Source of the DNA: Porphyra umbilicalis
Lineage: Eukaryota; Rhodophyta; Bangiophyceae; Bangiales; Bangiaceae
Direction of reading: 5' to 3'
NCBI GenBank assembly: GCA_002049455.2
Contig: KV918822.1
Coordinates: 1-64,000 of the forward strand
Length of the DNA: 64,000 nucleotides
Below are positions 1 through 64,000 of the stretch, in pieces. The stretch's first letter is position 1. The number at the start of each line of letters is the position of its first letter. The translations under genes were made by a program, and so were the position numbers. The notes beneath the pieces were generated by a model. The model had not been told where the DNA came from, made no database searches, and saw nothing but the letters and a program-made list of their open reading frames with translations.

Positions 1-1468
1 GGGCTCTCAGCAACCTGACCTCGACCATCTGATATGGCCTCACAGCCACCACTCCCGGTGGGCCTATCAGAGGCAGTAGGTCTGGCAGCCTCGTCAGACG
101 TAGACGTGGTTCGCGAGTCGGCGCCTTTGTGGCCTTCAACGTCGTTGCGGCAGAGCTCTGCGGCGTACTTCACAGGTGCCGCGACCGGCCACCCACAGGC
201 ACATCAGGGGTGTGTGCCGACGCGATCCCGATTGCGCCACGGGCTGCCAGTTGACCTCGCGCTGCGGGAGTCAGCTGTCAATGGGTGGGACTGAACGAGG
301 ATGGCTTTTGCCGGGACGGGCAGCCACCTCCGGGCGGGCACCTGGTGCGTGCTCGCCTGGCGGTGTGCGAAGTCGTTGCAGTGGAAGCCAAGTGGCGACT
401 AACCCTCCTACAAGTGATGTCCACTCAAGTTCTAGATCACCCTGCTATGTAACTGGGAGAGCAATTGTGCCCATAATCGGCCTTCCTGGCACTGTGGAGC
501 AGGGAAAAAATTACTTCCGGTTTCGGCACGCATATTGTAGCCCACCTGTTCCTACATGCCTGTCATGTGCGTCAGGGTGCGACGTAAGCGGATATTGACT
601 GTACTCAGATCCGGAGCGAACAACTGATGGAAAGGCTGCTTCCCCGATGGACGCACGGCACTGGATCCTGGCGTTTCCTTCATCGTTACACCGCGCGGCA
701 CATCCGCGGGTCCTACGTATCACTTGTCGGCTCACGCCGTGCATTGGAGGGACCCGCATGAGTGCGGCCAGGCTCTGTCACTGCATACCACCCGCCATCA
801 TGGCACGGTGGTGGAGACCGAAGACCAGCCGCGTGTCCACAGATCCGGCGCCGCGGCTGGCAAGGCGTGTCGCGCGCGCTGCGTAGCAAGCCCCTGCGCA
901 AGCGGACAGTGTCAGCGCCTCGTATGTGGCTCGCAATGAATGGAAACCGAAACCGCCTTGGCGGACAGGCTCAGACCGAGGTGCTGTTTCACTCCCTCTG
1001 TGGGGACCCCCTGGTGGTTCCGGGTCTGTTCGTCAGCCTGTGCCGACCACCGCGGGGGGATGACGCGGCTGGTCAGCACGGCCACGCGGGAAGTGATATC
1101 ATATTTATGATGGAGACGTGCAGTTGGCCGCGCGCTTGGCTCGCCGGATCCATCTGGTGGCTCGACACGAGACACAACTGTTGCGGTTGTGGTTACGCTC
1201 GTCGGTTCCAGTTGAAAATTGCATACTTTCATCGGGGTTCCCCAGCGGGCCCCAGGTTTGGTACATACTTTGGCCACGGCGATCGATCCACTTGATCCGA
1301 GCCGCGCCGCACCCCACGGCCGTCGCCCCACTCTGGCCGACGCGCCGCGCCGGCGCCGACCCACCCCGCCCCCTCCCCCCCCCCCCACCCCCACCTCCCC
1401 GCCCCCGCCACCCCCCGGTGGATCCCTTCCCCCCCCCCCCCCCCCCTCCCCCGCCCCCCCCCCCCACC
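1..1468. other. 5' flank without recognisable gene
   Basis: I find no protein that looks real on either strand. Open frames here are short, use non-ATG starts or are antisense shadows. Base composition is ordinary up to about 1300 and then becomes a C-rich tract leading directly into the EF-Ts start codon. Confidence 0.5.
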
Positions 1469-2529
1469 ATGGCCAACGCCGCCCTCCTCGCGGCCATCCG
1501 CACCCTCCGCGCGCGCACGGGCGCGCCCGTCGGGGCCGTCAAGGCCGCCCTCGACGCGGCCGCCCTGGACGTGGACGCGGCCGCCGCGGCGCTGCGCGCG
1601 GCGGGCGCCGCCGCCGCCGCGCGGCGGGGAGACCGCCCCGCCGCCGACGGCGGCGTGCGCGCCGTCACGGTCAGCGGCAGCCGCACGGGCGGCGGGGGGA
1701 GGACGACGCCCGCCCTCGGGGTGCTCGTGGAGGTGGCGTCGGAAACGGATTTCGTCGCGCGCACCCCCGCCTTTGCGGCGCTCCTCGACGCCACCGCCGC
1801 CGCCGCCGCCGACCGCCTCGCCGCCGCCGCGGCCGTGGCGGGGGGGGGGGGGTGGTGCGGGGCGTCGCCACCCCCATCCCGCGGTCGGCGCTCCTCGGCG
1901 GGGGCGCCGCCGGTGCCGCCGTTGCGGGCGCCCTCGCCGACGCGTCGGTGGCGCTTGGGGAGCGGGTCCACCTCCGCCGCGCGGCGGGGCTCGTCGCGCC
2001 CCCGGGGGGGCTCGTTGCCGCCTACATGCACGGCCGCCCGACGGGGCGGGCGCCGGCGGCGGCGGCCGCATCGGCGTCCTCGTCGCCCTCGGACCGGCCG
2101 ACGGGGCGGGGGGGTGGCGGGCGACGACGGGCCACCGCCGGCGGCGGCGCTCGACCGCCTCGGCCGGGCGGTGGCGATGCACGTGGCGGCGGCGGATCCG
2201 GCCTACCTCTCGGCCGCCGACGGCGGCGCCGCCGCGGCGGCGGCGGCCGAGGCGGCCGCCGCCGCCGCGTCGCCGGCGGCGGCGGCCAAACCCCCGCCCG
2301 TCGTGGACCGGATTGTGGCGGGGCGCGTCGCCGCGTGGCGCGAGCGCGTCGTCCTCGAGGAGCAAGAGTTTTTGGCGGCAGAGGGGGAGGGGGGCGCGTC
2401 GCCGACGCCGTCGCGGGGGGGGGGGGGGCGTCGACGGCCTGCGCGTCACGGGGTTTGTGCGCTTTGCGGTGGGGGAGGGGGGGGGGGGGGGGGGGGGACG
2501 AACCGTCGACGGCGGGGGGGGGGGCGTGA
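1469..2529 (+). CDS. tsf: Organelle-type translation elongation factor Ts, frame broken at G runs
   Basis: EF-Ts is the guanine-nucleotide exchange factor for EF-Tu in bacterial-type (plastid or mitochondrial) translation. The ATG at 1469 lies in a CCACCATGG context behind a C-rich leader and begins directly with the UBA-like N-terminal domain (residues 1-45). The family signature SETDFVAR is at residues 91-98. Further family segments follow in other frames: GERVHLRR, then AAYMHG, GRIGVLVAL, AVAMHVAAADPAYL, RVVLEEQEFL and VTGFVRFAVGEG. They are collinear but spread over three frames. Changes fall at a 13-G run (1840-1852), near 2045-2070, near a 7-G run (2108-2114) and at a 14-G run (2415-2428). 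The stop at 2527-2529 is the best guess because another G run precedes it. No transit peptide is visible, so an upstream exon may be missing. The next gene converges on it. Confidence 0.8.
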
Positions 2530-2828
2530 GCGCGCCGCCGCCGGCGGGCGGGCAAGCGCGCGGGCGGGCGGTCCACCACGCCCGCCCGCGGCGGCGGCGG
2601 GGGCGGCAATCGGGCGGCCGCCGCCCTGGCACGCAACGGCCAATGTCCGCCGTGCGGCGGTGGGGCGGCCGCCGCCGCCGCCTGCGCACGCGGCGGCCAA
2701 ACGTCGGCGCACCCCCGCCGCGCCGCGCTGCCGCGCGGCGCGTCGCGCCCGCGCCCGCGCCCGTCGGCCGACGGCCCCCCGGGCAGGACCGCCGCGCACG
2801 CTGCGCAGCGGCGCGTGGGACAAGCACC

Positions 2829-2844
2829 AAAAAAAAAAAAAAAA
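2829..2844. repeat. A16 homopolymer between convergent genes
   Basis: A run of 16 A on the + strand lies between the 3' ends of EF-Ts and the PH-domain gene. It could be a terminator-like T tract for the minus-strand gene or a simple repeat. No further retrocopy signs are visible. Confidence 0.6.
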
Positions 2845-2927
2845 GATGACCGCCTTTGCGCCGGTCGCACCGGCGGCGGTGGCGCCGCGCCGCGCGCGCC
2901 CCGCCGCGCGCCCACCCCCCCCCCCCC

Positions 2928-3177
2928 CTAGCCCAACCCCCGCAGCGCCAAACTCCGCGCGTGCCCGCCGAGGAGCGTGCGGCTGGAGCCCGAGCCCGGG
3001 GTGGGCGCCCTCCCCCCCCCCCCCCCCCCCCCCTCCACCTCGGGCGGCGCCTCGGCGGCGGAGCGGCGGAGGACCTGCAGCCACAGGCGGCGGCCGCGCC
3101 CGTCGGCGGCCGCCAACACGTACTCCCGCGCCTCGGTGCGGATGACAAACGCGTGCGCGCCATCGTCATCGTCGCCC

Positions 3178-3212
<35 letters not shown>

Positions 3213-3588
3213 CGACAGGCCCGCACCCGCACCCGCACCATCCCCACCCCCACCAGCCGCCCCCCCCCCCCGCCCCCCCCCCCCCCCGTCACCGCCGAGC
3301 ACCGCCGCGCCCGCGAGGACGACCATGGTGCTCTTGGGCGCCCGGAGCCGCCCCCCCGCGTCGTAGCCAAAGAGGCAGAGGACGCGCCCAAAGTACGGGT
3401 GCCACACCACCGACGCCGAGTGGCGCTTCCACCGGCGGCGGCCAAAGAGGCGCGAGCGGAGGCCCGCCCCCGACCCCGAGCGGAGGAGCAGCTCCGACGG
3501 GAGCGCCGACGTCAGCCGCGCGAGCGTATCGTCGGGGGGGGGCCCGATGGCGCCGCGGGTGGGGGAGGCACCGCCGCCCCCGCCGCCC

Positions 3589-3625
<37 letters not shown>

Positions 3626-5422
3626 TGCCGCGGCGGCGGGCCGCCGCCGCTCCGCGTGCGGCGCGACCGCCACGGCCGTGGCGGCGGCGGCGGCGGCGCC
3701 CCCACCCCCGCCCCCTCCCCACCGCCCTTCCGTGTCGGCGACGACGGGCGGCGGCGGGGCGGCGGTGGCACGCAGGGGACGGGTTCCCCCCCCCCCCCCC
3801 CCCCCTCCCCCCCGTAAACCCCCCCCCCCCCCCTCCTGCGCCGCGTCATACTCGCGGAGCGCGGCGGCGAGGGCGGCCACCCCCTCCCCATCCACCGGGT
3901 GCGTGGCGCCCGGCACGCCCGCCGCCGCCGCCGCGGCGGCGGCCGAGTAGAAGGGGGCCACCCCCCCCCCCCCCCGCCCCCCCCGCCGCCGCCGCCCGTC
4001 GGCCCGTCGGCCGACGCGGCGGCGGCGGCGGCGAGCGCCGCCGCCCGCCGCACCGAGTAGCGACACAAGTCGGCGGTGGCGGCGCGGGAGTGGGGGTGCG
4101 CCGACAGGCGGGCGGGCGCGTCCACTTCCACCGCCGCCGCCGCCGAGGCGAGCGTCGACGCGGTCACTGGGGGGGGGGAGGGGGGGGGGGCGACGACGCA
4201 CCCCGCAACCCCCACCACCCCAGCCCCGCGGTCGGCGGCCGCCCCGACCGCACCCGCCGCACCCGCCGCCGCCGCCGCCGCCGCCGCACCCGCCGCCGCC
4301 GCCGCCGCCGCTGCCGACTCGGCGGCCGGTGGCGGGCGCGCCTTGGCCGCCGACGCGGCGGGGGGGGCCTTGGCCCCCGCCCGGTGCCGCCGGAGGGGCG
4401 GCACGCGGGCGGCGTCGGGGTCGGCATTCTCATCATCGGCGGGTGCGGGGGCGGGGGCGGGCGGGCGGGCGGCGGCGCGGGGCCGCCCCGCCGTGTCGCC
4501 GCCGCCACCGCCGCCGCCGGCCGCGCCCGTGGCGCGGCGGCGGCGGCTGCGCGGCGGCGGCGCCGCCGCCGCGCCCGCCGCGCCGACGGGCCCCCCCCGG
4601 CGGCGCCCGCCGACGCCGCGTCGACGGTCGACGTGGAGGCGGCGGCGCGGCGGCGCGGCGGCGGCGCGCGCCCCGCCGACCGCCCCCCCGCCGCCGCCGG
4701 CGGCATTGCACGGAGCGGCGGCACGGCGTGCACCGCCCCGCCGTCGGCGACCGCCGGCGCCACGCCGCCAGTGGCGGGCGCCCCCGCCGACGGGGGCGGC
4801 GCGTCAACAACCACATCCGACACAAAGGCGGTTGCGCCAGCCACCGCCGCACCGGCGGCGGCGGCGGCGGCGGCGGCGGCGCGCGACCGCGGCGGCGGCG
4901 GCGGCGCCGCGGCCGGCGGCGCCGCGGCGCCGCTGTCACCCCCGTGGAGGGGGTCCCCCCCCCCCCCGCCAACGGGGCCGACAGGGAGCGCCGCAGCGGG
5001 CGCCCGCCCACCCCCCCCCGGGCGGCGGCGGTGACGATGCCGACGGCGGGGGCGGCGCCTCGGGCGCCTCGCGGATGGTCGGCAGCCGCCCGCCCGCCGG
5101 TGACGCGCCGCCGGCCCCGGTCGGGCGCGGCTTGGCGAGGCGTGTGACCTGCCGCTTGAGCTGCTCGAGTTGCACAATGTAGGCGGCGGCGGTGGAGAAG
5201 GAGCGGGGGGGGGGGGGGGGGAGGCAGAGGGGGGGGGGGGGGGGTCCCCACCGACGGGGGGGGGGGGGGGGGCCGGGGAGACGCACGCGCGGCGTCGGGG
5301 GGGGGGGGGGGGGCGGGGGGGGTGCCCCCGCGGCGGGCACCCGCGCGGGCGCGGCGGGCGCGGCGGCGGCGGCCGGCACGGCCGCCGCCGCCGCCGCCGC
5401 GGCCGACGGCCGCACCGGCGGC

Positions 5423-5453
<31 letters not shown>

Positions 5454-6641
5454 GTGCCGCCGCCCGTGCCGCCGACGGCGGCGCCGACGCGGGCGGCGGC
5501 GGCGGCGGGGGCGGCGGGGGCGGCGGCGGGGGCGGGGGCGGGGGCGGGGGCGGCGGGGCGGCGGGGGACCCCCCCCCCCCTTGACGGCGGGGGCGCCCCC
5601 CCCCCCCCCCCCGGGGCGGGGGCGGGGCGGGGGCGGCGCCCTTGGACGCTTGCAAGTGGAGGAGCGCCAGCTTGAGCGCCTGCAAATCCCCGTGCATGAG
5701 GCACAGCGTGTCGTCGCCGGCGCCGAGGCGGTCGAGGAAGGCGTCGGCGGCGGGGACGGCGGCGGCGGGGGGGGGGGGCGGCGGCGGCGGCAGTGCCGCT
5801 GCCGACGCTGCCGACGGACCGTCGGCCGCCGCCGCCACCGGGGGGGGGGGGGGAGGGCGCGTGACGGGGTGCCCCCCGCCGCCGCCGCCGCCGCCGCCGC
5901 CACCGCGACGCGGCGCTCCATCTCCCGCACCTGCGCGACGAGGGCGGCGCCGTCGGGGGCGGCGGCCGCACCGCCGTCGGCGCGGGGGTGGTGGTGGTCG
6001 TGGTCGTGGTCCTGTCGAGGCCCAGCGGGCACCCCCCCCCCTCCTCGGCGGTGGCGGTGGCGGTGGCGGCGACGACCGCCTCGGCCCGATCGAGGGCCTC
6101 CCCCCCCAGGCGACGAGGCCCCGGATTTTGGCCACGTGGCCGCGCAACGACGCGGCGCGGGCGGCGCGGTCGGCGGCGGGGGCGCGGCGGGTGCGGGCGG
6201 CGGAGAGCGCCGCCTTGGCCGCCTTGGCCGCCGCCATCTCCGCGCGAAAGGTGGAGAGGAAGTCCCCCGTGTCGGGGGGGGTCACCGACGAGGAGGGGGG
6301 GAGCGGCGACGCCGCAGAGGCGGCGCACGTCCCGCCGGGCGTCGACGGGGAAGAGCCGAGGGAGGACGGCGGGCCGCCGCCGCCGCCGCCGCACCCGCCG
6401 CCGCCGCCGCCGCGTGCCGCCGAGGCGGCGGGGAGGGAGGCGGGGCCGGCGCCCGCCGGCGGCGGGCGGGTGGGGGTGGGGGTGGGGGTGGGGGTGCCCC
6501 CCGCCCCGCCCCCGTCGGCGCGCATCGCCGCCGCCCACGCGGGGGGGAGCGGCACGCCCCCGCCGCCCCCCGTGGAGCGCGTCGGGGGGCCGGGGGGATG
6601 GCCCGGGGGGGGGGGGGGGGGGTGCCCCCGCTCGACCCCAT
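2928..6641 (-). CDS. Low-complexity protein with C-terminal PH-like domain, frames broken
   Basis: Read on the minus strand, the last part (about 3560-2928) gives a pleckstrin-homology-like fold: a basic strand segment RRRWKRHSASVVWHP, a middle segment ending in STMVVLAGAAVLGG, and the closing helix with RRLWLQVLRRSAAE after FVIRTEAREYVLAAADG. Upstream, separated by Gly/Pro/Ala low complexity, are short plausible helical segments: FLSTFRAEMAAAKAAKAAL and HVAKIRGLVAW near 6250-6110, LVAQVREMERRV near 5940, DDTLCLMHGDLQALKLALL near 5700, and AAAYIVQLEQLKRQVTRLA near 5190-5135. They lie in different frames, separated by G/C runs such as 3534-3542 and the 8-C run near 6108. I treat them as one gene, but two genes are possible. 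The ATG at 6641 is only a candidate start. PH domains bind phosphoinositides or proteins; no other function is assignable. Confidence 0.45.
5524..5570 (+). repeat. GGGGGC tandem repeat, G-quadruplex-prone
   Basis: Iterated GGGGGC/GGGGCG units form several consecutive G runs. A second such tract (GGTGGG units) lies at about 6470-6497. Both sit inside the low-complexity minus-strand gene. Confidence 0.6.
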
Positions 6642-8380
6642 GACAAACAGCGCCGACGACGCGCGCGCCGTCACTCACACTCGGGCGGGGGGGGCGGGGC
6701 GGGTGGGGAGGGGGGGGGGGGGGAGGGGGGGGGGGGGCGCGCTGCCGCGTGAGCAAGGGCGGAGCAACAAACGGTGCGAGGGGGGGGGGGGGAAGAAGCG
6801 CAACACGGTGGTGCCACCGACGCGGTGCCCGCACCCGCCGACCACGCAGAGACGCGGAGGAGGCAGCCGCACCCGCCGCCGCCGTCGGGGGGGTGCCGAC
6901 GCGCGCGCGCGTGCGCCGAGACGGTCACCGCACCGCCCACGGGGGCGGCAATGAAGAGCGGCGGGCGGCAGCCGGCGGCGGCGCGCGCTGCCGTCCGATG
7001 CGCAGCGGCGGGTCGCCGCGCGCTCCCCCGCCGCCGCGTCGTCGACGCGGCCGCCGCTGGCGGCCGCGGGGACGCGCGCACCGACCACCCGCGCGGGCGC
7101 GGCGGGGGGCGCGCGCCAAAACGCCCGTGACCGCCCCCGCCGTCACGCTCTGCCGCCGGCGCGCGCGGGGGGGGGAGGGGGGGGGCGGAGGGCCCCCCCG
7201 GGGGTGGGCGCGCCCGCGCGTCGGGGGGGCCCCCGGCGGATGCACGGTGGACTCGCCCCCCCGCAAGCAACGCAACGGGTGCGACGGGGGCGGGCCGGGG
7301 GCGCGGCGCGCGCGGGGGCGGCACGGCGGCGCGCCCCCCCCCCCCCCTCCCCCGCGGTCGCCGGGGGGGGCCCGCCCCCCGCCGCCGTGCGCCCAAGCGG
7401 CGACCGCCCGCGCGGCGGCGCGGCGTAACGGTCGCGCGGGCGCGCGGGGGGCGGGGGGGGGCGCCGCCCGCCGCGTGGCGCCGCCCGCGCGCGCCGCCGG
7501 CCCCCGCGCCGCGGGCGGGGCGGCGGCACCGCGGGCGGCGGCGGGAGGCGGCGGGCGGCGGCGGGCGGGGCGACGGGCCGGCGCGCCAGCCGTTTCAGCG
7601 GCGCGCGCCGCGGGCGCGCGCCTCTGACGGGCGGGGGGTCCCCGCGCCCAATCCGCGGCGGCCGCGGGGCCGCGCGGCGGCGGCCGTGGCGCCAGGTCGG
7701 GGCGGCGGCGGGGGCGGCGGGGGGCGCAAAAAGGGCGGCAAGGGGCCGCGCGGATCGGGGGCGGTGGCACGGGTGAGCGGGGCCCCGCCATTGGATGGCG
7801 CAAGTCGGGAGAAATCCAAACCAGTCGCGATGCAAAAAAAAAGAATACGTCGCCCAGGCGATTCAAATTTAACTAGTAGAGCATTTGCTCGTGCGCATCG
7901 TCGCGAAAGTGGACCACCCCCATTGGGCCGCCCCGAGTGACAAGACCAACTGCCAATTGTGCAAGTAGCCAAAACGGGCGAGAGTGCAAATAGGTGCCAC
8001 CCGCTTGGTCGAGTGAGTCCATGCCAATTGCTAGTGACCCATTTCTATGCTGCCCATTCTGGTGGAACGGTGCGAGACAGGCACCGGGACGGTGCAGTGG
8101 GCTTGACACTCTCCGGACACGGCAGGCCGAGTGGTCGTGGGATCCATGGCAACCTCGTGCTCCATCGATCCCAGCCACTGGCGACACGCGGGTCGACCAC
8201 GGGTCCGCCATGACGTTATGGATCGCGTAATGGGGGGCCCCCTTTGCTGGTCGCAGGCGGCCGGCATCGTCACGATGGCGGCCGCCATGGACGGTCCACG
8301 CGGCGTCGAGACCGCCTCATTCCACGAAGTGTCTCGCAACCCGCCCAACCCCGTCAAGCGTCGGTAAACGAGGCAGCCCA
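6642..8380. other. Gene-free GC-rich stretch
   Basis: Up to about 7800 the DNA is extreme GC low complexity. Its long open frames on both strands are Arg/Pro/Ala/Gly-rich without domains, as expected from composition alone. From about 7800 composition normalises abruptly and no gene is recognisable. Confidence 0.5.
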
Positions 8381-8387
8381 ACAGAAA

Positions 8388-8492
8388 GCCGAACAGAATT
8401 CTCTGTTCGGCAACAGGCAAACAAACGCCGATCTGTTGGCCGGTCTGTTCGGGTGACAGACCCCGAACCAAACGCCATTCTGTTCGGCGCCA
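8388..8492. repeat. Left cluster of GAACAGA/CTGTTCGG motifs with hairpin
   Basis: The cluster includes a perfect 9-bp-arm hairpin (CCGAACAGA, 4-bp loop, TCTGTTCGG) followed by further direct CTGTTCGG copies. A matching cluster lies about 1.3 kb downstream. Multiple subterminal motifs of this kind are typical of DNA-transposon ends. Confidence 0.55.
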
Positions 8493-9687
8493 CTCTTGTC
8501 CTCTCTCGTGGGGGGCCCATGCATAAGGATGGGCCTCCCAGATGCTAGGCCGTCATGACCATAACGGCTCCAATGCAGGGCCTAACAAAGAACCTAGAGA
8601 AACGGCGTATATCTAAACAACTTAAACATGAGGCTATCTACTACTACATTTCCGCGTTGTCAATTCTACCAATAAGTACAGTACAAACTTCTCATGGTTG
8701 TCGGATGAGCGGCATTTTGACATCTCCGTGATAGACCTCAGAGTGGGGCTGCGCTCCACATCGCTGCCCACGCCACGTGCACCGCCGTCGTCGACGTCAT
8801 CTTCATCCACCGGATGCTACTGCTCTCTCTCTCGCAGCACGCCGCCGCCCTGCCGCGTTATCCCCCTACCCCCCTCATCCCCTTTCCCTGTCGTCCCTTT
8901 GCAGCATACTGCCATTACCTTGCCTTCCCACCCGCTCTGTTGATGCATTCCCTCCGGGGGCGCTTCCCGGGGGCACTTCTCAATGCCTAGCGTACGTTCC
9001 ATGTCACACCCCCCGCCCGCATATGCCTCCCCACCCCAACCCCCGGTGTGTTTCTCCTGGTCCCGCTCCTTTCACCCTCGCGTACACCGAACTCTTGATG
9101 CCGCTCGACGGTGGCTCTACGATTGTCTGTATGTGACGTGAGCTTGTTTTGTTTTCAACGTTGCTGACCATAGATGTATTGACTTGCGGCTGTGCTCAGT
9201 GTGTGCTTCACTTCATCTTTTGGGCACGGTGTTTCCTTCGCATGGTACTGTTGAAATGTCTGTGTTCATCGGGCTTTTGTTAGTCATTTTGAGCGCAGTG
9301 TTGGTAGCTCCCATATGTCTGTTTCTTCTTCTGCTCTTATCTCTTTCTTCTTTCTTGTTTGGGTGGTGCGGACACTCCGGGGTGGTGTAGTGGTGCACTA
9401 GGCATCAACCCTGTCTCGTGTTGTCCACGGGCGTCTTCATTGTGCCCGTGCTCGGCTGTGTTCTTTTTTCTTCGTGCTTTGTGCTGTGTTCGTCTTTGAA
9501 AGCGTTTAGCACAATGGAATGCACCGCATCGAGTTGTCGAGGGTCGAAATGCACATCCAATTCATCGCGCCCACCCACCTGGACTGCTTTGCGTTTTGTG
9601 CCGTTTAGCACTCAACCAGCTAATCAGACCGAAACTACTCACGCGCCACGTCTCATGTGCCCGTTTCTTCCCCACACTCGCGATCCA
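8493..9687. other. Lower-GC block between motif clusters
   Basis: This block is clearly less GC-rich and T-rich on the + strand near 9180-9500. I find no recognisable protein; the longest open frames encode short hydrophobic or low-complexity peptides. It may be the interior of a non-autonomous element defined by the flanking motif clusters. Confidence 0.4.
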
Positions 9688-9803
9688 GCGCCATGCACCC
9701 GAACAGCACCACTACAGAATCGCACCTGTTGTGCGTATGTTCGGAACAGCACAGTTGTGCGTCTGTTCGGGGCAGCAGCCCGAACAGAATCGCGTTCTGT
9801 TAC
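9688..9803. repeat. Right cluster of GAACAG/CTGTTCGG motifs with hairpin
   Basis: This contains several copies of CCGAACAG and TGTTCGG in both orientations. It ends in a hairpin with AACAGAA and TTCTGTT arms, mirroring the hairpin of the left cluster. Confidence 0.55.
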
Positions 9804-10628
9804 GGCCACCCCGTTTGCCGACGAACGCCGACCCATCCAGACCATTGAGATCGCCTGCGTGGATGGCGTCCACACACACGGTGGCCAATCTCGCGACGAG
9901 ACGCACCCGCCGCCGATCTTCGACTGCCGGCCATCGACAAGCGTACGCAGTCGGCCATCAGACACGACACCATCTTCGCTGCCACCGACTGGATCGTTTC
10001 AGGGACCTCTGCACCGGTGGAGGACGCTGTGTGGGACGCCGCAAGGCTTTCACTCAATCCTCGTGCGCCGCATCGCCAAGGTAGCGCGATAGCGAACGCA
10101 TCCGCCCTTGAAAACCACCACATGGGTGGTCCGTCCGTGTGGTCTGTCCACCCGCCTGCCCGGTACCCAATGAAGTGGATCGGTCTGGAGCAAGTTTCTT
10201 GCAGTAGGCACGTTTAAAAGATGCGTGGAGTCGTTTCTTCCTGTGGCTTACGCTGGATGGGCAATGTCCCGCCCTCGGCCGCGCCCTCGGGTGGATCCTG
10301 CGCAGCCACCGATGGCATCTCGTCCCCCGACTCTGTGGCTTGCTCGCTCTTTTGCATCCGCCACCGCAGCGTGGTCCCTCTGTGTGCACGGGAGGCCGTG
10401 TCCTCGGAGATCAAGGGCGGTGGTAGCGGTAGCGCTGCCATTGTCCGACCATGTCAATTGCTGCCCAATCCGCGGCGATCGCTGTGAACCGGATGGGGCG
10501 CCGTGGCGTGAACTCAACGCCGGCGGGTGAGTACAAGTAGACGGCTTGGGCAGGGGGAGTTCGGGGGACGAGTTCATTCCATACGGTCGCTCAAGCTCGT
10601 CTGCAGTCTTCCCCCTCTCTTCCTCAAC

Positions 10629-12574
10629 ATGGCCGCCCTTCGTGTTGCGCTGCTGATGCTGGCGCTACTCCTTGTCTCCATCGCCTCGGTGACCTCCGCT
10701 TCGGACGGGGCAGCAAGTAAACTGGTGTCCCTGCCGCAAGTGGCGGGTCCGCAGGCCAAGCGGGTGACCAGGCCCAACGACCTCGCCACGGGCGCCCCAT
10801 TGTGCGTTTTTTTGCAGACGGAGATACAGATGCGTTGTTCGTTGATTACCGTGCCATTGTGTCCAGGCGACATCGGCACTACGTTTTTATCGCTGTGTGG
10901 CGTATTGGGTGGCGGCTGAACAGCCATAGCACGCCATTGGGTGACGGTCGGATGACACTGATTAACCAAACGTGCTCACTTCTGTCTGCTGCCTGCCTTT
11001 GCAATGCGTCCGTCTGTTGAGCACTTGTTTGTACAGCCATGCCCGGTTCTACCTTCGGCCACCTGGCAAAGAGACTGGCAGTATTCTCTGGTGCGGAGGT
11101 GCGTTGAGAACCTTGTTTTCTTCTATTCCGGAGCCCGCTGTTGTCGACCAAGCGCCCCCGCTTTGAGTGCCGAGAGATGCAGCCTCCGCCCCACAGCGTC
11201 GGTTAACACATGCACTCGTTCTGGTCCGTCGCGTTTGGTCCTGTGCTTGCTTGCTCTTTTTGGATTCTTTGCTTGCGTAGGCGTGCTGATCGGGCGGCGC
11301 ACGATTCTCACGGCCGCCCACTGCGTGGACGGGCGTGTGCAACCAGGTATTTCTGTGGACATGATCAAGAAAGGCTTCGTCCGTGTGGGCGGCCTCAAGT
11401 ATCGCAGCGGTCGCCAATACAAGGTCAGTAGCAAACCCCTCTTTCCGCTCAACCATTTCGGGGGCACGGCCGTTTCATCGGTCGCCGACGCGACTGGGCG
11501 CCGCGTCGCGGCGGGACGCGCTCACCCGCTGTTTCTCCACAGCCCGATGGATAGCGTATCACTGACCTCGCGGCATTCCCCCGCTTGACTGTTATCGGTG
11601 TTGTTCTGGGCGTGTGCGCCGCTGAGGGAATCAGGTGGCGAGTGTCGTGGTTCACCCCAGAGCCACGGAGAGGGGGCCTGTGCCGTGGCAGATTGACCTC
11701 GCCATCGTGTACCTCACCGAGTCCATCAACCTCCGCCAGCGCCGCGACGTGGCGGTCGCACAGCTGGGCCGGCGCAACGAGGTCGGGTTCAACGATATGG
11801 TCTCCTTTGCCGGTACGTTTTGGAGGGTGGGATCTTGGCCGCCTCGGCGGACCCGCCGGCGCAACGCCCGTGTCGTGCGTCGGGGTTGGGGCGGCAGCAC
11901 TGCCGCGGGGTGTCCCGTTGCGCTCGATGCTCACACGTACCCTCCCTGTGCGCTGCCGGTCACCGTCCCGCACCTTGGTTCCCTCTCGACCCGCAGGTTG
12001 GGCGCCGAGGACCCCCGCCGTCGCCCCGACCACCTTGTTCTTTGCCCGCACGCGCATCGCCACGCGCGATCAGTGCGCGGCGATGCTCAGGCGAATTGGT
12101 CAACTTCCGCGACGCCTGTACAACACCACCTTTGGTTTCTGCGTGTCTGTCGACGACCAAGTAGCGTTTTGCGGGGGTGACAGCGGCGGCGCGATGTACA
12201 CCATCGAGCGGGCGGGCGGCAAAGCGACCGCCCGCGTCCACGGCATCTTTTCGGTACGATTTTCCCTTTTGCGGCCGCCTTTGGTCGGGGGGAGAGGGGG
12301 GCGGGGGGGAGGTACGCGCACCGGCGCGCTCGTGCGCGTGGAGGGAGCCGTCGACCTCTGCGTGGCGGGGGAGCGCCAACGACCGCCGTGCTGACCGACA
12401 GGAAACGACCCGCCGCCATCGACGTGTGCTTTGCCGTGCTTGGCCGCCCCACAGATCGGCTTCTCTCCGCCCATCTGCCGCTTTGTTGCGTGCAAGTGCG
12501 GGACCGAGCCGCCCGAGATTTTCGTCAAGACCGGCCCGCAGCTGGGGTGGATTCGCCCGCTCATCCGCAACTGA
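10629..12574 (+). CDS. Secreted trypsin-fold (S1) serine protease, six exons
   Basis: Exons 10629-10801, 11037-11098, 11281-11423, 11635-11812, 11997-12253 and 12455-12574 join in frame to a 310-residue protein. All five introns are GT-AG (donors GTGCGT, GTGCGT, GTCAGT, GTACGT, GTACGA). Residues 1-24 are a signal peptide (hydrophobic core LLMLALLLVSIA), so the product is secreted or vacuolar. The triad is visible: His92 in TILTAAHC, Asp147 in WQIDLAIVYL and Ser248 in CGGDSGG. The family's closing helix is FVKTGPQLGWIRPLI. The position six residues before the catalytic Ser, which is Asp in trypsins, is Ala242, so Lys/Arg specificity is not expected. The N-terminus of the catalytic domain (RVTRPNDLATGAPF) departs from the usual IVGG. 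Substrate unknown. Confidence 0.85.
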
Positions 12575-14155
12575 AACCCACCGCCGTCAACCGCCAGTCT
12601 GCGTGCGGCGGGCGGGTGCGCCCACGCGCCACGCCCTCTAGTGTAGACACGCGAGCATCCCGCATGTCTCTCCAATACTGCTTCTTTCAATTGTTCCACG
12701 ACTGCCCCACCACGTGACCCATGGCGAGTGTCTTGGCGCCGCCGACCCCCTTCCCCCAGCGGCCCTTCACGGCCGCGGGACGACACGCAACGGGCGGGCG
12801 TGTGAACGACGGCCGCCGCAACGGGCGGCGGGTCAAACCACGTCCCCCGCACAACGCGCCGCCGCCCACGCGTCGGCGACTGCGGGCCGACGGGCGTGGG
12901 GCAGCGCCCCCACCCCGCGCCGAGTGGCCGTGTACCACCGGCGCAGCCGCAGACGCCCCTACCGCCGCCGCCCGTCCCCACTACAGGCGCGGAGACGCAA
13001 CTCGGCGCGCAGCGCAGCCGACCGCCTCACCAGGCGGGGGCCACCCCCGCGCGTCGGCCCATGGAGACAACGCACCGTCACAAAGACAACCCCAAAAACA
13101 ATAGAAAAACGAGCAGCACAACCGACACTCCCCCGCGCGCGTGCCCCCCTACCGTGCCAACGCAGCGCGTCTGGGTCGCTAGACGCGGCGGGACCCCCCG
13201 CCCCCACCCCCCGACCCGCCCGCCACCGTCGCCGTCGGCCGCCCTGCCAGCGCCGCGGGGGGGGTGGCGGCCGCCCCCCATCCACGCCGACGGTGTGGGA
13301 CGCCGCCCGCCGCGACGCGCGGCGGCCGCCGTCGGGGACCCCCCCCACGTGCCGCCTGGCGGGTGCGCGGGATGCCGTCACGCCCCCGCCGCCGCCGCGG
13401 CGGTCGGACCGCCCCTCTGACGCGGCGGCCGTTGGACGGCGGTCAGCGACGCGGCCGGCGCGGCGGCCGACGCGGCGCCCGCGGCGCCCGCCGACGACGG
13501 GGCGGCGGCACGGAAGCGGGCCGCCGCCCGCCGGCCCCCGCGTGGCCCCCCCGCGCGGCACGCGGTACCGACGGGCCGGTCGGGCGGGGCGCGGCCGCCG
13601 CCCCGACGGGCCCCGCAGACGCCGACCGCCGCAGCGGCGGGGGGCTGCCGCCGGCTGGTCGCAGGCGGGTCGGCAGACGCCGCCGACGCCGCCGACGCCG
13701 CCGTTGCAGACCGGCTGCGGCGCCGGTGCGGTGACGGCGGGGCCGTCGAGGCCGCCACCAAAGGAGCGGACAGACGAAAAACGGTGCTCGCAGCAATGCG
13801 CGTGCCTGCCACGGGTCCTGGATCACGGATCATCTGGATGCTCCAGAGAGGGACGGCAACAGCGGCTCGACCAAAAGCCGTGGTTCCGTCCTTGCCTCGG
13901 GATTCTGCAAGACATGTCTTGCACTGTCGACAGTGCATTACGTACCGTATGGCAAGTAGCCTGTGCCCGCTTGGCGCGCACACGCACGCGGGCGGATGCA
14001 CGGTGGTTCCCCGACCGCCCGACGCCGCCGTCGCGTCCCGTGCTCGGCTCTGTGGTCCCCGGCTTGGCTGTTTACCCCCGTCACCCACACGCGGTGGCGA
14101 CCGTTTGTCCGGGCGTGCGCCGGTTCGCTGCGTGCTCCCGCGCCGCGGCGGCGCC
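12575..14155. other. Gene-free stretch
   Basis: Low-complexity GC-rich DNA to about 13780, then more balanced sequence. It contains a 16-bp perfect palindrome (GCACTGTCGACAGTGC, near 13920). No supported gene; long frames on both strands are compositional. Confidence 0.5.
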
Positions 14156-14531
14156 ATGGCGAGCGGCAACCCGCCGGCGGCGGCCAGCCGCTCCCGCTTC
14201 ACCGCCGCGCGGCTCGACAAGCAGTTTGCGCGGCGCGACACGGTGCGCTTCATCCCCCGCCGTTGTGAAGGGCCGCCATGCCTGGCCGCGGCGGCGGCGG
14301 CGGTGGCGGCGGGGGGTGCCCCCCCCCCCCCCCAGCCTCCCTCAAGCGCTGCAGCAAGTGCACCCTCGTCATGTACTGCGGGGTGGCGTGCCAGCGCGCC
14401 GACTGGCCCCGCCACAAGGTCGAGTGTGGGCACTTGCAGGGCCTCGGCCTCATCGGTTTGCCGTTTGACCCGGTGGAGGAGCTGGCGCACTACCCGCTCG
14501 GCACCCAAGTCGGCAAGGAGCAGTCCTCTGA

Positions 14532-14565
<34 letters not shown>

Positions 14566-15063
14566 GAGTACGAGGACGAGGAGGACGAGGAGGACCCCAT
14601 CGGGCCCGACGACCGGTGCGGCATTTGCGGCGCGCAGGAGAACCTCGTCCGCACCGAGTGCTGCAACAACATCCTGTGCGACGAGTCGGACAACTATGCG
14701 CTCTTTTCGTACAGCCGCGCCTTTTGCGCGCGCTCCCACCAGCGCTACACCACGTGCTGCAGTCACTACACAGAGGACCACGGTCAGGGGGACTGGCGGA
14801 GCTGCGACAAGTGCGCGGCGGGCCGCGTCGGCGGCGGCACCGTGGATGGGGACGGGCGGCCGGTGCGGTCGTGGTTTGGCACCAACGGGTACAACTTTAC
14901 GCCCATGACCACGTTCCCGCCGGGGAGCATGATCACCACCTCGTGCCACGCGTGTGGGCGGCGCGTCGAGACGGGCAGCCAGGGGTACAGCCCGACCGCC
15001 GTGACCGACGCGGACGGGACGAAGCGGATGGCGGTCAAGTGCTTGGGGTGCCCCCGGCGGTGA
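14156..15063 (+). CDS. MYND-type zinc-finger protein with acidic stretch
   Basis: From the ATG at 14156 the protein opens with SRFTAARLDKQFARRDTVRF and then a Cys pair (CEGPPC). A 15-C run at 14319-14333 shifts the frame. Beyond it the MYND core is clear: CSKC, then MYCGVACQRADWPRHKVEC. An Asp/Glu-only stretch of about 25 residues follows (14524-14594). The C-terminal half is rich in Cys/His pairs (CGIC, ECCNN, CCSHYTEDH, CDKC, CHAC, CLGC) and probably binds further zinc. MYND fingers mediate protein-protein contacts, often in chromatin factors; no SET domain is present. The gap between the halves is 33 bp if read as GT-AG, too short and of the wrong phase for an intron, so a length error in the C run is likelier. 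Confidence 0.7.
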
Positions 15064-15870
15064 GGGGGGGCGGGAGGGGGGGGAGCGCCGATGCGACGCA
15101 GCGGGGCGACGGCGCCCAAGCACAGACGTGGTGGTGCTCGACGTTGTCACGGGTGCTTTTTGTGGGGGTGGGACCCGCCGCCCGTGGCCGCAGGGTGTAT
15201 CACTGGTGGTGGCCGCCTTGACTGTTTGTTTCTTGTTTGAATTCTTGTCGGCAGACCCGCAACCCCCGCCGCGTCCCCCTCGGGGTGCGGTGGCCGGGGC
15301 GCCCCGGCCCGTGCCGCCGCGGCGGACGCCGCCCCCGCGCCCGCGGCGACGCGCCCGCGGCGGTGCGTCGCCGACGCGCACCCCCCACCGCCGGCGGTGG
15401 GGGCGTCGCCGCGGCCGGCGCGCGGCTGCCGGCATGGTCGCTGCCGCCGCGGCGCGGGGGAGCGCCCCCGCCGCCGCGCGCCGTGCCCGCCGTGCCCGCG
15501 GGGCGGCGGCGCGGCGCGGCGGCGCGCGGCGGTCCCCCACCCAAATCCCCCCCACACGCGCGCCTTGATCCCGCCCCGGCGGCCGCCGCGGCGCGGCCGT
15601 GATCCGCCCCCGCCGCGCGGCGGCCGCGGCGCCCCCGCGCGCCCGCCGGCCGCGCGTGGCCGCCGCTGGGCGCGACGCGGACCCTGCGCCTGCGCAGTGC
15701 TCACTAACGCCACGCTCGTGACCTGCCGACCCGTTTGGCTGGTGGGGGCGGCAGCTCTCCGGGCAGTCTGCTTGTCATGACAGAGCCGTGACGCGCCGTG
15801 ACCGGATCTCACCTGGACGGAGACCCGAAATCGGCCCTTGTCACGAGCCTGGCGTTATCCTAGTGAGCAC
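15064..15870. other. Gene-free GC-rich stretch
   Basis: No recognisable protein on either strand. Open frames are Arg/Pro/Ala-rich and mutually antisense. Confidence 0.5.
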
Positions 15871-15973
15871 TAGGACGGTTCAATCAGTCGGAACGGGGGG
15901 GGTCGAAACGCCCCTGTTGGGGTCAAACAGGCCGGTTCGAGACCCCCCGAAACGACCATACTGAACCGGCCTA
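15871..15973. mobile_element. MITE, 103-bp TA-flanked inverted-repeat element, copy 1
   Basis: TA flanks both sides. The ends read GGACGGTTCA and TGAACCGGCC, an imperfect 10-bp terminal inverted repeat. The interior is also inversely repeated (GGGGGGTCGAAAC near the left, GTTCGAGACCCCCC near the right). A diverged copy of exactly the same length lies at 35842-35944. The TA duplication suggests mobilisation by a Tc1/mariner-type transposase. No coding capacity. Confidence 0.75.
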
Positions 15974-16693
15974 CTGCGCTGGCCGCGGCGGCCGCGGCCG
16001 GGCGCGGCCGCGCCCGCCTCGCGCCCCCCCGGGTGGCCGCCGGCGGGCCGACCGGCGGGCGCCCCCGGCGCGCGGCGGCGGGTGCGCCGGCGCTTCCGCG
16101 CCGGCGCCGACGCGGCGGTGGCCCCCCCCCCCCCCTCGTGCCGGGGCGGGTCGCGGCGCGCCACCGGGACGGGGCGCGCGCGGCCGCCACTGGGGTGGCC
16201 GCCGCCCCGACAGATAGCGCCCGTTGCGTCGGCTCGCGCCTGCCGGCGCCCGCCGGGCGGCCGCCGATGGGGGGTGGCGTGGCCGTCACCGGGACGGTGG
16301 GGCATCATGGCGTCGGCCGGAAGGGGGGGGGGGGGGGCGCCGCCCCGCATCGGGCGCCATTGCCGCCCGCCGCGCCGCCCTCATGACGGGCGGGCGTGCC
16401 CGCGCGGCAGCAGACCCGCTTCCGTGCCGCCGCCGCCGCCACCGTCGGGCGGCGCACGGCGCCGCTGCCGGCGGCCGGCGGCATACGGCCCCCCGCCGTT
16501 GGGGTCGCCGCGGGGCGCCCATATCAGCGCCCACGTCGCGGGGGTCGGCAGCGCTTTGCAACGCTGCCACCCGACGCCCCGCACGCCCCCGCCCGCCATC
16601 GTCGTTGCGCCGCGCGGCGGCGGTGCCGACGCCGGTGGGTCGCTTGCGACTTGCCTCGTCTCTGCAAACAAAGGGTTGTCGTTGACCGCCCCT

Positions 16694-16724
<31 letters not shown>

Positions 16725-16743
16725 CCCCCCGGGTGGCGCCACC
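15974..16743. other. Gene-free stretch leading into a C-rich 5' leader
   Basis: GC-rich low complexity without a supported gene. The last 40 bases before 16744 form a long C tract, the usual leader type in this window. Confidence 0.5.
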
Positions 16744-17949
16744 ATGGTGTCCCGCTCCCTCCCCCGCATGGCGCTCGCCGCCGTCGCGGCCGTTGCGGCC
16801 GCGGCGGTCGCCACGACCGCCGCGACGGTGCCGACGCGCGGCGCGGCGCCGTGCCCCACGGGTGTGTCACCGCCGCCACAGTCGGCGCCGCCAGCGCCGC
16901 GGCGACAGACGCCGGAGCGCGAGTGCCTCCCCAACCTCGCCCCCACCTGTGCGCTGAACGCCCACCTGGACCTTGCGGCAATTGAGGCGTGCCTCCCCGC
17001 CGCTGGCGCGCCGGGCCACCGGCGGGGCCAGCGGGTGTTTGCCCGCGTGATGCGGCTGGTGGATAGGACCACCAATACGGGCGTCGACTGCTGCTTTGCG
17101 TCGCGGCGCATGGACGCCATCCGCACGGTGCTCGCCAAGTTGACGCCCCTCTTGGATTGCCCGCCGCCGCCCCTGGGGGTGACCACCGCCGCCGGTGGCG
17201 GGGGCGGCGGCGGCGCCGGGGCGGTGGGCACGCCGCCGCCGCTCGACGCGGCAGAGGTGGTCGCCGTCGAGGCGGCGGCCGCGGCGGCCGACGCCGAGGC
17301 CCAAGCCGCCGAAGCAGAGATGGCCGCCGACGAGGCGGCAGACCGGGTAGAGGCCGAGGGGGAGGCAGCGTCTGCGGCCGCAGAGGTGGCAGCCGAGGCG
17401 GTGGCGACGGCCGGGCCGGCAGCGGGAGCGCCGGTGCGCACGGTGCTGTCAACCTGGACAACCTCTCTGGCACCATGGGCAGCCGCCGTCGCGTCGACGG
17501 CGCCTTCCGAGGCAGTGTCAATGGGAAATATGCCGGTCGTAGCGCCCCTGGCGACGGCGCCAATGGTGCAGTCGGTAAAGACGCCCACCGCCTTTGTGGC
17601 GACACCGCCACCAGTGCAGCTGGCGACGGAGGAGCGTCTCGCGCACCACACCCTGTTCGCGACGCCGACGCCGACGCCTGGGCCGCGTGCCATTGGCGCA
17701 CCCACCGCACGGATCGTCATCCAGGCACCGGGGGCGGCCATCCAGGACCGCTGCTGCGCCGCCTTTGAGTACAGCCGCCTGGAGCAGCGTCCCTGCTGCT
17801 GCAACAAGTGCCACGACGCGGTCATCTTGTTCAACTCGTTGAGGTTCACCATTGACGTGTGCTGCTCCGAGCGCCGCAACCGGTCGCGGTACGGGAAGGT
17901 TTGCAAGCCGGGCCAGCCGTGGGTGCTCGCGACCGAGCGCGACGACTGA
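16744..17949 (+). CDS. Secreted Cys-rich protein with Ala-rich linker, function unknown
   Basis: A single-exon gene for 401 residues, ATG in the context GCCACCATGG. Residues 9-30 form an Ala/Val-rich hydrophobic segment that looks like a signal peptide. Residues about 60-140 form a first Cys-containing domain (Cys 61, 69, 83, 116, 117, 139) with VFARVMRLVDRTTN and MDAIRTVLAKLTPLLDC. A long Ala/Glu-rich, probably helical linker follows. A second Cys-rich domain (from about residue 330) has CCAAFEYS, CCCNKCHDAVILFNSL and DVCCSERRNRSRYG. I do not recognise the family. A secreted or cell-wall protein with disulphide-rich ends is a reasonable guess. No homopolymer frame break is apparent. Confidence 0.65.
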   Translation: MVSRSLPRMALAAVAAVAAAAVATTAATVPTRGAAPCPTGVSPPPQSAPPAPRRQTPERECLPNLAPTCALNAHLDLAAIEACLPAAGAPGHRRGQRVFARVMRLVDRTTNTGVDCCFASRRMDAIRTVLAKLTPLLDCPPPPLGVTTAAGGGGGGGAGAVGTPPPLDAAEVVAVEAAAAAADAEAQAAEAEMAADEAADRVEAEGEAASAAAEVAAEAVATAGPAAGAPVRTVLSTWTTSLAPWAAAVASTAPSEAVSMGNMPVVAPLATAPMVQSVKTPTAFVATPPPVQLATEERLAHHTLFATPTPTPGPRAIGAPTARIVIQAPGAAIQDRCCAAFEYSRLEQRPCCCNKCHDAVILFNSLRFTIDVCCSERRNRSRYGKVCKPGQPWVLATERDD

Positions 17950-18219
17950 CGCACGTTCTACGTGTTGACGAGGACTGGGCGGACACCGTCTGTCGGTTTC
18001 GCGTAGAGGGGAGGAGCGGGAGGGAGGGGGGGGGATATGGGCGCAGCAACGTGGGTGTCGTGTGGCCGGGGCGCGATGGCGCTCCCTTTGTCCTTGGGAT
18101 GAGGACGCGGACGCAGCGCTCCACGACTTTGTTTGCGCCGAGTGCTCTGTGCACAACTTACACACCACTTAGTCCAGGCCTCGAATTTAATTATACAATT
18201 AAGCTGCACTGTGATCCAT
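17950..18219. other. 3' flank between Cys-rich gene and 1.36-kb repeat
   Basis: No gene. Composition becomes AT-richer close to the repeat boundary at 18220. Confidence 0.4.
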
Positions 18220-19581
18220 TTCCCTGGACTTTAGTCTAGGGTACTTATCAACATGCGCATGGGGTCACACACATAACTTTTTTTTTTCTCCAGTGCACGC
18301 GCGGGAGTACTTGCGGTTGGCCCCGTGTGCACACCTTTTCGGGCGGTACGCAGTGTATCGATCACTGCTGCGGGTCCTTTGGGCATGGTTCGGTGCGCAA
18401 CATACGTCCAGCACTTTCTGTAGCTTTTCTCGTTTGTAGCATGTCAGCCGCGGTCATACGGACGCCGTACGTCGCTTTTCGTAGGATGTCCGGGTCAGTT
18501 GCCTCAGAATGAGGGTAGTGCGTTCAGACCCCCGGAAACGTCGATCTGGTCAGACTCGTGGACTGTATTTTGTGGTTAAGCCCGGCGATGGTGCTCCACG
18601 GGACAACCAAGGCACATTCTGTTCGAATTTTCAAGCAGACGCTCGCGACCCATCGTCCTGGAGGAGAGGGCTCCCGGACAGCCGGGGGGAGCTGGCGACG
18701 GCCGCACCACCGCTATCGTCGGGGTCACCACCGCGGCGGCCGCACACGCCCGCCACACCCCCCGCGCATTCGTCGGTGCGCGACCGCCCACGACCAACAC
18801 AGCCGGCGCGCGGTCGGCCGCCGCGCCGACGAGGCGACCAGCCCCACCCACCCCCCCGCGCGCGCGTGTGGGTGTCCCCGCCGGCGGCCGCACCGCCCGT
18901 CGCGCGCGATGTGGCATGGTCCGAGGCGCCGCCGCCCCCGCACCGACGCGGCGGCAGCGTTGACGGCGGCCCCGCCCACTGAGGTGCCCCCCCACTCCTC
19001 GCCCCCACCGCTGTCTGACGGTGGACGAGCTCCGCCGCCGTTGGGAGCGGGGAAGGGCGCCGGCAGCCCCACAACCGTCTCCCCTGCCGCGGCTGCCGCC
19101 GCTGTCGTGCCCGCCATCGCCGCGACTGCGACGGGTGGTGGCTGCGACGGCGGCGGCGGCGGCGGCGGGCTGTGGTCCATGGCCCCACCGTCGCCTCTGC
19201 CGCCGCTAGCGGGCGTGCGCACCGCCACCGACGCGCCGGCGGCGGACGGCGGCGCGGAGTTTGACGGCGGCCTGCCTGCGGCAGCGGCGGCGGCGCCCAA
19301 CTGCCGCGGCCGTGGCGACCGGGACGGGTGCGACGGTACGCCGGCGGCGGTGTGCACGTCTGGAGGTGCGAGGATATTCGTCTGCTTGTCTCTGGGGGGG
19401 GGAGGCGCGGCGGTGACGGCGGCGGCGTGGGCGGCGGCGGCGGCGGTGCTCGTTGGCGGTGGCTTGTTTGCCGAGGATGCGCGGCCGCGCGAGGGGGGTG
19501 GTTCGCGTGGGCTGGTCGTCGGCGGCTGCTTCGCACGTTGTAAACAAGTCCAGGGTATTTCCGCGAACGCGTTTTCAGTTC
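18220..19581 (+). repeat. 1.36-kb dispersed repeat, copy 1
   Basis: Nearly identical to 47369-48729 over its full length, in the same orientation; identity starts at TTCCCTGGAC and ends at TTTTCAGTTC. The left end carries CCCTGGACTT and the inverted match AAGTCCAGGG lies about 26 bp inside the right end, so a DNA-transposon origin is possible, although the shared sequence extends past that point. Within it, peptides such as VRSDPRKRRSGQ are preserved in both copies but lack ATG starts, and I recognise no domain. It ends 354 bp before the PABPN1-like start codon. Confidence 0.8.
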
Positions 19582-19935
19582 GTGGACACTGTTCGGTGCA
19601 GTCCTGGTTTCCAACTCTGTGGCCAGCGCGGCCCCAGCGGCTCGCTTCTTGGTGGTGGTGGCGCCATCCCGCCGTCGAGACGGACGTCTGGCACGCGCCA
19701 TCGCCCGTCGTCCCCGTCCCCACCCACCGCCACCGCCCGCGCGCCTCTGCCCCGTGTGCCGCACCGCCCCCGCCCGCCCCTGCCTTTGGAATTGGCCCCA
19801 TCCCACCTGCGTCGCCTTTGGTCATTCCCCTGCGCGCGGGCCGCCCCCAATCCCACCTGTCCGACACGCCAGCAGCCGCCGCGCGCCGTCGGCTGCTGCC
19901 GCGTCGGCCTCCCTGCCTGCCCCGTGCCCGGCGTC

Positions 19936-21228
19936 ATGGCGGAGAATGTGCCACCTGCGGCGCCTGCTGCAGTTGCGCCCGAGGCACCCGCCGCACTAGC
20001 CGCCGCGGCGCCCGAGGCGGCGCCGGCCGCGCCCGCGGCGGCTCCGCCGGCGGCGGCGCCGGCCGACGCTCCACCAGCCGTGGCGGCGCCGGCCGCTGCC
20101 GAGGCGGCACCGGCTGCAGCCGCGGCGGCGCCGGCCGCCGATGCAGGGGCCGCCGCCGCTGCCCAAACGGCTGACCCGGCGGCTGCGACGGAAGAGGAAG
20201 AGGTTGATGCGGTACGTTGACACACCGTCTGGCCGTGTCGTGCGCTCGTTGGCGGTGATGGCTGTTTGTCATCTACCCGCGTGGTCGACCTTGACCGTAT
20301 TGCTGGTGTAATGCGGCTGTGTTGAGGCACGTACTCGGGTGGCTGGAGACTGACGGTGACCAACCGCCCCGTTCTTTTGTTGTTTGTGTGTGGTGGAAAC
20401 AATGTGGTATTGGTATTGATGATTGCTTTTATTTGTGGTCGATTCCCCTTGCACAGGAGCTTGAAGCGATGAAGAAGCGCCTACGTGAGATGGAGGAGGA
20501 AGCTGCCAAGCTCAAGGACATCCAAGAGCAGTCGTCTGCCGAGCTGAGCGGCGTCCCCGCTGCCGCTGGTGGGGCGGCCGGCCCCGCCGCTGCCGCGGCA
20601 GCGGCCTCGGCGACCACCGACGCGGACGCGCGCTCCATCTACGTCGGCAGCGTCGACTACTCGGCCACCCCCGAGGAGCTGCAGGCCCATTTTGCCGACT
20701 GTGGGACGGTCAACCGGGTGACCATCCTGTGCAACAAGTTCACGGGCCACCCCAAGGGTTATGCGTACATTGAGTTTGCGGACGAGGATGGGGTGAAGAA
20801 TGCGACCATCCTTAACGACTCGATGTTCAAGGACCGCCAGATCAAGGTATGTTTTGGGTGCATGGCTTTTGTGGCGTTGATGGTGTATATGGCTACTGTT
20901 CTCCTTTTGGTTGGTGCTTGTATGGGTCGAGCGCAGTTTGCGTGGTGCAGCCCATGGGGATTGGCTTGGACTTCTTGAGCGCTTGCTGACGTGGTTTTAC
21001 ATTGTGTGGTCTTTGTTTCTTGTTTGCATGCATCTGCTCTTTGTTTGTTGTACACAGGTCGTCCCGAAGCGCTCCAACGTCCCCGGCATGAGCGCCGAGG
21101 CGATGTACATGCGCGGTCGCGGCCGCGGCCGCGGTCGTGGTAGCTTCCGCGGTGGCTACCGCGGCAGCGGCTATCGCGGGGGCTACCGCGGTGGGTACGG
21201 CGGGCCCCAGCGGTGGGCCCCGTACTAG
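19936..21228 (+). CDS. Nuclear poly(A)-binding protein (PABPN1/PABP2-like)
   Basis: Exons 19936-20211, 20457-20846 and 21058-21228 join in frame to 278 residues; donors are GTACGT and GTATGT. Residues 1-90 are Ala/Pro-rich and end in an acidic EEEEVDA. A short coiled coil follows (ELEAMKKRLREMEEEAAKLK, residues 93-112), as in PABPN1. A single RRM (about 152-226) has RNP2 IYVGSV and RNP1 KGYAYIEF. The C-terminus is a Gly/Arg/Tyr-rich tail ending GGPQRWAPY. PABPN1 binds growing poly(A) tails in the nucleus, stimulates poly(A) polymerase and sets tail length. Domain order and length fit that family closely. The gene converges on PP4 and has a 1.36-kb repeat just upstream. Confidence 0.9.
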
Positions 21229-22294
21229 CCGTGTCGGCACGACTGTGGCGGTCTCTTTGCAGTCTTTCCCCTCTGCGGGCGTCGGGTGGTTGTATGGGGT
21301 GAGCACCACATCCGCGGCATGCCTTGCGAGCGGCTTGCTGCATCGCAACAGCGGGCAGCTGGTCTGACGTGGCGGCCACGGACGGTTGTTGAGGAGGGAA
21401 CGATGTGACCTGTTGGTGCTGCGCGGCGGTTGCCGTTCTGTGTGCCCTGCACGGTGCTGGTGGCTGGGCGGCGGTCGTCGCTGCTGAGGTCACCTGACCT
21501 GCGACTGCTGTGGCACCATGGACTGCATCAACATGATGAATGACGAAGGAGAACAACATGAACAAAAAAAAGAAGAGCGTAAAAAAAAAAAAAAAAAAAG
21601 AAGAAAAAAAAGAAGAAAAAAAAGAAGAAAAGAGAAGAAAGCAAGAGACGCATGACGGTGAGCATTTGAGGGTGGTGACGCGGGACGGACGGGCTCTGTG
21701 CTGCCGTGCATAATCCTCGTACGGTTCGATGCGGCGATGACGGGACTGCACCCTTCTGCCGTTGAGTGCCGGGTCGCCTCCCCCGACTTCACAACAACGT
21801 CGGAAGCGGGTCGGATGCAAGTCGTGGTCGCAAACGACGAGGTGGGGGAGTGTTTTGCCCCTGTGAGCCCCCGCCGCGCGCCATGTCGGTCGTCCTGCCG
21901 GTCGCCCGCTCAACAGCGACCGCGAACGTTGGCATTGACTGAGAGTCGACGCCATTTGTCAGGTTTGTGGCTCCACGGGGGGTGTCGTGCCTAATGGGCA
22001 GCACGTTCGGGTGCCCATGGCCAGAGTATAGTCGCGCTCCTCTCCTTGTGAGCGGAGGTGCACGCGTCTGCCGACAGCTGCTCTCGTGTCACGTGGCGCA
22101 CCATGGAGTGTGCTGTAACAACTGTAACGATGGAGCAATGGGAGATTGGTTGCAGTCCCTTCTAACGCCTTCCGCGTTGCCCACATCTCATGTGTGCCTT
22201 GTGGTGGCTGGGCTCGAGAGAGGTACTGTGAATGTCCTTTCCTTTTGTTTTTGCCCGGCCCGTGAAGCAAGAACACACCCCTCGCCCCCGACAA
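21229..22294. other. Intergenic region with A-rich tract
   Basis: No gene. An A/AAG-rich purine tract at 21562-21640 is the main feature, including an uninterrupted run of about 19 A. Being purine-rich on + it is pyrimidine-rich for minus-strand transcription, downstream of PP4. Confidence 0.5.
21562..21640 (+). repeat. A-rich (AAAAGAAG)n simple repeat
   Basis: About 80 bp of almost pure A with interspersed G, in three or more AAAAAAAAGAAG-like units. Confidence 0.75.
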
Positions 22295-23266
22295 CTACAA
22301 GAAATACTCGGGCGCTGGTCGTTTGGACGGTACGCTCCTTGTCTCTTGCGGCGCCGCATGGAACACCTCGTAGCTCGATCTCATCTGCTCGTCCAACCGC
22401 AGGATGGCCGCCACGTTGCCGCAACGGTAGCAGTAGTTTGGGGCGGACCAGACGGTCACAAGCGCTTCGTCAAACATCAGCTTGTAGCCTTCCATGACCA
22501 GCTGGTGGGCGCGTGCAATCAACTCGACGCCGTTGCTGTGGCAAAAGGCACGCACCGGCTCGGCGCCGAAGAGGAAGCCCGCCCCGCGCGGGCTCAAGCT
22601 CCACCCGTCCACCTCCTCTGGGTCGGACCAGAGCAGGTCGCACATGGCGCCATCGTGGGGCACCTCCAGCTTGCGGTCAATGGCGCGGATCTGGTCGACG
22701 GTCGCCACCGACGGGGACAGCCCACCATGGACACAAAAGGCCTTGCCGTCGACGAGCGCCGCCAGAGACAAGTAGTCAAACACCTCGGCACAGTAGCGCC
22801 ACACGTTGGCGTTGCCGTACTTGCGCACGCACTCGTCGTAAAAGCCGTACACCTGGGTGATTTGACGTGACTCGTGGTTGCCGCGGATGAGCGTCACTCG
22901 GTCGGGCCACCGCACCTTGAGGGCGACCAGCAGCAGGAAGGTCTCCACGGAGAAGAAGCCCCGGTCGACAAAGTCCCCCATGAACAGGTACTGGGTGTCT
23001 GGAAGCGGTCCGCCCACGCGCAGCAGCTCCAGCAGGTCGTACAATTGGCCATGGATATCGCCCGCAACCGTCACAGGAGATGAGATGGCCTGCACGTTGG
23101 CCTCGTCGACCAAGATTTCCCGTGCCTTGGCGCACAACAGCTTCACCTCACACTCGTCCAAGTGCTCGCACCGCTTCAATTGCTCAATCCAGCCGTCCAC
23201 GTCACCACCGCTGGACCCACCGCCCGTAACGGTGATGGGACTGCCACCGGCGGTGGCCATCACCAT
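22295..23266 (-). CDS. PPP4C: Serine/threonine protein phosphatase 4 catalytic subunit
   Basis: An intron-free 323-residue PPP-family phosphatase. Metal-binding and catalytic signatures are all intact: GDIHGQ, GDFVDRG, RGNHES, HGGLSP and the late [12 protein letters not shown]. The N-terminal pattern [20 protein letters not shown] and the ending [17 protein letters not shown] fit PP4 better than PP2A or PP6. The terminal YFL is the carboxymethylated tail typical of PP2A-like enzymes. PP4 acts with R2/R3-type subunits in DNA-damage response and microtubule organisation. I chose the ATG at 23266 (GGCCATGG). The frame stays open for 48 codons upstream but without an ATG. Residues 1-17 are a family-atypical Gly/Ser/Thr-rich extension. 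Confidence 0.93.
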
Positions 23267-25531
23267 GGCCCCGCCAACGGCAAGGGGGGCCAGGAAGGCA
23301 AGCAGGGGCACGACCGCCAAATGGAGACGGGGCACCCACCCCAACAGGAAGGTACCACGCAGACCCACAGCCACCCAACAAATAGAGTGAGCCAGCAGAG
23401 GCAGAGCCACACAGGGAGCGGCCCACCGTGGGACGGGCCAAGGAAGCAGGGTGTGCAGTGGCGGGAGGGCGCGAGGTCAGCCCCGACAGAGAAGAGCGGA
23501 GTTGAGGGAGAGGGTCTGACGCCAGCAGCCGGCCGGGAAGCCAGCGAACGAGGTCAACGAGCCGGCAACTGCGCCAAAGCGCAGAAGCACCACAGAGATG
23601 AGCTGCACGCGCAGAGGGTGTCGCCGGGGCGCTCAGCCCCCTACACTACTGCCGGTGTGTCCGGGCGCGTGTCGGTCGCGCGCCCGGCTGCCCCTCCTGA
23701 CCATGCAGTGGCAGCCAGACGCGTGGCCGAGGTGGGGGAGGCGAAGGAGCGGGTGTGCATTTCGGCCGCAGTTTGCGCGGCTGGAAAACGGAGCGGCTGA
23801 CACATGTGTGGAAAGTAGCACGGGTTTACAGCGGCTAATCTGACTCACATGCTCAACATCTGTCGTCGATTTCACCAACACGAGCGCTGCCGCGCTTCAC
23901 GCAGAGGTAAAATGCGGCATGAGAGCGCCCACCAACTCGCGCGTCACGCGAAATCGTCGACAAGCGCAACTACGATGCTTCGGACGTGGACGCTTCTGTC
24001 GTTGTGGCTACAAGGCCGGTTTGGGCAGAAAGTCATTCATGCCTGAACGACCTGAACGTGCACGTCCGAAGCGTGCATCCCACTGCCGAAAACACAGCCG
24101 ATGAACCCCGAATACGCCATCCATCACCCTCCCTTGCACGCTGAGTGTCGATGACCAGCCCTTCTGCTGCCACCAGTGGTCGTCTTGGCTCTCCAAAGTA
24201 GACAGGGCCCTGGACTCAGTGCGTCTGGCCACTGCCACCCCATTCTCCCCCACCATCCCGTTCCACGTTCGTCTCGTCGCCGCTGCCCACCCACTTATCC
24301 TGCGAGTCCCCCGCCCTTGGATGACGCAAAGCGCAGTAGGTCGGGGACCCCACCATCAGACGCATCACACATCAATCTACGGCCCCCTACAGCGAAAGGG
24401 TTGCAGCACACATCAACCGACAAACACACAACCAGGATAGCCCTCGTTGAAACCCCAGGTCGCAACGACACGTGCAGCTGTGGCCCGCCGCCATCGCGTG
24501 ACGCACGCCGCAGGTTGCGGGACGTGCGAACAACGTCTTCCGGCAAGGTGCCGACCAGCCACCCGGGGGTGGCCGGCCGGGCGCCGCCGACAGCAACGGC
24601 GGGCCAGGAGTCACTCTTGCGCGTCTCAGGAGTTGCGGCCGGCCGGGGATCTGCGGCGCCGGGCAACGCGAAAACGGGCGTGGGCAAAGCAAAACAAAGG
24701 GGGGGCAATAAGGAGAGGGAGAGGCGGGTCCATGGTGCGCGACAAGAAAGGAGGAACACTGAGGTGGTACGCGCTAAGCGTCATGCGAGCCGAGGCATTC
24801 AAACAGGTTGGGGCAAGAGATAATCGGGAGGCCGGCATACGCCAACACAGTCGCAACATGCAAGTCAATCTATCCACAACAAGCACACCAGTGACCACTG
24901 CAAGAGCGCTCAAACGTCCCAACCGCGCACCCCCAGTGACTGATCAGGCCCAGTCTCCCGCTCTTCGAGGCAAAGAGAGAAACGCAAACGCAAAAGGACT
25001 TCGGCCGTGCGTGCTAGCACGGCGCCAGAGCACCGGCGCGGTAGATGGCGGCCACGGGCGTTGCGGCTTGCGACCGCGCGGGGCGAACGACGACGGCGAG
25101 GCCGCTCACCGCGTCGCCGGCGACGCACGATGGCGATGCCTGTGTTGGTATCAGGCGGGTCGATCGATTCGGTCGAGCTCGTCTGATCCGGCCGCGGCCG
25201 CAGCCGAGCTGCCGTCGCCGGCGCCAACCCCGTCCGACTCTGCCGCGCGGTCGCTGCGCGCGTCCGCTTGCCGCGTGCTGCCGCCCGCGCCCACGCCGAC
25301 GCACCCCGCGCAACGTGTCGTCACTGTGGTCTACGCCCGTCTTTTTTCTGTCCTGCGTCGTCCCTGCCCCCCCCTGGCCTTCACTGCCGACCACCACCGT
25401 CCAACCGCGGCGGCGGTTGGGGTCGCGCCCCCCCCCCCCCCTGGCGGGCGCGCCATGGCCCCCCCCACGGCCCTCCCCCCCCTCCCTCGACGGTGCGGGT
25501 GTGCCGCCCCCCCCCCCCCCGCCCCCCTCCC
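23267..25531. other. Gene-free region
   Basis: Over 2 kb of mixed composition without a recognisable gene. Several open frames of 150-370 codons exist but lack ATG starts at sensible places and show no domain. The last 150 bases before 25532 are C-rich leader sequence. Confidence 0.45.
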
Positions 25532-26029
25532 ATGGCCTTTGCGCCGGCAATCCCCCTGACGCGGCTCGCCTCGTCCCCCGCCCGCCCCGCGGCGTCGAGC
25601 CACCGCACCGCGGCCGCGGCGGCGGCCGCGACGCGGCCGCCGCCCGCGAGGCGAGCGCGCGGCGGCACCCCCTCCATGGGCGGCGGCGGCGGCGGCGGCG
25701 GGGGCGGCGCCACGCCCTCCCCAGACGGCGAGTTTATCCGCCTGGAGGCCTTCCTCAAGGCCCAGTCGGTGGCGCCGACGGGCGGGCAGGCCAAGCTCCT
25801 CATCCGCTCGGGGGGGGTGGCCGTCAATGGGCTGACCGAGATCCGCCGCGGCCGCAAACTCCGCGGCGGCGACGTCGTGGAGGTGGAAGCAGAGGGCGTG
25901 CAGATGACCGTGGCGTTTGACGGGGAGGAGGGGGGGGGGGGGGGGAAGACGGGCTCGGGGGGGGGGGGCGCTCGACCCGTGGGCCTGACGTGGGGGGGGG
26001 GGGAGGGCTCGAACGTGGCTGGGAGGTAG
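25532..26029 (+). CDS. S4 RNA-binding domain protein (YbcJ-like), probably plastid-targeted
   Basis: 165 residues from an ATG behind a C tract. Residues 1-50 are rich in Ala, Arg, Ser and Pro with almost no acidic residues, which fits a transit peptide. A compact S4 domain (about 68-125) contains FIRLEAFLKAQSV, QAKLLIRSGGVAVNG, RRGRKLRGGDVVEVEAEG. In bacteria the single-domain YbcJ/RlbA group binds structured RNA and associates with ribosomes, so a role with plastid rRNA or ribosomes is the likely inference. The Gly-rich C-terminus crosses three G runs (after 25930), so the exact end is uncertain. Confidence 0.75.
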   Translation: MAFAPAIPLTRLASSPARPAASSHRTAAAAAAATRPPPARRARGGTPSMGGGGGGGGGGATPSPDGEFIRLEAFLKAQSVAPTGGQAKLLIRSGGVAVNGLTEIRRGRKLRGGDVVEVEAEGVQMTVAFDGEEGGGGGKTGSGGGGARPVGLTWGGGEGSNVAGR

Positions 26030-26928
26030 CTGGGCGACAAAGGACAAGCTGTCCAGCGCCTCGTACCACTTGCTCCCGTAGGAGTGACCCGTTTCCAAAC
26101 AAGAGCACTCAATCCTCCAACACCGTGCTGCTCAGCTTGTGTTGTTGCAAGCTTGCCTCCTGGCTTGTCGGTCTTGTCCTGTACTGCTTGACGCGTGTTT
26201 GCGCGGCCTGCTCCGCTCTTTGTCGCCGTCTTATGTCTCCGAGGCGTCGTCCCAGTTGGAGTATCGCAGTTGCAATGCTCAACTGCTCGTGATATTTGAA
26301 GAGCAATTATATACGTAGCGGCATCTCTGGGGCTCGCGAGATATCCTTCAGTACTGTAAGGACTACCAAGAAATCTCTGCACGGGCTCTGTGGCCTGCAA
26401 TGGCTGTGCAGGGGATGGTTGGCCATCGCCTGTTGTGTGGCTGCGCATCAGGGGCCCAGAGCGACTGCCAACGAACCGGTGGGGTGGTGCCCGCCGCATT
26501 CCACGCCGCGTGTGTCGCTGCGCCCTCGAACGCACGCTTGGTTTGGTGCTTGAGGTGGAGAGCTCCCCGCCAAACCGCCCCCGCTGACCACCCGCTGTCG
26601 CGCCGCCGCCGACCGGCGCGGGGACCACCCAATCGGCGTGCGCCGCCGCGGCAGCCGCCGCCGTTGCGTACGGCCCCGCAGCTCGCGGGGCGGCGGAAGG
26701 GTCTTGTGCCCACCCAGTGGCCGCCTGCAAGGTGCAACGGCGCTCCCAGACGCGGGCCGCCAACGTCTCACTTGCACACTGACCGTCGACGGGCCGCACG
26801 CGCTTCTCCGCCGCGCCCAACGTCGACCGCGGAACGGCCTCCCCCTTCCCCGACGCCTCCCTCGTCCCTGCCGGTGGCCTGGTTGCTTTGCTTCACCACA
26901 CCCCCCCTCCTTCCCCCAACACTCACGA
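26030..26928. other. Intergenic region upstream of ABC1 kinase
   Basis: No gene recognised. Ordinary composition at 26030-26380, then GC-rich. The stretch before 26929 is C-rich leader. Confidence 0.4.
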
Positions 26929-29485
26929 TGACAGCCGACCGCCCCGCCTTTGTCTCGGCCGCGGCGGGTGCGGCGCTCGGCGTGAGCGCCTTCACCCCCG
27001 CCGCGGCAACGCGGCGACCCCGGTCGGCGCCGCACGCCGTCGGCGCGGCGCCCCCCCCCCCCGGGCGGCCTTGGCCACGCCCCGCCCCACACTGACGCCC
27101 GTCTCCCCCCCCACCACCACCCCCCCAGATGGTTTTTACCACCACCCGTCGGGCGGCGTGCCGCCGCTGCCGCCGACCGTGGCCGCGTCGACGGTGACGC
27201 TCGACGTGCCCGTTGCGCCCGCAGGCCCGACGCCGTGTCCGCCCGGCTACCCCAATGGCGCCGCCACCTCTGGCCCGTACCGCCTCGACGCGACGGAGGA
27301 GGGCCTCCCCCTCACCTATGACGTGGCCGCCATTGAGCGGTATTGGAAGGCGCGGCCGGCCGAGCTCCGCGCCCGCACGTGGCGCGTCATGCGCCTGGCG
27401 GGACCCTTTATCGCGGCGTTGACGCTCGACATGCGGACGGGCGCGATTGCGACCAAGGGCCGCGCCCGCGCCGCGGAGCTGCGGGAGCTGCTGACGCAGC
27501 TCGGCGCGAGTTGGATTAAGCTCGGCCAAGCGCTGTCGGTGCGCCCGGATTTGATCGGGCCGGGCGCCATGGAGGAGCTCCAGCAGCTGTGCGACGCGGT
27601 GCCGTGCTTCTCGTCTGACGTGGCGCGGGGGATGATTGAGGAGGAGCTCGGCTTGCCGGTGGAGGAGGTATTTTCGAGCCTCTCGGAGGAGCCCATTGCG
27701 GCGGCGAGCCTCGGTCAGGTGTACCGTGGCGTGCTCCGCGGCTCGGGGGAGGAGGTTGCGGTCAAGGTGCAGCGCCCCGACATGCTCCGCAACGTCTCCC
27801 TCGACTTGTACTTGATGCGGCGGCTGCTCGGGGGCGTCCAAAAGGTGCAAAACCGGTTCACGTCGGTCAAGAGCGACCTCGTCGGCCTCCTCGACGAGTG
27901 GGCGGGCGGCATGTACAAGGAGCTCGACTATGTCAATGAGGCCAACAACAGCATTCGCTTTTACGACTTGGTCGCGCCCAAGATTGGCAGCGACAACCTG
28001 GTCGTACCGGCCGTGTACCTCGGCTGGACGAGCCGCAAGGTGCTCGTCATGGAGTGGATTCACGGCAAGAAGCTGGCCGAGGCGGACCCGTCTGAGGTCA
28101 AGGAGCTCCTGACGCTCGGCGTGGAGTGCTTTCTCATCCAGCTGCTGCAGACGGGGTTCATGCACGCGGACCCGCACCCGGGCAACCTTTTCCTGACGTC
28201 GACGGGGAAGCTGGCGGTGCTCGACTTTGGGCTCATGTCGACGATCAGCGAGTCGTACCGCAACTCGTGCGTGTCGGCCATCATCCACTTGGCCAACCGG
28301 GACTATCGGGCGGTCGTACAGGATTTCATCGACCTCGACTTTCTCGCGCCCGACACGGACCGCGTCAAGGTCGAGGCCGTCCTCGGCGCCATTCTTGACC
28401 AGGCGCTCGAGGGCGGCGGCGCCAACAGCGTCAACTTTGCGTCACTGTCGGACGAGCTAGCGGCCGTCACGTTTGACTTTGAGTTTTCGGTGCCCCCCTC
28501 TTTTGCGCTCATCCTCCGCGCGCTCTCCGTGCTCGAAGGCATTGCGCTGACGGGGGACCCCAACTACAAGCTCGTCATGTCCTCCTTCCCCTTTATCTCA
28601 CGCCACATCCTCACGTCGGACTCGCCGGCGCTCCGCCAAACGCTGCGGGAGGTGCTCTACCGCGACGGCGCCTTCTCCCCCGTGCGGCTGGCGGTGCTCC
28701 TCAACTCGGCGCAGGGGTTCCTCGCCGACTCGGACGCGTTTGTCGACTTTGACACGCCGCCGATGCAGGGCTCCTCGACGGCCGACGCGGTCGCGTTCCT
28801 CGCGTCGGAGCAGGGCGCGCTCATCCGGGAGCTGCTGTCGGATGAGCTCGCGGCGGGCCTCGACGTGCTCGTGCGCCACAATTACGCGCGGCTGCTGTCG
28901 GCGGTGGACCGCGCGCTGACGCCCCGCCTGCTGCCGCTGCCGCCGTCGCCGTTGCGGGTGCTGGCGGGGCTGGCCTCGGCGCTGCCGCCGCTGCCCCTCC
29001 CGGGCGGCGTCTTTGCGCTGCGCTCTGCGGGGCCGCTGCTGCCGTTTGTGCCGCGCCTCGGGTTTGTCGACGAGGGGCCCCCCACCCCGCGGCCGGCGGT
29101 GCGGCCGACACTCGCGCCCGCGGGGGCGCCGGCGACGGCCACCCCGTCGTGGGCGGCGCCCGTCGTGGCGCCCCGCCGGGGCGCCCTGTCGGCGGTGCTC
29201 CCCCCCGTGACGGCCGAGGAGCAGCGGTACTTGCAGAATCTGGCCGACATTGTCACCTACTTTTCGTCCACGGCGGTGGGCGGCGGCACGCAGGCCGACG
29301 CCCTCCGCGTGCTGCTGGCCGAGGTGGCGCCCAAGCTCGGCGGCGTCGCGCGGCACGTGGTCGGGCGGCTTGGGGAGAAGGCGTCGGCGCGGCTGTTTGC
29401 CGAAATTATCGGCGCGCCGCCGACGCCGGTCGCGACGACTGCGCTGCCGGTCAATGGGGCTGGGGTGGTGGTGACGGACGTCTAG
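26929..29485 (+). CDS. UbiB/ABC1 (ADCK) atypical kinase, probably plastid-targeted
   Basis: The ATG at 26929 opens a leader (MTADRPAFVSAAAGAALG..., Ala/Arg/Pro-rich) typical of organelle targeting. A 12-C run at 27051-27062 moves the frame, and the rest runs uninterrupted to the stop at 29485. ABC1 family landmarks are clear: the KxGQ motif in SWIKLGQALSVRPDLIG, the Ala-rich loop AAASLGQVYRG, VAVKVQRP, the ExD-type KELDYVNEANNS, the catalytic loop HADPHPGN and the DFG in VLDFGLMS. The long C-terminal half, with PSFALILRALSVLEGIAL, matches plant and algal plastid ABC1K proteins, which act at plastoglobules or thylakoids in prenylquinone metabolism and photoprotection. The assignment to a particular ABC1K clade is not possible by eye. 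It ends 385 bp from the convergent alpha-SNAP gene. Confidence 0.9.
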
Positions 29486-29870
29486 GTCTCCACTTTTTTT
29501 GTTTTTGTGTGAGTTGTTGTTCCCCTCTTTGTGGCGCTAGGTGGCGTACGCGGGGATAAGTGTACAGCGCGCGGCAGTGGATGCCGCCATAGTTTTTTCT
29601 CTTTACACCTTGGTATCATCAGACGCACGGGCCGCTCGCGTGTTCGTGCACCACGCGAGCCACGTCCTACAGTGCCCGTCAGACTCGCGTGTACGTGCAA
29701 GCAACACAGCCACGTCGACCAAAACAATATGCAAGAGCAAAACCCGACGCAGCTGCACACGCGCCTTCATAAAAAGATACAGAAGAACAGTCAAGCACAG
29801 AGAAAAACGATGCATCCACCGACCATCATGCCCTGCCCTGCCTTCCGCACCACCCCCCCCCCCCCCCACA

Positions 29871-30779
29871 TCACAGCAAGTCGTCCTCGCCCTCGCTCTT
29901 CATCCCCTTCTTAATCACCAGCAGCAGCGCCGTCTTGGACGCGTCGAGCTTCCCAATGCTATCATAATCCACGCACGCGGCCGTAAACGCGTCCACGTCG
30001 CCCGCCTCGGCGGCCGCCACGACGCCCTCGAGGAGCTTGCCCTCCCGCGTGCCCGCCAAACTCCCGTCCAGCCCCTCGTACCGCTCCACGGCGCGGCGCA
30101 TGGCAATCGCGTCCCCCCCAGCGGCGACGCACAGGCCCGCCATCAGCAGCTGCTCGCGCGCCCCAAACTTGAGCAACGCCGACGCCAGCGACTCGGCCGC
30201 AACCGCCTCGTACAGCGCCGCCGCGTCGGCGTGCGCGCCGCGGGTGGCCATGAGGCCCGCCACCTTGACGTGGCACGCCGAGGCGGAGCTTTTCGCGTCT
30301 TCGCCCGTGAAAAAGTCGGCGGCGGTGGCGTAGGCGGCTTCCGCGTCGGCGGCGGCGCCGGCAGCCTCGTGCAACTCAGCCACCTCCTTTTTCAGGCGCG
30401 CGCACTGGGAGAAGCGGGCGGCTTGCGAGTAGAGCCGCACCGCGTCTTCGAGGCTCGACACGGCGTCGGCGGTCGCCGCCGGCGCCGCCTTGTACGCTTT
30501 CGCGGCTTCCGCATAGTAGCGGGGCGCGTCGTAGGCAGCGTCGGCCGACGCTTCGGCGGCGGCGGCGGCGGAGCGGTAGGCCGAGCCCGCGTCCTCGTAG
30601 CGCTTGGCGAGCTTGTACGACGCGCCGGCCTTGGCAAACAGCTCCGCCGCCTCCTCCGCGCGCGACGCGGCGGAGGTGGAGGAAAAGATGGAGCGGAAAA
30701 AGCCGGGGTTTTTGGCGCCAGACAGTTTGGCCGACGCCTCGTCGTGCAGCCGCCGGGCGGTGGCCGTGTGGTCGGCCAT
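29871..30779 (-). CDS. NAPA: Alpha-soluble NSF attachment protein (alpha-SNAP/Sec17)
   Basis: 302 residues without introns, close to the usual ~295. The N-terminus carries FFRSIFSS, the hydrophobic membrane-contacting loop of SNAPs, followed by AEELFAKAG-type TPR-like helices (AEEAAELFAKAGASYKLAK, DAVRLYSQAARF, YATAADFF). The C-terminus EGEDDLL is acidic with terminal leucines, the element that stimulates NSF ATPase. The protein recruits NSF to SNARE bundles for disassembly after membrane fusion. The start ATG follows a short C tract on its own strand (CCCCGACCATGG). It diverges from the gene at 31328. Confidence 0.93.
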   Translation of the reverse strand: MADHTATARRLHDEASAKLSGAKNPGFFRSIFSSTSAASRAEEAAELFAKAGASYKLAKRYEDAGSAYRSAAAAAEASADAAYDAPRYYAEAAKAYKAAPAATADAVSSLEDAVRLYSQAARFSQCARLKKEVAELHEAAGAAADAEAAYATAADFFTGEDAKSSASACHVKVAGLMATRGAHADAAALYEAVAAESLASALLKFGAREQLLMAGLCVAAGGDAIAMRRAVERYEGLDGSLAGTREGKLLEGVVAAAEAGDVDAFTAACVDYDSIGKLDASKTALLLVIKKGMKSEGEDDLL

Positions 30780-31327
30780 GGTCGGGGGGGGCGCCGGCGC
30801 GGGCGCCAACGGACCTGGGGGGTGGCGCCGGCGGCTGCGCGTCGGGCCGCGGGGCAAGCGGGCGCCGCGACGGGCACAAGGAGGTGCAAGGTGCAAGGAG
30901 GAAGGAAATACAAGACAAATGACAACGTTACGCACCGGCCATGGACGGGGGCGGGGGACGGCGGGGACAGGCGAGGTCACTGCTGGCGGGCGGTGCCGAC
31001 GCGGCAAGAAACACCATGCGCGAGCGGGCTTGCGTGCTGGCGCCCGTCGCGGACAGTGCATGGGCAAGTGTGCCACGTGGCAGCCGACCATACAATCCAT
31101 TTTCTTGACCAAGTCGGGAAATTCCTGGTGGGCTTACCCGACGGCACCTGGATCGCCGACGTCGAGCCCCGCCGTTGCCTCGACCATCACCGACGCGCCC
31201 GTGCTCCCCACCCGCCCACGTCTCCCGCAAGCATCCCCCCCTCCCTTTTCCTTCTTCTCCTTGCACTAGTGTAGGGTCCACCTGTACGGTTCGCACCCCC
31301 CCCCCTCCCCCCCCCCCCACCCCCACC
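30780..31327. other. Divergent intergenic region
   Basis: 548 bp between the alpha-SNAP start (-) and the start at 31328 (+), presumably holding both promoters. I see no clear TATA element; C-rich tracts occur next to both starts. Confidence 0.5.
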
Positions 31328-31954
31328 ATGCTTCTCCGGCACGCGCGGCGGGTGGTTCGCGCCCCCCCCCTCCCCCCCCCCCCCCCCACCGCTCCGTGAC
31401 CATCCTCGGGCACGGGGCGGCGTCCCCCCCCCCCCCCCCCCCACCGCCGATGCGCTCCTCACCTCTGCGCTCGGCACCCCCCCCGGCACCGCCGCCGCGG
31501 CGGCGCTCCTCTCCCCCGCCGACCGCCTCGCCGCCGCCGCCGCGCTCGTTGCCGCCACGGGCGTGCCCATGGCGACGACGACGTGGGCGCGCCTCACGTC
31601 CCGCGCGGCGGGCGCCGCCGCCGTTGCCGACGCTGCCGCCGCCGACGCGCCGCGGCTGTCGGCGCACGCGCGCGCGCTCGTCGTGCCGGCGGCGTCCCGC
31701 GAGGACGGCGGCGGTGGCGCCGCCGCCGGTGCCGTCGACGGGGAGGCGCGCGACGCGGCCGCGGCGGCGGCGGTGGCGGCGGCCGAGGCGGCGGCGGTGG
31801 CGGCGGCGGGGCCGGCGGCCGCGCGCGACGTGGCGGCGGGGGGGCTGCCCCCAAACTTGACCCTCGACGCGCGCGTGTTCAAAGTGCGCGCCTACCGCGG
31901 CCTGTGGGCGGACCGCCGCAAGGTGCTGCGGGGGGAGGCGGCGGCGGACGAGCG

Positions 31955-31989
<35 letters not shown>

Positions 31990-32030
31990 GTGGGGGGGGG
32001 GGGGGGGGTGGGGGGGGGACTAGGCGCTGA
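31328..32030 (+). CDS. Unrecognised protein with Arg-rich (mitochondrial-type) N-terminus, frames broken
   Basis: The ATG at 31328 (CCACCATGC) starts MLLRHARRVVRAPP, an amphipathic Arg-rich leader that resembles a mitochondrial presequence. The coding sequence then appears in three frames in order: the leader, SVTILGHGAAS after the C run near 31364-31388, and from about 31443 ADALLTSALGTPPGTAAAAALLSPADRL after the C run at 31423-31441. The last frame runs to the stop at 32030 and includes MATTTWARLTSRAAG, LSAHARALVVPAASRED and the best-conserved-looking part, NLTLDARVFKVRAYRGLWADRRKVL. I do not recognise the family. The G run just before the stop makes the C-terminus uncertain. Confidence 0.5.
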
Positions 32031-32828
32031 CGAGCCGCCGCCGGTGGCGGCGTCGGGGGAAGGGGGGGCGGGGGGGGGGGGGGCGGCCGCCGCGCCGGCG
32101 ACCGGCGTCGGCGGCGGCGGTGGCGGCGCATTGGGCGGGGTGGCAGACGGGGGGGTGAGGGTACGGCGGGTGCGGTGGTGGCGCGTGCGGCGGCGCCGTC
32201 GGGTGCCCCGCCCGCCGCCCGCGTGCGCCGTGCCGCCGCCGCCGCCGCCGCGCGGTGCGGGCGCCGCGGCGGCGGCCGGCGCGGCCGCGGCCGACGGCGC
32301 CCGCCGCCCGCCCGCCCACCCGCCCGCCCGGCGGGCGCGGGCGGGCGGTCGGCAGCGGCGACGCGCGTGCGGCGGCGGCGGCGACGGCGCACGCCCGCCG
32401 ACGGGCGGCTGCGGTGGCACCGCTGCGGCGACGGGGGCAGTCGGCGCGGGCGGCGCCAGCGGGGGTGGTGTGCGTCGTCGCCCGTTTGGGGTGCGTGGGT
32501 GGCGTCGCCGACGGTGGCGTCGCCGCACGTCGCGCGGCGTGCGCCCGATGTGTGGCGGCGGCGGGGTGGCGGGGCGGGGCCGAGACCAGACCGGCGGATT
32601 CTTTGTGCGCGCCCACCTCCCCGCCGACCGCGCTCCTTTGTTTGCTCGATTCCTCTTTGTGCGTCGCCCCCCACCCCCCCATCTTTCTTCCGGCGCCTCT
32701 CTTCTCCCGCTCCCCCGCTCCCCCGCTCCCCCCCCCCCCCCATCTCTTCCTACCCCCACCCCCTCCCTCGCGCACCTCCCCCCCCCCCCCCAACCTCCCC
32801 CCCCCCCCCCTTCTTCCCCCCCCCCCAG
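32031..32828. other. Convergent intergenic region
   Basis: No gene supported. GC-rich low complexity, then long C/T tracts from about 32640 to 32828 on the + strand. Confidence 0.45.
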
Positions 32829-34602
32829 TCACACGCAGTTCCCCCCCCCATCACACTCCCCCGGCCGCAGCGGCCGATCCCCATCCGCAATGCGCACGAG
32901 CCACGCCACGTACTTGCGCGCCGCCGCCGCCGCACCCGCCGACCGCCCCGCCACGTCGAGGCGGTCCATGAGCGGCGAGTCTGGGACGCTAAACTTGCGC
33001 GCGTACCACTTGGGCGTCGCCCGCAGCGTCGGCTCGAGGGGGTAGACGGGGCCGCCGCCGGCCCCACCGTCCCCGGCGGCGGCGGCGGCGGCGGCGGCGG
33101 CGTCCCCCCCCCCCCCGGCGGCGCTTCAACGTCGACGGTCAGCGGGTGCTGCTCCCCCGCCCGCCACTGCACGTCGCGGAGGCAGTTGGACAGCACCGAG
33201 TGCCGCCACGAGGCGGAACCGGCGGCGAGGCTCACAAAGTAGTGCTCCGCCGCGTCCGCCGCGTAGGCAAAGGCGAGGAGGGACCGCCGCGCCGTCGCGC
33301 CGCGGGCGGCGTACGCCACAAACCCCCGGTGCAGCGTCATCCACGCTTCCGCCTTGTGGATGGAGGGCGCGACGGCGGGGAAGAGCGGCGCCGCCACGTG
33401 CGCGAGCGCCGCGTCCGTGACGGGCGTCAGCGCGCGGGCGGCGGCGGCGGTGGCGACCGCAGAGGCGCCCCACCCGCCCGCCGCCGCGGCGGTCGCATTG
33501 ACGGCGGGGCGGCGGGCGTCGCCGAGGTCCGCAAGCGCGGGGTCGACAAAGAGGGTGCCGAGGCGGTCCGCAACGATGCGCTCCGCGTCGGCGCCCGTCG
33601 CGACCGTGAAAAAGGTGCGGGGCTTGCGCGCGACGAGCGGCTCGGCGAGCAGCCGCCGCTGCGTCGTCATTGGCAGCAGCGGGTAGTCTGAGCCACTCAA
33701 GTTGAGCCAATACGTCCATGGCGTCGGCGCGGAGAGGGCCACCTCCATCGCGTCGAGGGTGTTGGTGACGAGCGACACGCCGCGGTAGGTGAGGGGCGTG
33801 CGCTCCATCACAACCACGTTGGCGGCGTAGGCGTCAGAGGCGGCAAGGTCCGCGAGGACGGGCGTGAGGGCCGCGTCGGGGATGGCCGCGTCAAAGTGCA
33901 CCGCGTACGTGTTGCGGGGGTGGTGCACGCGCGCGAGGAGGCGCGGGAAGAGGGGCAGGTTGGCGCCCGACACTTGGATAAAGATGGCCATGTCGACTTC
34001 GGGGGCGGGCGTGGCGCCGTCGACGCTGTCAACGCCGCCATCGACAGCGGCAGCGGCGGCGGCGGCGGCCGCGTCGGCCGCAGCAGAGGGAGGGCGCGCC
34101 GTCACGGCGGGCGACACGGACACGGACGGGGACAGGGGCGGCGCCGGCCCGACGGGCGTGGCGGCGCCGCCCCCGCCCCCGCCATAGGCGTTGAGGGTGA
34201 CCCCCCCCCCGCCAGCGGCCACGCCGACAGCATGGAGCGGCGGGGCGCGGCGGGCAGCCCGCCGCCGCCCGTCCGCACCAACGCCGGGAGGGCGACGGCG
34301 ACGGCGACCGCGTCGGCCGCCACCGCCCGCACCGCCCGCGCCACGGCCGTTGCGGCGGCGCCCGCGGCGGCGGTCGTTGTCATGGTCGGCAAGCCGCCGG
34401 CGAGCGCCCACGTGCCGCCGCCGGCCCGCCCATCCCCCCCGGCGGTCGACAGCGGCAGGGCGGCCGCGGCGGCGGCAGCGGCGGCGGCAGCGGCGGCGGC
34501 GGCAGCGGCGGCGGCGGCGAGCAGCGCAACGACGCGCGACGGCGCGGCGCCACCCCGCCGCCGTCGTTGCCGGCGGTCGGGTCCGCCGCGGCCGCGGCGC
34601 AT
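32829..34602 (-). CDS. GT14-family glycosyltransferase (core-2/I-branching, 'Branch' domain), frames broken
   Basis: A type II membrane topology fits a Golgi enzyme: a short basic N-terminus (MRRGRGGPDRRQRRRRGG) and then a long Ala/Leu hydrophobic segment. After a C run at 34201-34210 the catalytic region is continuous: DMAIFIQVSGANLPLFPRLL, HHPRNTYAVHFD, NVVVMERTPLTYRGVSLV, WTYWLNLSGSDYPLLP, APSIHKAEAWMTLHRGFVAY and AEHYFVSLAAGS. These match the GT14 order (N-acetylglucosaminyl-, xylosyl- and glucuronosyltransferases). A C run near 33106-33118 moves the frame again, after which LEPTLRATPKWYARKFSVPD and KYVAWLVRIADGD complete the domain, ending at 32829. Substrate unknown; cell-wall or glycoprotein glycan synthesis is likely. 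Confidence 0.8.
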
Positions 34603-34677
34603 GGCGGCGGCTCGGTGGGTGTCAGACGGGGGGGGGACGGGCGTGCACCCGGTCGGCAGCCACGGCCGCCCGGCAGC

Positions 34678-34700
34678 GTGTGTGTGTGTGTGTGTGTGTG
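34678..34700 (+). repeat. (GT)n microsatellite
   Basis: About 11 GT units. On the transcribed minus strand this is a (CA)n tract about 76 bp upstream of the glycosyltransferase start codon, so probably in its 5' leader or promoter. Confidence 0.9.
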
Positions 34701-35059
34701 CGGGGGGTGGGGCCGACGACGGGCGGGGGGGGGGGCGGAGTGGGCACCCGCTCTCGGCGCCGGCGCGCGCGCACCGGCGGTCGTGCCCCGACGCACCGGC
34801 CGCCCCCCCCGCCGGTGGCCGCGTCGGTAGATGAGGCGGCACGCGCCGCCGACCCGCCGCGCGCCGCAACCGCCGCTGCACACTGCGGCGGCAGCCGCCC
34901 CGCACCGTGGGGCGGGGCAGCGGGGGGGGGGAACTACGGGAACCAGCGCCCCGCGCCTCTCACCCCCCCCCCCCGCCGCCCCGCCCCGCCCCGCCCCGCC
35001 CATCCCGCCGGCGGCGCGGGAGGGCGTGGGCGGCTCACAGGGGGCGGTGGAGCCCCCGT

Positions 35060-35090
<31 letters not shown>

Positions 35091-35841
35091 GCGGCTGCCA
35101 CGCGTGGCAGGCGGCTGACGCCCCCCCCCCCGCCACGCCGGCGGCAACGCGCAGGCGACCCCACGCGCGGCGGCAACGCGCAGGCGACCCCACGCGCGGC
35201 GGCGGGTGGCGGCACCCCCCCCCCCCCCCCCGCGTCACCCCCCCCCGCGCGCCCGCGGCCGCCACCCGCGGCCGCCAGGCGGGGGGGGGGTGTCAGGGCC
35301 CCCCCCCCCCCCCGCGGGCGCCCCCGTGGGCGCCCCCACCGCCGCACCGACCGCCGTTGCGGCGGCGGCGGCGGCGGTGGGGGTACCGCGGCCGGGGGGG
35401 GGGCACCGCCCCCCGCCGCCGCGTGGCGGTCGCCGTCGGGCGGCCGCCGCGGAGGGGGGGCCCCCGCCACCACCGGCACCGCTGCGGGCGCGGCCGCGGC
35501 GGCGGCGGCGGCGGCGGCACGCCGCCCCGCCCCCGTCGGTGCAACGGCAGGTTGGGGGCGGGCGGCCCGCGTGGGGCCCCGCCCGCCGGCACGCGCCACC
35601 GGCGCACGCGGCGCAGCGTGCCGCGCTGCCGTCAGGGGGGGGGGGGGGGGGGGGGCCTGCCACCACCCCCGCCCCACCGCGACGCGCCGCCCGCCGCGGG
35701 CGCGGGCGCCGCGCGGGGGCGCGTCGACCGCCCCCCCACCGGCCGCGCCCGCTGCGTCGTCGGCCGCCGTGCCGTCCCCGGCGCGGGCGGCGGCGGCGCG
35801 GGCGGCGCGGCCGGCGCGCGGGCGGCGGCGGGGGCACGCGC
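34701..35841. other. Gene-free GC-rich stretch
   Basis: Extreme GC low complexity with many C and G runs and no recognisable domain on either strand. Confidence 0.5.
35138..35200 (+). repeat. 29-bp tandem repeat, two copies plus partial
   Basis: Units begin GGCGGCAACGCGCAGG at 35138 and 35167, with a partial third at 35196. The copies are essentially identical. Confidence 0.8.
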
Positions 35842-35944
35842 TAGGGCGGTTCACCACGTCGGGGGGGGGGTCGAAAAGCGCCCGTTGGGCTCCCACAAGC
35901 CCGCTCGAGACCCCCCCCCGTAACGACCTTGGTGAACGGGCCTA
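35842..35944. mobile_element. MITE, 103-bp TA-flanked inverted-repeat element, copy 2
   Basis: Same length and architecture as 15871-15973: TA, then GGGCGGTTCA at one end and TGAACGGGCC at the other, then TA. Internal segments (GGTCGAAA, CGCCCGTTGGG, CTCGAGACCCCCC) align with copy 1. The two copies are clearly diverged, so transposition is not recent. Confidence 0.75.
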
Positions 35945-36330
35945 GCACGTCGGGGGCGCACCGCCGCGCGCGCGCGGCCGGTCGGGCGGCCGCGCCGCGC
36001 CGCCGCCGCGCGCCCCCCCGCCCCACGTGGTGCTTGACACACGCGCCGACGCGGCGGCGGCCGGCGCGGCCGCTGACCGTGGGCGGCCCCGCCGCGCCGC
36101 TGCCGCCGCCGCGCCGTTCGTCGCTGCTGCGTGCGAGGGGAACAGATTGCCATTCCGTCCGGGCTCCTGTGCCTGAACAAGGCCTCAACACAAGCGAACC
36201 TGTTCCATTACCGTCTAGGTGCTGAGCTCTCGATCTCGAGCCTGAAGGCAGCCTGCACCAGAGCCGTGCAGCTCTCGACATAAAAACGGCACGAGCCGGG
36301 TTTGTTAGCAGGCGGGGTCCAAAGCGGCTT

Positions 36331-36372
36331 AACCTGACGCCATACAGTCCAAACCTGACGCCATGCAGTCCA
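36331..36372 (+). repeat. 21-bp tandem repeat, two copies
   Basis: AACCTGACGCCATACAGTCC is repeated with one substitution at 36352. It lies near the proposed left end of the large transposon. Confidence 0.8.
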
Positions 36373-36840
36373 GATACAGCTGCTGTGCATTCGTTCTTGG
36401 TCGGCCTGGAATGGGTGCGGATCGAGAAATTGATTCGTACTGTTCGTCGCAGTAAGCGACGACGCCCGCACGATGTCGCGTAGGACAAAAAACAGGGCTC
36501 CTTTATCGGCTGTAGCGCCATCACAAGCACTACTTCCAGCACGATGAACACACTCACTCAAAGCACGGAGGACAGGGACGCCAGCAATGCCAGATCCCAC
36601 GCCAAGAGGTAGCGACGTTGACCAACAAGAGCAAGCAAAGCAAACAAGAAAAAATTCCGACAAAGAAGCGATGACAAGAGCGACCAGAGCGATCCGGCTG
36701 CACTACTGCTGCCACGGCAACGGTGGCACGGCACAGAACCGGCCAGAGGTGAGGAGCAGACCAACCCTGGTCAGAGCGAAAAGACAAGGTCCATGGAGGA
36801 GTCGTCAAAACGCCTGAGCAGCAGGATTCAGGGGCCCGCA

Positions 36841-39800
36841 TCACAGACCAGCCGCGCGGTGCGCACGCCACTGAGCAGCGTACTCGCCAGAGACGGGACG
36901 GATCTCGTCATCCTCCTCTTCATCCCAGTCGTCCACTCGCGCAGCAGCCTCGCGGGCGGCTTGCGACCCGGGAAGCACGGGCATACCCACCGGCAGGGGC
37001 GCAAGACGCATCTGACGGGGCGGACTGGGCAATACGGCACCAACAGGGCCAAGGACACCCTGGGGGGCGAGCGTAGCCGCGGCCCCGTCGAGGAAGGTGG
37101 GCGGAGCGACGGCACCAACCGCAGACACACCAACCACAGGCACAGCAGCAGCAAGCACAGCAGCAGAAGCACCAGAAGTAGCCGGAGCTGGGGCACCCTC
37201 AAGAAAGTGGCGGTTGGGGTTGCCGCCATCAAGCAGCTGCAGGCCGTCGTGAACTTCCATGTCCTTTGGGAACACATCGTGCAGGAAGAGGAGCTCACGC
37301 TCATACAGCGTCCGGTGTCCCTGGTTGAGCACACCGATAGCGGCAGCCACGGGTGGCAGCCCAGCCCGGCTGCGCAGGAAGGTGCGAATCTGCCAGAGGG
37401 TTTGGAGTACGAGAACAACAAACAGGGAACAGCAATGCAGCCCTAGAAGGGAAAGACGATGTCAGTACCTGTTGTGCTCGACGTGACAAGGTCTCACACA
37501 CGCCCGCTATAGAACAGCAAATGCGCGAAGAGCATGCGCAGAGCAAATGAGGCGGGTAGGTCATGAGAGCTGTTGCGGACGTACCCGGAAACAGACATTG
37601 GCGGCCTGCCCGTAAATGCATCGGATGATGCGCGCCGCGTTGTTGGGGCCCGACCAGGTAACCATCATCGCCGTCCCGGCAACTTCGTCTATGACGCTGG
37701 CCAGCGCGTCGAGCACTGCCAGACGCCCGTTGGCGCCCTTGACGAACGAGTCATCGCGGAGAAGCTCGAGACACTCCTCTCCAGACAACTTGAGAACCCC
37801 ACGAGTGTCGCGCGCGCCCATGCCCGTCAGCGCATGAATGCGCTTGACGAAGGTCGCAACCGCAGAAGACGTCAAGGCGCTGTTGAGGTGCCCGACCACC
37901 CGCTTCACGTATTGATACGCCACGACGAGCGCCAACCCCTTCGCGGGCTTGCGCACCGGCAACATGACCTTCTGTTGCAGCTTCTCCGCCGCCTCGTCTT
38001 CTGACACATGCATAACGTGTGCCGCTGCGCGCAGGAGCCGGTCGTTCGTAACCGTCGTCGTCGGATACACGAGCGCCGACGACGAGGCGGTGCGGATCTC
38101 TTCCATTAGGCCTTCCAGGAAGCGCTCCTGTCAGATGGAAATGCATTGCAGGACAAGCACAAACACGGACGACCAAGAGAGGAAGAGTTGTCAAGCAACC
38201 CATTGAGGAATCGTCAGTATCGGTGGGAACGTACAGAGGCAGGCACTTGACACAGACAACGGGGTTACATGGCGACACACAACGTCAGCAGGATAGCCGT
38301 TCCAAAATATCTCGACCGAGAACAGTGACCGGGCAACTCATCGGATGATTGCAGCGAGCGGCTCGCGGACGCACCTTAATCTCGTTCACGAGGCCCAGCG
38401 TGTTAGCCACGCGACCACCGTCCGCCTTGTCACCCCCTTCCTTTGGGAGTCGCTCGTTGAGCGCCTGCAGTAGCATCTCCAGCTTCGACAGGCGTTCGAG
38501 AACGACACCGCTCCCCGACTGCGTTCCATCCGCGGCAGCAGCAATACCGTCCATGCGTCGCAGAGACGACGCCGCCTGCGACTTGACGACAACAAGCTCC
38601 GCTCGCAAGCGCCCAGATTCGCGCCGCACGGACGAAAAGCCAGTGCGCAGCGCGACCATCACGTCGCGCAGCGTCAGAGTAGCATGCTCGACGTCGTTGT
38701 TGGCTCTGGCAGCTGCGCCAGCCGTCGAGGCCGCTGCAGTCGTGCGCTGGGCACCCGAGGCGCTGGCGCGCCGACGAGTCCCGGACAACGCCGGAGTCCG
38801 TCGGGGCGAGTCCGTCGGCGAAAAGCGTGGAGATGCTGGCGGCGTAATGTACGCGGACACTAGCGCGTCGTCGTCCATTTCCTCGCTGCTCCCGTCGTCC
38901 GTCCCGGGCGGCGGTGGCTGATGTGCCCGTACCAGAGGGGGAGGCACCGGGGAAATAGTTGCAGGCATCGCCGCAGACGGGGAGCGACCCGCGCCAACTG
39001 ACGCCGCAGCAACCCGATTGGCAACAGGCGGGGGAAAAGGAGGAAGCCCCCCGGATGAGAACTGCACACCAGGTAGAAGCGCAGCCGTGCCAGGAGACCA
39101 AAAGGCACCGACCGGGAAGATCCGTGGGTTGCGGCTGCGCTCCGCGAGCTGCTCCGCCAGTGCATCGGCCGCCAATGCCACCCGCGTGACGACCGGCGTC
39201 GGCCCAGGCGTACGCCCATCACCCTCTGTGCGCGAAGCCGTCTCGTTCGGCTCGGTCGAGGTCGAAGACGCCATGGGGACCGGTACGTAAGCAGCCCCAG
39301 CTGCCGACTCGCGGTCGTCAGGCTTGCCAATACCTGCAGCGGCCGTCTCAGCACTCCGAGTGGTCGATGCCACAACATTAGCCGCTGGCGTCGGCGCTCG
39401 GGCTGGGCCCGCGGAGCTTGATGCGCCAACCGTAGCGTCCTCTTCTTCCCCGTTCGATAACTCACTATCACCGTCGCTGGAAGCCGTCTCCGCGTCACTC
39501 CAACCACCAGGTGGAGTGGGGGGATCCGCGTACATGCGCGGTGCGATGGCCGTCATGACAGCAGCCTTGCGCACAAAGCCGCGGCGGGAGGAGCGCGACC
39601 GGTTGGAACGGTTCTTGGTTCGAGGAAGCGATAGATGCCCCGGGGGCATCTCGACTTTACGCCCCCGCGTCACCGCCTCCGTCACCGACGCGCGCCGAGA
39701 AGACTGACCATAACCCGCCGCCGATCCGACGACGGGGACAACCGGCCCAGACGGCGTGCAGGCAGCTGGAACTGCAGCCTCCGTCCACGGCTTCTGCAGC

Positions 39801-40300
39801 TTCGCGACCTTGTCCGTGACAAGTGAGGAAGCGGCCCCAGAACCCGTCGGAGACCAAACGACAGAGGATGATGCACCAGGCGTCGCCCGGCCGCCTGCCG
39901 ACGAAGCTCCACCAGCCTTGACCGCCTTGGTAGCCGGCGTCGCGCCGAGATCAGCAGCCAACGTCACTGCTTCGCCGCGTGCGTCTTCCGTCAACACCTC
40001 CAGCTTCTGCTCGTACAGCGCGACGCCGACTGCGCCATCAAACTTGAGGGTCGGGTTCAGTCGTTCACTCGCAGGGTCCCCGGCAGAGGAGCGCGTGGGC
40101 GTCACCCACGTAGCGGGATCGTCGACACCGATAGGCTCCTGGTATCGGGCAGCCTTTGCGGGACCCTTGCCCTTGGTCGACGGCTCCACCGTCGCGGATG
40201 GTATGTTGTCGACGTCGATGACATCCTCCTGAGCCGCGCGCTTGGTAGATGACCGAGTTCCCGACTCCTTACCCCGGCTCATCGGTGCAGGGGGCGCCAT
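36841..40300 (-). CDS. Companion protein of the transposase, three exons, function unknown
   Basis: Minus-strand exons 40300-38375, 38127-37585 and 37389-36841 join in frame (donors GTGCGT and GTACGT, acceptors GACAG and GGCAG) to about 1005 residues. Residues 1-540 are Ser/Pro/Ala/Thr-rich and probably disordered, with a basic patch (RTKNRSNRSRSSRRG) that may be a nuclear signal. A coiled-coil-like segment follows (LRDVMVALRTGFSSVRRESG, VLERLSKLEMLLQALNERLP). Exon 2 encodes a folded-looking helical domain (LLRAAAHVMHVSEDEAAEKL, SGEECLELLRDDSFV). Exon 3 contains HRTLYERELLFLHDVFPKDM and an acidic WDEEEDDEIRP end. I recognise no family. Opposite orientation within the same block suggests a second transposon gene, but a captured host gene is possible. 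An alternative reading lets exon 2 run on to a stop at 37561. Confidence 0.6.
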
Positions 40301-42175
40301 CGTACCCGGGACTAGCCGATAACTGGGGGCTCCACGGCGGGGGAAGGGCGCGGGGGGGCGCGAGTGGATGCGGCCAGTGCGGGTGTGGAGGCGGGCAGCG
40401 ACAACGTCGCCGCGAATGGCGGTCGCGACACGAGGGACGGGTTGACTGGATGACCACCGCCACCACGATCCGGCGCGTATTCTTAACGGGAGAGACACCC
40501 GCACCGGGACGGCTGGCAGGCGCCTCAGGCGCCGGTGCAGAGCGGCAGGGCGGGCTGCCGACGCCCGGTGCCCCGCTGGGCGACGCAAGCATATCCAGCG
40601 CGCGCACCCGTGGTGCCCAGAAGCAGGTCTGGGGCCAACATTGCCGTCTCGACGAGGCGCTGCCAAACCGGCGGGTGAGCCCACCACCCCCACAGCCCTC
40701 GCCCGTGCGAGGGGTGGCCACCCCACCGGCTACGACAGGCAAGCAAACGCACCAGCGTCGGAGGACCGTCACATGCGCCCACTCCGCGTGCCCGTGGGTG
40801 CCCATGGGCGAGAGGTCGTGGTGTCGACCTAGGCCTACCGCCCGGTTCGACGCCTCACGGCGCCGGCGACTACCGGCATCCGGCTGCTGGGGTGGTCCCA
40901 GGTGATTGTGGCCCGGAATGCACGCGCGGGGCAATCAGGCGTGTGGAGGGGCGCCATAGTGGAACCTGCAAGAGCAAGGTGTGCCACTGGCAAGTGGCAC
41001 AAGGGGAAGATGTGAGCGGGAAGCGCGGGGTAAGGTGGGAGGAGGCCGGCACGTGGAAAGCGAAGATTGACAGAGCGACGAGCGTCAGGCACAGCGGAGT
41101 GCGAGCAAGGTGATTTGGCCAATGACCACAGAGCGCCGGGGAGGCGGGGGCATGTCGCCGGGGGGGCGGGTGGTGCGGGGGGGGGTGTCTCTGTCGCAGG
41201 CAGCGGGTGCGCGGTGGTTTGCGGTCCATGTCGCCGCCCTGGGCGGTGGGTGGTGTCGAGCGTGAAGTGGAAGGCGACCCGCCGTGCCACTGTCGAAAGA
41301 ACTATCAGCTAGGAGATCGGACCTACCGTCAGTCACTGCAAGGCCACAGAAAAAAGCGAGGTGTGCGCTTGCCCATGGCAGGTCACTTGGGCAAGAAGCC
41401 CCCCAAGAAATACTGGTGCTCCAATCGTGCGTCGTGTTGGTTTGTTGAAAGAATCTGGCTGAATGCAATACTACGATACAGCTAAAATCTCGTGGATTTG
41501 GTTTCCGGATTCCGCGGAAGTCCACTGCGTCTCTTCTACCTCCAGATCCCAAGAAATAGCGATAGAGTACACGCGAAGCAAGATCGACGCAGTCAGCCGC
41601 CAGACTGTCGAGTCGGGTTCGCCCGACACTGAACGCGTTACCGGGGATACCTCTACCGCACCGATACTGACACACGGTGCTCCATCGACGCGCAGCATCT
41701 CCTCGTTTTCTACCTAAGACCGCTTCATACGCTACACCGGCGTACCCTTCTGGGTGCTCGTTCGGTTGGCCTGTACGACGGCGCGTGCTGGCGGGCCGCG
41801 TCCCGCGCCCGCGCCCCAATATCGACGGCCATTGCTTATCTCCTTCAACGGTGTCGCGCGCAAGCTGCACCACGCCACACCACCTCCCCCGGTTACCTTC
41901 TTCGCTCGTGTGGCCAGTGTATGCTCGTAACATTTCCTTGTGGTTGAGGGTACCATTTCAGGCAGTCCTCTCTGCAATGCTCTTTCTGATGCTCGGCACC
42001 ATCTCCTCGCGTCTTGTCTTCTCGGTTTGTGGATACGTACAGGTGTCGTCATGTGTCCATTCTACGAGCCTATGACCACCAGCTGCTAAACCATCATGTC
42101 ATTAATTGCTCCCTCGTGCTGCTGCACGCCCGTGCACGTCTGCCTTTGTCTTGCAATTCGTTTTTTGTACAGGTC
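40301..42175. other. Intergenic region between divergent transposon genes
   Basis: About 1.9 kb with no convincing gene. Presumably promoter and leader DNA for both genes; a leader intron before 42176 is possible because TTTTTTGTACAG ends just before the transposase ATG. Confidence 0.45.
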
Positions 42176-45100
42176 ATGGAGCAAAACCAGGTCGCCCGCA
42201 TGTCCTACTGCAACTGGCTCTGCTGGTTTTGCCCCCGTTTGTTTTCCTCCCAACCGGCAAGGACTCACCATATGAGCGCGAAGCACGGTCGGCGCAACCG
42301 GCTAGTGCCCCCGGAGGGGTTCGTCGAGCTGCACCTAAGGCCCGATGCCATGGACAACACACGCAGCTCTGCGGCGGTGCATTCATCCGCGGGCCAGAGC
42401 GCTGCCGGCGTCCACGGCGCAACTGCCTCTTCGGCTATGGCTGCTGCTCGTGAGTCGGTAAATGATCGCGACTCACCGGTGCATCTGCCTGCTATTGGTG
42501 GGCTCGGTGTTGTGCGCGTACCCGCCGATGGCTACATGCGCGGGTCGCTGGCGGCTCCACGGCAGCGTAACGTTTTCCAAACTTCCACTGCTGCCCGTAT
42601 TCGTGCCTACTACGAGGCCATGCCAGAAGCAAGCCAAACCCATCGCTTAGTGCCGGCGCTTGTCGGACAGCGACCCTCTTTGTTCAACACACCCCTACTG
42701 CGAGAGGTGCTCAAGTTTGCCCTAAGTGCTGGTGGACCGGGCCTCTCACAAGCGGACCAGATTTCGTACGTTTCGGTGCTGTTAATGGCTGAACGGGGTG
42801 GACGCTCGTCGCGGCTCCAAGACCCCCTCCGAGGATCCCGGCCTCCCTCGAGGGCTCGTCGTACCAGCGAGAGATCCCAGCGACGAGAGGTACTCGTCGG
42901 TGCGGCTGACCTCATTCACAGTGGCTCTGTGCCAGCTGGCGGGACGAGCTCCGAAGACGATGACGGGGAGATCACGCGAGCGTTTCCCAACAAGACATCC
43001 TTCGTGACAGCCGTGCGGGCGGAGCAGCGTCGCGTCTTGTCCAAACTTTGTTGGGATGAGACGCCCCTCGAAGTGGAAGGGCAAACGTACCTGTTTTACT
43101 CGCGAGACCTCCTCGTGGTCGTGATGGACTTGCTGCAGCACGCCAGGCACGTGCAGTTCTGGGGCGAGCAGCTGGGTTTGGGATCGGACCATTCGCAGCT
43201 GCGTGCGGATATAATGGACAGCGACCTGCTACTTACGGAGCAGCTTATTGTCCGTCGCCGTCATGGCTCCCTTGCTTTCGTCCTGGCTGTTCAACTATTT
43301 ATTGACGAGGCGGTTGTGTCATGGTCCGGTGCACACTACATGTACCCTATTCGGGCACGTGTACCCAACGTGCGGGATCGCTCCGTACAGTGGGTGACGG
43401 TGGGGTACGTGCCCCATGTCGGCAAGCCAGTGGCTCGCACGTCGGCCGCACGGCGACGAGCAAGCGACAGCCGCAACGGCGTTTTGCAACGCTGCCTGGC
43501 ACTCCTTCTGCGCCGCTTCGTTGGCGCTAGCCAGACCGGTGTGCAAGTGCATCTGCCGGGTTCTCCCGTACTGACCGCAGTACCGCGGCTTTTCGGCATT
43601 GTCGCTGACCAACTTGGCGAGAGATCGGTTCTTTGCTTCATGGGCAACGCGTGTCAGTTTTTTTGTTCGCATTGTATGGTGCGGCGCGGTGTCGCCGGCG
43701 GACCGCAAGGGGTCGGTGCCGATGCACGAGATGTGACCGCCGTGTTGGATGCACAGATGGATGGCGCCATCACTCGCGACCGAGACCCGCGTCCGTCTCT
43801 GCGTAATGCGCTCCGCACTGAGTATAGTGCATTGGCCTTTGTGCCGGCCGTCGCGGCCGTGTGGGGCTTGGCTACGGACAACAAGCGGCTCTACGACATC
43901 ATCTCTTTCGACCTGCTACATGTGTGGAAGCTGGGCGTTGTCCGCATGGTCGCGCAGCGCTTCCCATCCTTTCTTACCGCGGCGTGCGGTGGGCACGACG
44001 CCCGCCTCGGACCGGCTAATGCCACTCTTGAGGCCCTCAACTTGAGGGCCTGGGAAATGGGGCATCTTTGCGTGCCGTCTCCAACACCGCCCGGGTATGT
44101 CTTTCCGCGTGTTGTTGTATTGACACATGTACCCCCACTTGGCGACGTGGACCGCCCTTCCTTGTGACACGCTGTGAATGCTTGACGGCTGCCGGGACGT
44201 ACGTTACATCCTTATTACTTGCTGACGACATGCAATGCCCGTGCTTCTTTTTGTCGTCGACACCCGCTCCCATGCCCTCGTGTGCGCTGTGTCTCCAGAT
44301 TCTTCGTGCCCCCTACAGATAAGCAGCTTCAGATGACGGGTCGTCTTTGGCGACATGGGCTTACCATCATGCCCCATATGATCGCCGGAGTTGGGGGTCC
44401 AGCCGAGGAGCATCTCGCACAGAATCGGGAAGCAGCACCGCCGCATGGGGCAGGGGGGCACCGGCAAAGGGCAGCAGCCGCAGACGGCGACGAGCTCGAC
44501 GATGGGCACGACCCAGATGGTTTGGTCTTCGAGGCAACAGAAGAAGTGCTGCCAGATCCTGTGGTGCCTGACGTCGTCACGTCAGCCAAGTACCGCCGGC
44601 TCTTCGGGACCCTCCCCTTGCACATGGCCGTTCTCGACGTCTTTTGTCGCATGGCCGCACTGGGAGGGCGGCTGATGGGCGACAACATGGCCGACACGGT
44701 CCAAATGACGGAGCAGCAGATGCGTGATCTTGCCGACGAGGCTCAGAACTTCATCATTGAGTACGTCGACGTGCTGTTCGGCCCAGCGCACACGACCAAA
44801 GCCCACCGCCTCGCTAGCCATCTGCTTGCAGCGCTGCTTCGCAATGGTAACCTCTGGGAGGGGGACACAAGTGAGAACGAGCGCTTGCACGGCCCGTGCA
44901 AGAAGATGTACGGACGAACGAACAAGCGTGGGCCGACGGTTGTACTGCAGATGATGAGGGCGGCTGAGACGCAGTGCGAGGTGCTGCGGGAGCTGCGGGA
45001 GCTGGAGGACGAGGACGGGGACGGTCTGTTCGACTTGTTGGAGCAGCCCGATGGCGCCGTCGACGTCGAGACAGTGCCGAATGCGACTATGTCGCAATCG

Positions 45101-45703
45101 CACCGGGGCCTGCGCATGACGATTGGTCAAGCGTCGAGGTTGCCGGGTATGACCGCATTGGATGCGTTGCTGCAAATGCAGGCAGAGTGCTCTCTGGTTG
45201 TGTCGCAATCGTTCACATTCTTTTGCACCTTTGAGTGGGGTGCGTCGTCGGTTGTGCAGACGGCGTGCGCAGCGGAGTCGTACCTCGGCAACCCACGCTA
45301 CGACTACATATGGTACACTGACCAGGACGGGCGGCGCAAGCTGGGATGGGCGCGACTGATTGTGCGGATGCTCGGTGGGGCCGTCGACGACTTTGTCGTC
45401 GTGCGATGCCTTGAAGACTGTCCAGCGATACCACTATGCTCCCTCACTCGCTCCGGATGCAAGCGGATGGCGTGGCGCTTTGCGCACCCCAATGACGACT
45501 GGCCCGAGATCGCCCGTGTTCCATTGACCAAAGTGCTTAGAATCGAGCATGTCGTGGCCGACTTCCAGGACCTCGGGAACCGACTCGGCTTGCGTGCGGT
45601 GCCTTCGAGCATCCCCGCCACAGCCGCCGAGCGCCATGCGCAGCGGTTTTTCACCAACCACTTTCATCCTTTCACTTCCCGGGTATTGAACCCAAGCAGC
45701 TAA
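42176..45703 (+). CDS. Plavaka/tnp2-like (CACTA superfamily) transposase
   Basis: Exons 42176-44094 and 44299-45703 (donor GTATGT, acceptor TCTCCAG) join in frame to 1107 residues. The N-terminus has a C2H2-type finger (C16-x2-C19 with His at 31/32 and 37). The central part has the pattern of this transposase group: FIDEAVVSWSGAHYMYPIR, then a sentence-like segment ending TVGYVPHVGKP, then RLFGIVADQLGERSVL followed by a CxxC motif (FCSHCMVRR), and ISFDLLHVWKLGVVRMV. The C-terminal part includes HRLASHLLAALL and ENERLHGPCKKMYGRTNKRG. Acidic residues in FIDE and VADQ, and the E/H of ENERLH, are candidate catalytic positions. The reading frame is intact, so the copy could be active. An ATG at 42176 follows a splice-acceptor-like CAG, so a 5' exon may exist. 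Family name is by eye. Confidence 0.7.
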
Positions 45704-47368
45704 GGGAAGCCGGCTGGCCAGTGATATCGACGATTGGCGGGGTAACGGTGGGGAGACATACGACCGGCGAGTTGGCCGGCTCAGGACACTTGGGCGGGCA
45801 GTCGTGCCATGAGCAGGGCCGGTTGGGGGTGTTCGTGTGCGTGAACGTCGTAGGGAGTGGCGGAAGAGGGTTGGGTGGTAGTCGGGTGAGCAAGCGTTGT
45901 CATGGCGGTACTGGAAAAGTTGGACCCATGTCGTTTCGTAATGGGCGCCAGTCGGTCGGTTCTGGCGCTCCACGTCACATAAAAGGAAAACGGCATGATG
46001 CCCGCCCAGTGGCCCATGGCGGCGGCCCACGCGGCGGCGTCGACGACGGCGGCGGGGCGGTTGACAACATGAGGAGGAGGGAGTGCACAAGGACGTCGCC
46101 CGGGTACCCGTGGGGGGGCGCGACGCGCGCACGAGGGGGGGGGGTCCAGTCGCTCGCTTTGGCGCCGACGGGTTTGGCGAGCGCCGCGGGGGTGGGGGGC
46201 CCGCCGCCGCCGCCGCCGCCGCCGGCCTTTCCGGCCGCCCCGTCACTTCCTGCGCCCGACAGGCCGGCGCCCCCCCCTCCCCCCCCCGTCGCCGCCGCCA
46301 CCACCGCCACCACCACCGTCAGCACTCCCCTCCCCCTTTGCTACCAGCACCTTGCCGCCGCCACCGCCGTCGCCGCCACCGCCGTCGCCGCCGTCGCCGC
46401 CACCGCCGTCGCCGCCACCACTGCCGCCGCCACCACTGCCGCCGCCACCACTGCCGCCGCCACCGTCGTCGCCGCCACCGCCGTCGCCGCCGTCGCCGTC
46501 GCCGCCGTCGCCGCCACCACTGCCGCCGCCACCGCCGTCGCCGCCACCGCCGTCGCCGCCGTCGCCGCCACCACTGCCGCCGCCACCGCCGTCGCCGCCC
46601 AGGCCTGGGGATATCGGCACTCACACCGCGGCTGGGCTTCGCGGGTGGCTCCGCGGTGCCGCACCCACCGCACCCGCCGCCGCGGCGGAGATGGAGCAGG
46701 GTGCTGTAGTGATGCAGAGTAACGTCCCATTGTTCGACTCTGAAATAGACTGGGTCGTCGGCCAGCGGCATCCACCAAGTCGACGCGGTGTTAAGAAGGC
46801 CGCAGGTAAAATTCTAATCCGCTTGCCAATGATCACTCCGCCCGGGCTCCATCTGTCTCGTGCATTCCTGCCTCTCCGACACCGAAGTCTCCACTAGTCA
46901 TCCGAAACACGCCTATCTCGCAGTAAACTGCCTAACAAGTCGGAACGAGCCGGAGCCGGGCGAGAGGTCCTGGCACAGGTCTCAACCGTCACGAGTGACC
47001 CACCAAACCATCCCAGGTCCTGGCAGATGCAAGAAACTCTCACGAGTGAGGGGAACAACAGCCCCCAACGAGATGCCACCTTGATTAGGCTTTGTTCCCT
47101 GAACACCGTGGACAACAGAAGTCCATTTGTTGACCTGTTCCCGGACGCTCCCTGGTGTCGGGGGTGCTGTTGCACCGCCGCCTGCAGCGACGTTACGGCC
47201 GCCGCCGCGGGCGCCGCGGCGCGCGTCGGGCGGCCGCGGCCGACGCGAGACGCGGCGGCGGGGCCCCGCGCCGCCGCGCGCGCGCGTCGGCGCGCGCGGG
47301 AGAGAGCCACACGGGTGGCGCCGCCCCGCCGCGCCGACCGCGTCGGTCCAACCGCGCAGCGGGATCAA
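45704..47368. other. 3' part of the transposon and flank, no further gene
   Basis: No supported gene. It holds a trinucleotide minisatellite (46348-46605) and the proposed right end near 47142. From 47150 the extreme GC composition of the flanking genome resumes. Confidence 0.45.
46348..46605 (+). repeat. GCC/GTC minisatellite
   Basis: About 260 bp built from CCGCCACCG, CCGTCGCCG and CCACCACTG blocks. All six frames stay open simply because of the repeat, so the Pro/Ala/Gly reading frames here are not evidence of a gene. Confidence 0.85.
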
Positions 47369-48729
47369 TTCCCTGGACTTTAGTCTAGGGTACTTATCAA
47401 CATGCGCATGGGGTCACACACATAACTTTTTTTTTTCTCCAGTGCACGCGCGGGAGTACTTGCGGTTGGCCCCGTGTGCACACCTTTTCGGGCGGTACGC
47501 AGTGTATCGATCACTGCTGCGGGTCCTTTGGGCATGGTTCGGTGCGCAACATGCGTCCAGCACTTTCTGTAGCTTTTCTCGTTTGTAGCATGTCAGCCGC
47601 GGTCATACGGACGCCGTACGTCGCTTTTCGTAGGATGTCCGGGTCAGTTGCCTCAGAATGAGGGTGGTGCGTTCAGACCCCCGGAAACGTCGATCTGGTC
47701 AGACGCGTCGACTGTATTTTGTGGTTAAGTCCGGCGATGGCGCTCCACGGGACAACCAAGGCACATTCTGTTCGAATTTTCAAGCATACGCTCGCGACCC
47801 ATCGTCCTGGAGGAGAGGGCTCTCGGACGGCAGGCGGGAGCTGCCGACGGCCGCACCACCGCTGTCGTCGGGGTCACCACCGCGGCGGCCGCACACGCCC
47901 GACACACCCCTCGCGCGCGCGTCCGTACGCGACCGCCCGCGACCAACACAGCCGGGGCGCGGTCGGCCGCCGCGCCGACGAGGCGACCAGCCCCACCCAC
48001 CCCCCCGCGCGCGCGTGTGGGTGTCCCCGCCGGCGGCCGCACCGCCCGTCGCGCGCGATGTGGCATGGTCCGAGGCGCCGCCGCCCCCGCGCCGACGCGG
48101 CGGCAGCGTTGACGGGGGCCCCGCCCGTTGCGGTGCCCCCCCACTCCTCGCCCCCGCCACTGTCTGATGGGGGACGAGCTCCGCCGCCGTTGGGAGCGGG
48201 GAAGGGCGCCGGCAGCGCCACCGCCGCCTCCCCTGCCGCGGCTGCCGCCGCTGTCGCGCCCGCCATCGCCGCGACTGCGACGGGTGGTGGCTGCGACGGC
48301 GGCGGCGGCGGCGGCGGGCTGTGGTCCTGGCCCCACCGTCGCCGCTGCCGCCGCTAGCGGGCGTGCGCACCGCCGCCGATGCGCCGGCGGCGGACGGCGG
48401 CGCGGAGTTTGACGGCGGCCTGCCTGCGGCAGCGGCGGCGGCGCCCAACTGCCGCGGCCGTGGCGACCGGGACGGGTGCGACGGTAGGCCGGCGGCGGTG
48501 TGCACGTCTGGAGGTGCGGGGATATTCGTCTGCTTGTCTCTGGGGGGGGGAGGCGCGGCGGTGACGGCGGCGGCGTGGGCGGCGGCGGCGGCGGTGCTTG
48601 TTGGCGGTGGCTTGTTTGCCGAGGATGCGCGGCCGCGCGAGGGGGGTGGTTCGCGTGGGCTGGTCGTCGGCGGCTGCTTCGCACGTTGTAAACAAGTCCA
48701 GGGTATTTCCGCGAACGCGTTTTCAGTTC
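47369..48729 (+). repeat. 1.36-kb dispersed repeat, copy 2
   Basis: Near-identical partner of 18220-19581 with scattered single-base differences, in the same orientation. It starts at TTCCCTGGAC and ends at TTTTCAGTTC; beyond both ends the sequences diverge. It ends 272 bp before the FKBP start codon. See copy 1 for structure. Confidence 0.8.
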
Positions 48730-49001
48730 TGCTTGTACTTGTTGCGGCATGGTTGCCACCGGCTGCGTGCAGTGCGTGGACAGGGGCCACTTTGGGCTTG
48801 GCTGTTGGCCCACTGGATTGCTCCGCGTTCACTGCTGTCAGTGGCGGACGCCTCGCTCCCCAGACCGCCCGCCGCCCGTTTCGCCCGCTCCGCCTCGCCA
48901 CACACCTCCGTCTCCCCGACGGCTCTGGGTTTCCCTGCCGCCCGCACGCTGCAACTCCTGTGCTCCCGTGCGCCTTCCTGCTCGTCACCTTTCCGCTCAT
49001 C

Positions 49002-50163
49002 ATGGTCCGCGCTGCTGCCAAGGTCGCCCTGGCCATTGCCGTGCCTTTGGCGCTGTGGACGGCGGCCGTGGCGGGGGCCCCCTCGGTCGACGTACGTTGC
49101 GGCCGCCCGTCGGCGCGGGCGTATCTCTGGGCCACGTGACGTGCTGCGTGTTGCGTCCTTTGCGCTCGATGGCGCCGAAACTGACCCGCTTCTTCGTGTG
49201 CTCTTGCCCTGCGGCGCTGGACTCGTGGCGGTGTGCGCGCGCCTCGTGGTCCCCCGCGCAGATCAAGGTGACCAAGGCCGTCGACGGCTGCACCCGCAAG
49301 GCCGCTGACGGTGACGCCATTAGCGTGCACTATGGTACGTGGGTGGCTCTGCCGCTACGTTGGTGTTGTGGCCGGCTCTGCACGGCTGCTGGTGGTGCAG
49401 TCCGTGCCGTGTCGGCATTGCACCGTGCCGTTTGATGAGTTGCGCTCCCATTCATCCCCTGTGTGGCCCTCGCTCACCCAGCTCTTTTTCCCTTGCTTTT
49501 GTTTCCATGGCTCTTCCTTTGATGTCCCTCCACTCGTGTTGTTTTTCTCTCGCGTCGCTTGCTTGCTACCTTCTTCTGCTTATGCCTTGGCTTTTTGACC
49601 GGCGTTTCTCAGCCGGCAAGCTGGAAGACGGTACCCCCTTTGACTCGAGCTACGACCGCGGCACCCCCTTTGACTTGACACTGGGTGCGGGCATGGTTAT
49701 TTCTGGTACGTTCATCGTGGCCAAGCGTGTTGCGCAGTGCTACCTGCTGGGAGGAGACACGCACTACCACGCTGCTGTAATTAGCCTACTCGGCTATGTT
49801 CCGCTGGCTGGAGACGTGTTCCTCTGTGACTGAGGTCCTCATGTTTCCCCCTGGGGGGTACAGGACCATCCGTGTCTCAAGGCAAGCTCTAACCTTTCTT
49901 CGAGGGCCGGCACGGCGCCCTTCTCGATTGCTCTCTTGCGGTGGACCCCCCCCTTTGATTACTGTGGTCCTCTGCCTCGTCGTCCCCCAGGCTGGGAGCA
50001 GGGCCTCCAGGGCATGTGCGAAGGCGAGAAGCGCACGCTCACCATCCCACACGAGCTCGCTTACGGGGAGAGTGGCATGGGCCCGATTCCGGCGAAGGCC
50101 ACGCTCGTCTTTGACGTTGAGATGGTGTCCATCGCGGGGGGCGACGGCTCCAAGGATTTGTAG
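49002..50163 (+). CDS. FKBP2-like peptidyl-prolyl isomerase of the secretory pathway
   Basis: Exons 49002-49091, 49262-49334, 49613-49705 and 49991-50163 join in frame to 142 residues; all three donors are GTACGT. Residues 1-26 are a signal peptide ([18 protein letters not shown]). The FKBP domain follows: [64 protein letters not shown] and [16 protein letters not shown]. Active-site aromatic and acidic residues of FKBP12-type domains (Y, FD, W in GWEQGL, Y in AYG, F in VFDVEM) are present. The C-terminus SKDL resembles a degenerate ER-retrieval signal, as in FKBP2/FKBP13. Likely role: proline isomerisation during folding in the ER. A 1.36-kb repeat ends just upstream. Confidence 0.92.
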
Positions 50164-50801
50164 GCGCGCCGCTCAGCTGAGCCCGGCGGGAGCGGGCGGG
50201 GGTAGTCATCCTTTGCCCTTTTTTTTGTGTTGTTGTTCCCCCGCTGCCTCCACCCGGTTCTCACCCTGCTCGCGACTTGCCCACAGACGTGACCAGAGTG
50301 TAAGCGGGCGCTGCGGTTGTCCAACCTTTTTTGGTGGAAGACCCGTTGGCTGGGGTGCGCCCTTGGTACGGGCGTCAGGTCGATATTTCTGTGCGCGCTG
50401 GACGGCAGTTATTCCGCCCTCGAGACTTTCATCGGTGGATCCCGGGATTGCCGATCCGTGCATCCCCCACTCACGGAGCTCTATGGCCGCTTTTTGCTGG
50501 GGGTGCCCGCCCGCCAGCGCGCCCGCTACGCTGGGTTTCAAGCGCCCTCTGGCGGTGGAGACGCGCCCGCCCGCGGGCCACCCCACAGCTCTGCACGCAA
50601 CGCCTGCGCATGCGCGTGCTCCGGGCGCGCCGCTCGTTGCACCCCACCAACGCCCGCTTCCCTGCCATTGCATCAGACGCCGCTGGTTGCTCCCCCTGCC
50701 ATACCCCGCGTCTGCTCTCTGGTCTCCCCCATCAGGTCGACCGCTCTCCCCTCTGCCGGCTGCATCCGCCGACCCTCATCCCCCCCCCCCCCTGCGCCAC
50801 C

Positions 50802-51956
50802 ATGGTGCAACTCGCGGACGGCGACCTCATCGCCGTCATGGGCGCGACGGCCGGCCAAGGCGCGGCGACGGCCGCGGCGCTCGCCGCCCAAGGCCGCTTC
50901 CGCGTGCGCGGCCTGTCGCGCAACCCGGATGCGGCGGCGGCGGCGGACCTCAAAGCCGCCGGCGCCAAAGTCGTGGCCGCCGCACCCAGCGACGAGGGGA
51001 GCCTCGCCGCCGCCTTTCGCGGCTGCGCGGGCGTCTTTGCCGTCACGGCGTCCATGGGGCGGTCTGGCTCATTTGACGTTGTCGCCGAGGAGGCGATGGG
51101 GCGCGCGGCGGTCGCCGCGGCCGCCGCCGAGGGCGTCAAGCACTTTGTGCTTACGAGCGTGTGCGACGCAGAGGCAGACGGTGCGTTTTGGGGGGTCTCG
51201 GGCGTGAGAGGGGCGGTGTCGAAGGGGGGGCGCGAACGAGTGGAACAGCGTCCCCCGAGGCGGCGACAGACTAGACGTGTCTAACGCTCTGCCCCTGTGC
51301 TCTCTTGTGTTCGCGGTCAGTGCGGACGCGCTGTGCTTGCCGCGCTGCGACCATCCCGCTGTGCTGGTTGCTGGGGGCGTGGGACCCCCCCCCCCCCCCC
51401 GGTACCGTCGACCCAGTGCCCCACTTTCAATCCAAGCTGCATGTGGAGGAGGCGCTCAAGGCCAGCGGCCTCCCCTACACCATCCTCCGCCCCGTGGCCT
51501 TTATGGACAACTTTATCCGCCTGCCGCAGGCGGCCATCACCGCCGGCAAGGTCCCCGGCCTCACCCCCGCAGCGCGCTCCCTCAAATACATTGCCGTCAG
51601 CGACATTGGCCGCGCCGCGGCGGTCGCCTTTGGCGACGCGTCCACCTGGACCGCCCGCACCGTCTCCCTCGCCCGCCGGCGACGACGTGACGGGGGTGGA
51701 CGTGGCCGCGACCGTCGGCCGCGTGCGCGGCAAGGGCGAAACGTTTGGCTAGTCGATGGCCCCGTGGCTCCTCCTCCGCCTCTTTGCGCCCGAAATGTAT
51801 CGGATGGGGGTCTTTATGGACGCGCCGGGCTACTCGGACGCGGCGCTGGACGAGACGCGGGAGATGCTGCCCGACGCGCTCACGCTCGAGGAGTGGCTCC
51901 AGGCGTCGTCGCTCAAGGACGCGGAGCTGCGCGCCCGCGCGTGCGCCGTCATGTAG
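50802..51956 (+). pseudogene. NmrA-like NAD(P)-binding protein, disrupted
   Basis: Exon 1 (50802-51180) begins after a C tract and encodes a Rossmann start, LIAVMGATAGQGAATAAALAAQG, then VRGLSRNP and HFVLTSVCDAEAD. An intron with donor GTGCGT ends at 51416. Exon 2 continues VPHFQSKLHVEEALKASGLP, YTILRPVAFMDNF and LKYIAVSDIGRAAAVAF, all typical of NmrA/HSCARG redox-sensor-like dehydrogenase relatives. Two lesions follow: a one-base frame change near 51673-51681 (before GDDVTGVDVAATVGRVRGKG) and an in-frame TAG at 51750-51752. The frame beyond the TAG still encodes family-like sequence, YRMGVFMDAPGYSDAALDE and LPDALTLEEWL, to 51956. This could be a young pseudogene or sequence error; the frame change is not at a long homopolymer. 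Confidence 0.7.
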
Positions 51957-52178
51957 GGCGCGCCGCTCGCCGACGGGCCGTGGCGGTGGCCCCGCCGCGG
52001 CGGCGGCGGCGCGGCGGCCAGCGGCCGCGCCTCGCGTCGGCCGCCGCGTCCGTCTGCGCCCGCGTGCGCGCCCCCGACGGCTGGGCCCCGCTGCGCGTGG
52101 TTCCCGCATCTCTGCACGTTCGTCGCCGGCTCGTGCGGAGGGCAGAAAACAAAAAAGAGCATCCGTTTAATGGGCGAG

Positions 52179-54756
52179 TCAATGTTGGCGGTCGGGCGCG
52201 CCGCTCACGCCGCCGCCCCCCACCCGCCCCCGGTCCCCCCCTCCCGCGGCGCTCACGCTGCTCAGGCGCCCCCCCCGGGGGCGCCCAAACAGCTGATACG
52301 CGGGGTTAAACGGCTCCTTGGCAGCGCCGCCGCCGCCGCCACCGCCGCCCCCGCCGCCGCCGCCGCCGCCGCTGGCGCCCGTCGGGGTGCTCCTGCGGCG
52401 GAGGGCGCTGCTGCGCTTGCGCATGGCGGTGGCCGCCGCCCCCACCCCGCACCCGTCCGCCTCGTAGGCAGAGGTGTCGCCCGCAGCGGCAGCGGCGGCG
52501 GCGGCGGCGGCGTCGGCGGCGGCGGCGGCATCGGCACCCCCCGCCACCCCCCCCGCATCGACCGGCGGCAACGCCCCGTCGGCGCGGAGGCGGGCGGCGA
52601 CGTCCCCCCCCCCGCCGCCGCGAGCGCGCCGACCATCCGCCCGACCGCCGCCGTCGCCGCCGGCTCCACGCCCGCCACGCGCACGGCCGCCGCCGCGGCG
52701 GCGGCGGCGGCGGGGAGGCCCGCCACCTCCATCGCGTCGCCGAGGCGGCCGCCGCCGCCGCGCACCGCCGGCGGGCCGCCGCCCGCCCCCGCCGCCGCCG
52801 CCGACGCGGCGGTGACGAGGCGACCAATCGCCCGCGCGGTCGCGGCCGTCGCCGCCGCCTCGGCGTCGGCCGCCGCGCGGTGGAGGGTGGCCGCGAGGCC
52901 GACGAGGGCGCCCGCGTCGACGAGGCCGGCGGCGGCGGTGCTGCTCGCGCGCGCGACCGCGTGGACGGCCGCCACGGCGGCGGCCGAGGCGGCGCGCGCG
53001 GCGGCGCGGGCGCTCAAGTCGCTCGCGTGGCCACCGGCCGCGTCGACGACGGCGCCGGCGACAGCGTCAGCGCCGGGCGGCGGCGCGCCCGCCGCCGCGG
53101 CAACGGCGGCGACGGTCGCCGGGTGGGCCCACAGTTCCGAGCCACCCCCCCCCACGCCCCTGCCCCCCCCGGCGGGCGCCGCGGCGCCCGCCGCCGCCGT
53201 CCACGACGTGGCCAAGTCGGCCACCACCGCCGCCGCGTCGGCCGCGTCAGCCGCCTGCCCCCCCCCCAACGCCCGCGCGAGCGCCGTCGTGGCGGCGGCA
53301 ACCACCTCTGGGCGGTGCACGGCGGCGGCCAGCGCCGCCGCCGCCGGCGTCAGCCCCCACGTGGCCGCCCCCGACCCCACCCCCGTCACGGCCACGGCGA
53401 GACCCGCGAGGGCGGCGAGCGCCCGCACCGCCGCCGCCGACACGGCGGCGGCCGACGGGTGCGCCGTCGCGGCGGCCACGACCGCAGCCGTGGCGGGCGC
53501 CGCGCACAGGGCGCGGAGGAGCGTCGCCGCCGACGCGGCGGGCGGCGGCGCGTCCGCGGGCGACGCGGGGGGGGGGCCCCACACAGGCCCGCCCCCGCCC
53601 CCGCCCCCGTCGGCCGCCGACGGGGACGACGCGCCGGCCGTGTAGCGCCGCCGCCGCGCGGGGCCCGCCGGCACGCCAGACGTTGCGGCAGCCGCCGCGG
53701 CAGCGACGGCGGCCACGATGCGGCACAGGGCGGCGGCGACGGGCGGGTTGTACCGGCCGGTGCGGCCGGCGGCGGCAACGGCGGCGCGGAGGCCGTCGGC
53801 TTCGCAAAAGGCCACCGCCGCGCGCACGCCCGCCGTTGGGCTGCCGCCGCAGCCGCCGCTCGACAGCGACGCGCCCTCGTCCTCGTCCTCATCCGACGCA
53901 CCCGTCCAGCCCCCCGCCCGCGCCGGCACCGACGCTGTGCCCGGCGACAGGCGGTGGCCGTCGCCGCCCCGCCCGCCCGCCGACGCCGTGCCCGCCGCAG
54001 CCCCCTCTAGGTGCGACGCAAAGGCGGTCAGCGCGGCAGCCGCCACCGCCGGCACGTCTGGGGAGCGCGACACCCGCCGCACCGTGGCGGGGACGTCGAG
54101 CGGCGACGGGGGCGGGCGGGGCTGCCCCGCTGCCGCCGGCGAGCGCGGGGAGGAGAGGGGCGACCACCCCCGCCGCCGCGGCCGCGTCGCCGTCGACGCG
54201 TCTGACGTGGACGGCGCCGACGGCGACGCGCCGCGGCCATCGGGCGGCGCCGTAGTCGGGGAGGAGGACGCCGAGGAGGTAGCCCCCGACGGCCGCCGCG
54301 CCGTCGAGGAGGACGTGGGGAGTGCGGGCAGCGCCCACCCGTCGTCGTCGGCTGAGCCGCTCCGCGCGGCACGCCGCGGGCGCCGCCGCGGCGGCTGCCC
54401 CGACGGCGTCGGCGGGCTCGTGTGTCGCCGCTCCCGCGACCACACGGATGACACGTCGTCGTCATCGTCGTCGTTGCTGCCGTTGCGGCCGTCGGCGCCG
54501 GCGTCGGCGAGGGCGGGGTCTGACGCGAGGGCGGCCGCCAACCCGTCGTCGTCGTCGACGTCGACGGCGTCGACGTGGGCGGCAAAAGTGAGGGCCACCC
54601 GCCGGGGGGGGGCGCCGCACCCACCCCCACGTCGGACGGCCGGGCGGCGTCCGCGGCGGGGGGGAGGGACCGCACGCGGACGACGGCCGCCGCCGCCTTG
54701 GGGCGGGGGCGGGAGGGGGGTGGCGCCCGCGGCGGGCCGTCGGCGGGGGCGGCCAT
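52179..54756 (-). CDS. Ala-rich protein, probably armadillo/HEAT-like helical repeats, frames broken
   Basis: From an ATG at 54756 (CCCACCCATGG) the first part is Pro/Ala/Arg-rich. An 8-C run (54604-54611) shifts to the long frame beginning RRVALTFAAHVDAVDVDDDD. A disordered Ser/Pro/Asp-rich region follows, then about 450 residues of Ala-rich helices: PDVPAVAAAALTAFASHLEG, RAAVAFCEADGLRAAV, AALCRIVAAV, AATLLRALCAAP, AAVRALAALAGL, AAATTALARALGG. The period and content suggest armadillo-like repeats. A C run near 52604-52613 shifts the frame again, and the C-terminus has a basic AMRKRSSALRRRSTP, a Gly run and KEPFNPAYQLFG before the stop at 52179. I cannot name the family. It converges on the NmrA-like gene and is 5' of HDAC on the same strand. 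Confidence 0.6.
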
Positions 54757-56194
54757 GGGTGGGGACAGCGCGGGGGTGGCGGCGGAGTGGGGGGGGGAAG
54801 CTTGATGGTGCACCGTCAAGGTAGGGGAAAGACGACGCCACGTACGTCTGAGGATGACCTGTGAAGCAGCGGTGTCTCAAACAATGGGGCGGCGGGGACC
54901 TGCCGTCTTGTGCGGCCGGCACCGGCGGCCGTGGCCGTTGTCAAGGCGGTCACGCAAACGCGAGGGTGCGCGCCCACACAGATAGAGCCGCCCCCACAGA
55001 GCCACCCGCAATGGAGATTGAGCGCAACGGCCCGCCGGTGGAGCACCACCGTTGCACACCCCCACGCCGGTGTGAGGACACGCCCGCCGACGACGCGACC
55101 ACGGGCCGCGGCTCGCCATGCACACCGGTACCACCTGCGCACAGGTTTGCCGACGCAAGGGGGGGGTGACTGCAAGCCGGATCCGTTGCTGGGCCCCACA
55201 GCCTGGGGCATCGGTCGGTCTGTCAACTAGGCAGACACAGCAAGGATCCCGTGCGCGTGGCAGGCGGTACTGACCGGGCGGGGCCCGCGGCCCGCCCGCC
55301 AGTGGGTGCCCCCCCCCTCCCTGGCGCTCCTGCGGCCGCAGGAGCGCCAGGGTCTGGCCGCGCGGCCAGACGGGGGGGCACCCATCCGCTGCCACCACCA
55401 CGCCGTCGACCGCCAGGTCCCCGACAGCGGCTTTGGACGGGCCGGCACGGACGGCGCCCGCCGTCCCGCCATCAGGCAGCGCTCGGACGATGCGTGGCGG
55501 GGCTCGACAGGGCGACCAGCGGCGGTGGGTGTTGACCGGGGCCTCCATCAAAACGGCCAAGGCGCAGCACCGTGCTGGCGTGACGCCAAGGGTCTGGAGG
55601 GAGGGGGGGGTCGTGCGGCACTCCTGGAGCGATCCCACGAAGGGCGGTCTCGCGCACAAGCACGCCAATCCCCGCCAAATGTCAGGCCCGCAGGAGCCTT
55701 GCTTGACAGCCATCCACCAATAGCGCTGGACCGGTCCACCCAAAATCCCAGGAGCGCGGGCCACAGTCGACAAGGCATGCGCTGTACTCTGCCTGATAGC
55801 TGTCTGTCAGTCTGTACATCTCCCACCGACGAGTCGAGCAGGGGCGTCGGCACAGACCCCGCGGCGCCTCGTCATCATCATCACCGCCAATAGCGAGCGG
55901 TCCGGGCGCGCACGCAGGTGAGGTCGGACGCGTTGGCCGCGTGGGGTAGGCCACGCGCATCGCGGTCCCTGTTGCATGATGACGAGGTGCGCCGAGCGTC
56001 TCGCCCCGCCATTCGGCAAACGCCGCCACCCCAATGGGTCTCTGTAGAGACTAGGATTGGTACCGCCTCCAGCTGTGGCAACAAAACGAAAGAGAAACAT
56101 TTTTGGACGCAACCATGCAAAAACACGAAGCCGAAAAACAGTGAAAAGAACAACAAGAAGGCTCAAGAAGCGGAAACACCCAGCCCGGCCTCGG
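54757..56194. other. Intergenic region with cruciform
   Basis: No gene recognised. It contains the compound palindrome at 55304-55383. Promoter of the Ala-rich gene and 3' flank of HDAC are expected here. Confidence 0.5.
55304..55383. repeat. Compound palindrome: 34-bp and 18-bp perfect palindromes inside inverted C/G arms
   Basis: A 34-bp perfect palindrome at 55319-55352 is centred on a NotI-type GCGGCCGC. An 18-bp perfect palindrome, TCTGGCCGCGCGGCCAGA, abuts it at 55353-55370. Both are enclosed by GGGTGCCCCCC (from 55304) and GGGGGGGCACCC (55372-55383). The whole could form a branched cruciform. No TA or other duplication is evident. Confidence 0.85.
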
Positions 56195-59100
56195 CTACCG
56201 CGGCGTTGTCGATGGCAACCCGCCGCGTCCGCCACTCGGCTTGCGAGCGTCGTGGGGGTCTCCGCCCCAGCTGCCACTGTCGGCGTGGGGCTCTTTGCGG
56301 TCCCCGACGCCGCCACCGCTGCTCGGTCGGCGGCTGCCCTCGCCCCCGCCGTCCGGATCCGCGCTTGGCGGACGACCGCCGCCGCCAGATCGCTTGTCCT
56401 TCTTGCTGCCGTCCTTGCTTGCCCCGCCCCCGCCACCTGCCATCGCGGCCGACGAGCCCACGCCGGCCGGCGTCGAGCCAGCCCCACCCCCGCCACTGCG
56501 CTCCATTGCCGGCGGGCGGCTGGCCTTGCCCGGTCGCACGATGGGGCTGCTGCTGCCACTGCGGCGGGGGTGGGGTCCGCCACCCCCGTTGACCATTCCA
56601 TCCTCCCCACCACCGCCACTGCCCGAGCGCCGCGGCGTCGGTGACGGCTTCCGCTGCTTGCCGCTGCCGCCGGGAGCAGTCGGCGGGCGCGGTGGCGGTG
56701 GCGGCGGGAGAGCGTCACCGCCCCGCCCGTTGGAGGCCGCGCTGGACGGGCGGCCGTCACGGCCGCCTGCCCCAGCACCCGCGTTTGGACCACCTACACC
56801 GCCACCACTGCTGCTGGCGTCCGAATCGTGACCCCTGCCGTCACCACTCCCACCAGTGGCAGCCGACGTCTTGACCTTGCTCCCATCCTTGTCCGGCCGT
56901 CCCGGCCCGCGTGGGTAAGCACCGCCACCCGCCGCCGCCTCGGCAGGGTAGACCGGGCTGAACAGCGAGCCCGCCGGCCGCACCGGCGACCGTGCCGGCG
57001 GCGCGGCGGGGTGCGGCCGCCCGCCCCCCGACGCCGACGGCGGCTGCGCGCCGACACCCCCTTTGGCGCCCGCATCGCCCGCTCGCCCTGCAGAGCCACC
57101 GAGGGCCCTGCGCTCACCCGCCATGTCGCCGCCCCCGTCGCCCACGGCAGGGGAGGATTCTCGCGCGACCTTGACGGCCGGGGACGGCGGACGCTTGCCG
57201 CTGTCGCGCCGCTCCCAATGGCTGCCGCCGCCGCTCTTGTGACGGCCGTGGCCACCGCCACTCTTGCCGCTCACCTTGATCGGCCGGTCCTCGTCCACGG
57301 CCATGGCGTCGGGTGAGCGGGGTAACGGCGATGGCCGCCGTGGCGGCGGGCCCACGCCCGACGGCAACCCGGCCGACGCCGCCACCGGGGCCGCATGCGG
57401 CTCGGTGTCCGCATGGTCCATCGCCACGTCCGCGTTGCCACCCGCGCCGCCGCTGGTAGGGCGACGACCGCTCGCGCCGCCGCCGCTTTGCAGCACCTCA
57501 GCAGAGCCACCACCAGCATACATGCCCTTGTCTCCCGCACTGTGGCCGGCGCCCTTGTCAAGAAACCCCGCCTGGGGCGAAGCTTTACCCGCCACGCCCG
57601 GCGACGGGGAGGAGCGACGACCGGGCAAGACGGGCTGAGGGGAGACAACGGACTTGCCCCTTGCCGGCCCCCCACCGCTGCCGCCGCCGCCGCTGCCGCT
57701 GCCACTGCCGCCACCGTAGCGCCCCCGGCCCGGCGCACCGCCCTCGGCTGTAGACGGCCCGACGGCCACCTTTGGCGCGGTGGCCGCCGCAGCTGCTGGC
57801 GCGTCACCGACTCGTCGGCCTGGGCCCGACCGCACAGCCGACACGCCTGGAGCCAGCGGCGTGCGCGCAGGGCCGACACCGGCGCCGACGCTTAATGACG
57901 AGACAGGCGGCGCCCGCCATACCGTCGACGGGGGCGACGGCGCGAGCGGGCGGGCGACCAGCGACGGCGGCGGGGATCCTGCGGCCGTGCGGAAGTTGGT
58001 GAAGTTGGACGGCGCCAGCCTCGCACGGGCGCCCGGCAGCGCCGCAGTGTACGGGGACGGAGCGGCACCGCTGGTGGCAAAGTCACCTTCCAAAAACTCC
58101 CGCGGTGCATTGCGGCGACCCCCTGCCGCGAACCGCTTGATCGGTCGCTCATCGTCTGGCACGTCCTCCTCGCTGCCGTCTTGGAAAAGGCTGGCTGGCG
58201 AGCCCCGCGGGATGTCGCGCATGGGCACCGACGGTGCTGAAGGCAGATTGCGGAGGACGTCAAGAATGGCGCCAGTGGTCGCGTGCAAGCTCTCAGGCGT
58301 GTTGTGGTTGTACGCGTTGGACGGTTGGATGTGGAGTCGGAAGTCCGGGCCGTAAAACTCAAAGTTCTCCGTAATGGGCATGTCGTCCGGTAGCTCCATG
58401 CCAAGCACCCGCGACGTCTCGTACGACCAACAGCGGGCGACGTTGCGTATGGTGTAACCGCCGCCGCCCAACAGCAGCAGTGGCACATCGCGCGCAACGA
58501 AGAAGTCGACGCAAGCCGCGTGGCCGCGGAGGGACAAGTTGAAGCACCCGAGCCGGTCGCCAGCTAGGGAGTCGGCGCCGCACTGCAGCACCACGGCCCC
58601 AGGTCGGTACCACTCCATGATGCGGGACATAACTGGCTCAAAGATGGTCGCGTAGGAGTCGTCGTCAATGCCGTCCTTGAGCGGGAAGTTGATCGAGTAG
58701 GCGCGGCCGCGCCCGACGCCGACGTCGCCCACGGCGCCGGTGCCAGGGAAATAGTCGCCAAACTTGTGGAAGGAGGCCGTCATAACACGGTCCGTCGAAT
58801 AAAAGGCCTCTTCTACCCCATCCCCATGGTGGATGTCAATGTCCACGTACAAGACACGTGCGTGCGTCTTAAGCAGCTCGAGGATGGCCAGCACACAGTC
58901 GTTGATATAGCAAAAGCCCGACGCCTCCGCCTTCTTGGCGTGGTGCAGGCCACCCGCCCAGTTGATGGCCACCTCCGCGGCGCCTGAATTGAGGCGTGCC
59001 GCGGCGGCCAGCGAACCACCCGCCGCAATTTGACAGAAGTCCCACAGTCCATCAAACACGGGACAGTCATCCTGCACGTTGACTGTACCACGCACAAGCG

Positions 59101-59883
59101 CAAGAGCAGAAAACCAAGGACAGACAAGAAGGATGCATAGTACAAAAGGTCAAGGAAGAAATACAGGCCACGCCGAGCCTCCAGAGAGGTGTTAGAGATC
59201 ACCAACGAAACTGACGTCAAGAGCGTCTATACCAGGGCCAGGACGGTGTCGTGGTAAGAAGCCTGGAGCTTCGTACACGTCAACCAAGAGCGGACGAAGC
59301 AAAAAACATCAACAGGGGTGATGAGACAGCTCAACACACGCCATTCGAGCCGGCATGAAAGAAGTACAACACCATCACCCAACGTACATCGTCGTAAGAA
59401 GGGTTGCCCTTCAAGGGCTATCTCGGGTGTAATCGTCTTCAAAAAGTTGATGTACTCGTCGGCATGGAACCTGGTCATGTCCCGCTCCGACGCACGAGGG
59501 GGCGCCTGTACGAGAGCCAGCAAGTCCATAGGATACAACGGCAGAGCAAAGCATAGGCGGAAGACCATGAGGAGACACCGCATCAAGAGCCCGTGACCAT
59601 ACAGTGGAACCCCACGGTGTCAGACGACCGATAAATGAAAAGAACAGCGTTGACGACACACAGAGAACCAATGGTGACAAGATATAGACAGAGAGAGCCA
59701 ATACATCTTGTGCACGACCAAACGTACCAGGATGTCCATACGGTCCAGCATGCCATACGACAGCAACAGGTTGTGTGTCATACGAACACGATACGGCTTC
59801 ATCGGGTGGCCCTGGGCATAGTAGAAGTTCCCCACGTCCGTGTCATAATAGTACGACACCCGGTGGGCAGCCGGACTCGCCAT
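56195..59883 (-). CDS. Class I histone deacetylase (RPD3/HDAC1-like) with very long C-terminal tail
   Basis: Minus-strand exons 59883-59728, 59505-59388 and 59082-56195 (donors both GTACGT) join in frame to 1053 residues. The catalytic domain starts at once: [22 protein letters not shown] and [10 protein letters not shown], then [11 protein letters not shown] and [13 protein letters not shown]. The catalytic pair is His138-His139 ([13 protein letters not shown]). Zinc ligands are Asp174 and His176 ([14 protein letters not shown]) and the Asp of [11 protein letters not shown]; the active-site Tyr is in [14 protein letters not shown]. All positions match HDAC1 with an offset of two. After about residue 400 comes roughly 650 residues of Gly/Ser/Pro/Arg/Lys-rich sequence with no domain, against about 100 in animal HDAC1. 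Removes acetyl groups from histone lysines in nuclear corepressor complexes. The whole tail is one open frame. Confidence 0.92.
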
Positions 59884-61366
59884 GATGTCTGCGCTGCGTC
59901 TCCACGAGGGAGCACCAGGTGAAGAACAGAAAAAAGTGCCAGCGGTGCACAGGGTAAGACGTGCAGGGACCAGCCCCAGGCGCACAGACGGTGCCTAGTA
60001 GGGACAGGGACCAAGTTGTTCGCAGTCCTCGGGGACCGATACCAGTCCGGGAGAGCAAGGAGAGAGCGTGAGCGTCGGAGCAGAAGACCAGAGGGGCGTC
60101 TGCGTAGTCGAGCAGAGGCCACACAGGTTCGCGCGCGGGCGACAGCTGCGGGCTGGCCTGCAGCGGACCCCAGACACCCACGGGCGGGGGGCGGAACGAG
60201 GGCGCGGGTGCCGGCCAAGTCGACTCCTACGTGAGCGCGCAGGCAATGGGGGCTGGAAGAGCGGGTCAAAAAAGCCCGCCGCAGCCCAGACCACCTCGGT
60301 CACTCACGGCCTGCGATTGGTTGAATTGGGCAACGTGGTCAACCCGTACTCAAATACAATAAAATACAGACGTTACAGATATGCATTCGTTATCCGGCTC
60401 ACATCCACACGTCACGATGTACTTAAGGTACGCATGAGCGACCCATTCTGGGCATAGGCATTCTTGGCGGCTTGGTCATCTGACCAGTGAGGTCTGCCGA
60501 GATTCGTGAGCAGTGTGCGACGCATCCTCGTTACCGACCCAGGTGCCATACACATCCCTCGTGTCGGCTTGGAAGACGGAAGAAAGCAAAGAGAGGTACC
60601 AGAGGTCTGCGCTTAAACGGACGTTCAAGTGTAGTGCGTACGGGCGCTAACGTGGGGGCGCCGAGAGGCGGTGCGACGTGGGGTGGTGCTTCTCGCGAGA
60701 ACGAGAGGGAGGCGATGGGTCGGGGGGGCATCGGCGATGGGGAGGGGGCGACGACCCGCTACTGGCTCTACTGCCGAGGACCAAGCGCCCGTCCTGCAGG
60801 TGTACAGTGCTGGCAGCGGCAGCAAACCGCAGTTGCTATTTTTTTCTAAAGTCCCTGTTGGGTCAGTGTGGGTGACACCAGCCGTTTCGAAAAACTGCGA
60901 GCCCTGTGACTGATATCGACGGCGGTAGGACAGTCGCCCACCAAACATTGAGCGAACTGACCCGACAGAGCTCCTTGCAGTCGCCCAAAGGAGTCTCGAC
61001 AGTCTTGACAAGAACCAGCTTTTAGAGCCTTCACCATTGCGACGCGTACAGCTGTTCTCCCAAAAATCCCGCACTCATACTGTTGCAAAAGAGTTCCTAA
61101 TCGGCCTCTGCGGGGTCGTAGAGGCCGATGGGGAACTCTTTTGCAACTGTTGGAGTGCGGGATTTTTGGGAGAACGGCTGTATAGAGCAATGCGACTGCT
61201 GCTTCTGCGGCATTGCATTGGGCAGCGTTCCATATCAGCGAGCACATGCACTGGCCTACACCGTACACATGAGCGCAAGTTTAAAAAAGATATTTAAATT
61301 TACAACTCACACCCTCTATGGTGCAGAACGAAAACAGATAGGTACACTGCGCCATTCCGAGACCCA
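59884..61366. other. Intergenic region upstream of HDAC
   Basis: No gene. It includes AT-richer DNA near 60330-60420 and a foldback MITE at 61047-61182. Confidence 0.5.
61047..61182. mobile_element. Foldback MITE, 136 bp with TA flanks
   Basis: The element is an almost complete hairpin. Left arm CAGCTGTTCTCCCAAAAATC continues to about 61100 and is mirrored by the right arm ending GGCTGTA at 61182. Mismatches are few, so the insertion is probably young. The loop region is itself inverted (ATCGGCCTCT ... AGAGGCCGAT). TA lies at each end, as expected for Tc1/mariner-mobilised MITEs. Its ends differ from the 103-bp family. Confidence 0.85.
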
Positions 61367-62419
61367 TTACTGCGCAGCGACCCGCTCCGCCCGCACTTGC
61401 TTGGCCTGGTTGGAAAAGTAGGGACCGATGAGGGCCGTCAGGAGCACCAGCCCAGAGTGGAAGGCTGCCGCCTGCGTCGGCGCTGCTGGCCGTGTCGCCC
61501 CCAGCTGCACAATGGTAAAGTTGAGGTACATGTACACCCACGTCACAGCCGAGTAGATGATGTGCGCCTTGACGAGGTTGGAGCGCATCGACGCGAGCAT
61601 CCCGAGCCCGCCGCAAAAGGTCATCACAAGACCAACACACAGCGTCATCAGCGGGAAAACGCCCACGTGTGGGGGGGCGCCAAAGGTCGAGTCCAGCCGC
61701 CCGGCGCCGCCATTCTCCGCCGCCAACAGCAGCGCACCGGCCACGGTCGTCGACAGGCCGCCGAGGACCATGTTGCCGTTCCAAAAGACCCCCCGGATCG
61801 CCGCCTTGTTGGCGTCCGTCTCGGACGCCTTGCCCGGCGGCGCCTGGTAGGCAAGGAGGGAGAGGCCCATCGCAAACTGGCCGCCCTGCAGCGCCAGGCA
61901 CAGCGACACGGAAGTGAGGATGCCCATGGTAATGAACGCACGCGACTCGCTGATGGAGTCGAATGGGAAGACGGGTTTGGTGAGGAACGCCGACTTGTAG
62001 GCTGGCAACAGGAAGACGTAGATGATAAAGGTGAACCAGCTCATGACCGTCTGCGTGACAAGGAAAGCAATCGTCACCATCCGGTTGTGGGCGTTGAAGA
62101 GCAGTGCGCCAGCACCGACCAAAATGCCGGTGATGCCAAAAATGCACTCAAAGAGGGCGCCGAAGAATCTGAGCAGCGGCGGCGGAGCGCTCGACAACCG
62201 GTTGGCGGGCGTCAAATCCTCGGCGGGTCGAGACAGCACAAACCGAACCGTGCCTTCGGTCAAGACGAGGGCGGACCAGAGCAACAGCATCGCCGCCGCT
62301 TCCTGCCGCTTGCGGCGGTGCTTGACCTCCGCGGCCGACAGGCCGACGAGGGCGGCCATGCCCATGGGCGCCTTGGCGCCCGTGGCCTCAACGTCAGAGC
62401 CGGTCGAGTGGGTGTCCAT
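61367..62419 (-). CDS. Multi-pass membrane protein, function unknown
   Basis: 350 residues without introns. I chose the ATG at 62419 (GTCATGGAC) because the frame upstream has no ATG. After a hydrophilic N-terminus with HRRKRQEAAAM come about seven hydrophobic segments: MLLLWSALVLTEG, LLRFFGALFECIFGITGILVGAG, IAFLVTQTVMSWFTFIIYVFLLP, AFITMGILTSVSLCLAL, MVLGGLSTTVAGALLLA, FPLMTLCVGLVMTFCGGLGML and HIIYSAVTWVYMYLNF, plus a late one in SGLVLLTALIGPYF. The C-terminus is basic (QAKQVRAERVAAQ). I do not recognise the family. No signal peptide precedes the first segment. Confidence 0.7.
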   Translation of the reverse strand: MDTHSTGSDVEATGAKAPMGMAALVGLSAAEVKHRRKRQEAAAMLLLWSALVLTEGTVRFVLSRPAEDLTPANRLSSAPPPLLRFFGALFECIFGITGILVGAGALLFNAHNRMVTIAFLVTQTVMSWFTFIIYVFLLPAYKSAFLTKPVFPFDSISESRAFITMGILTSVSLCLALQGGQFAMGLSLLAYQAPPGKASETDANKAAIRGVFWNGNMVLGGLSTTVAGALLLAAENGGAGRLDSTFGAPPHVGVFPLMTLCVGLVMTFCGGLGMLASMRSNLVKAHIIYSAVTWVYMYLNFTIVQLGATRPAAPTQAAAFHSGLVLLTALIGPYFSNQAKQVRAERVAAQ

Positions 62420-64000
62420 GACGAAAGGGTGGGTGGAGGGTGGCACGGGGGCGCACGGCGGACACACACGGCGCCAGGTGGGGGAGAAGACAGCACAGCT
62501 GTGCAGAAAGGCCCCTAGTCCTGACGTGCACCGCGAATGTAGGCGTGTGCAGGAGGGTAGTGGTGATGGAAACTGGCGCTCTCACTCGCCCCGCACCGAC
62601 GGGGTTATATGCGCGGCCTGAGGGCTCGGCCGCCGCACGGCGGCGCTGCACCATGCGGACAGAGGCCCGCGCGGCGCGTCGCAAGGGCCGCCAACGGCCG
62701 CTGACGTTCCCCCCGCCCCCTCTAGAGACCGTCCAAAGCCAGACATGCCTTGGCGGGGGCAGTCGATAGAGAAACTGAGCGCCCGCCATGGCTCACCCCG
62801 CTCACGGATGGTGCGGGAGGCAGCACGGGGGCGGAGAAATCACGACCCTCGCGAGCGGCAGCGGGCAACGGGCGACGCGGCGCGGCGGTCTTGCTGATCG
62901 CACGGCACACGGCGTACAGTAGCTCGGGTGTTTGACCCACACGCCTGCACGGGGGGCGCACGGGGTCGGCAAACGGGTTCTTGACTTGTCTGCGCGTTTC
63001 AAGCGCGCGCGGGCGAGGCTACGCGCCACGACCGCCGCGACGCGTCACCGACGCAGTGGCTCGGCGCCCCCCGTTTCTCCGCTCAGCCCTGCGACCCGGC
63101 GCCAACAGTCACTGTGCGGGTTCCGATTTCAAGGAGGGAGGCGCGTGCAAGGGCCTGTTGGGCGCGACAGACCCGCGGATCCTGGTTTCTACGCCCTCTG
63201 GGTCCACACCCGAGGGGCTGCCGCGACAGGTCCTCCATTGGGTCAGATCTCGTTGGTGGGCCAAGCGGGTCCAGCCGAAACGGCCACCTGGGGTGCCTCG
63301 ATGGGACCTCTATCGGGAAGTGCCGACAGGCGGGATTGGTGTGCCACAGTCCCTTTACAGTACGGACTGGCCCTCGCGCTCCGAATTCTGATACTGTCGT
63401 ATCAATCTGAGTTTCTTCGCCATGTGGCGCTGCCAGCTGTCGCCAATCAGGGCGTCGCGCGCCGCTGCACCCACCGCCGCGCACGTGACGGTGACCCAGC
63501 AGCGCTAGACTCAATCTGGACGACCCGCGATCGCCTCCAACTTGGCGGCTGACGGTGGCCTCTTCGCTCGCCACCGCGCTGCCGTTCAGGTGGACTTTTC
63601 TCCACCTGGACACAGCAACCTCAAGAACTCTCGAGCGGTTCGGCCTACCGTCAAGAGACGTCCAGCTGGTTGTGACGCACCAGCTGTGTTGCCGTTCTTT
63701 CGTCCGTCATCCGCCTCGGTGTCGGCGGTCAGGCACGAGAGGACAGTGTGTCCTTTGGACGCCGCCGTTGGGGCGCACGTTGCACGGAGACGGCAAGCGG
63801 CTTTTCAGGTACCTTGGCGGGCGATACACGGTCAAGGCGCAAGGTCCTACAGTGATAGCGGACCCTTTGCGACTGAGCGACAGCACAGTCGCTGACCACA
63901 GTTTGGGACCGCCTCGTCTTATCCAGCTGTTCACCATGCGCCGGGTCGTCGTCGTTCCATTTGTTCCTATAAGTCGCAGGCACCGCCGCACAGACAGGCC
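62420..64000. other. 3' edge, no firm gene
   Basis: No recognisable protein. A + strand frame without an ATG is open from about 63488 to the window end. It contains LATALPFRWTFLHLDTATS and KRLFRYLGGRYTVKAQGPTV, and could be an internal exon of a gene continuing beyond the window or a transposon relic. Confidence 0.35.

Follow-up and report, generated by a model that had tools for sequence, protein, structure and literature searches.

Two genes that face away from each other in the red alga Porphyra umbilicalis, one of them encoding a transposase, raise the question of whether they form a single mobile element and, if so, what its second protein does. They lie in a 64,000-nucleotide stretch of contig KV918822.1 (hereafter the window). 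The interval 36119-47192 (11,074 bp) is almost certainly one two-gene DNA transposon carrying the transposase and a companion gene, and most likely an autonomous-looking transposon of the Plavaka kind, with an observed structure and a presumed activity. The initial annotation had likewise read the locus as a transposase plus companion system, naming three findings that would speak against it: the two genes apart in other copies, borders other than those proposed, and a companion that is a conserved single-copy host gene. The reading is supported, none of the three breaking it.

Extent, ends and copies of the element

A DNA search of the genome (83.8 Mb, 665 contigs) with the left end of the element (from 36140 on) returns four other places, on contigs C50, C290, C439 and C6, and the corresponding search with the window's right end returns no match besides the window itself. 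The copies on C6, C290 and C82 are more than 99% identical to one another over the stretches compared, and their matching ceases at CGTCGCAACTGG (CGTCG) on the sides compared. The C50 copy carries CGTCGGTGCAGG at both ends, and at the corresponding place the window has CGTCGCTGCTG at the left end (36119) and, read inwards, CGTCGCTGCAGG at the right end (47192). Because near-identical copies keep matching beyond 36138 and 47142, the borders first proposed, the ends are placed at 36119 and 47192, 19 and 50 bp farther out, respectively. The borders do differ, but both genes lie within one unit framed by terminal inverted repeats (TIRs) and a target-site duplication (TSD), and the same frame surrounds both genes in the window, C6, C290, C82 and C50. 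In the window, the TIR starts with 5'-CGTCGCTGC, its left and right versions being identical at 15 of 25 positions. A 2-bp TSD is found in all five full copies of which both ends were read (window TT/TT, C6 CT/CT, C290 GT/GT, C50 CT/CT, C82 AT/AT). Duplications of 4 and 6 bp, judged by eye at the flanks of full copies, were dropped, since 2-bp matches fit all five. The features of the element are collected in Table 1.

Table 1. Features of the two-gene element, in window coordinates
Feature	Position	Strand	Evidence or remark
Left 2-bp TSD, TT	36117..36118	.	2-bp pattern repeated in other copies
Left TIR, starts CGTCGCTGC	36119..36143	+	where >99%-identical C6 and C290 cease matching
Left subterminal repeats GGGAACAG, GAACAAGG, CTGTTCC	36138..36202	+	3 motif matches, left 100 bp
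Companion exon 3, 182 aa, acidic C-terminus, stop	37389-36841	-	
Companion exon 2, 181 aa, conserved helical domain	38127-37585	-	
Companion exon 1, 642 aa, low-complexity N-terminal part then long predicted helices	40300-38375	-	helices by relative P0001
Span separating the start codons of the two genes, candidate bidirectional promoter	40301..42175	.	position only; putative promoter role
Transposase exon 1: C2H2-like motif, D377, D478, C497-x2-C500	42176-44094	+	Pfam PF18759
Transposase intron, predicted	44095-44298	+	
Transposase exon 2: H804-x4-H809, E834, stop at 45703	44299-45703	+	alignment of homologues
GCCGCC-type minisatellite, 54-bp unit, 4.7 copies	46354..46599	.	between transposase stop and right end
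Right subterminal repeats	46919..47168	.	element's richest 250-bp window for the motif, 7 matches
Right TIR, inward reading CGTCGCTGCAGGCGGCG...	47168..47192	-	ends shared with other copies
Right 2-bp TSD, TT	47193..47194	.	pairs with left TT

Clusters of GAACAG-type repeats sit just inside the TIRs, and the two borders first proposed, 36138 and 47142, fall within them. At both ends of the C6, C290 and C50 copies and at the right end of the C82 copy, the outermost 100 bp hold seven to eight motif matches each, and the background in the inner part of the window element is ~0.7 per 250 bp. The window copy is thinner, with three matches in its left 100 bp and five in its right, and possesses an inner cluster of six matches in the 250 bp from 37369. 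Given its fewer end repeats, this inner cluster and its imperfect TIRs, the window copy may be old or inactive. Clustered subterminal repeats, a trait of TNPA systems, are clear in C6, C290, C50 and C82, and weaker in the window copy. The words GGGAACAG and, in similar form, GAACAAGGCCT, which had been noted on the left with inverted counterparts on the right, do recur inverted near the opposite end, but they belong to these subterminal repeats and are not the termini. The lower-GC block of 11 kb, also part of the first description, stands out against the left flank (60-69% GC in each kilobase of 36-46 kb versus 84-88% in the 2 kb leftwards), but the contrast is weak on the right, with 63-75% from 47 to 52 kb and 73% in 46-47 kb, which still belongs to the element. 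Elsewhere in the window, GC reaches 81-88% over long stretches at 2001-8000, 34001-36000 and 52001-54000.

The TIR pattern CGTCGSTGMRGGSGGCRGCCC, with up to two mismatches, matches the genome 271 times, and the reversed pattern 140 times, so that many of the weaker matches are attributed to chance. The matches listed include 16 inverted pairs, of which 13 have a spacing of about 1.25 kb and three a longer one. A family of ~1.25-kb non-autonomous copies with nearly perfect 21-bp TIRs is found at C2:206751-208017, C6:660162-661357, C26:197083-198304, C179:1035-2290 and other places, and the first 16 bases of these copies are those of the window's right TIR. A 2-bp duplication flanks nine of the ten non-autonomous copies with flanks compared, the exception being the C115 copy (AA/AC), and appears in 11 of 90 mismatched pairings; a 3-bp TSD, found in none of the ten, was rejected. 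The ~1.25-kb copies may be moved by the proteins of the window element.

The transposase and its place among known systems

The initial annotation described an intact transposase of 1107 residues with one predicted intron, which is borne out by the two exons of Table 1; three uninterrupted homologues (P0041, P0042 and P0044) cross the exon junction without a break. Pfam analysis of exon 1 reports the Plavaka family PF18759 above its cut-off (34.9 bits, cut-off 26.3, E 1.3e-8) and does not list the tnp2 family PF02992 for either exon at E ≤ 1; by Pfam, the Plavaka assignment holds. The protein exhibits a C2H2-like N-terminal motif at residues 16-37 (C16, C19, H32, H37). On the basis of position counts and an alignment of 31 database homologues, D377, D478, C497-x2-C500, H804-x4-H809 and E834 are read as catalytic and zinc-site residues, the part with the H and E residues being covered by 3 of the 31 only (P0041, P0042 and P0044). 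A second H(3-4)H spacing is also found between D478 and E834, and the choice of H804/H809 rests on few sequences.

According to the accessible part of Kojima 2025 (PMC12730594), transposases of the CMCT clade have C(2)C and H(3-4)H between the second D and the last E, CA..TG ends are usual there and not required, and PlavakaA and PlavakaB end in TGT..ACA and CATCA..TGATG, respectively, the TSD of Zisupton being 8 bp long. The present transposase possesses both motifs in that position, and the element has CG..CG ends. Its CGTCG..CGACG termini differ from those of PlavakaA and lie two G-to-A changes away from those of PlavakaB, and the element is filed under Plavaka at the level of the Pfam family, as neither PlavakaA nor PlavakaB. 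Plavaka elements have a 2- or 3-bp TSD, which is 2 bp here both in the full and in the non-autonomous copies, in contrast to Zisupton. The element thus resembles fungal Plavaka in its PF18759 match above cut-off, its D/D/E residues with C(2)C and H(4)H and its 2-bp TSD, and differs in its red algal host and in the unrelated companion that it carries in divergent orientation. A TET/JBP gene is present in some fungal Plavaka, and the same accessible text (PMC12730594) reads it as an aid against methylation-based silencing.

Compared with the CACTA elements En/Spm (TNPD and TNPA) and Tam1 (TNP2 and TNP1), the element is likewise large, encodes two proteins, and has subterminal repeat clusters and non-autonomous relatives. 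In contrast, it is devoid of CACTA..TAGTG ends, has a 2-bp instead of a 3-bp TSD, and has a companion unmatched in Pfam besides the unlisted PF02992. A transposase with a second ORF is common in CACTA elements, as far as the available text of PMC4158355 goes. In the portion of PMC2613891 that is accessible, Spm derives both proteins from alternatively spliced transcripts, unlike the two separate divergent genes here; TNPA binds subterminal repeats, both TNPA and TNPD are required, and TNPA-like proteins are dissimilar between elements. Other non-fungal Plavaka, from other host groups, are the "giant repeats" of Amoebidium (PMC11244446) and the EnSpm-Plavaka of the green alga Auxenochlorella (PMC12636532), for which the accessible parts of both papers make no mention of a companion of the present kind. 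Literature on red-algal Plavaka or on the companion was not found within the sources reached, most subscription journals and Repbase lying outside them, and earlier Repbase records are possible.

The companion protein and its linkage to the transposase

The companion is confirmed as a minus-strand gene facing away from the transposase, with three predicted exons encoding 1005 residues, and both exon junctions are crossed by the annotated Porphyra relative P0001. Its N-terminus, first described as disordered and basic, is of low confidence in the AlphaFold model and only mildly basic (net charge +12 over residues 1-250), while the expected helical portion appears as long helices and a helical domain predicted at moderate confidence. 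A full-length relative folds poorly (mean pLDDT 50), and its model returns membrane and coiled proteins, which are not useful matches. Exon 2 modelled alone is nearly all helical (pLDDT 70, about 90 at residues 91-140), and fold searches with this model give no useful structural match. Pfam analysis of the companion exons and of 20 aligned exon-2 sequences reports no convincing relative, the weak matches with DUF4088 (0.002, 1/20 exon-2 sequences) and Senescence (0.0033, 4/20) not being credited, and a PDB sequence search returns no match at E ≤ 5. None of these searches, whether in Pfam, by PDB sequence or with the model folds, recognised a known DNA-binding domain or fold in the companion.

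Protein-database searches, which scored only about 8,000 candidates each, report at least 14 relatives with a single protein and at least 39 with the exon-2 alignment, one of which is the window's own. The two that bear an organism name both belong to Porphyra umbilicalis (BU14_0056s0049 and BU14_0148s0044), and the remaining ones come from jgi, lgn, ena and mgnify. With at least 152 companion loci in the genome, the reading of the companion as a single-copy host gene is excluded. These loci were collected with exon 2 (45 matches, 44 loci), a divergent relative (62 matches, 28 new loci) and a more distant one (85 matches, 80 new loci); 44 of the 62 and 83 of the 85 matches were taken in, those left out overlapping loci from the exon-2 search. 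Transposase loci, 235 in total, were gathered by searching with the protein of the window (102 matches, 62 loci), with PF18759 (123 matches) and with a distant Plavaka fragment (150 matches), and the control set by searching with PF02992 (149 matches, 148 loci). All locus counts are lower bounds, the searches scoring the best candidates only.

A Plavaka-like transposase lies within 12 kb of 119 of the 152 companion loci, and the two genes are divergent in 113 of these. By query set, the linked loci amount to 38/44, 19/28 and 62/80, of which 35, 19 and 59 are divergent, and the median gaps between the two genes are 4.0-5.1 kb. The control transposase occurs within 12 kb at 1/152 companion loci and is divergent at none; 1000 shuffles of the contig labels give a mean of 23.1 and a maximum of 38 loci within 12 kb, with at most 15 divergent. 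Conversely, a companion is found within 12 kb of 49/62 close transposase loci, 66/173 other Plavaka-like loci and 1/148 PF02992 loci. At this reach, 33/152 companion loci and 13/62 close transposase loci have no partner; pairing thus prevails over the separation that would count against a joint system. At C14:367956-368339 lies a companion copy whose left end reads CATCGGTG and which lacks a transposase match within 12 kb. As only 66 of the 173 other loci have a companion, many Plavaka relatives may lack one, or their partner may have escaped detection. Plavaka-like open frames of ~560-660 residues with no companion detected are seen at C234:108139, C505:27296, C323:68050 and other loci, these three ranking with the top PF18759 matches genome-wide; such loci are possibly companion-free Plavaka lineages, or have partners too distant for detection. 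PF02992 (tnp2), with its 148 loci unlinked to the companion, represents a second abundant CACTA-like transposase family.

The distances between companions correlate with those between transposases (r = 0.79 for 187 pairs among 20 chosen copies, from which C112 and C324, with both genes known, were omitted), none of 5000 permutations reaching as high. In C117 and C85, the companion and the transposase are separated by 15 kb. Without the divergent C37 and C96 copies, r is 0.68, again with 0/5000 permutations. Exon 2 of the companion is under purifying selection: among 18 copies, all ten pairs whose dS lies between 0.02 and 1.0 have a dN/dS of 0.06-0.30. Of all 153 pairs, 53 lie outside dS 0.02-1.5, and omega reaches up to 0.47 in the lowest-dS 25 of the other 100. 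For the transposase, dN/dS gave no usable value, 35 of 36 pairs lying beyond dS 0.02-1.5.

Role of the companion and meaning for Plavaka biology

With about a hundred joint occurrences of the pair in the genome, the companion is probably part of the transposition machinery, and among the proposals on what it does, its action in transposition is the one that we hold with most assurance. The overall best explanation, which we favour with somewhat less conviction, is a transposon in which the companion would serve as a TNPA-like cofactor binding the subterminal repeats; taken separately, this mode of action, suggested by analogy, stands evenly between acceptance and doubt. The DDE transposase would move the element by cut-and-paste, yielding 2-bp target duplications. 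The companion would dimerise via its long helices, bind the GAACAG-type subterminal repeats at both ends, as does TNPA in En/Spm, and pair the ends for the transposase, and it may also regulate the element.

The main competing explanation keeps the two-gene transposon and places the companion outside the transposition complex, as a counter-silencing or regulatory protein. VANC, the counter-silencing protein of VANDAL elements, represents such a protein. The retention of the companion with the transposase, its purifying selection and the divergent layout agree with this role, as does the anti-silencing reading of the TET/JBP gene on some other Plavaka in the accessible text of PMC12730594. However, none of the chromatin or demethylase domains in Pfam matches the companion convincingly, and the subterminal repeat clusters offer a simpler target, which leaves this role rather unlikely. 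A captured passenger gene, serving the host or nothing and carried along by linkage, is an improbable identity for the companion: the 33 companion loci with no transposase within 12 kb fit such a history, but a linkage kept in a single orientation across companions only about 25-35% alike does not, and co-divergence with the transposase and low dN/dS point to a joint function. The imperfect TIRs of the window (15/25) would suit two adjacent insertions, or a chance GC block, instead of one element; the shared TIR/TSD frame repeated around both genes in the window, C6, C290, C82 and C50 refutes this, and we regard it as next to impossible.

Two-protein transposition is well known for CACTA elements, and the divergence of their second proteins obscures where these came from. 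Here, one second-protein family can be traced over a large and deeply split Plavaka set, usually beside its own transposase, and the 113 divergent pairs in one genome, with companions down to about 25-30% identity, form the basis for a reading that covers the whole branch. Tentatively, the companion may found a new family, the obligate second subunit of a red-algal Plavaka branch, in which a Transib/RAG1-related lineage would have independently gained a TNPA- or RAG2-like partner. With the companion family and the non-autonomous copies that share the ends of the element, the co-evolution of the two partners and the recognition of the repeats can be tested directly, and Plavaka biology is extended to include a red alga.
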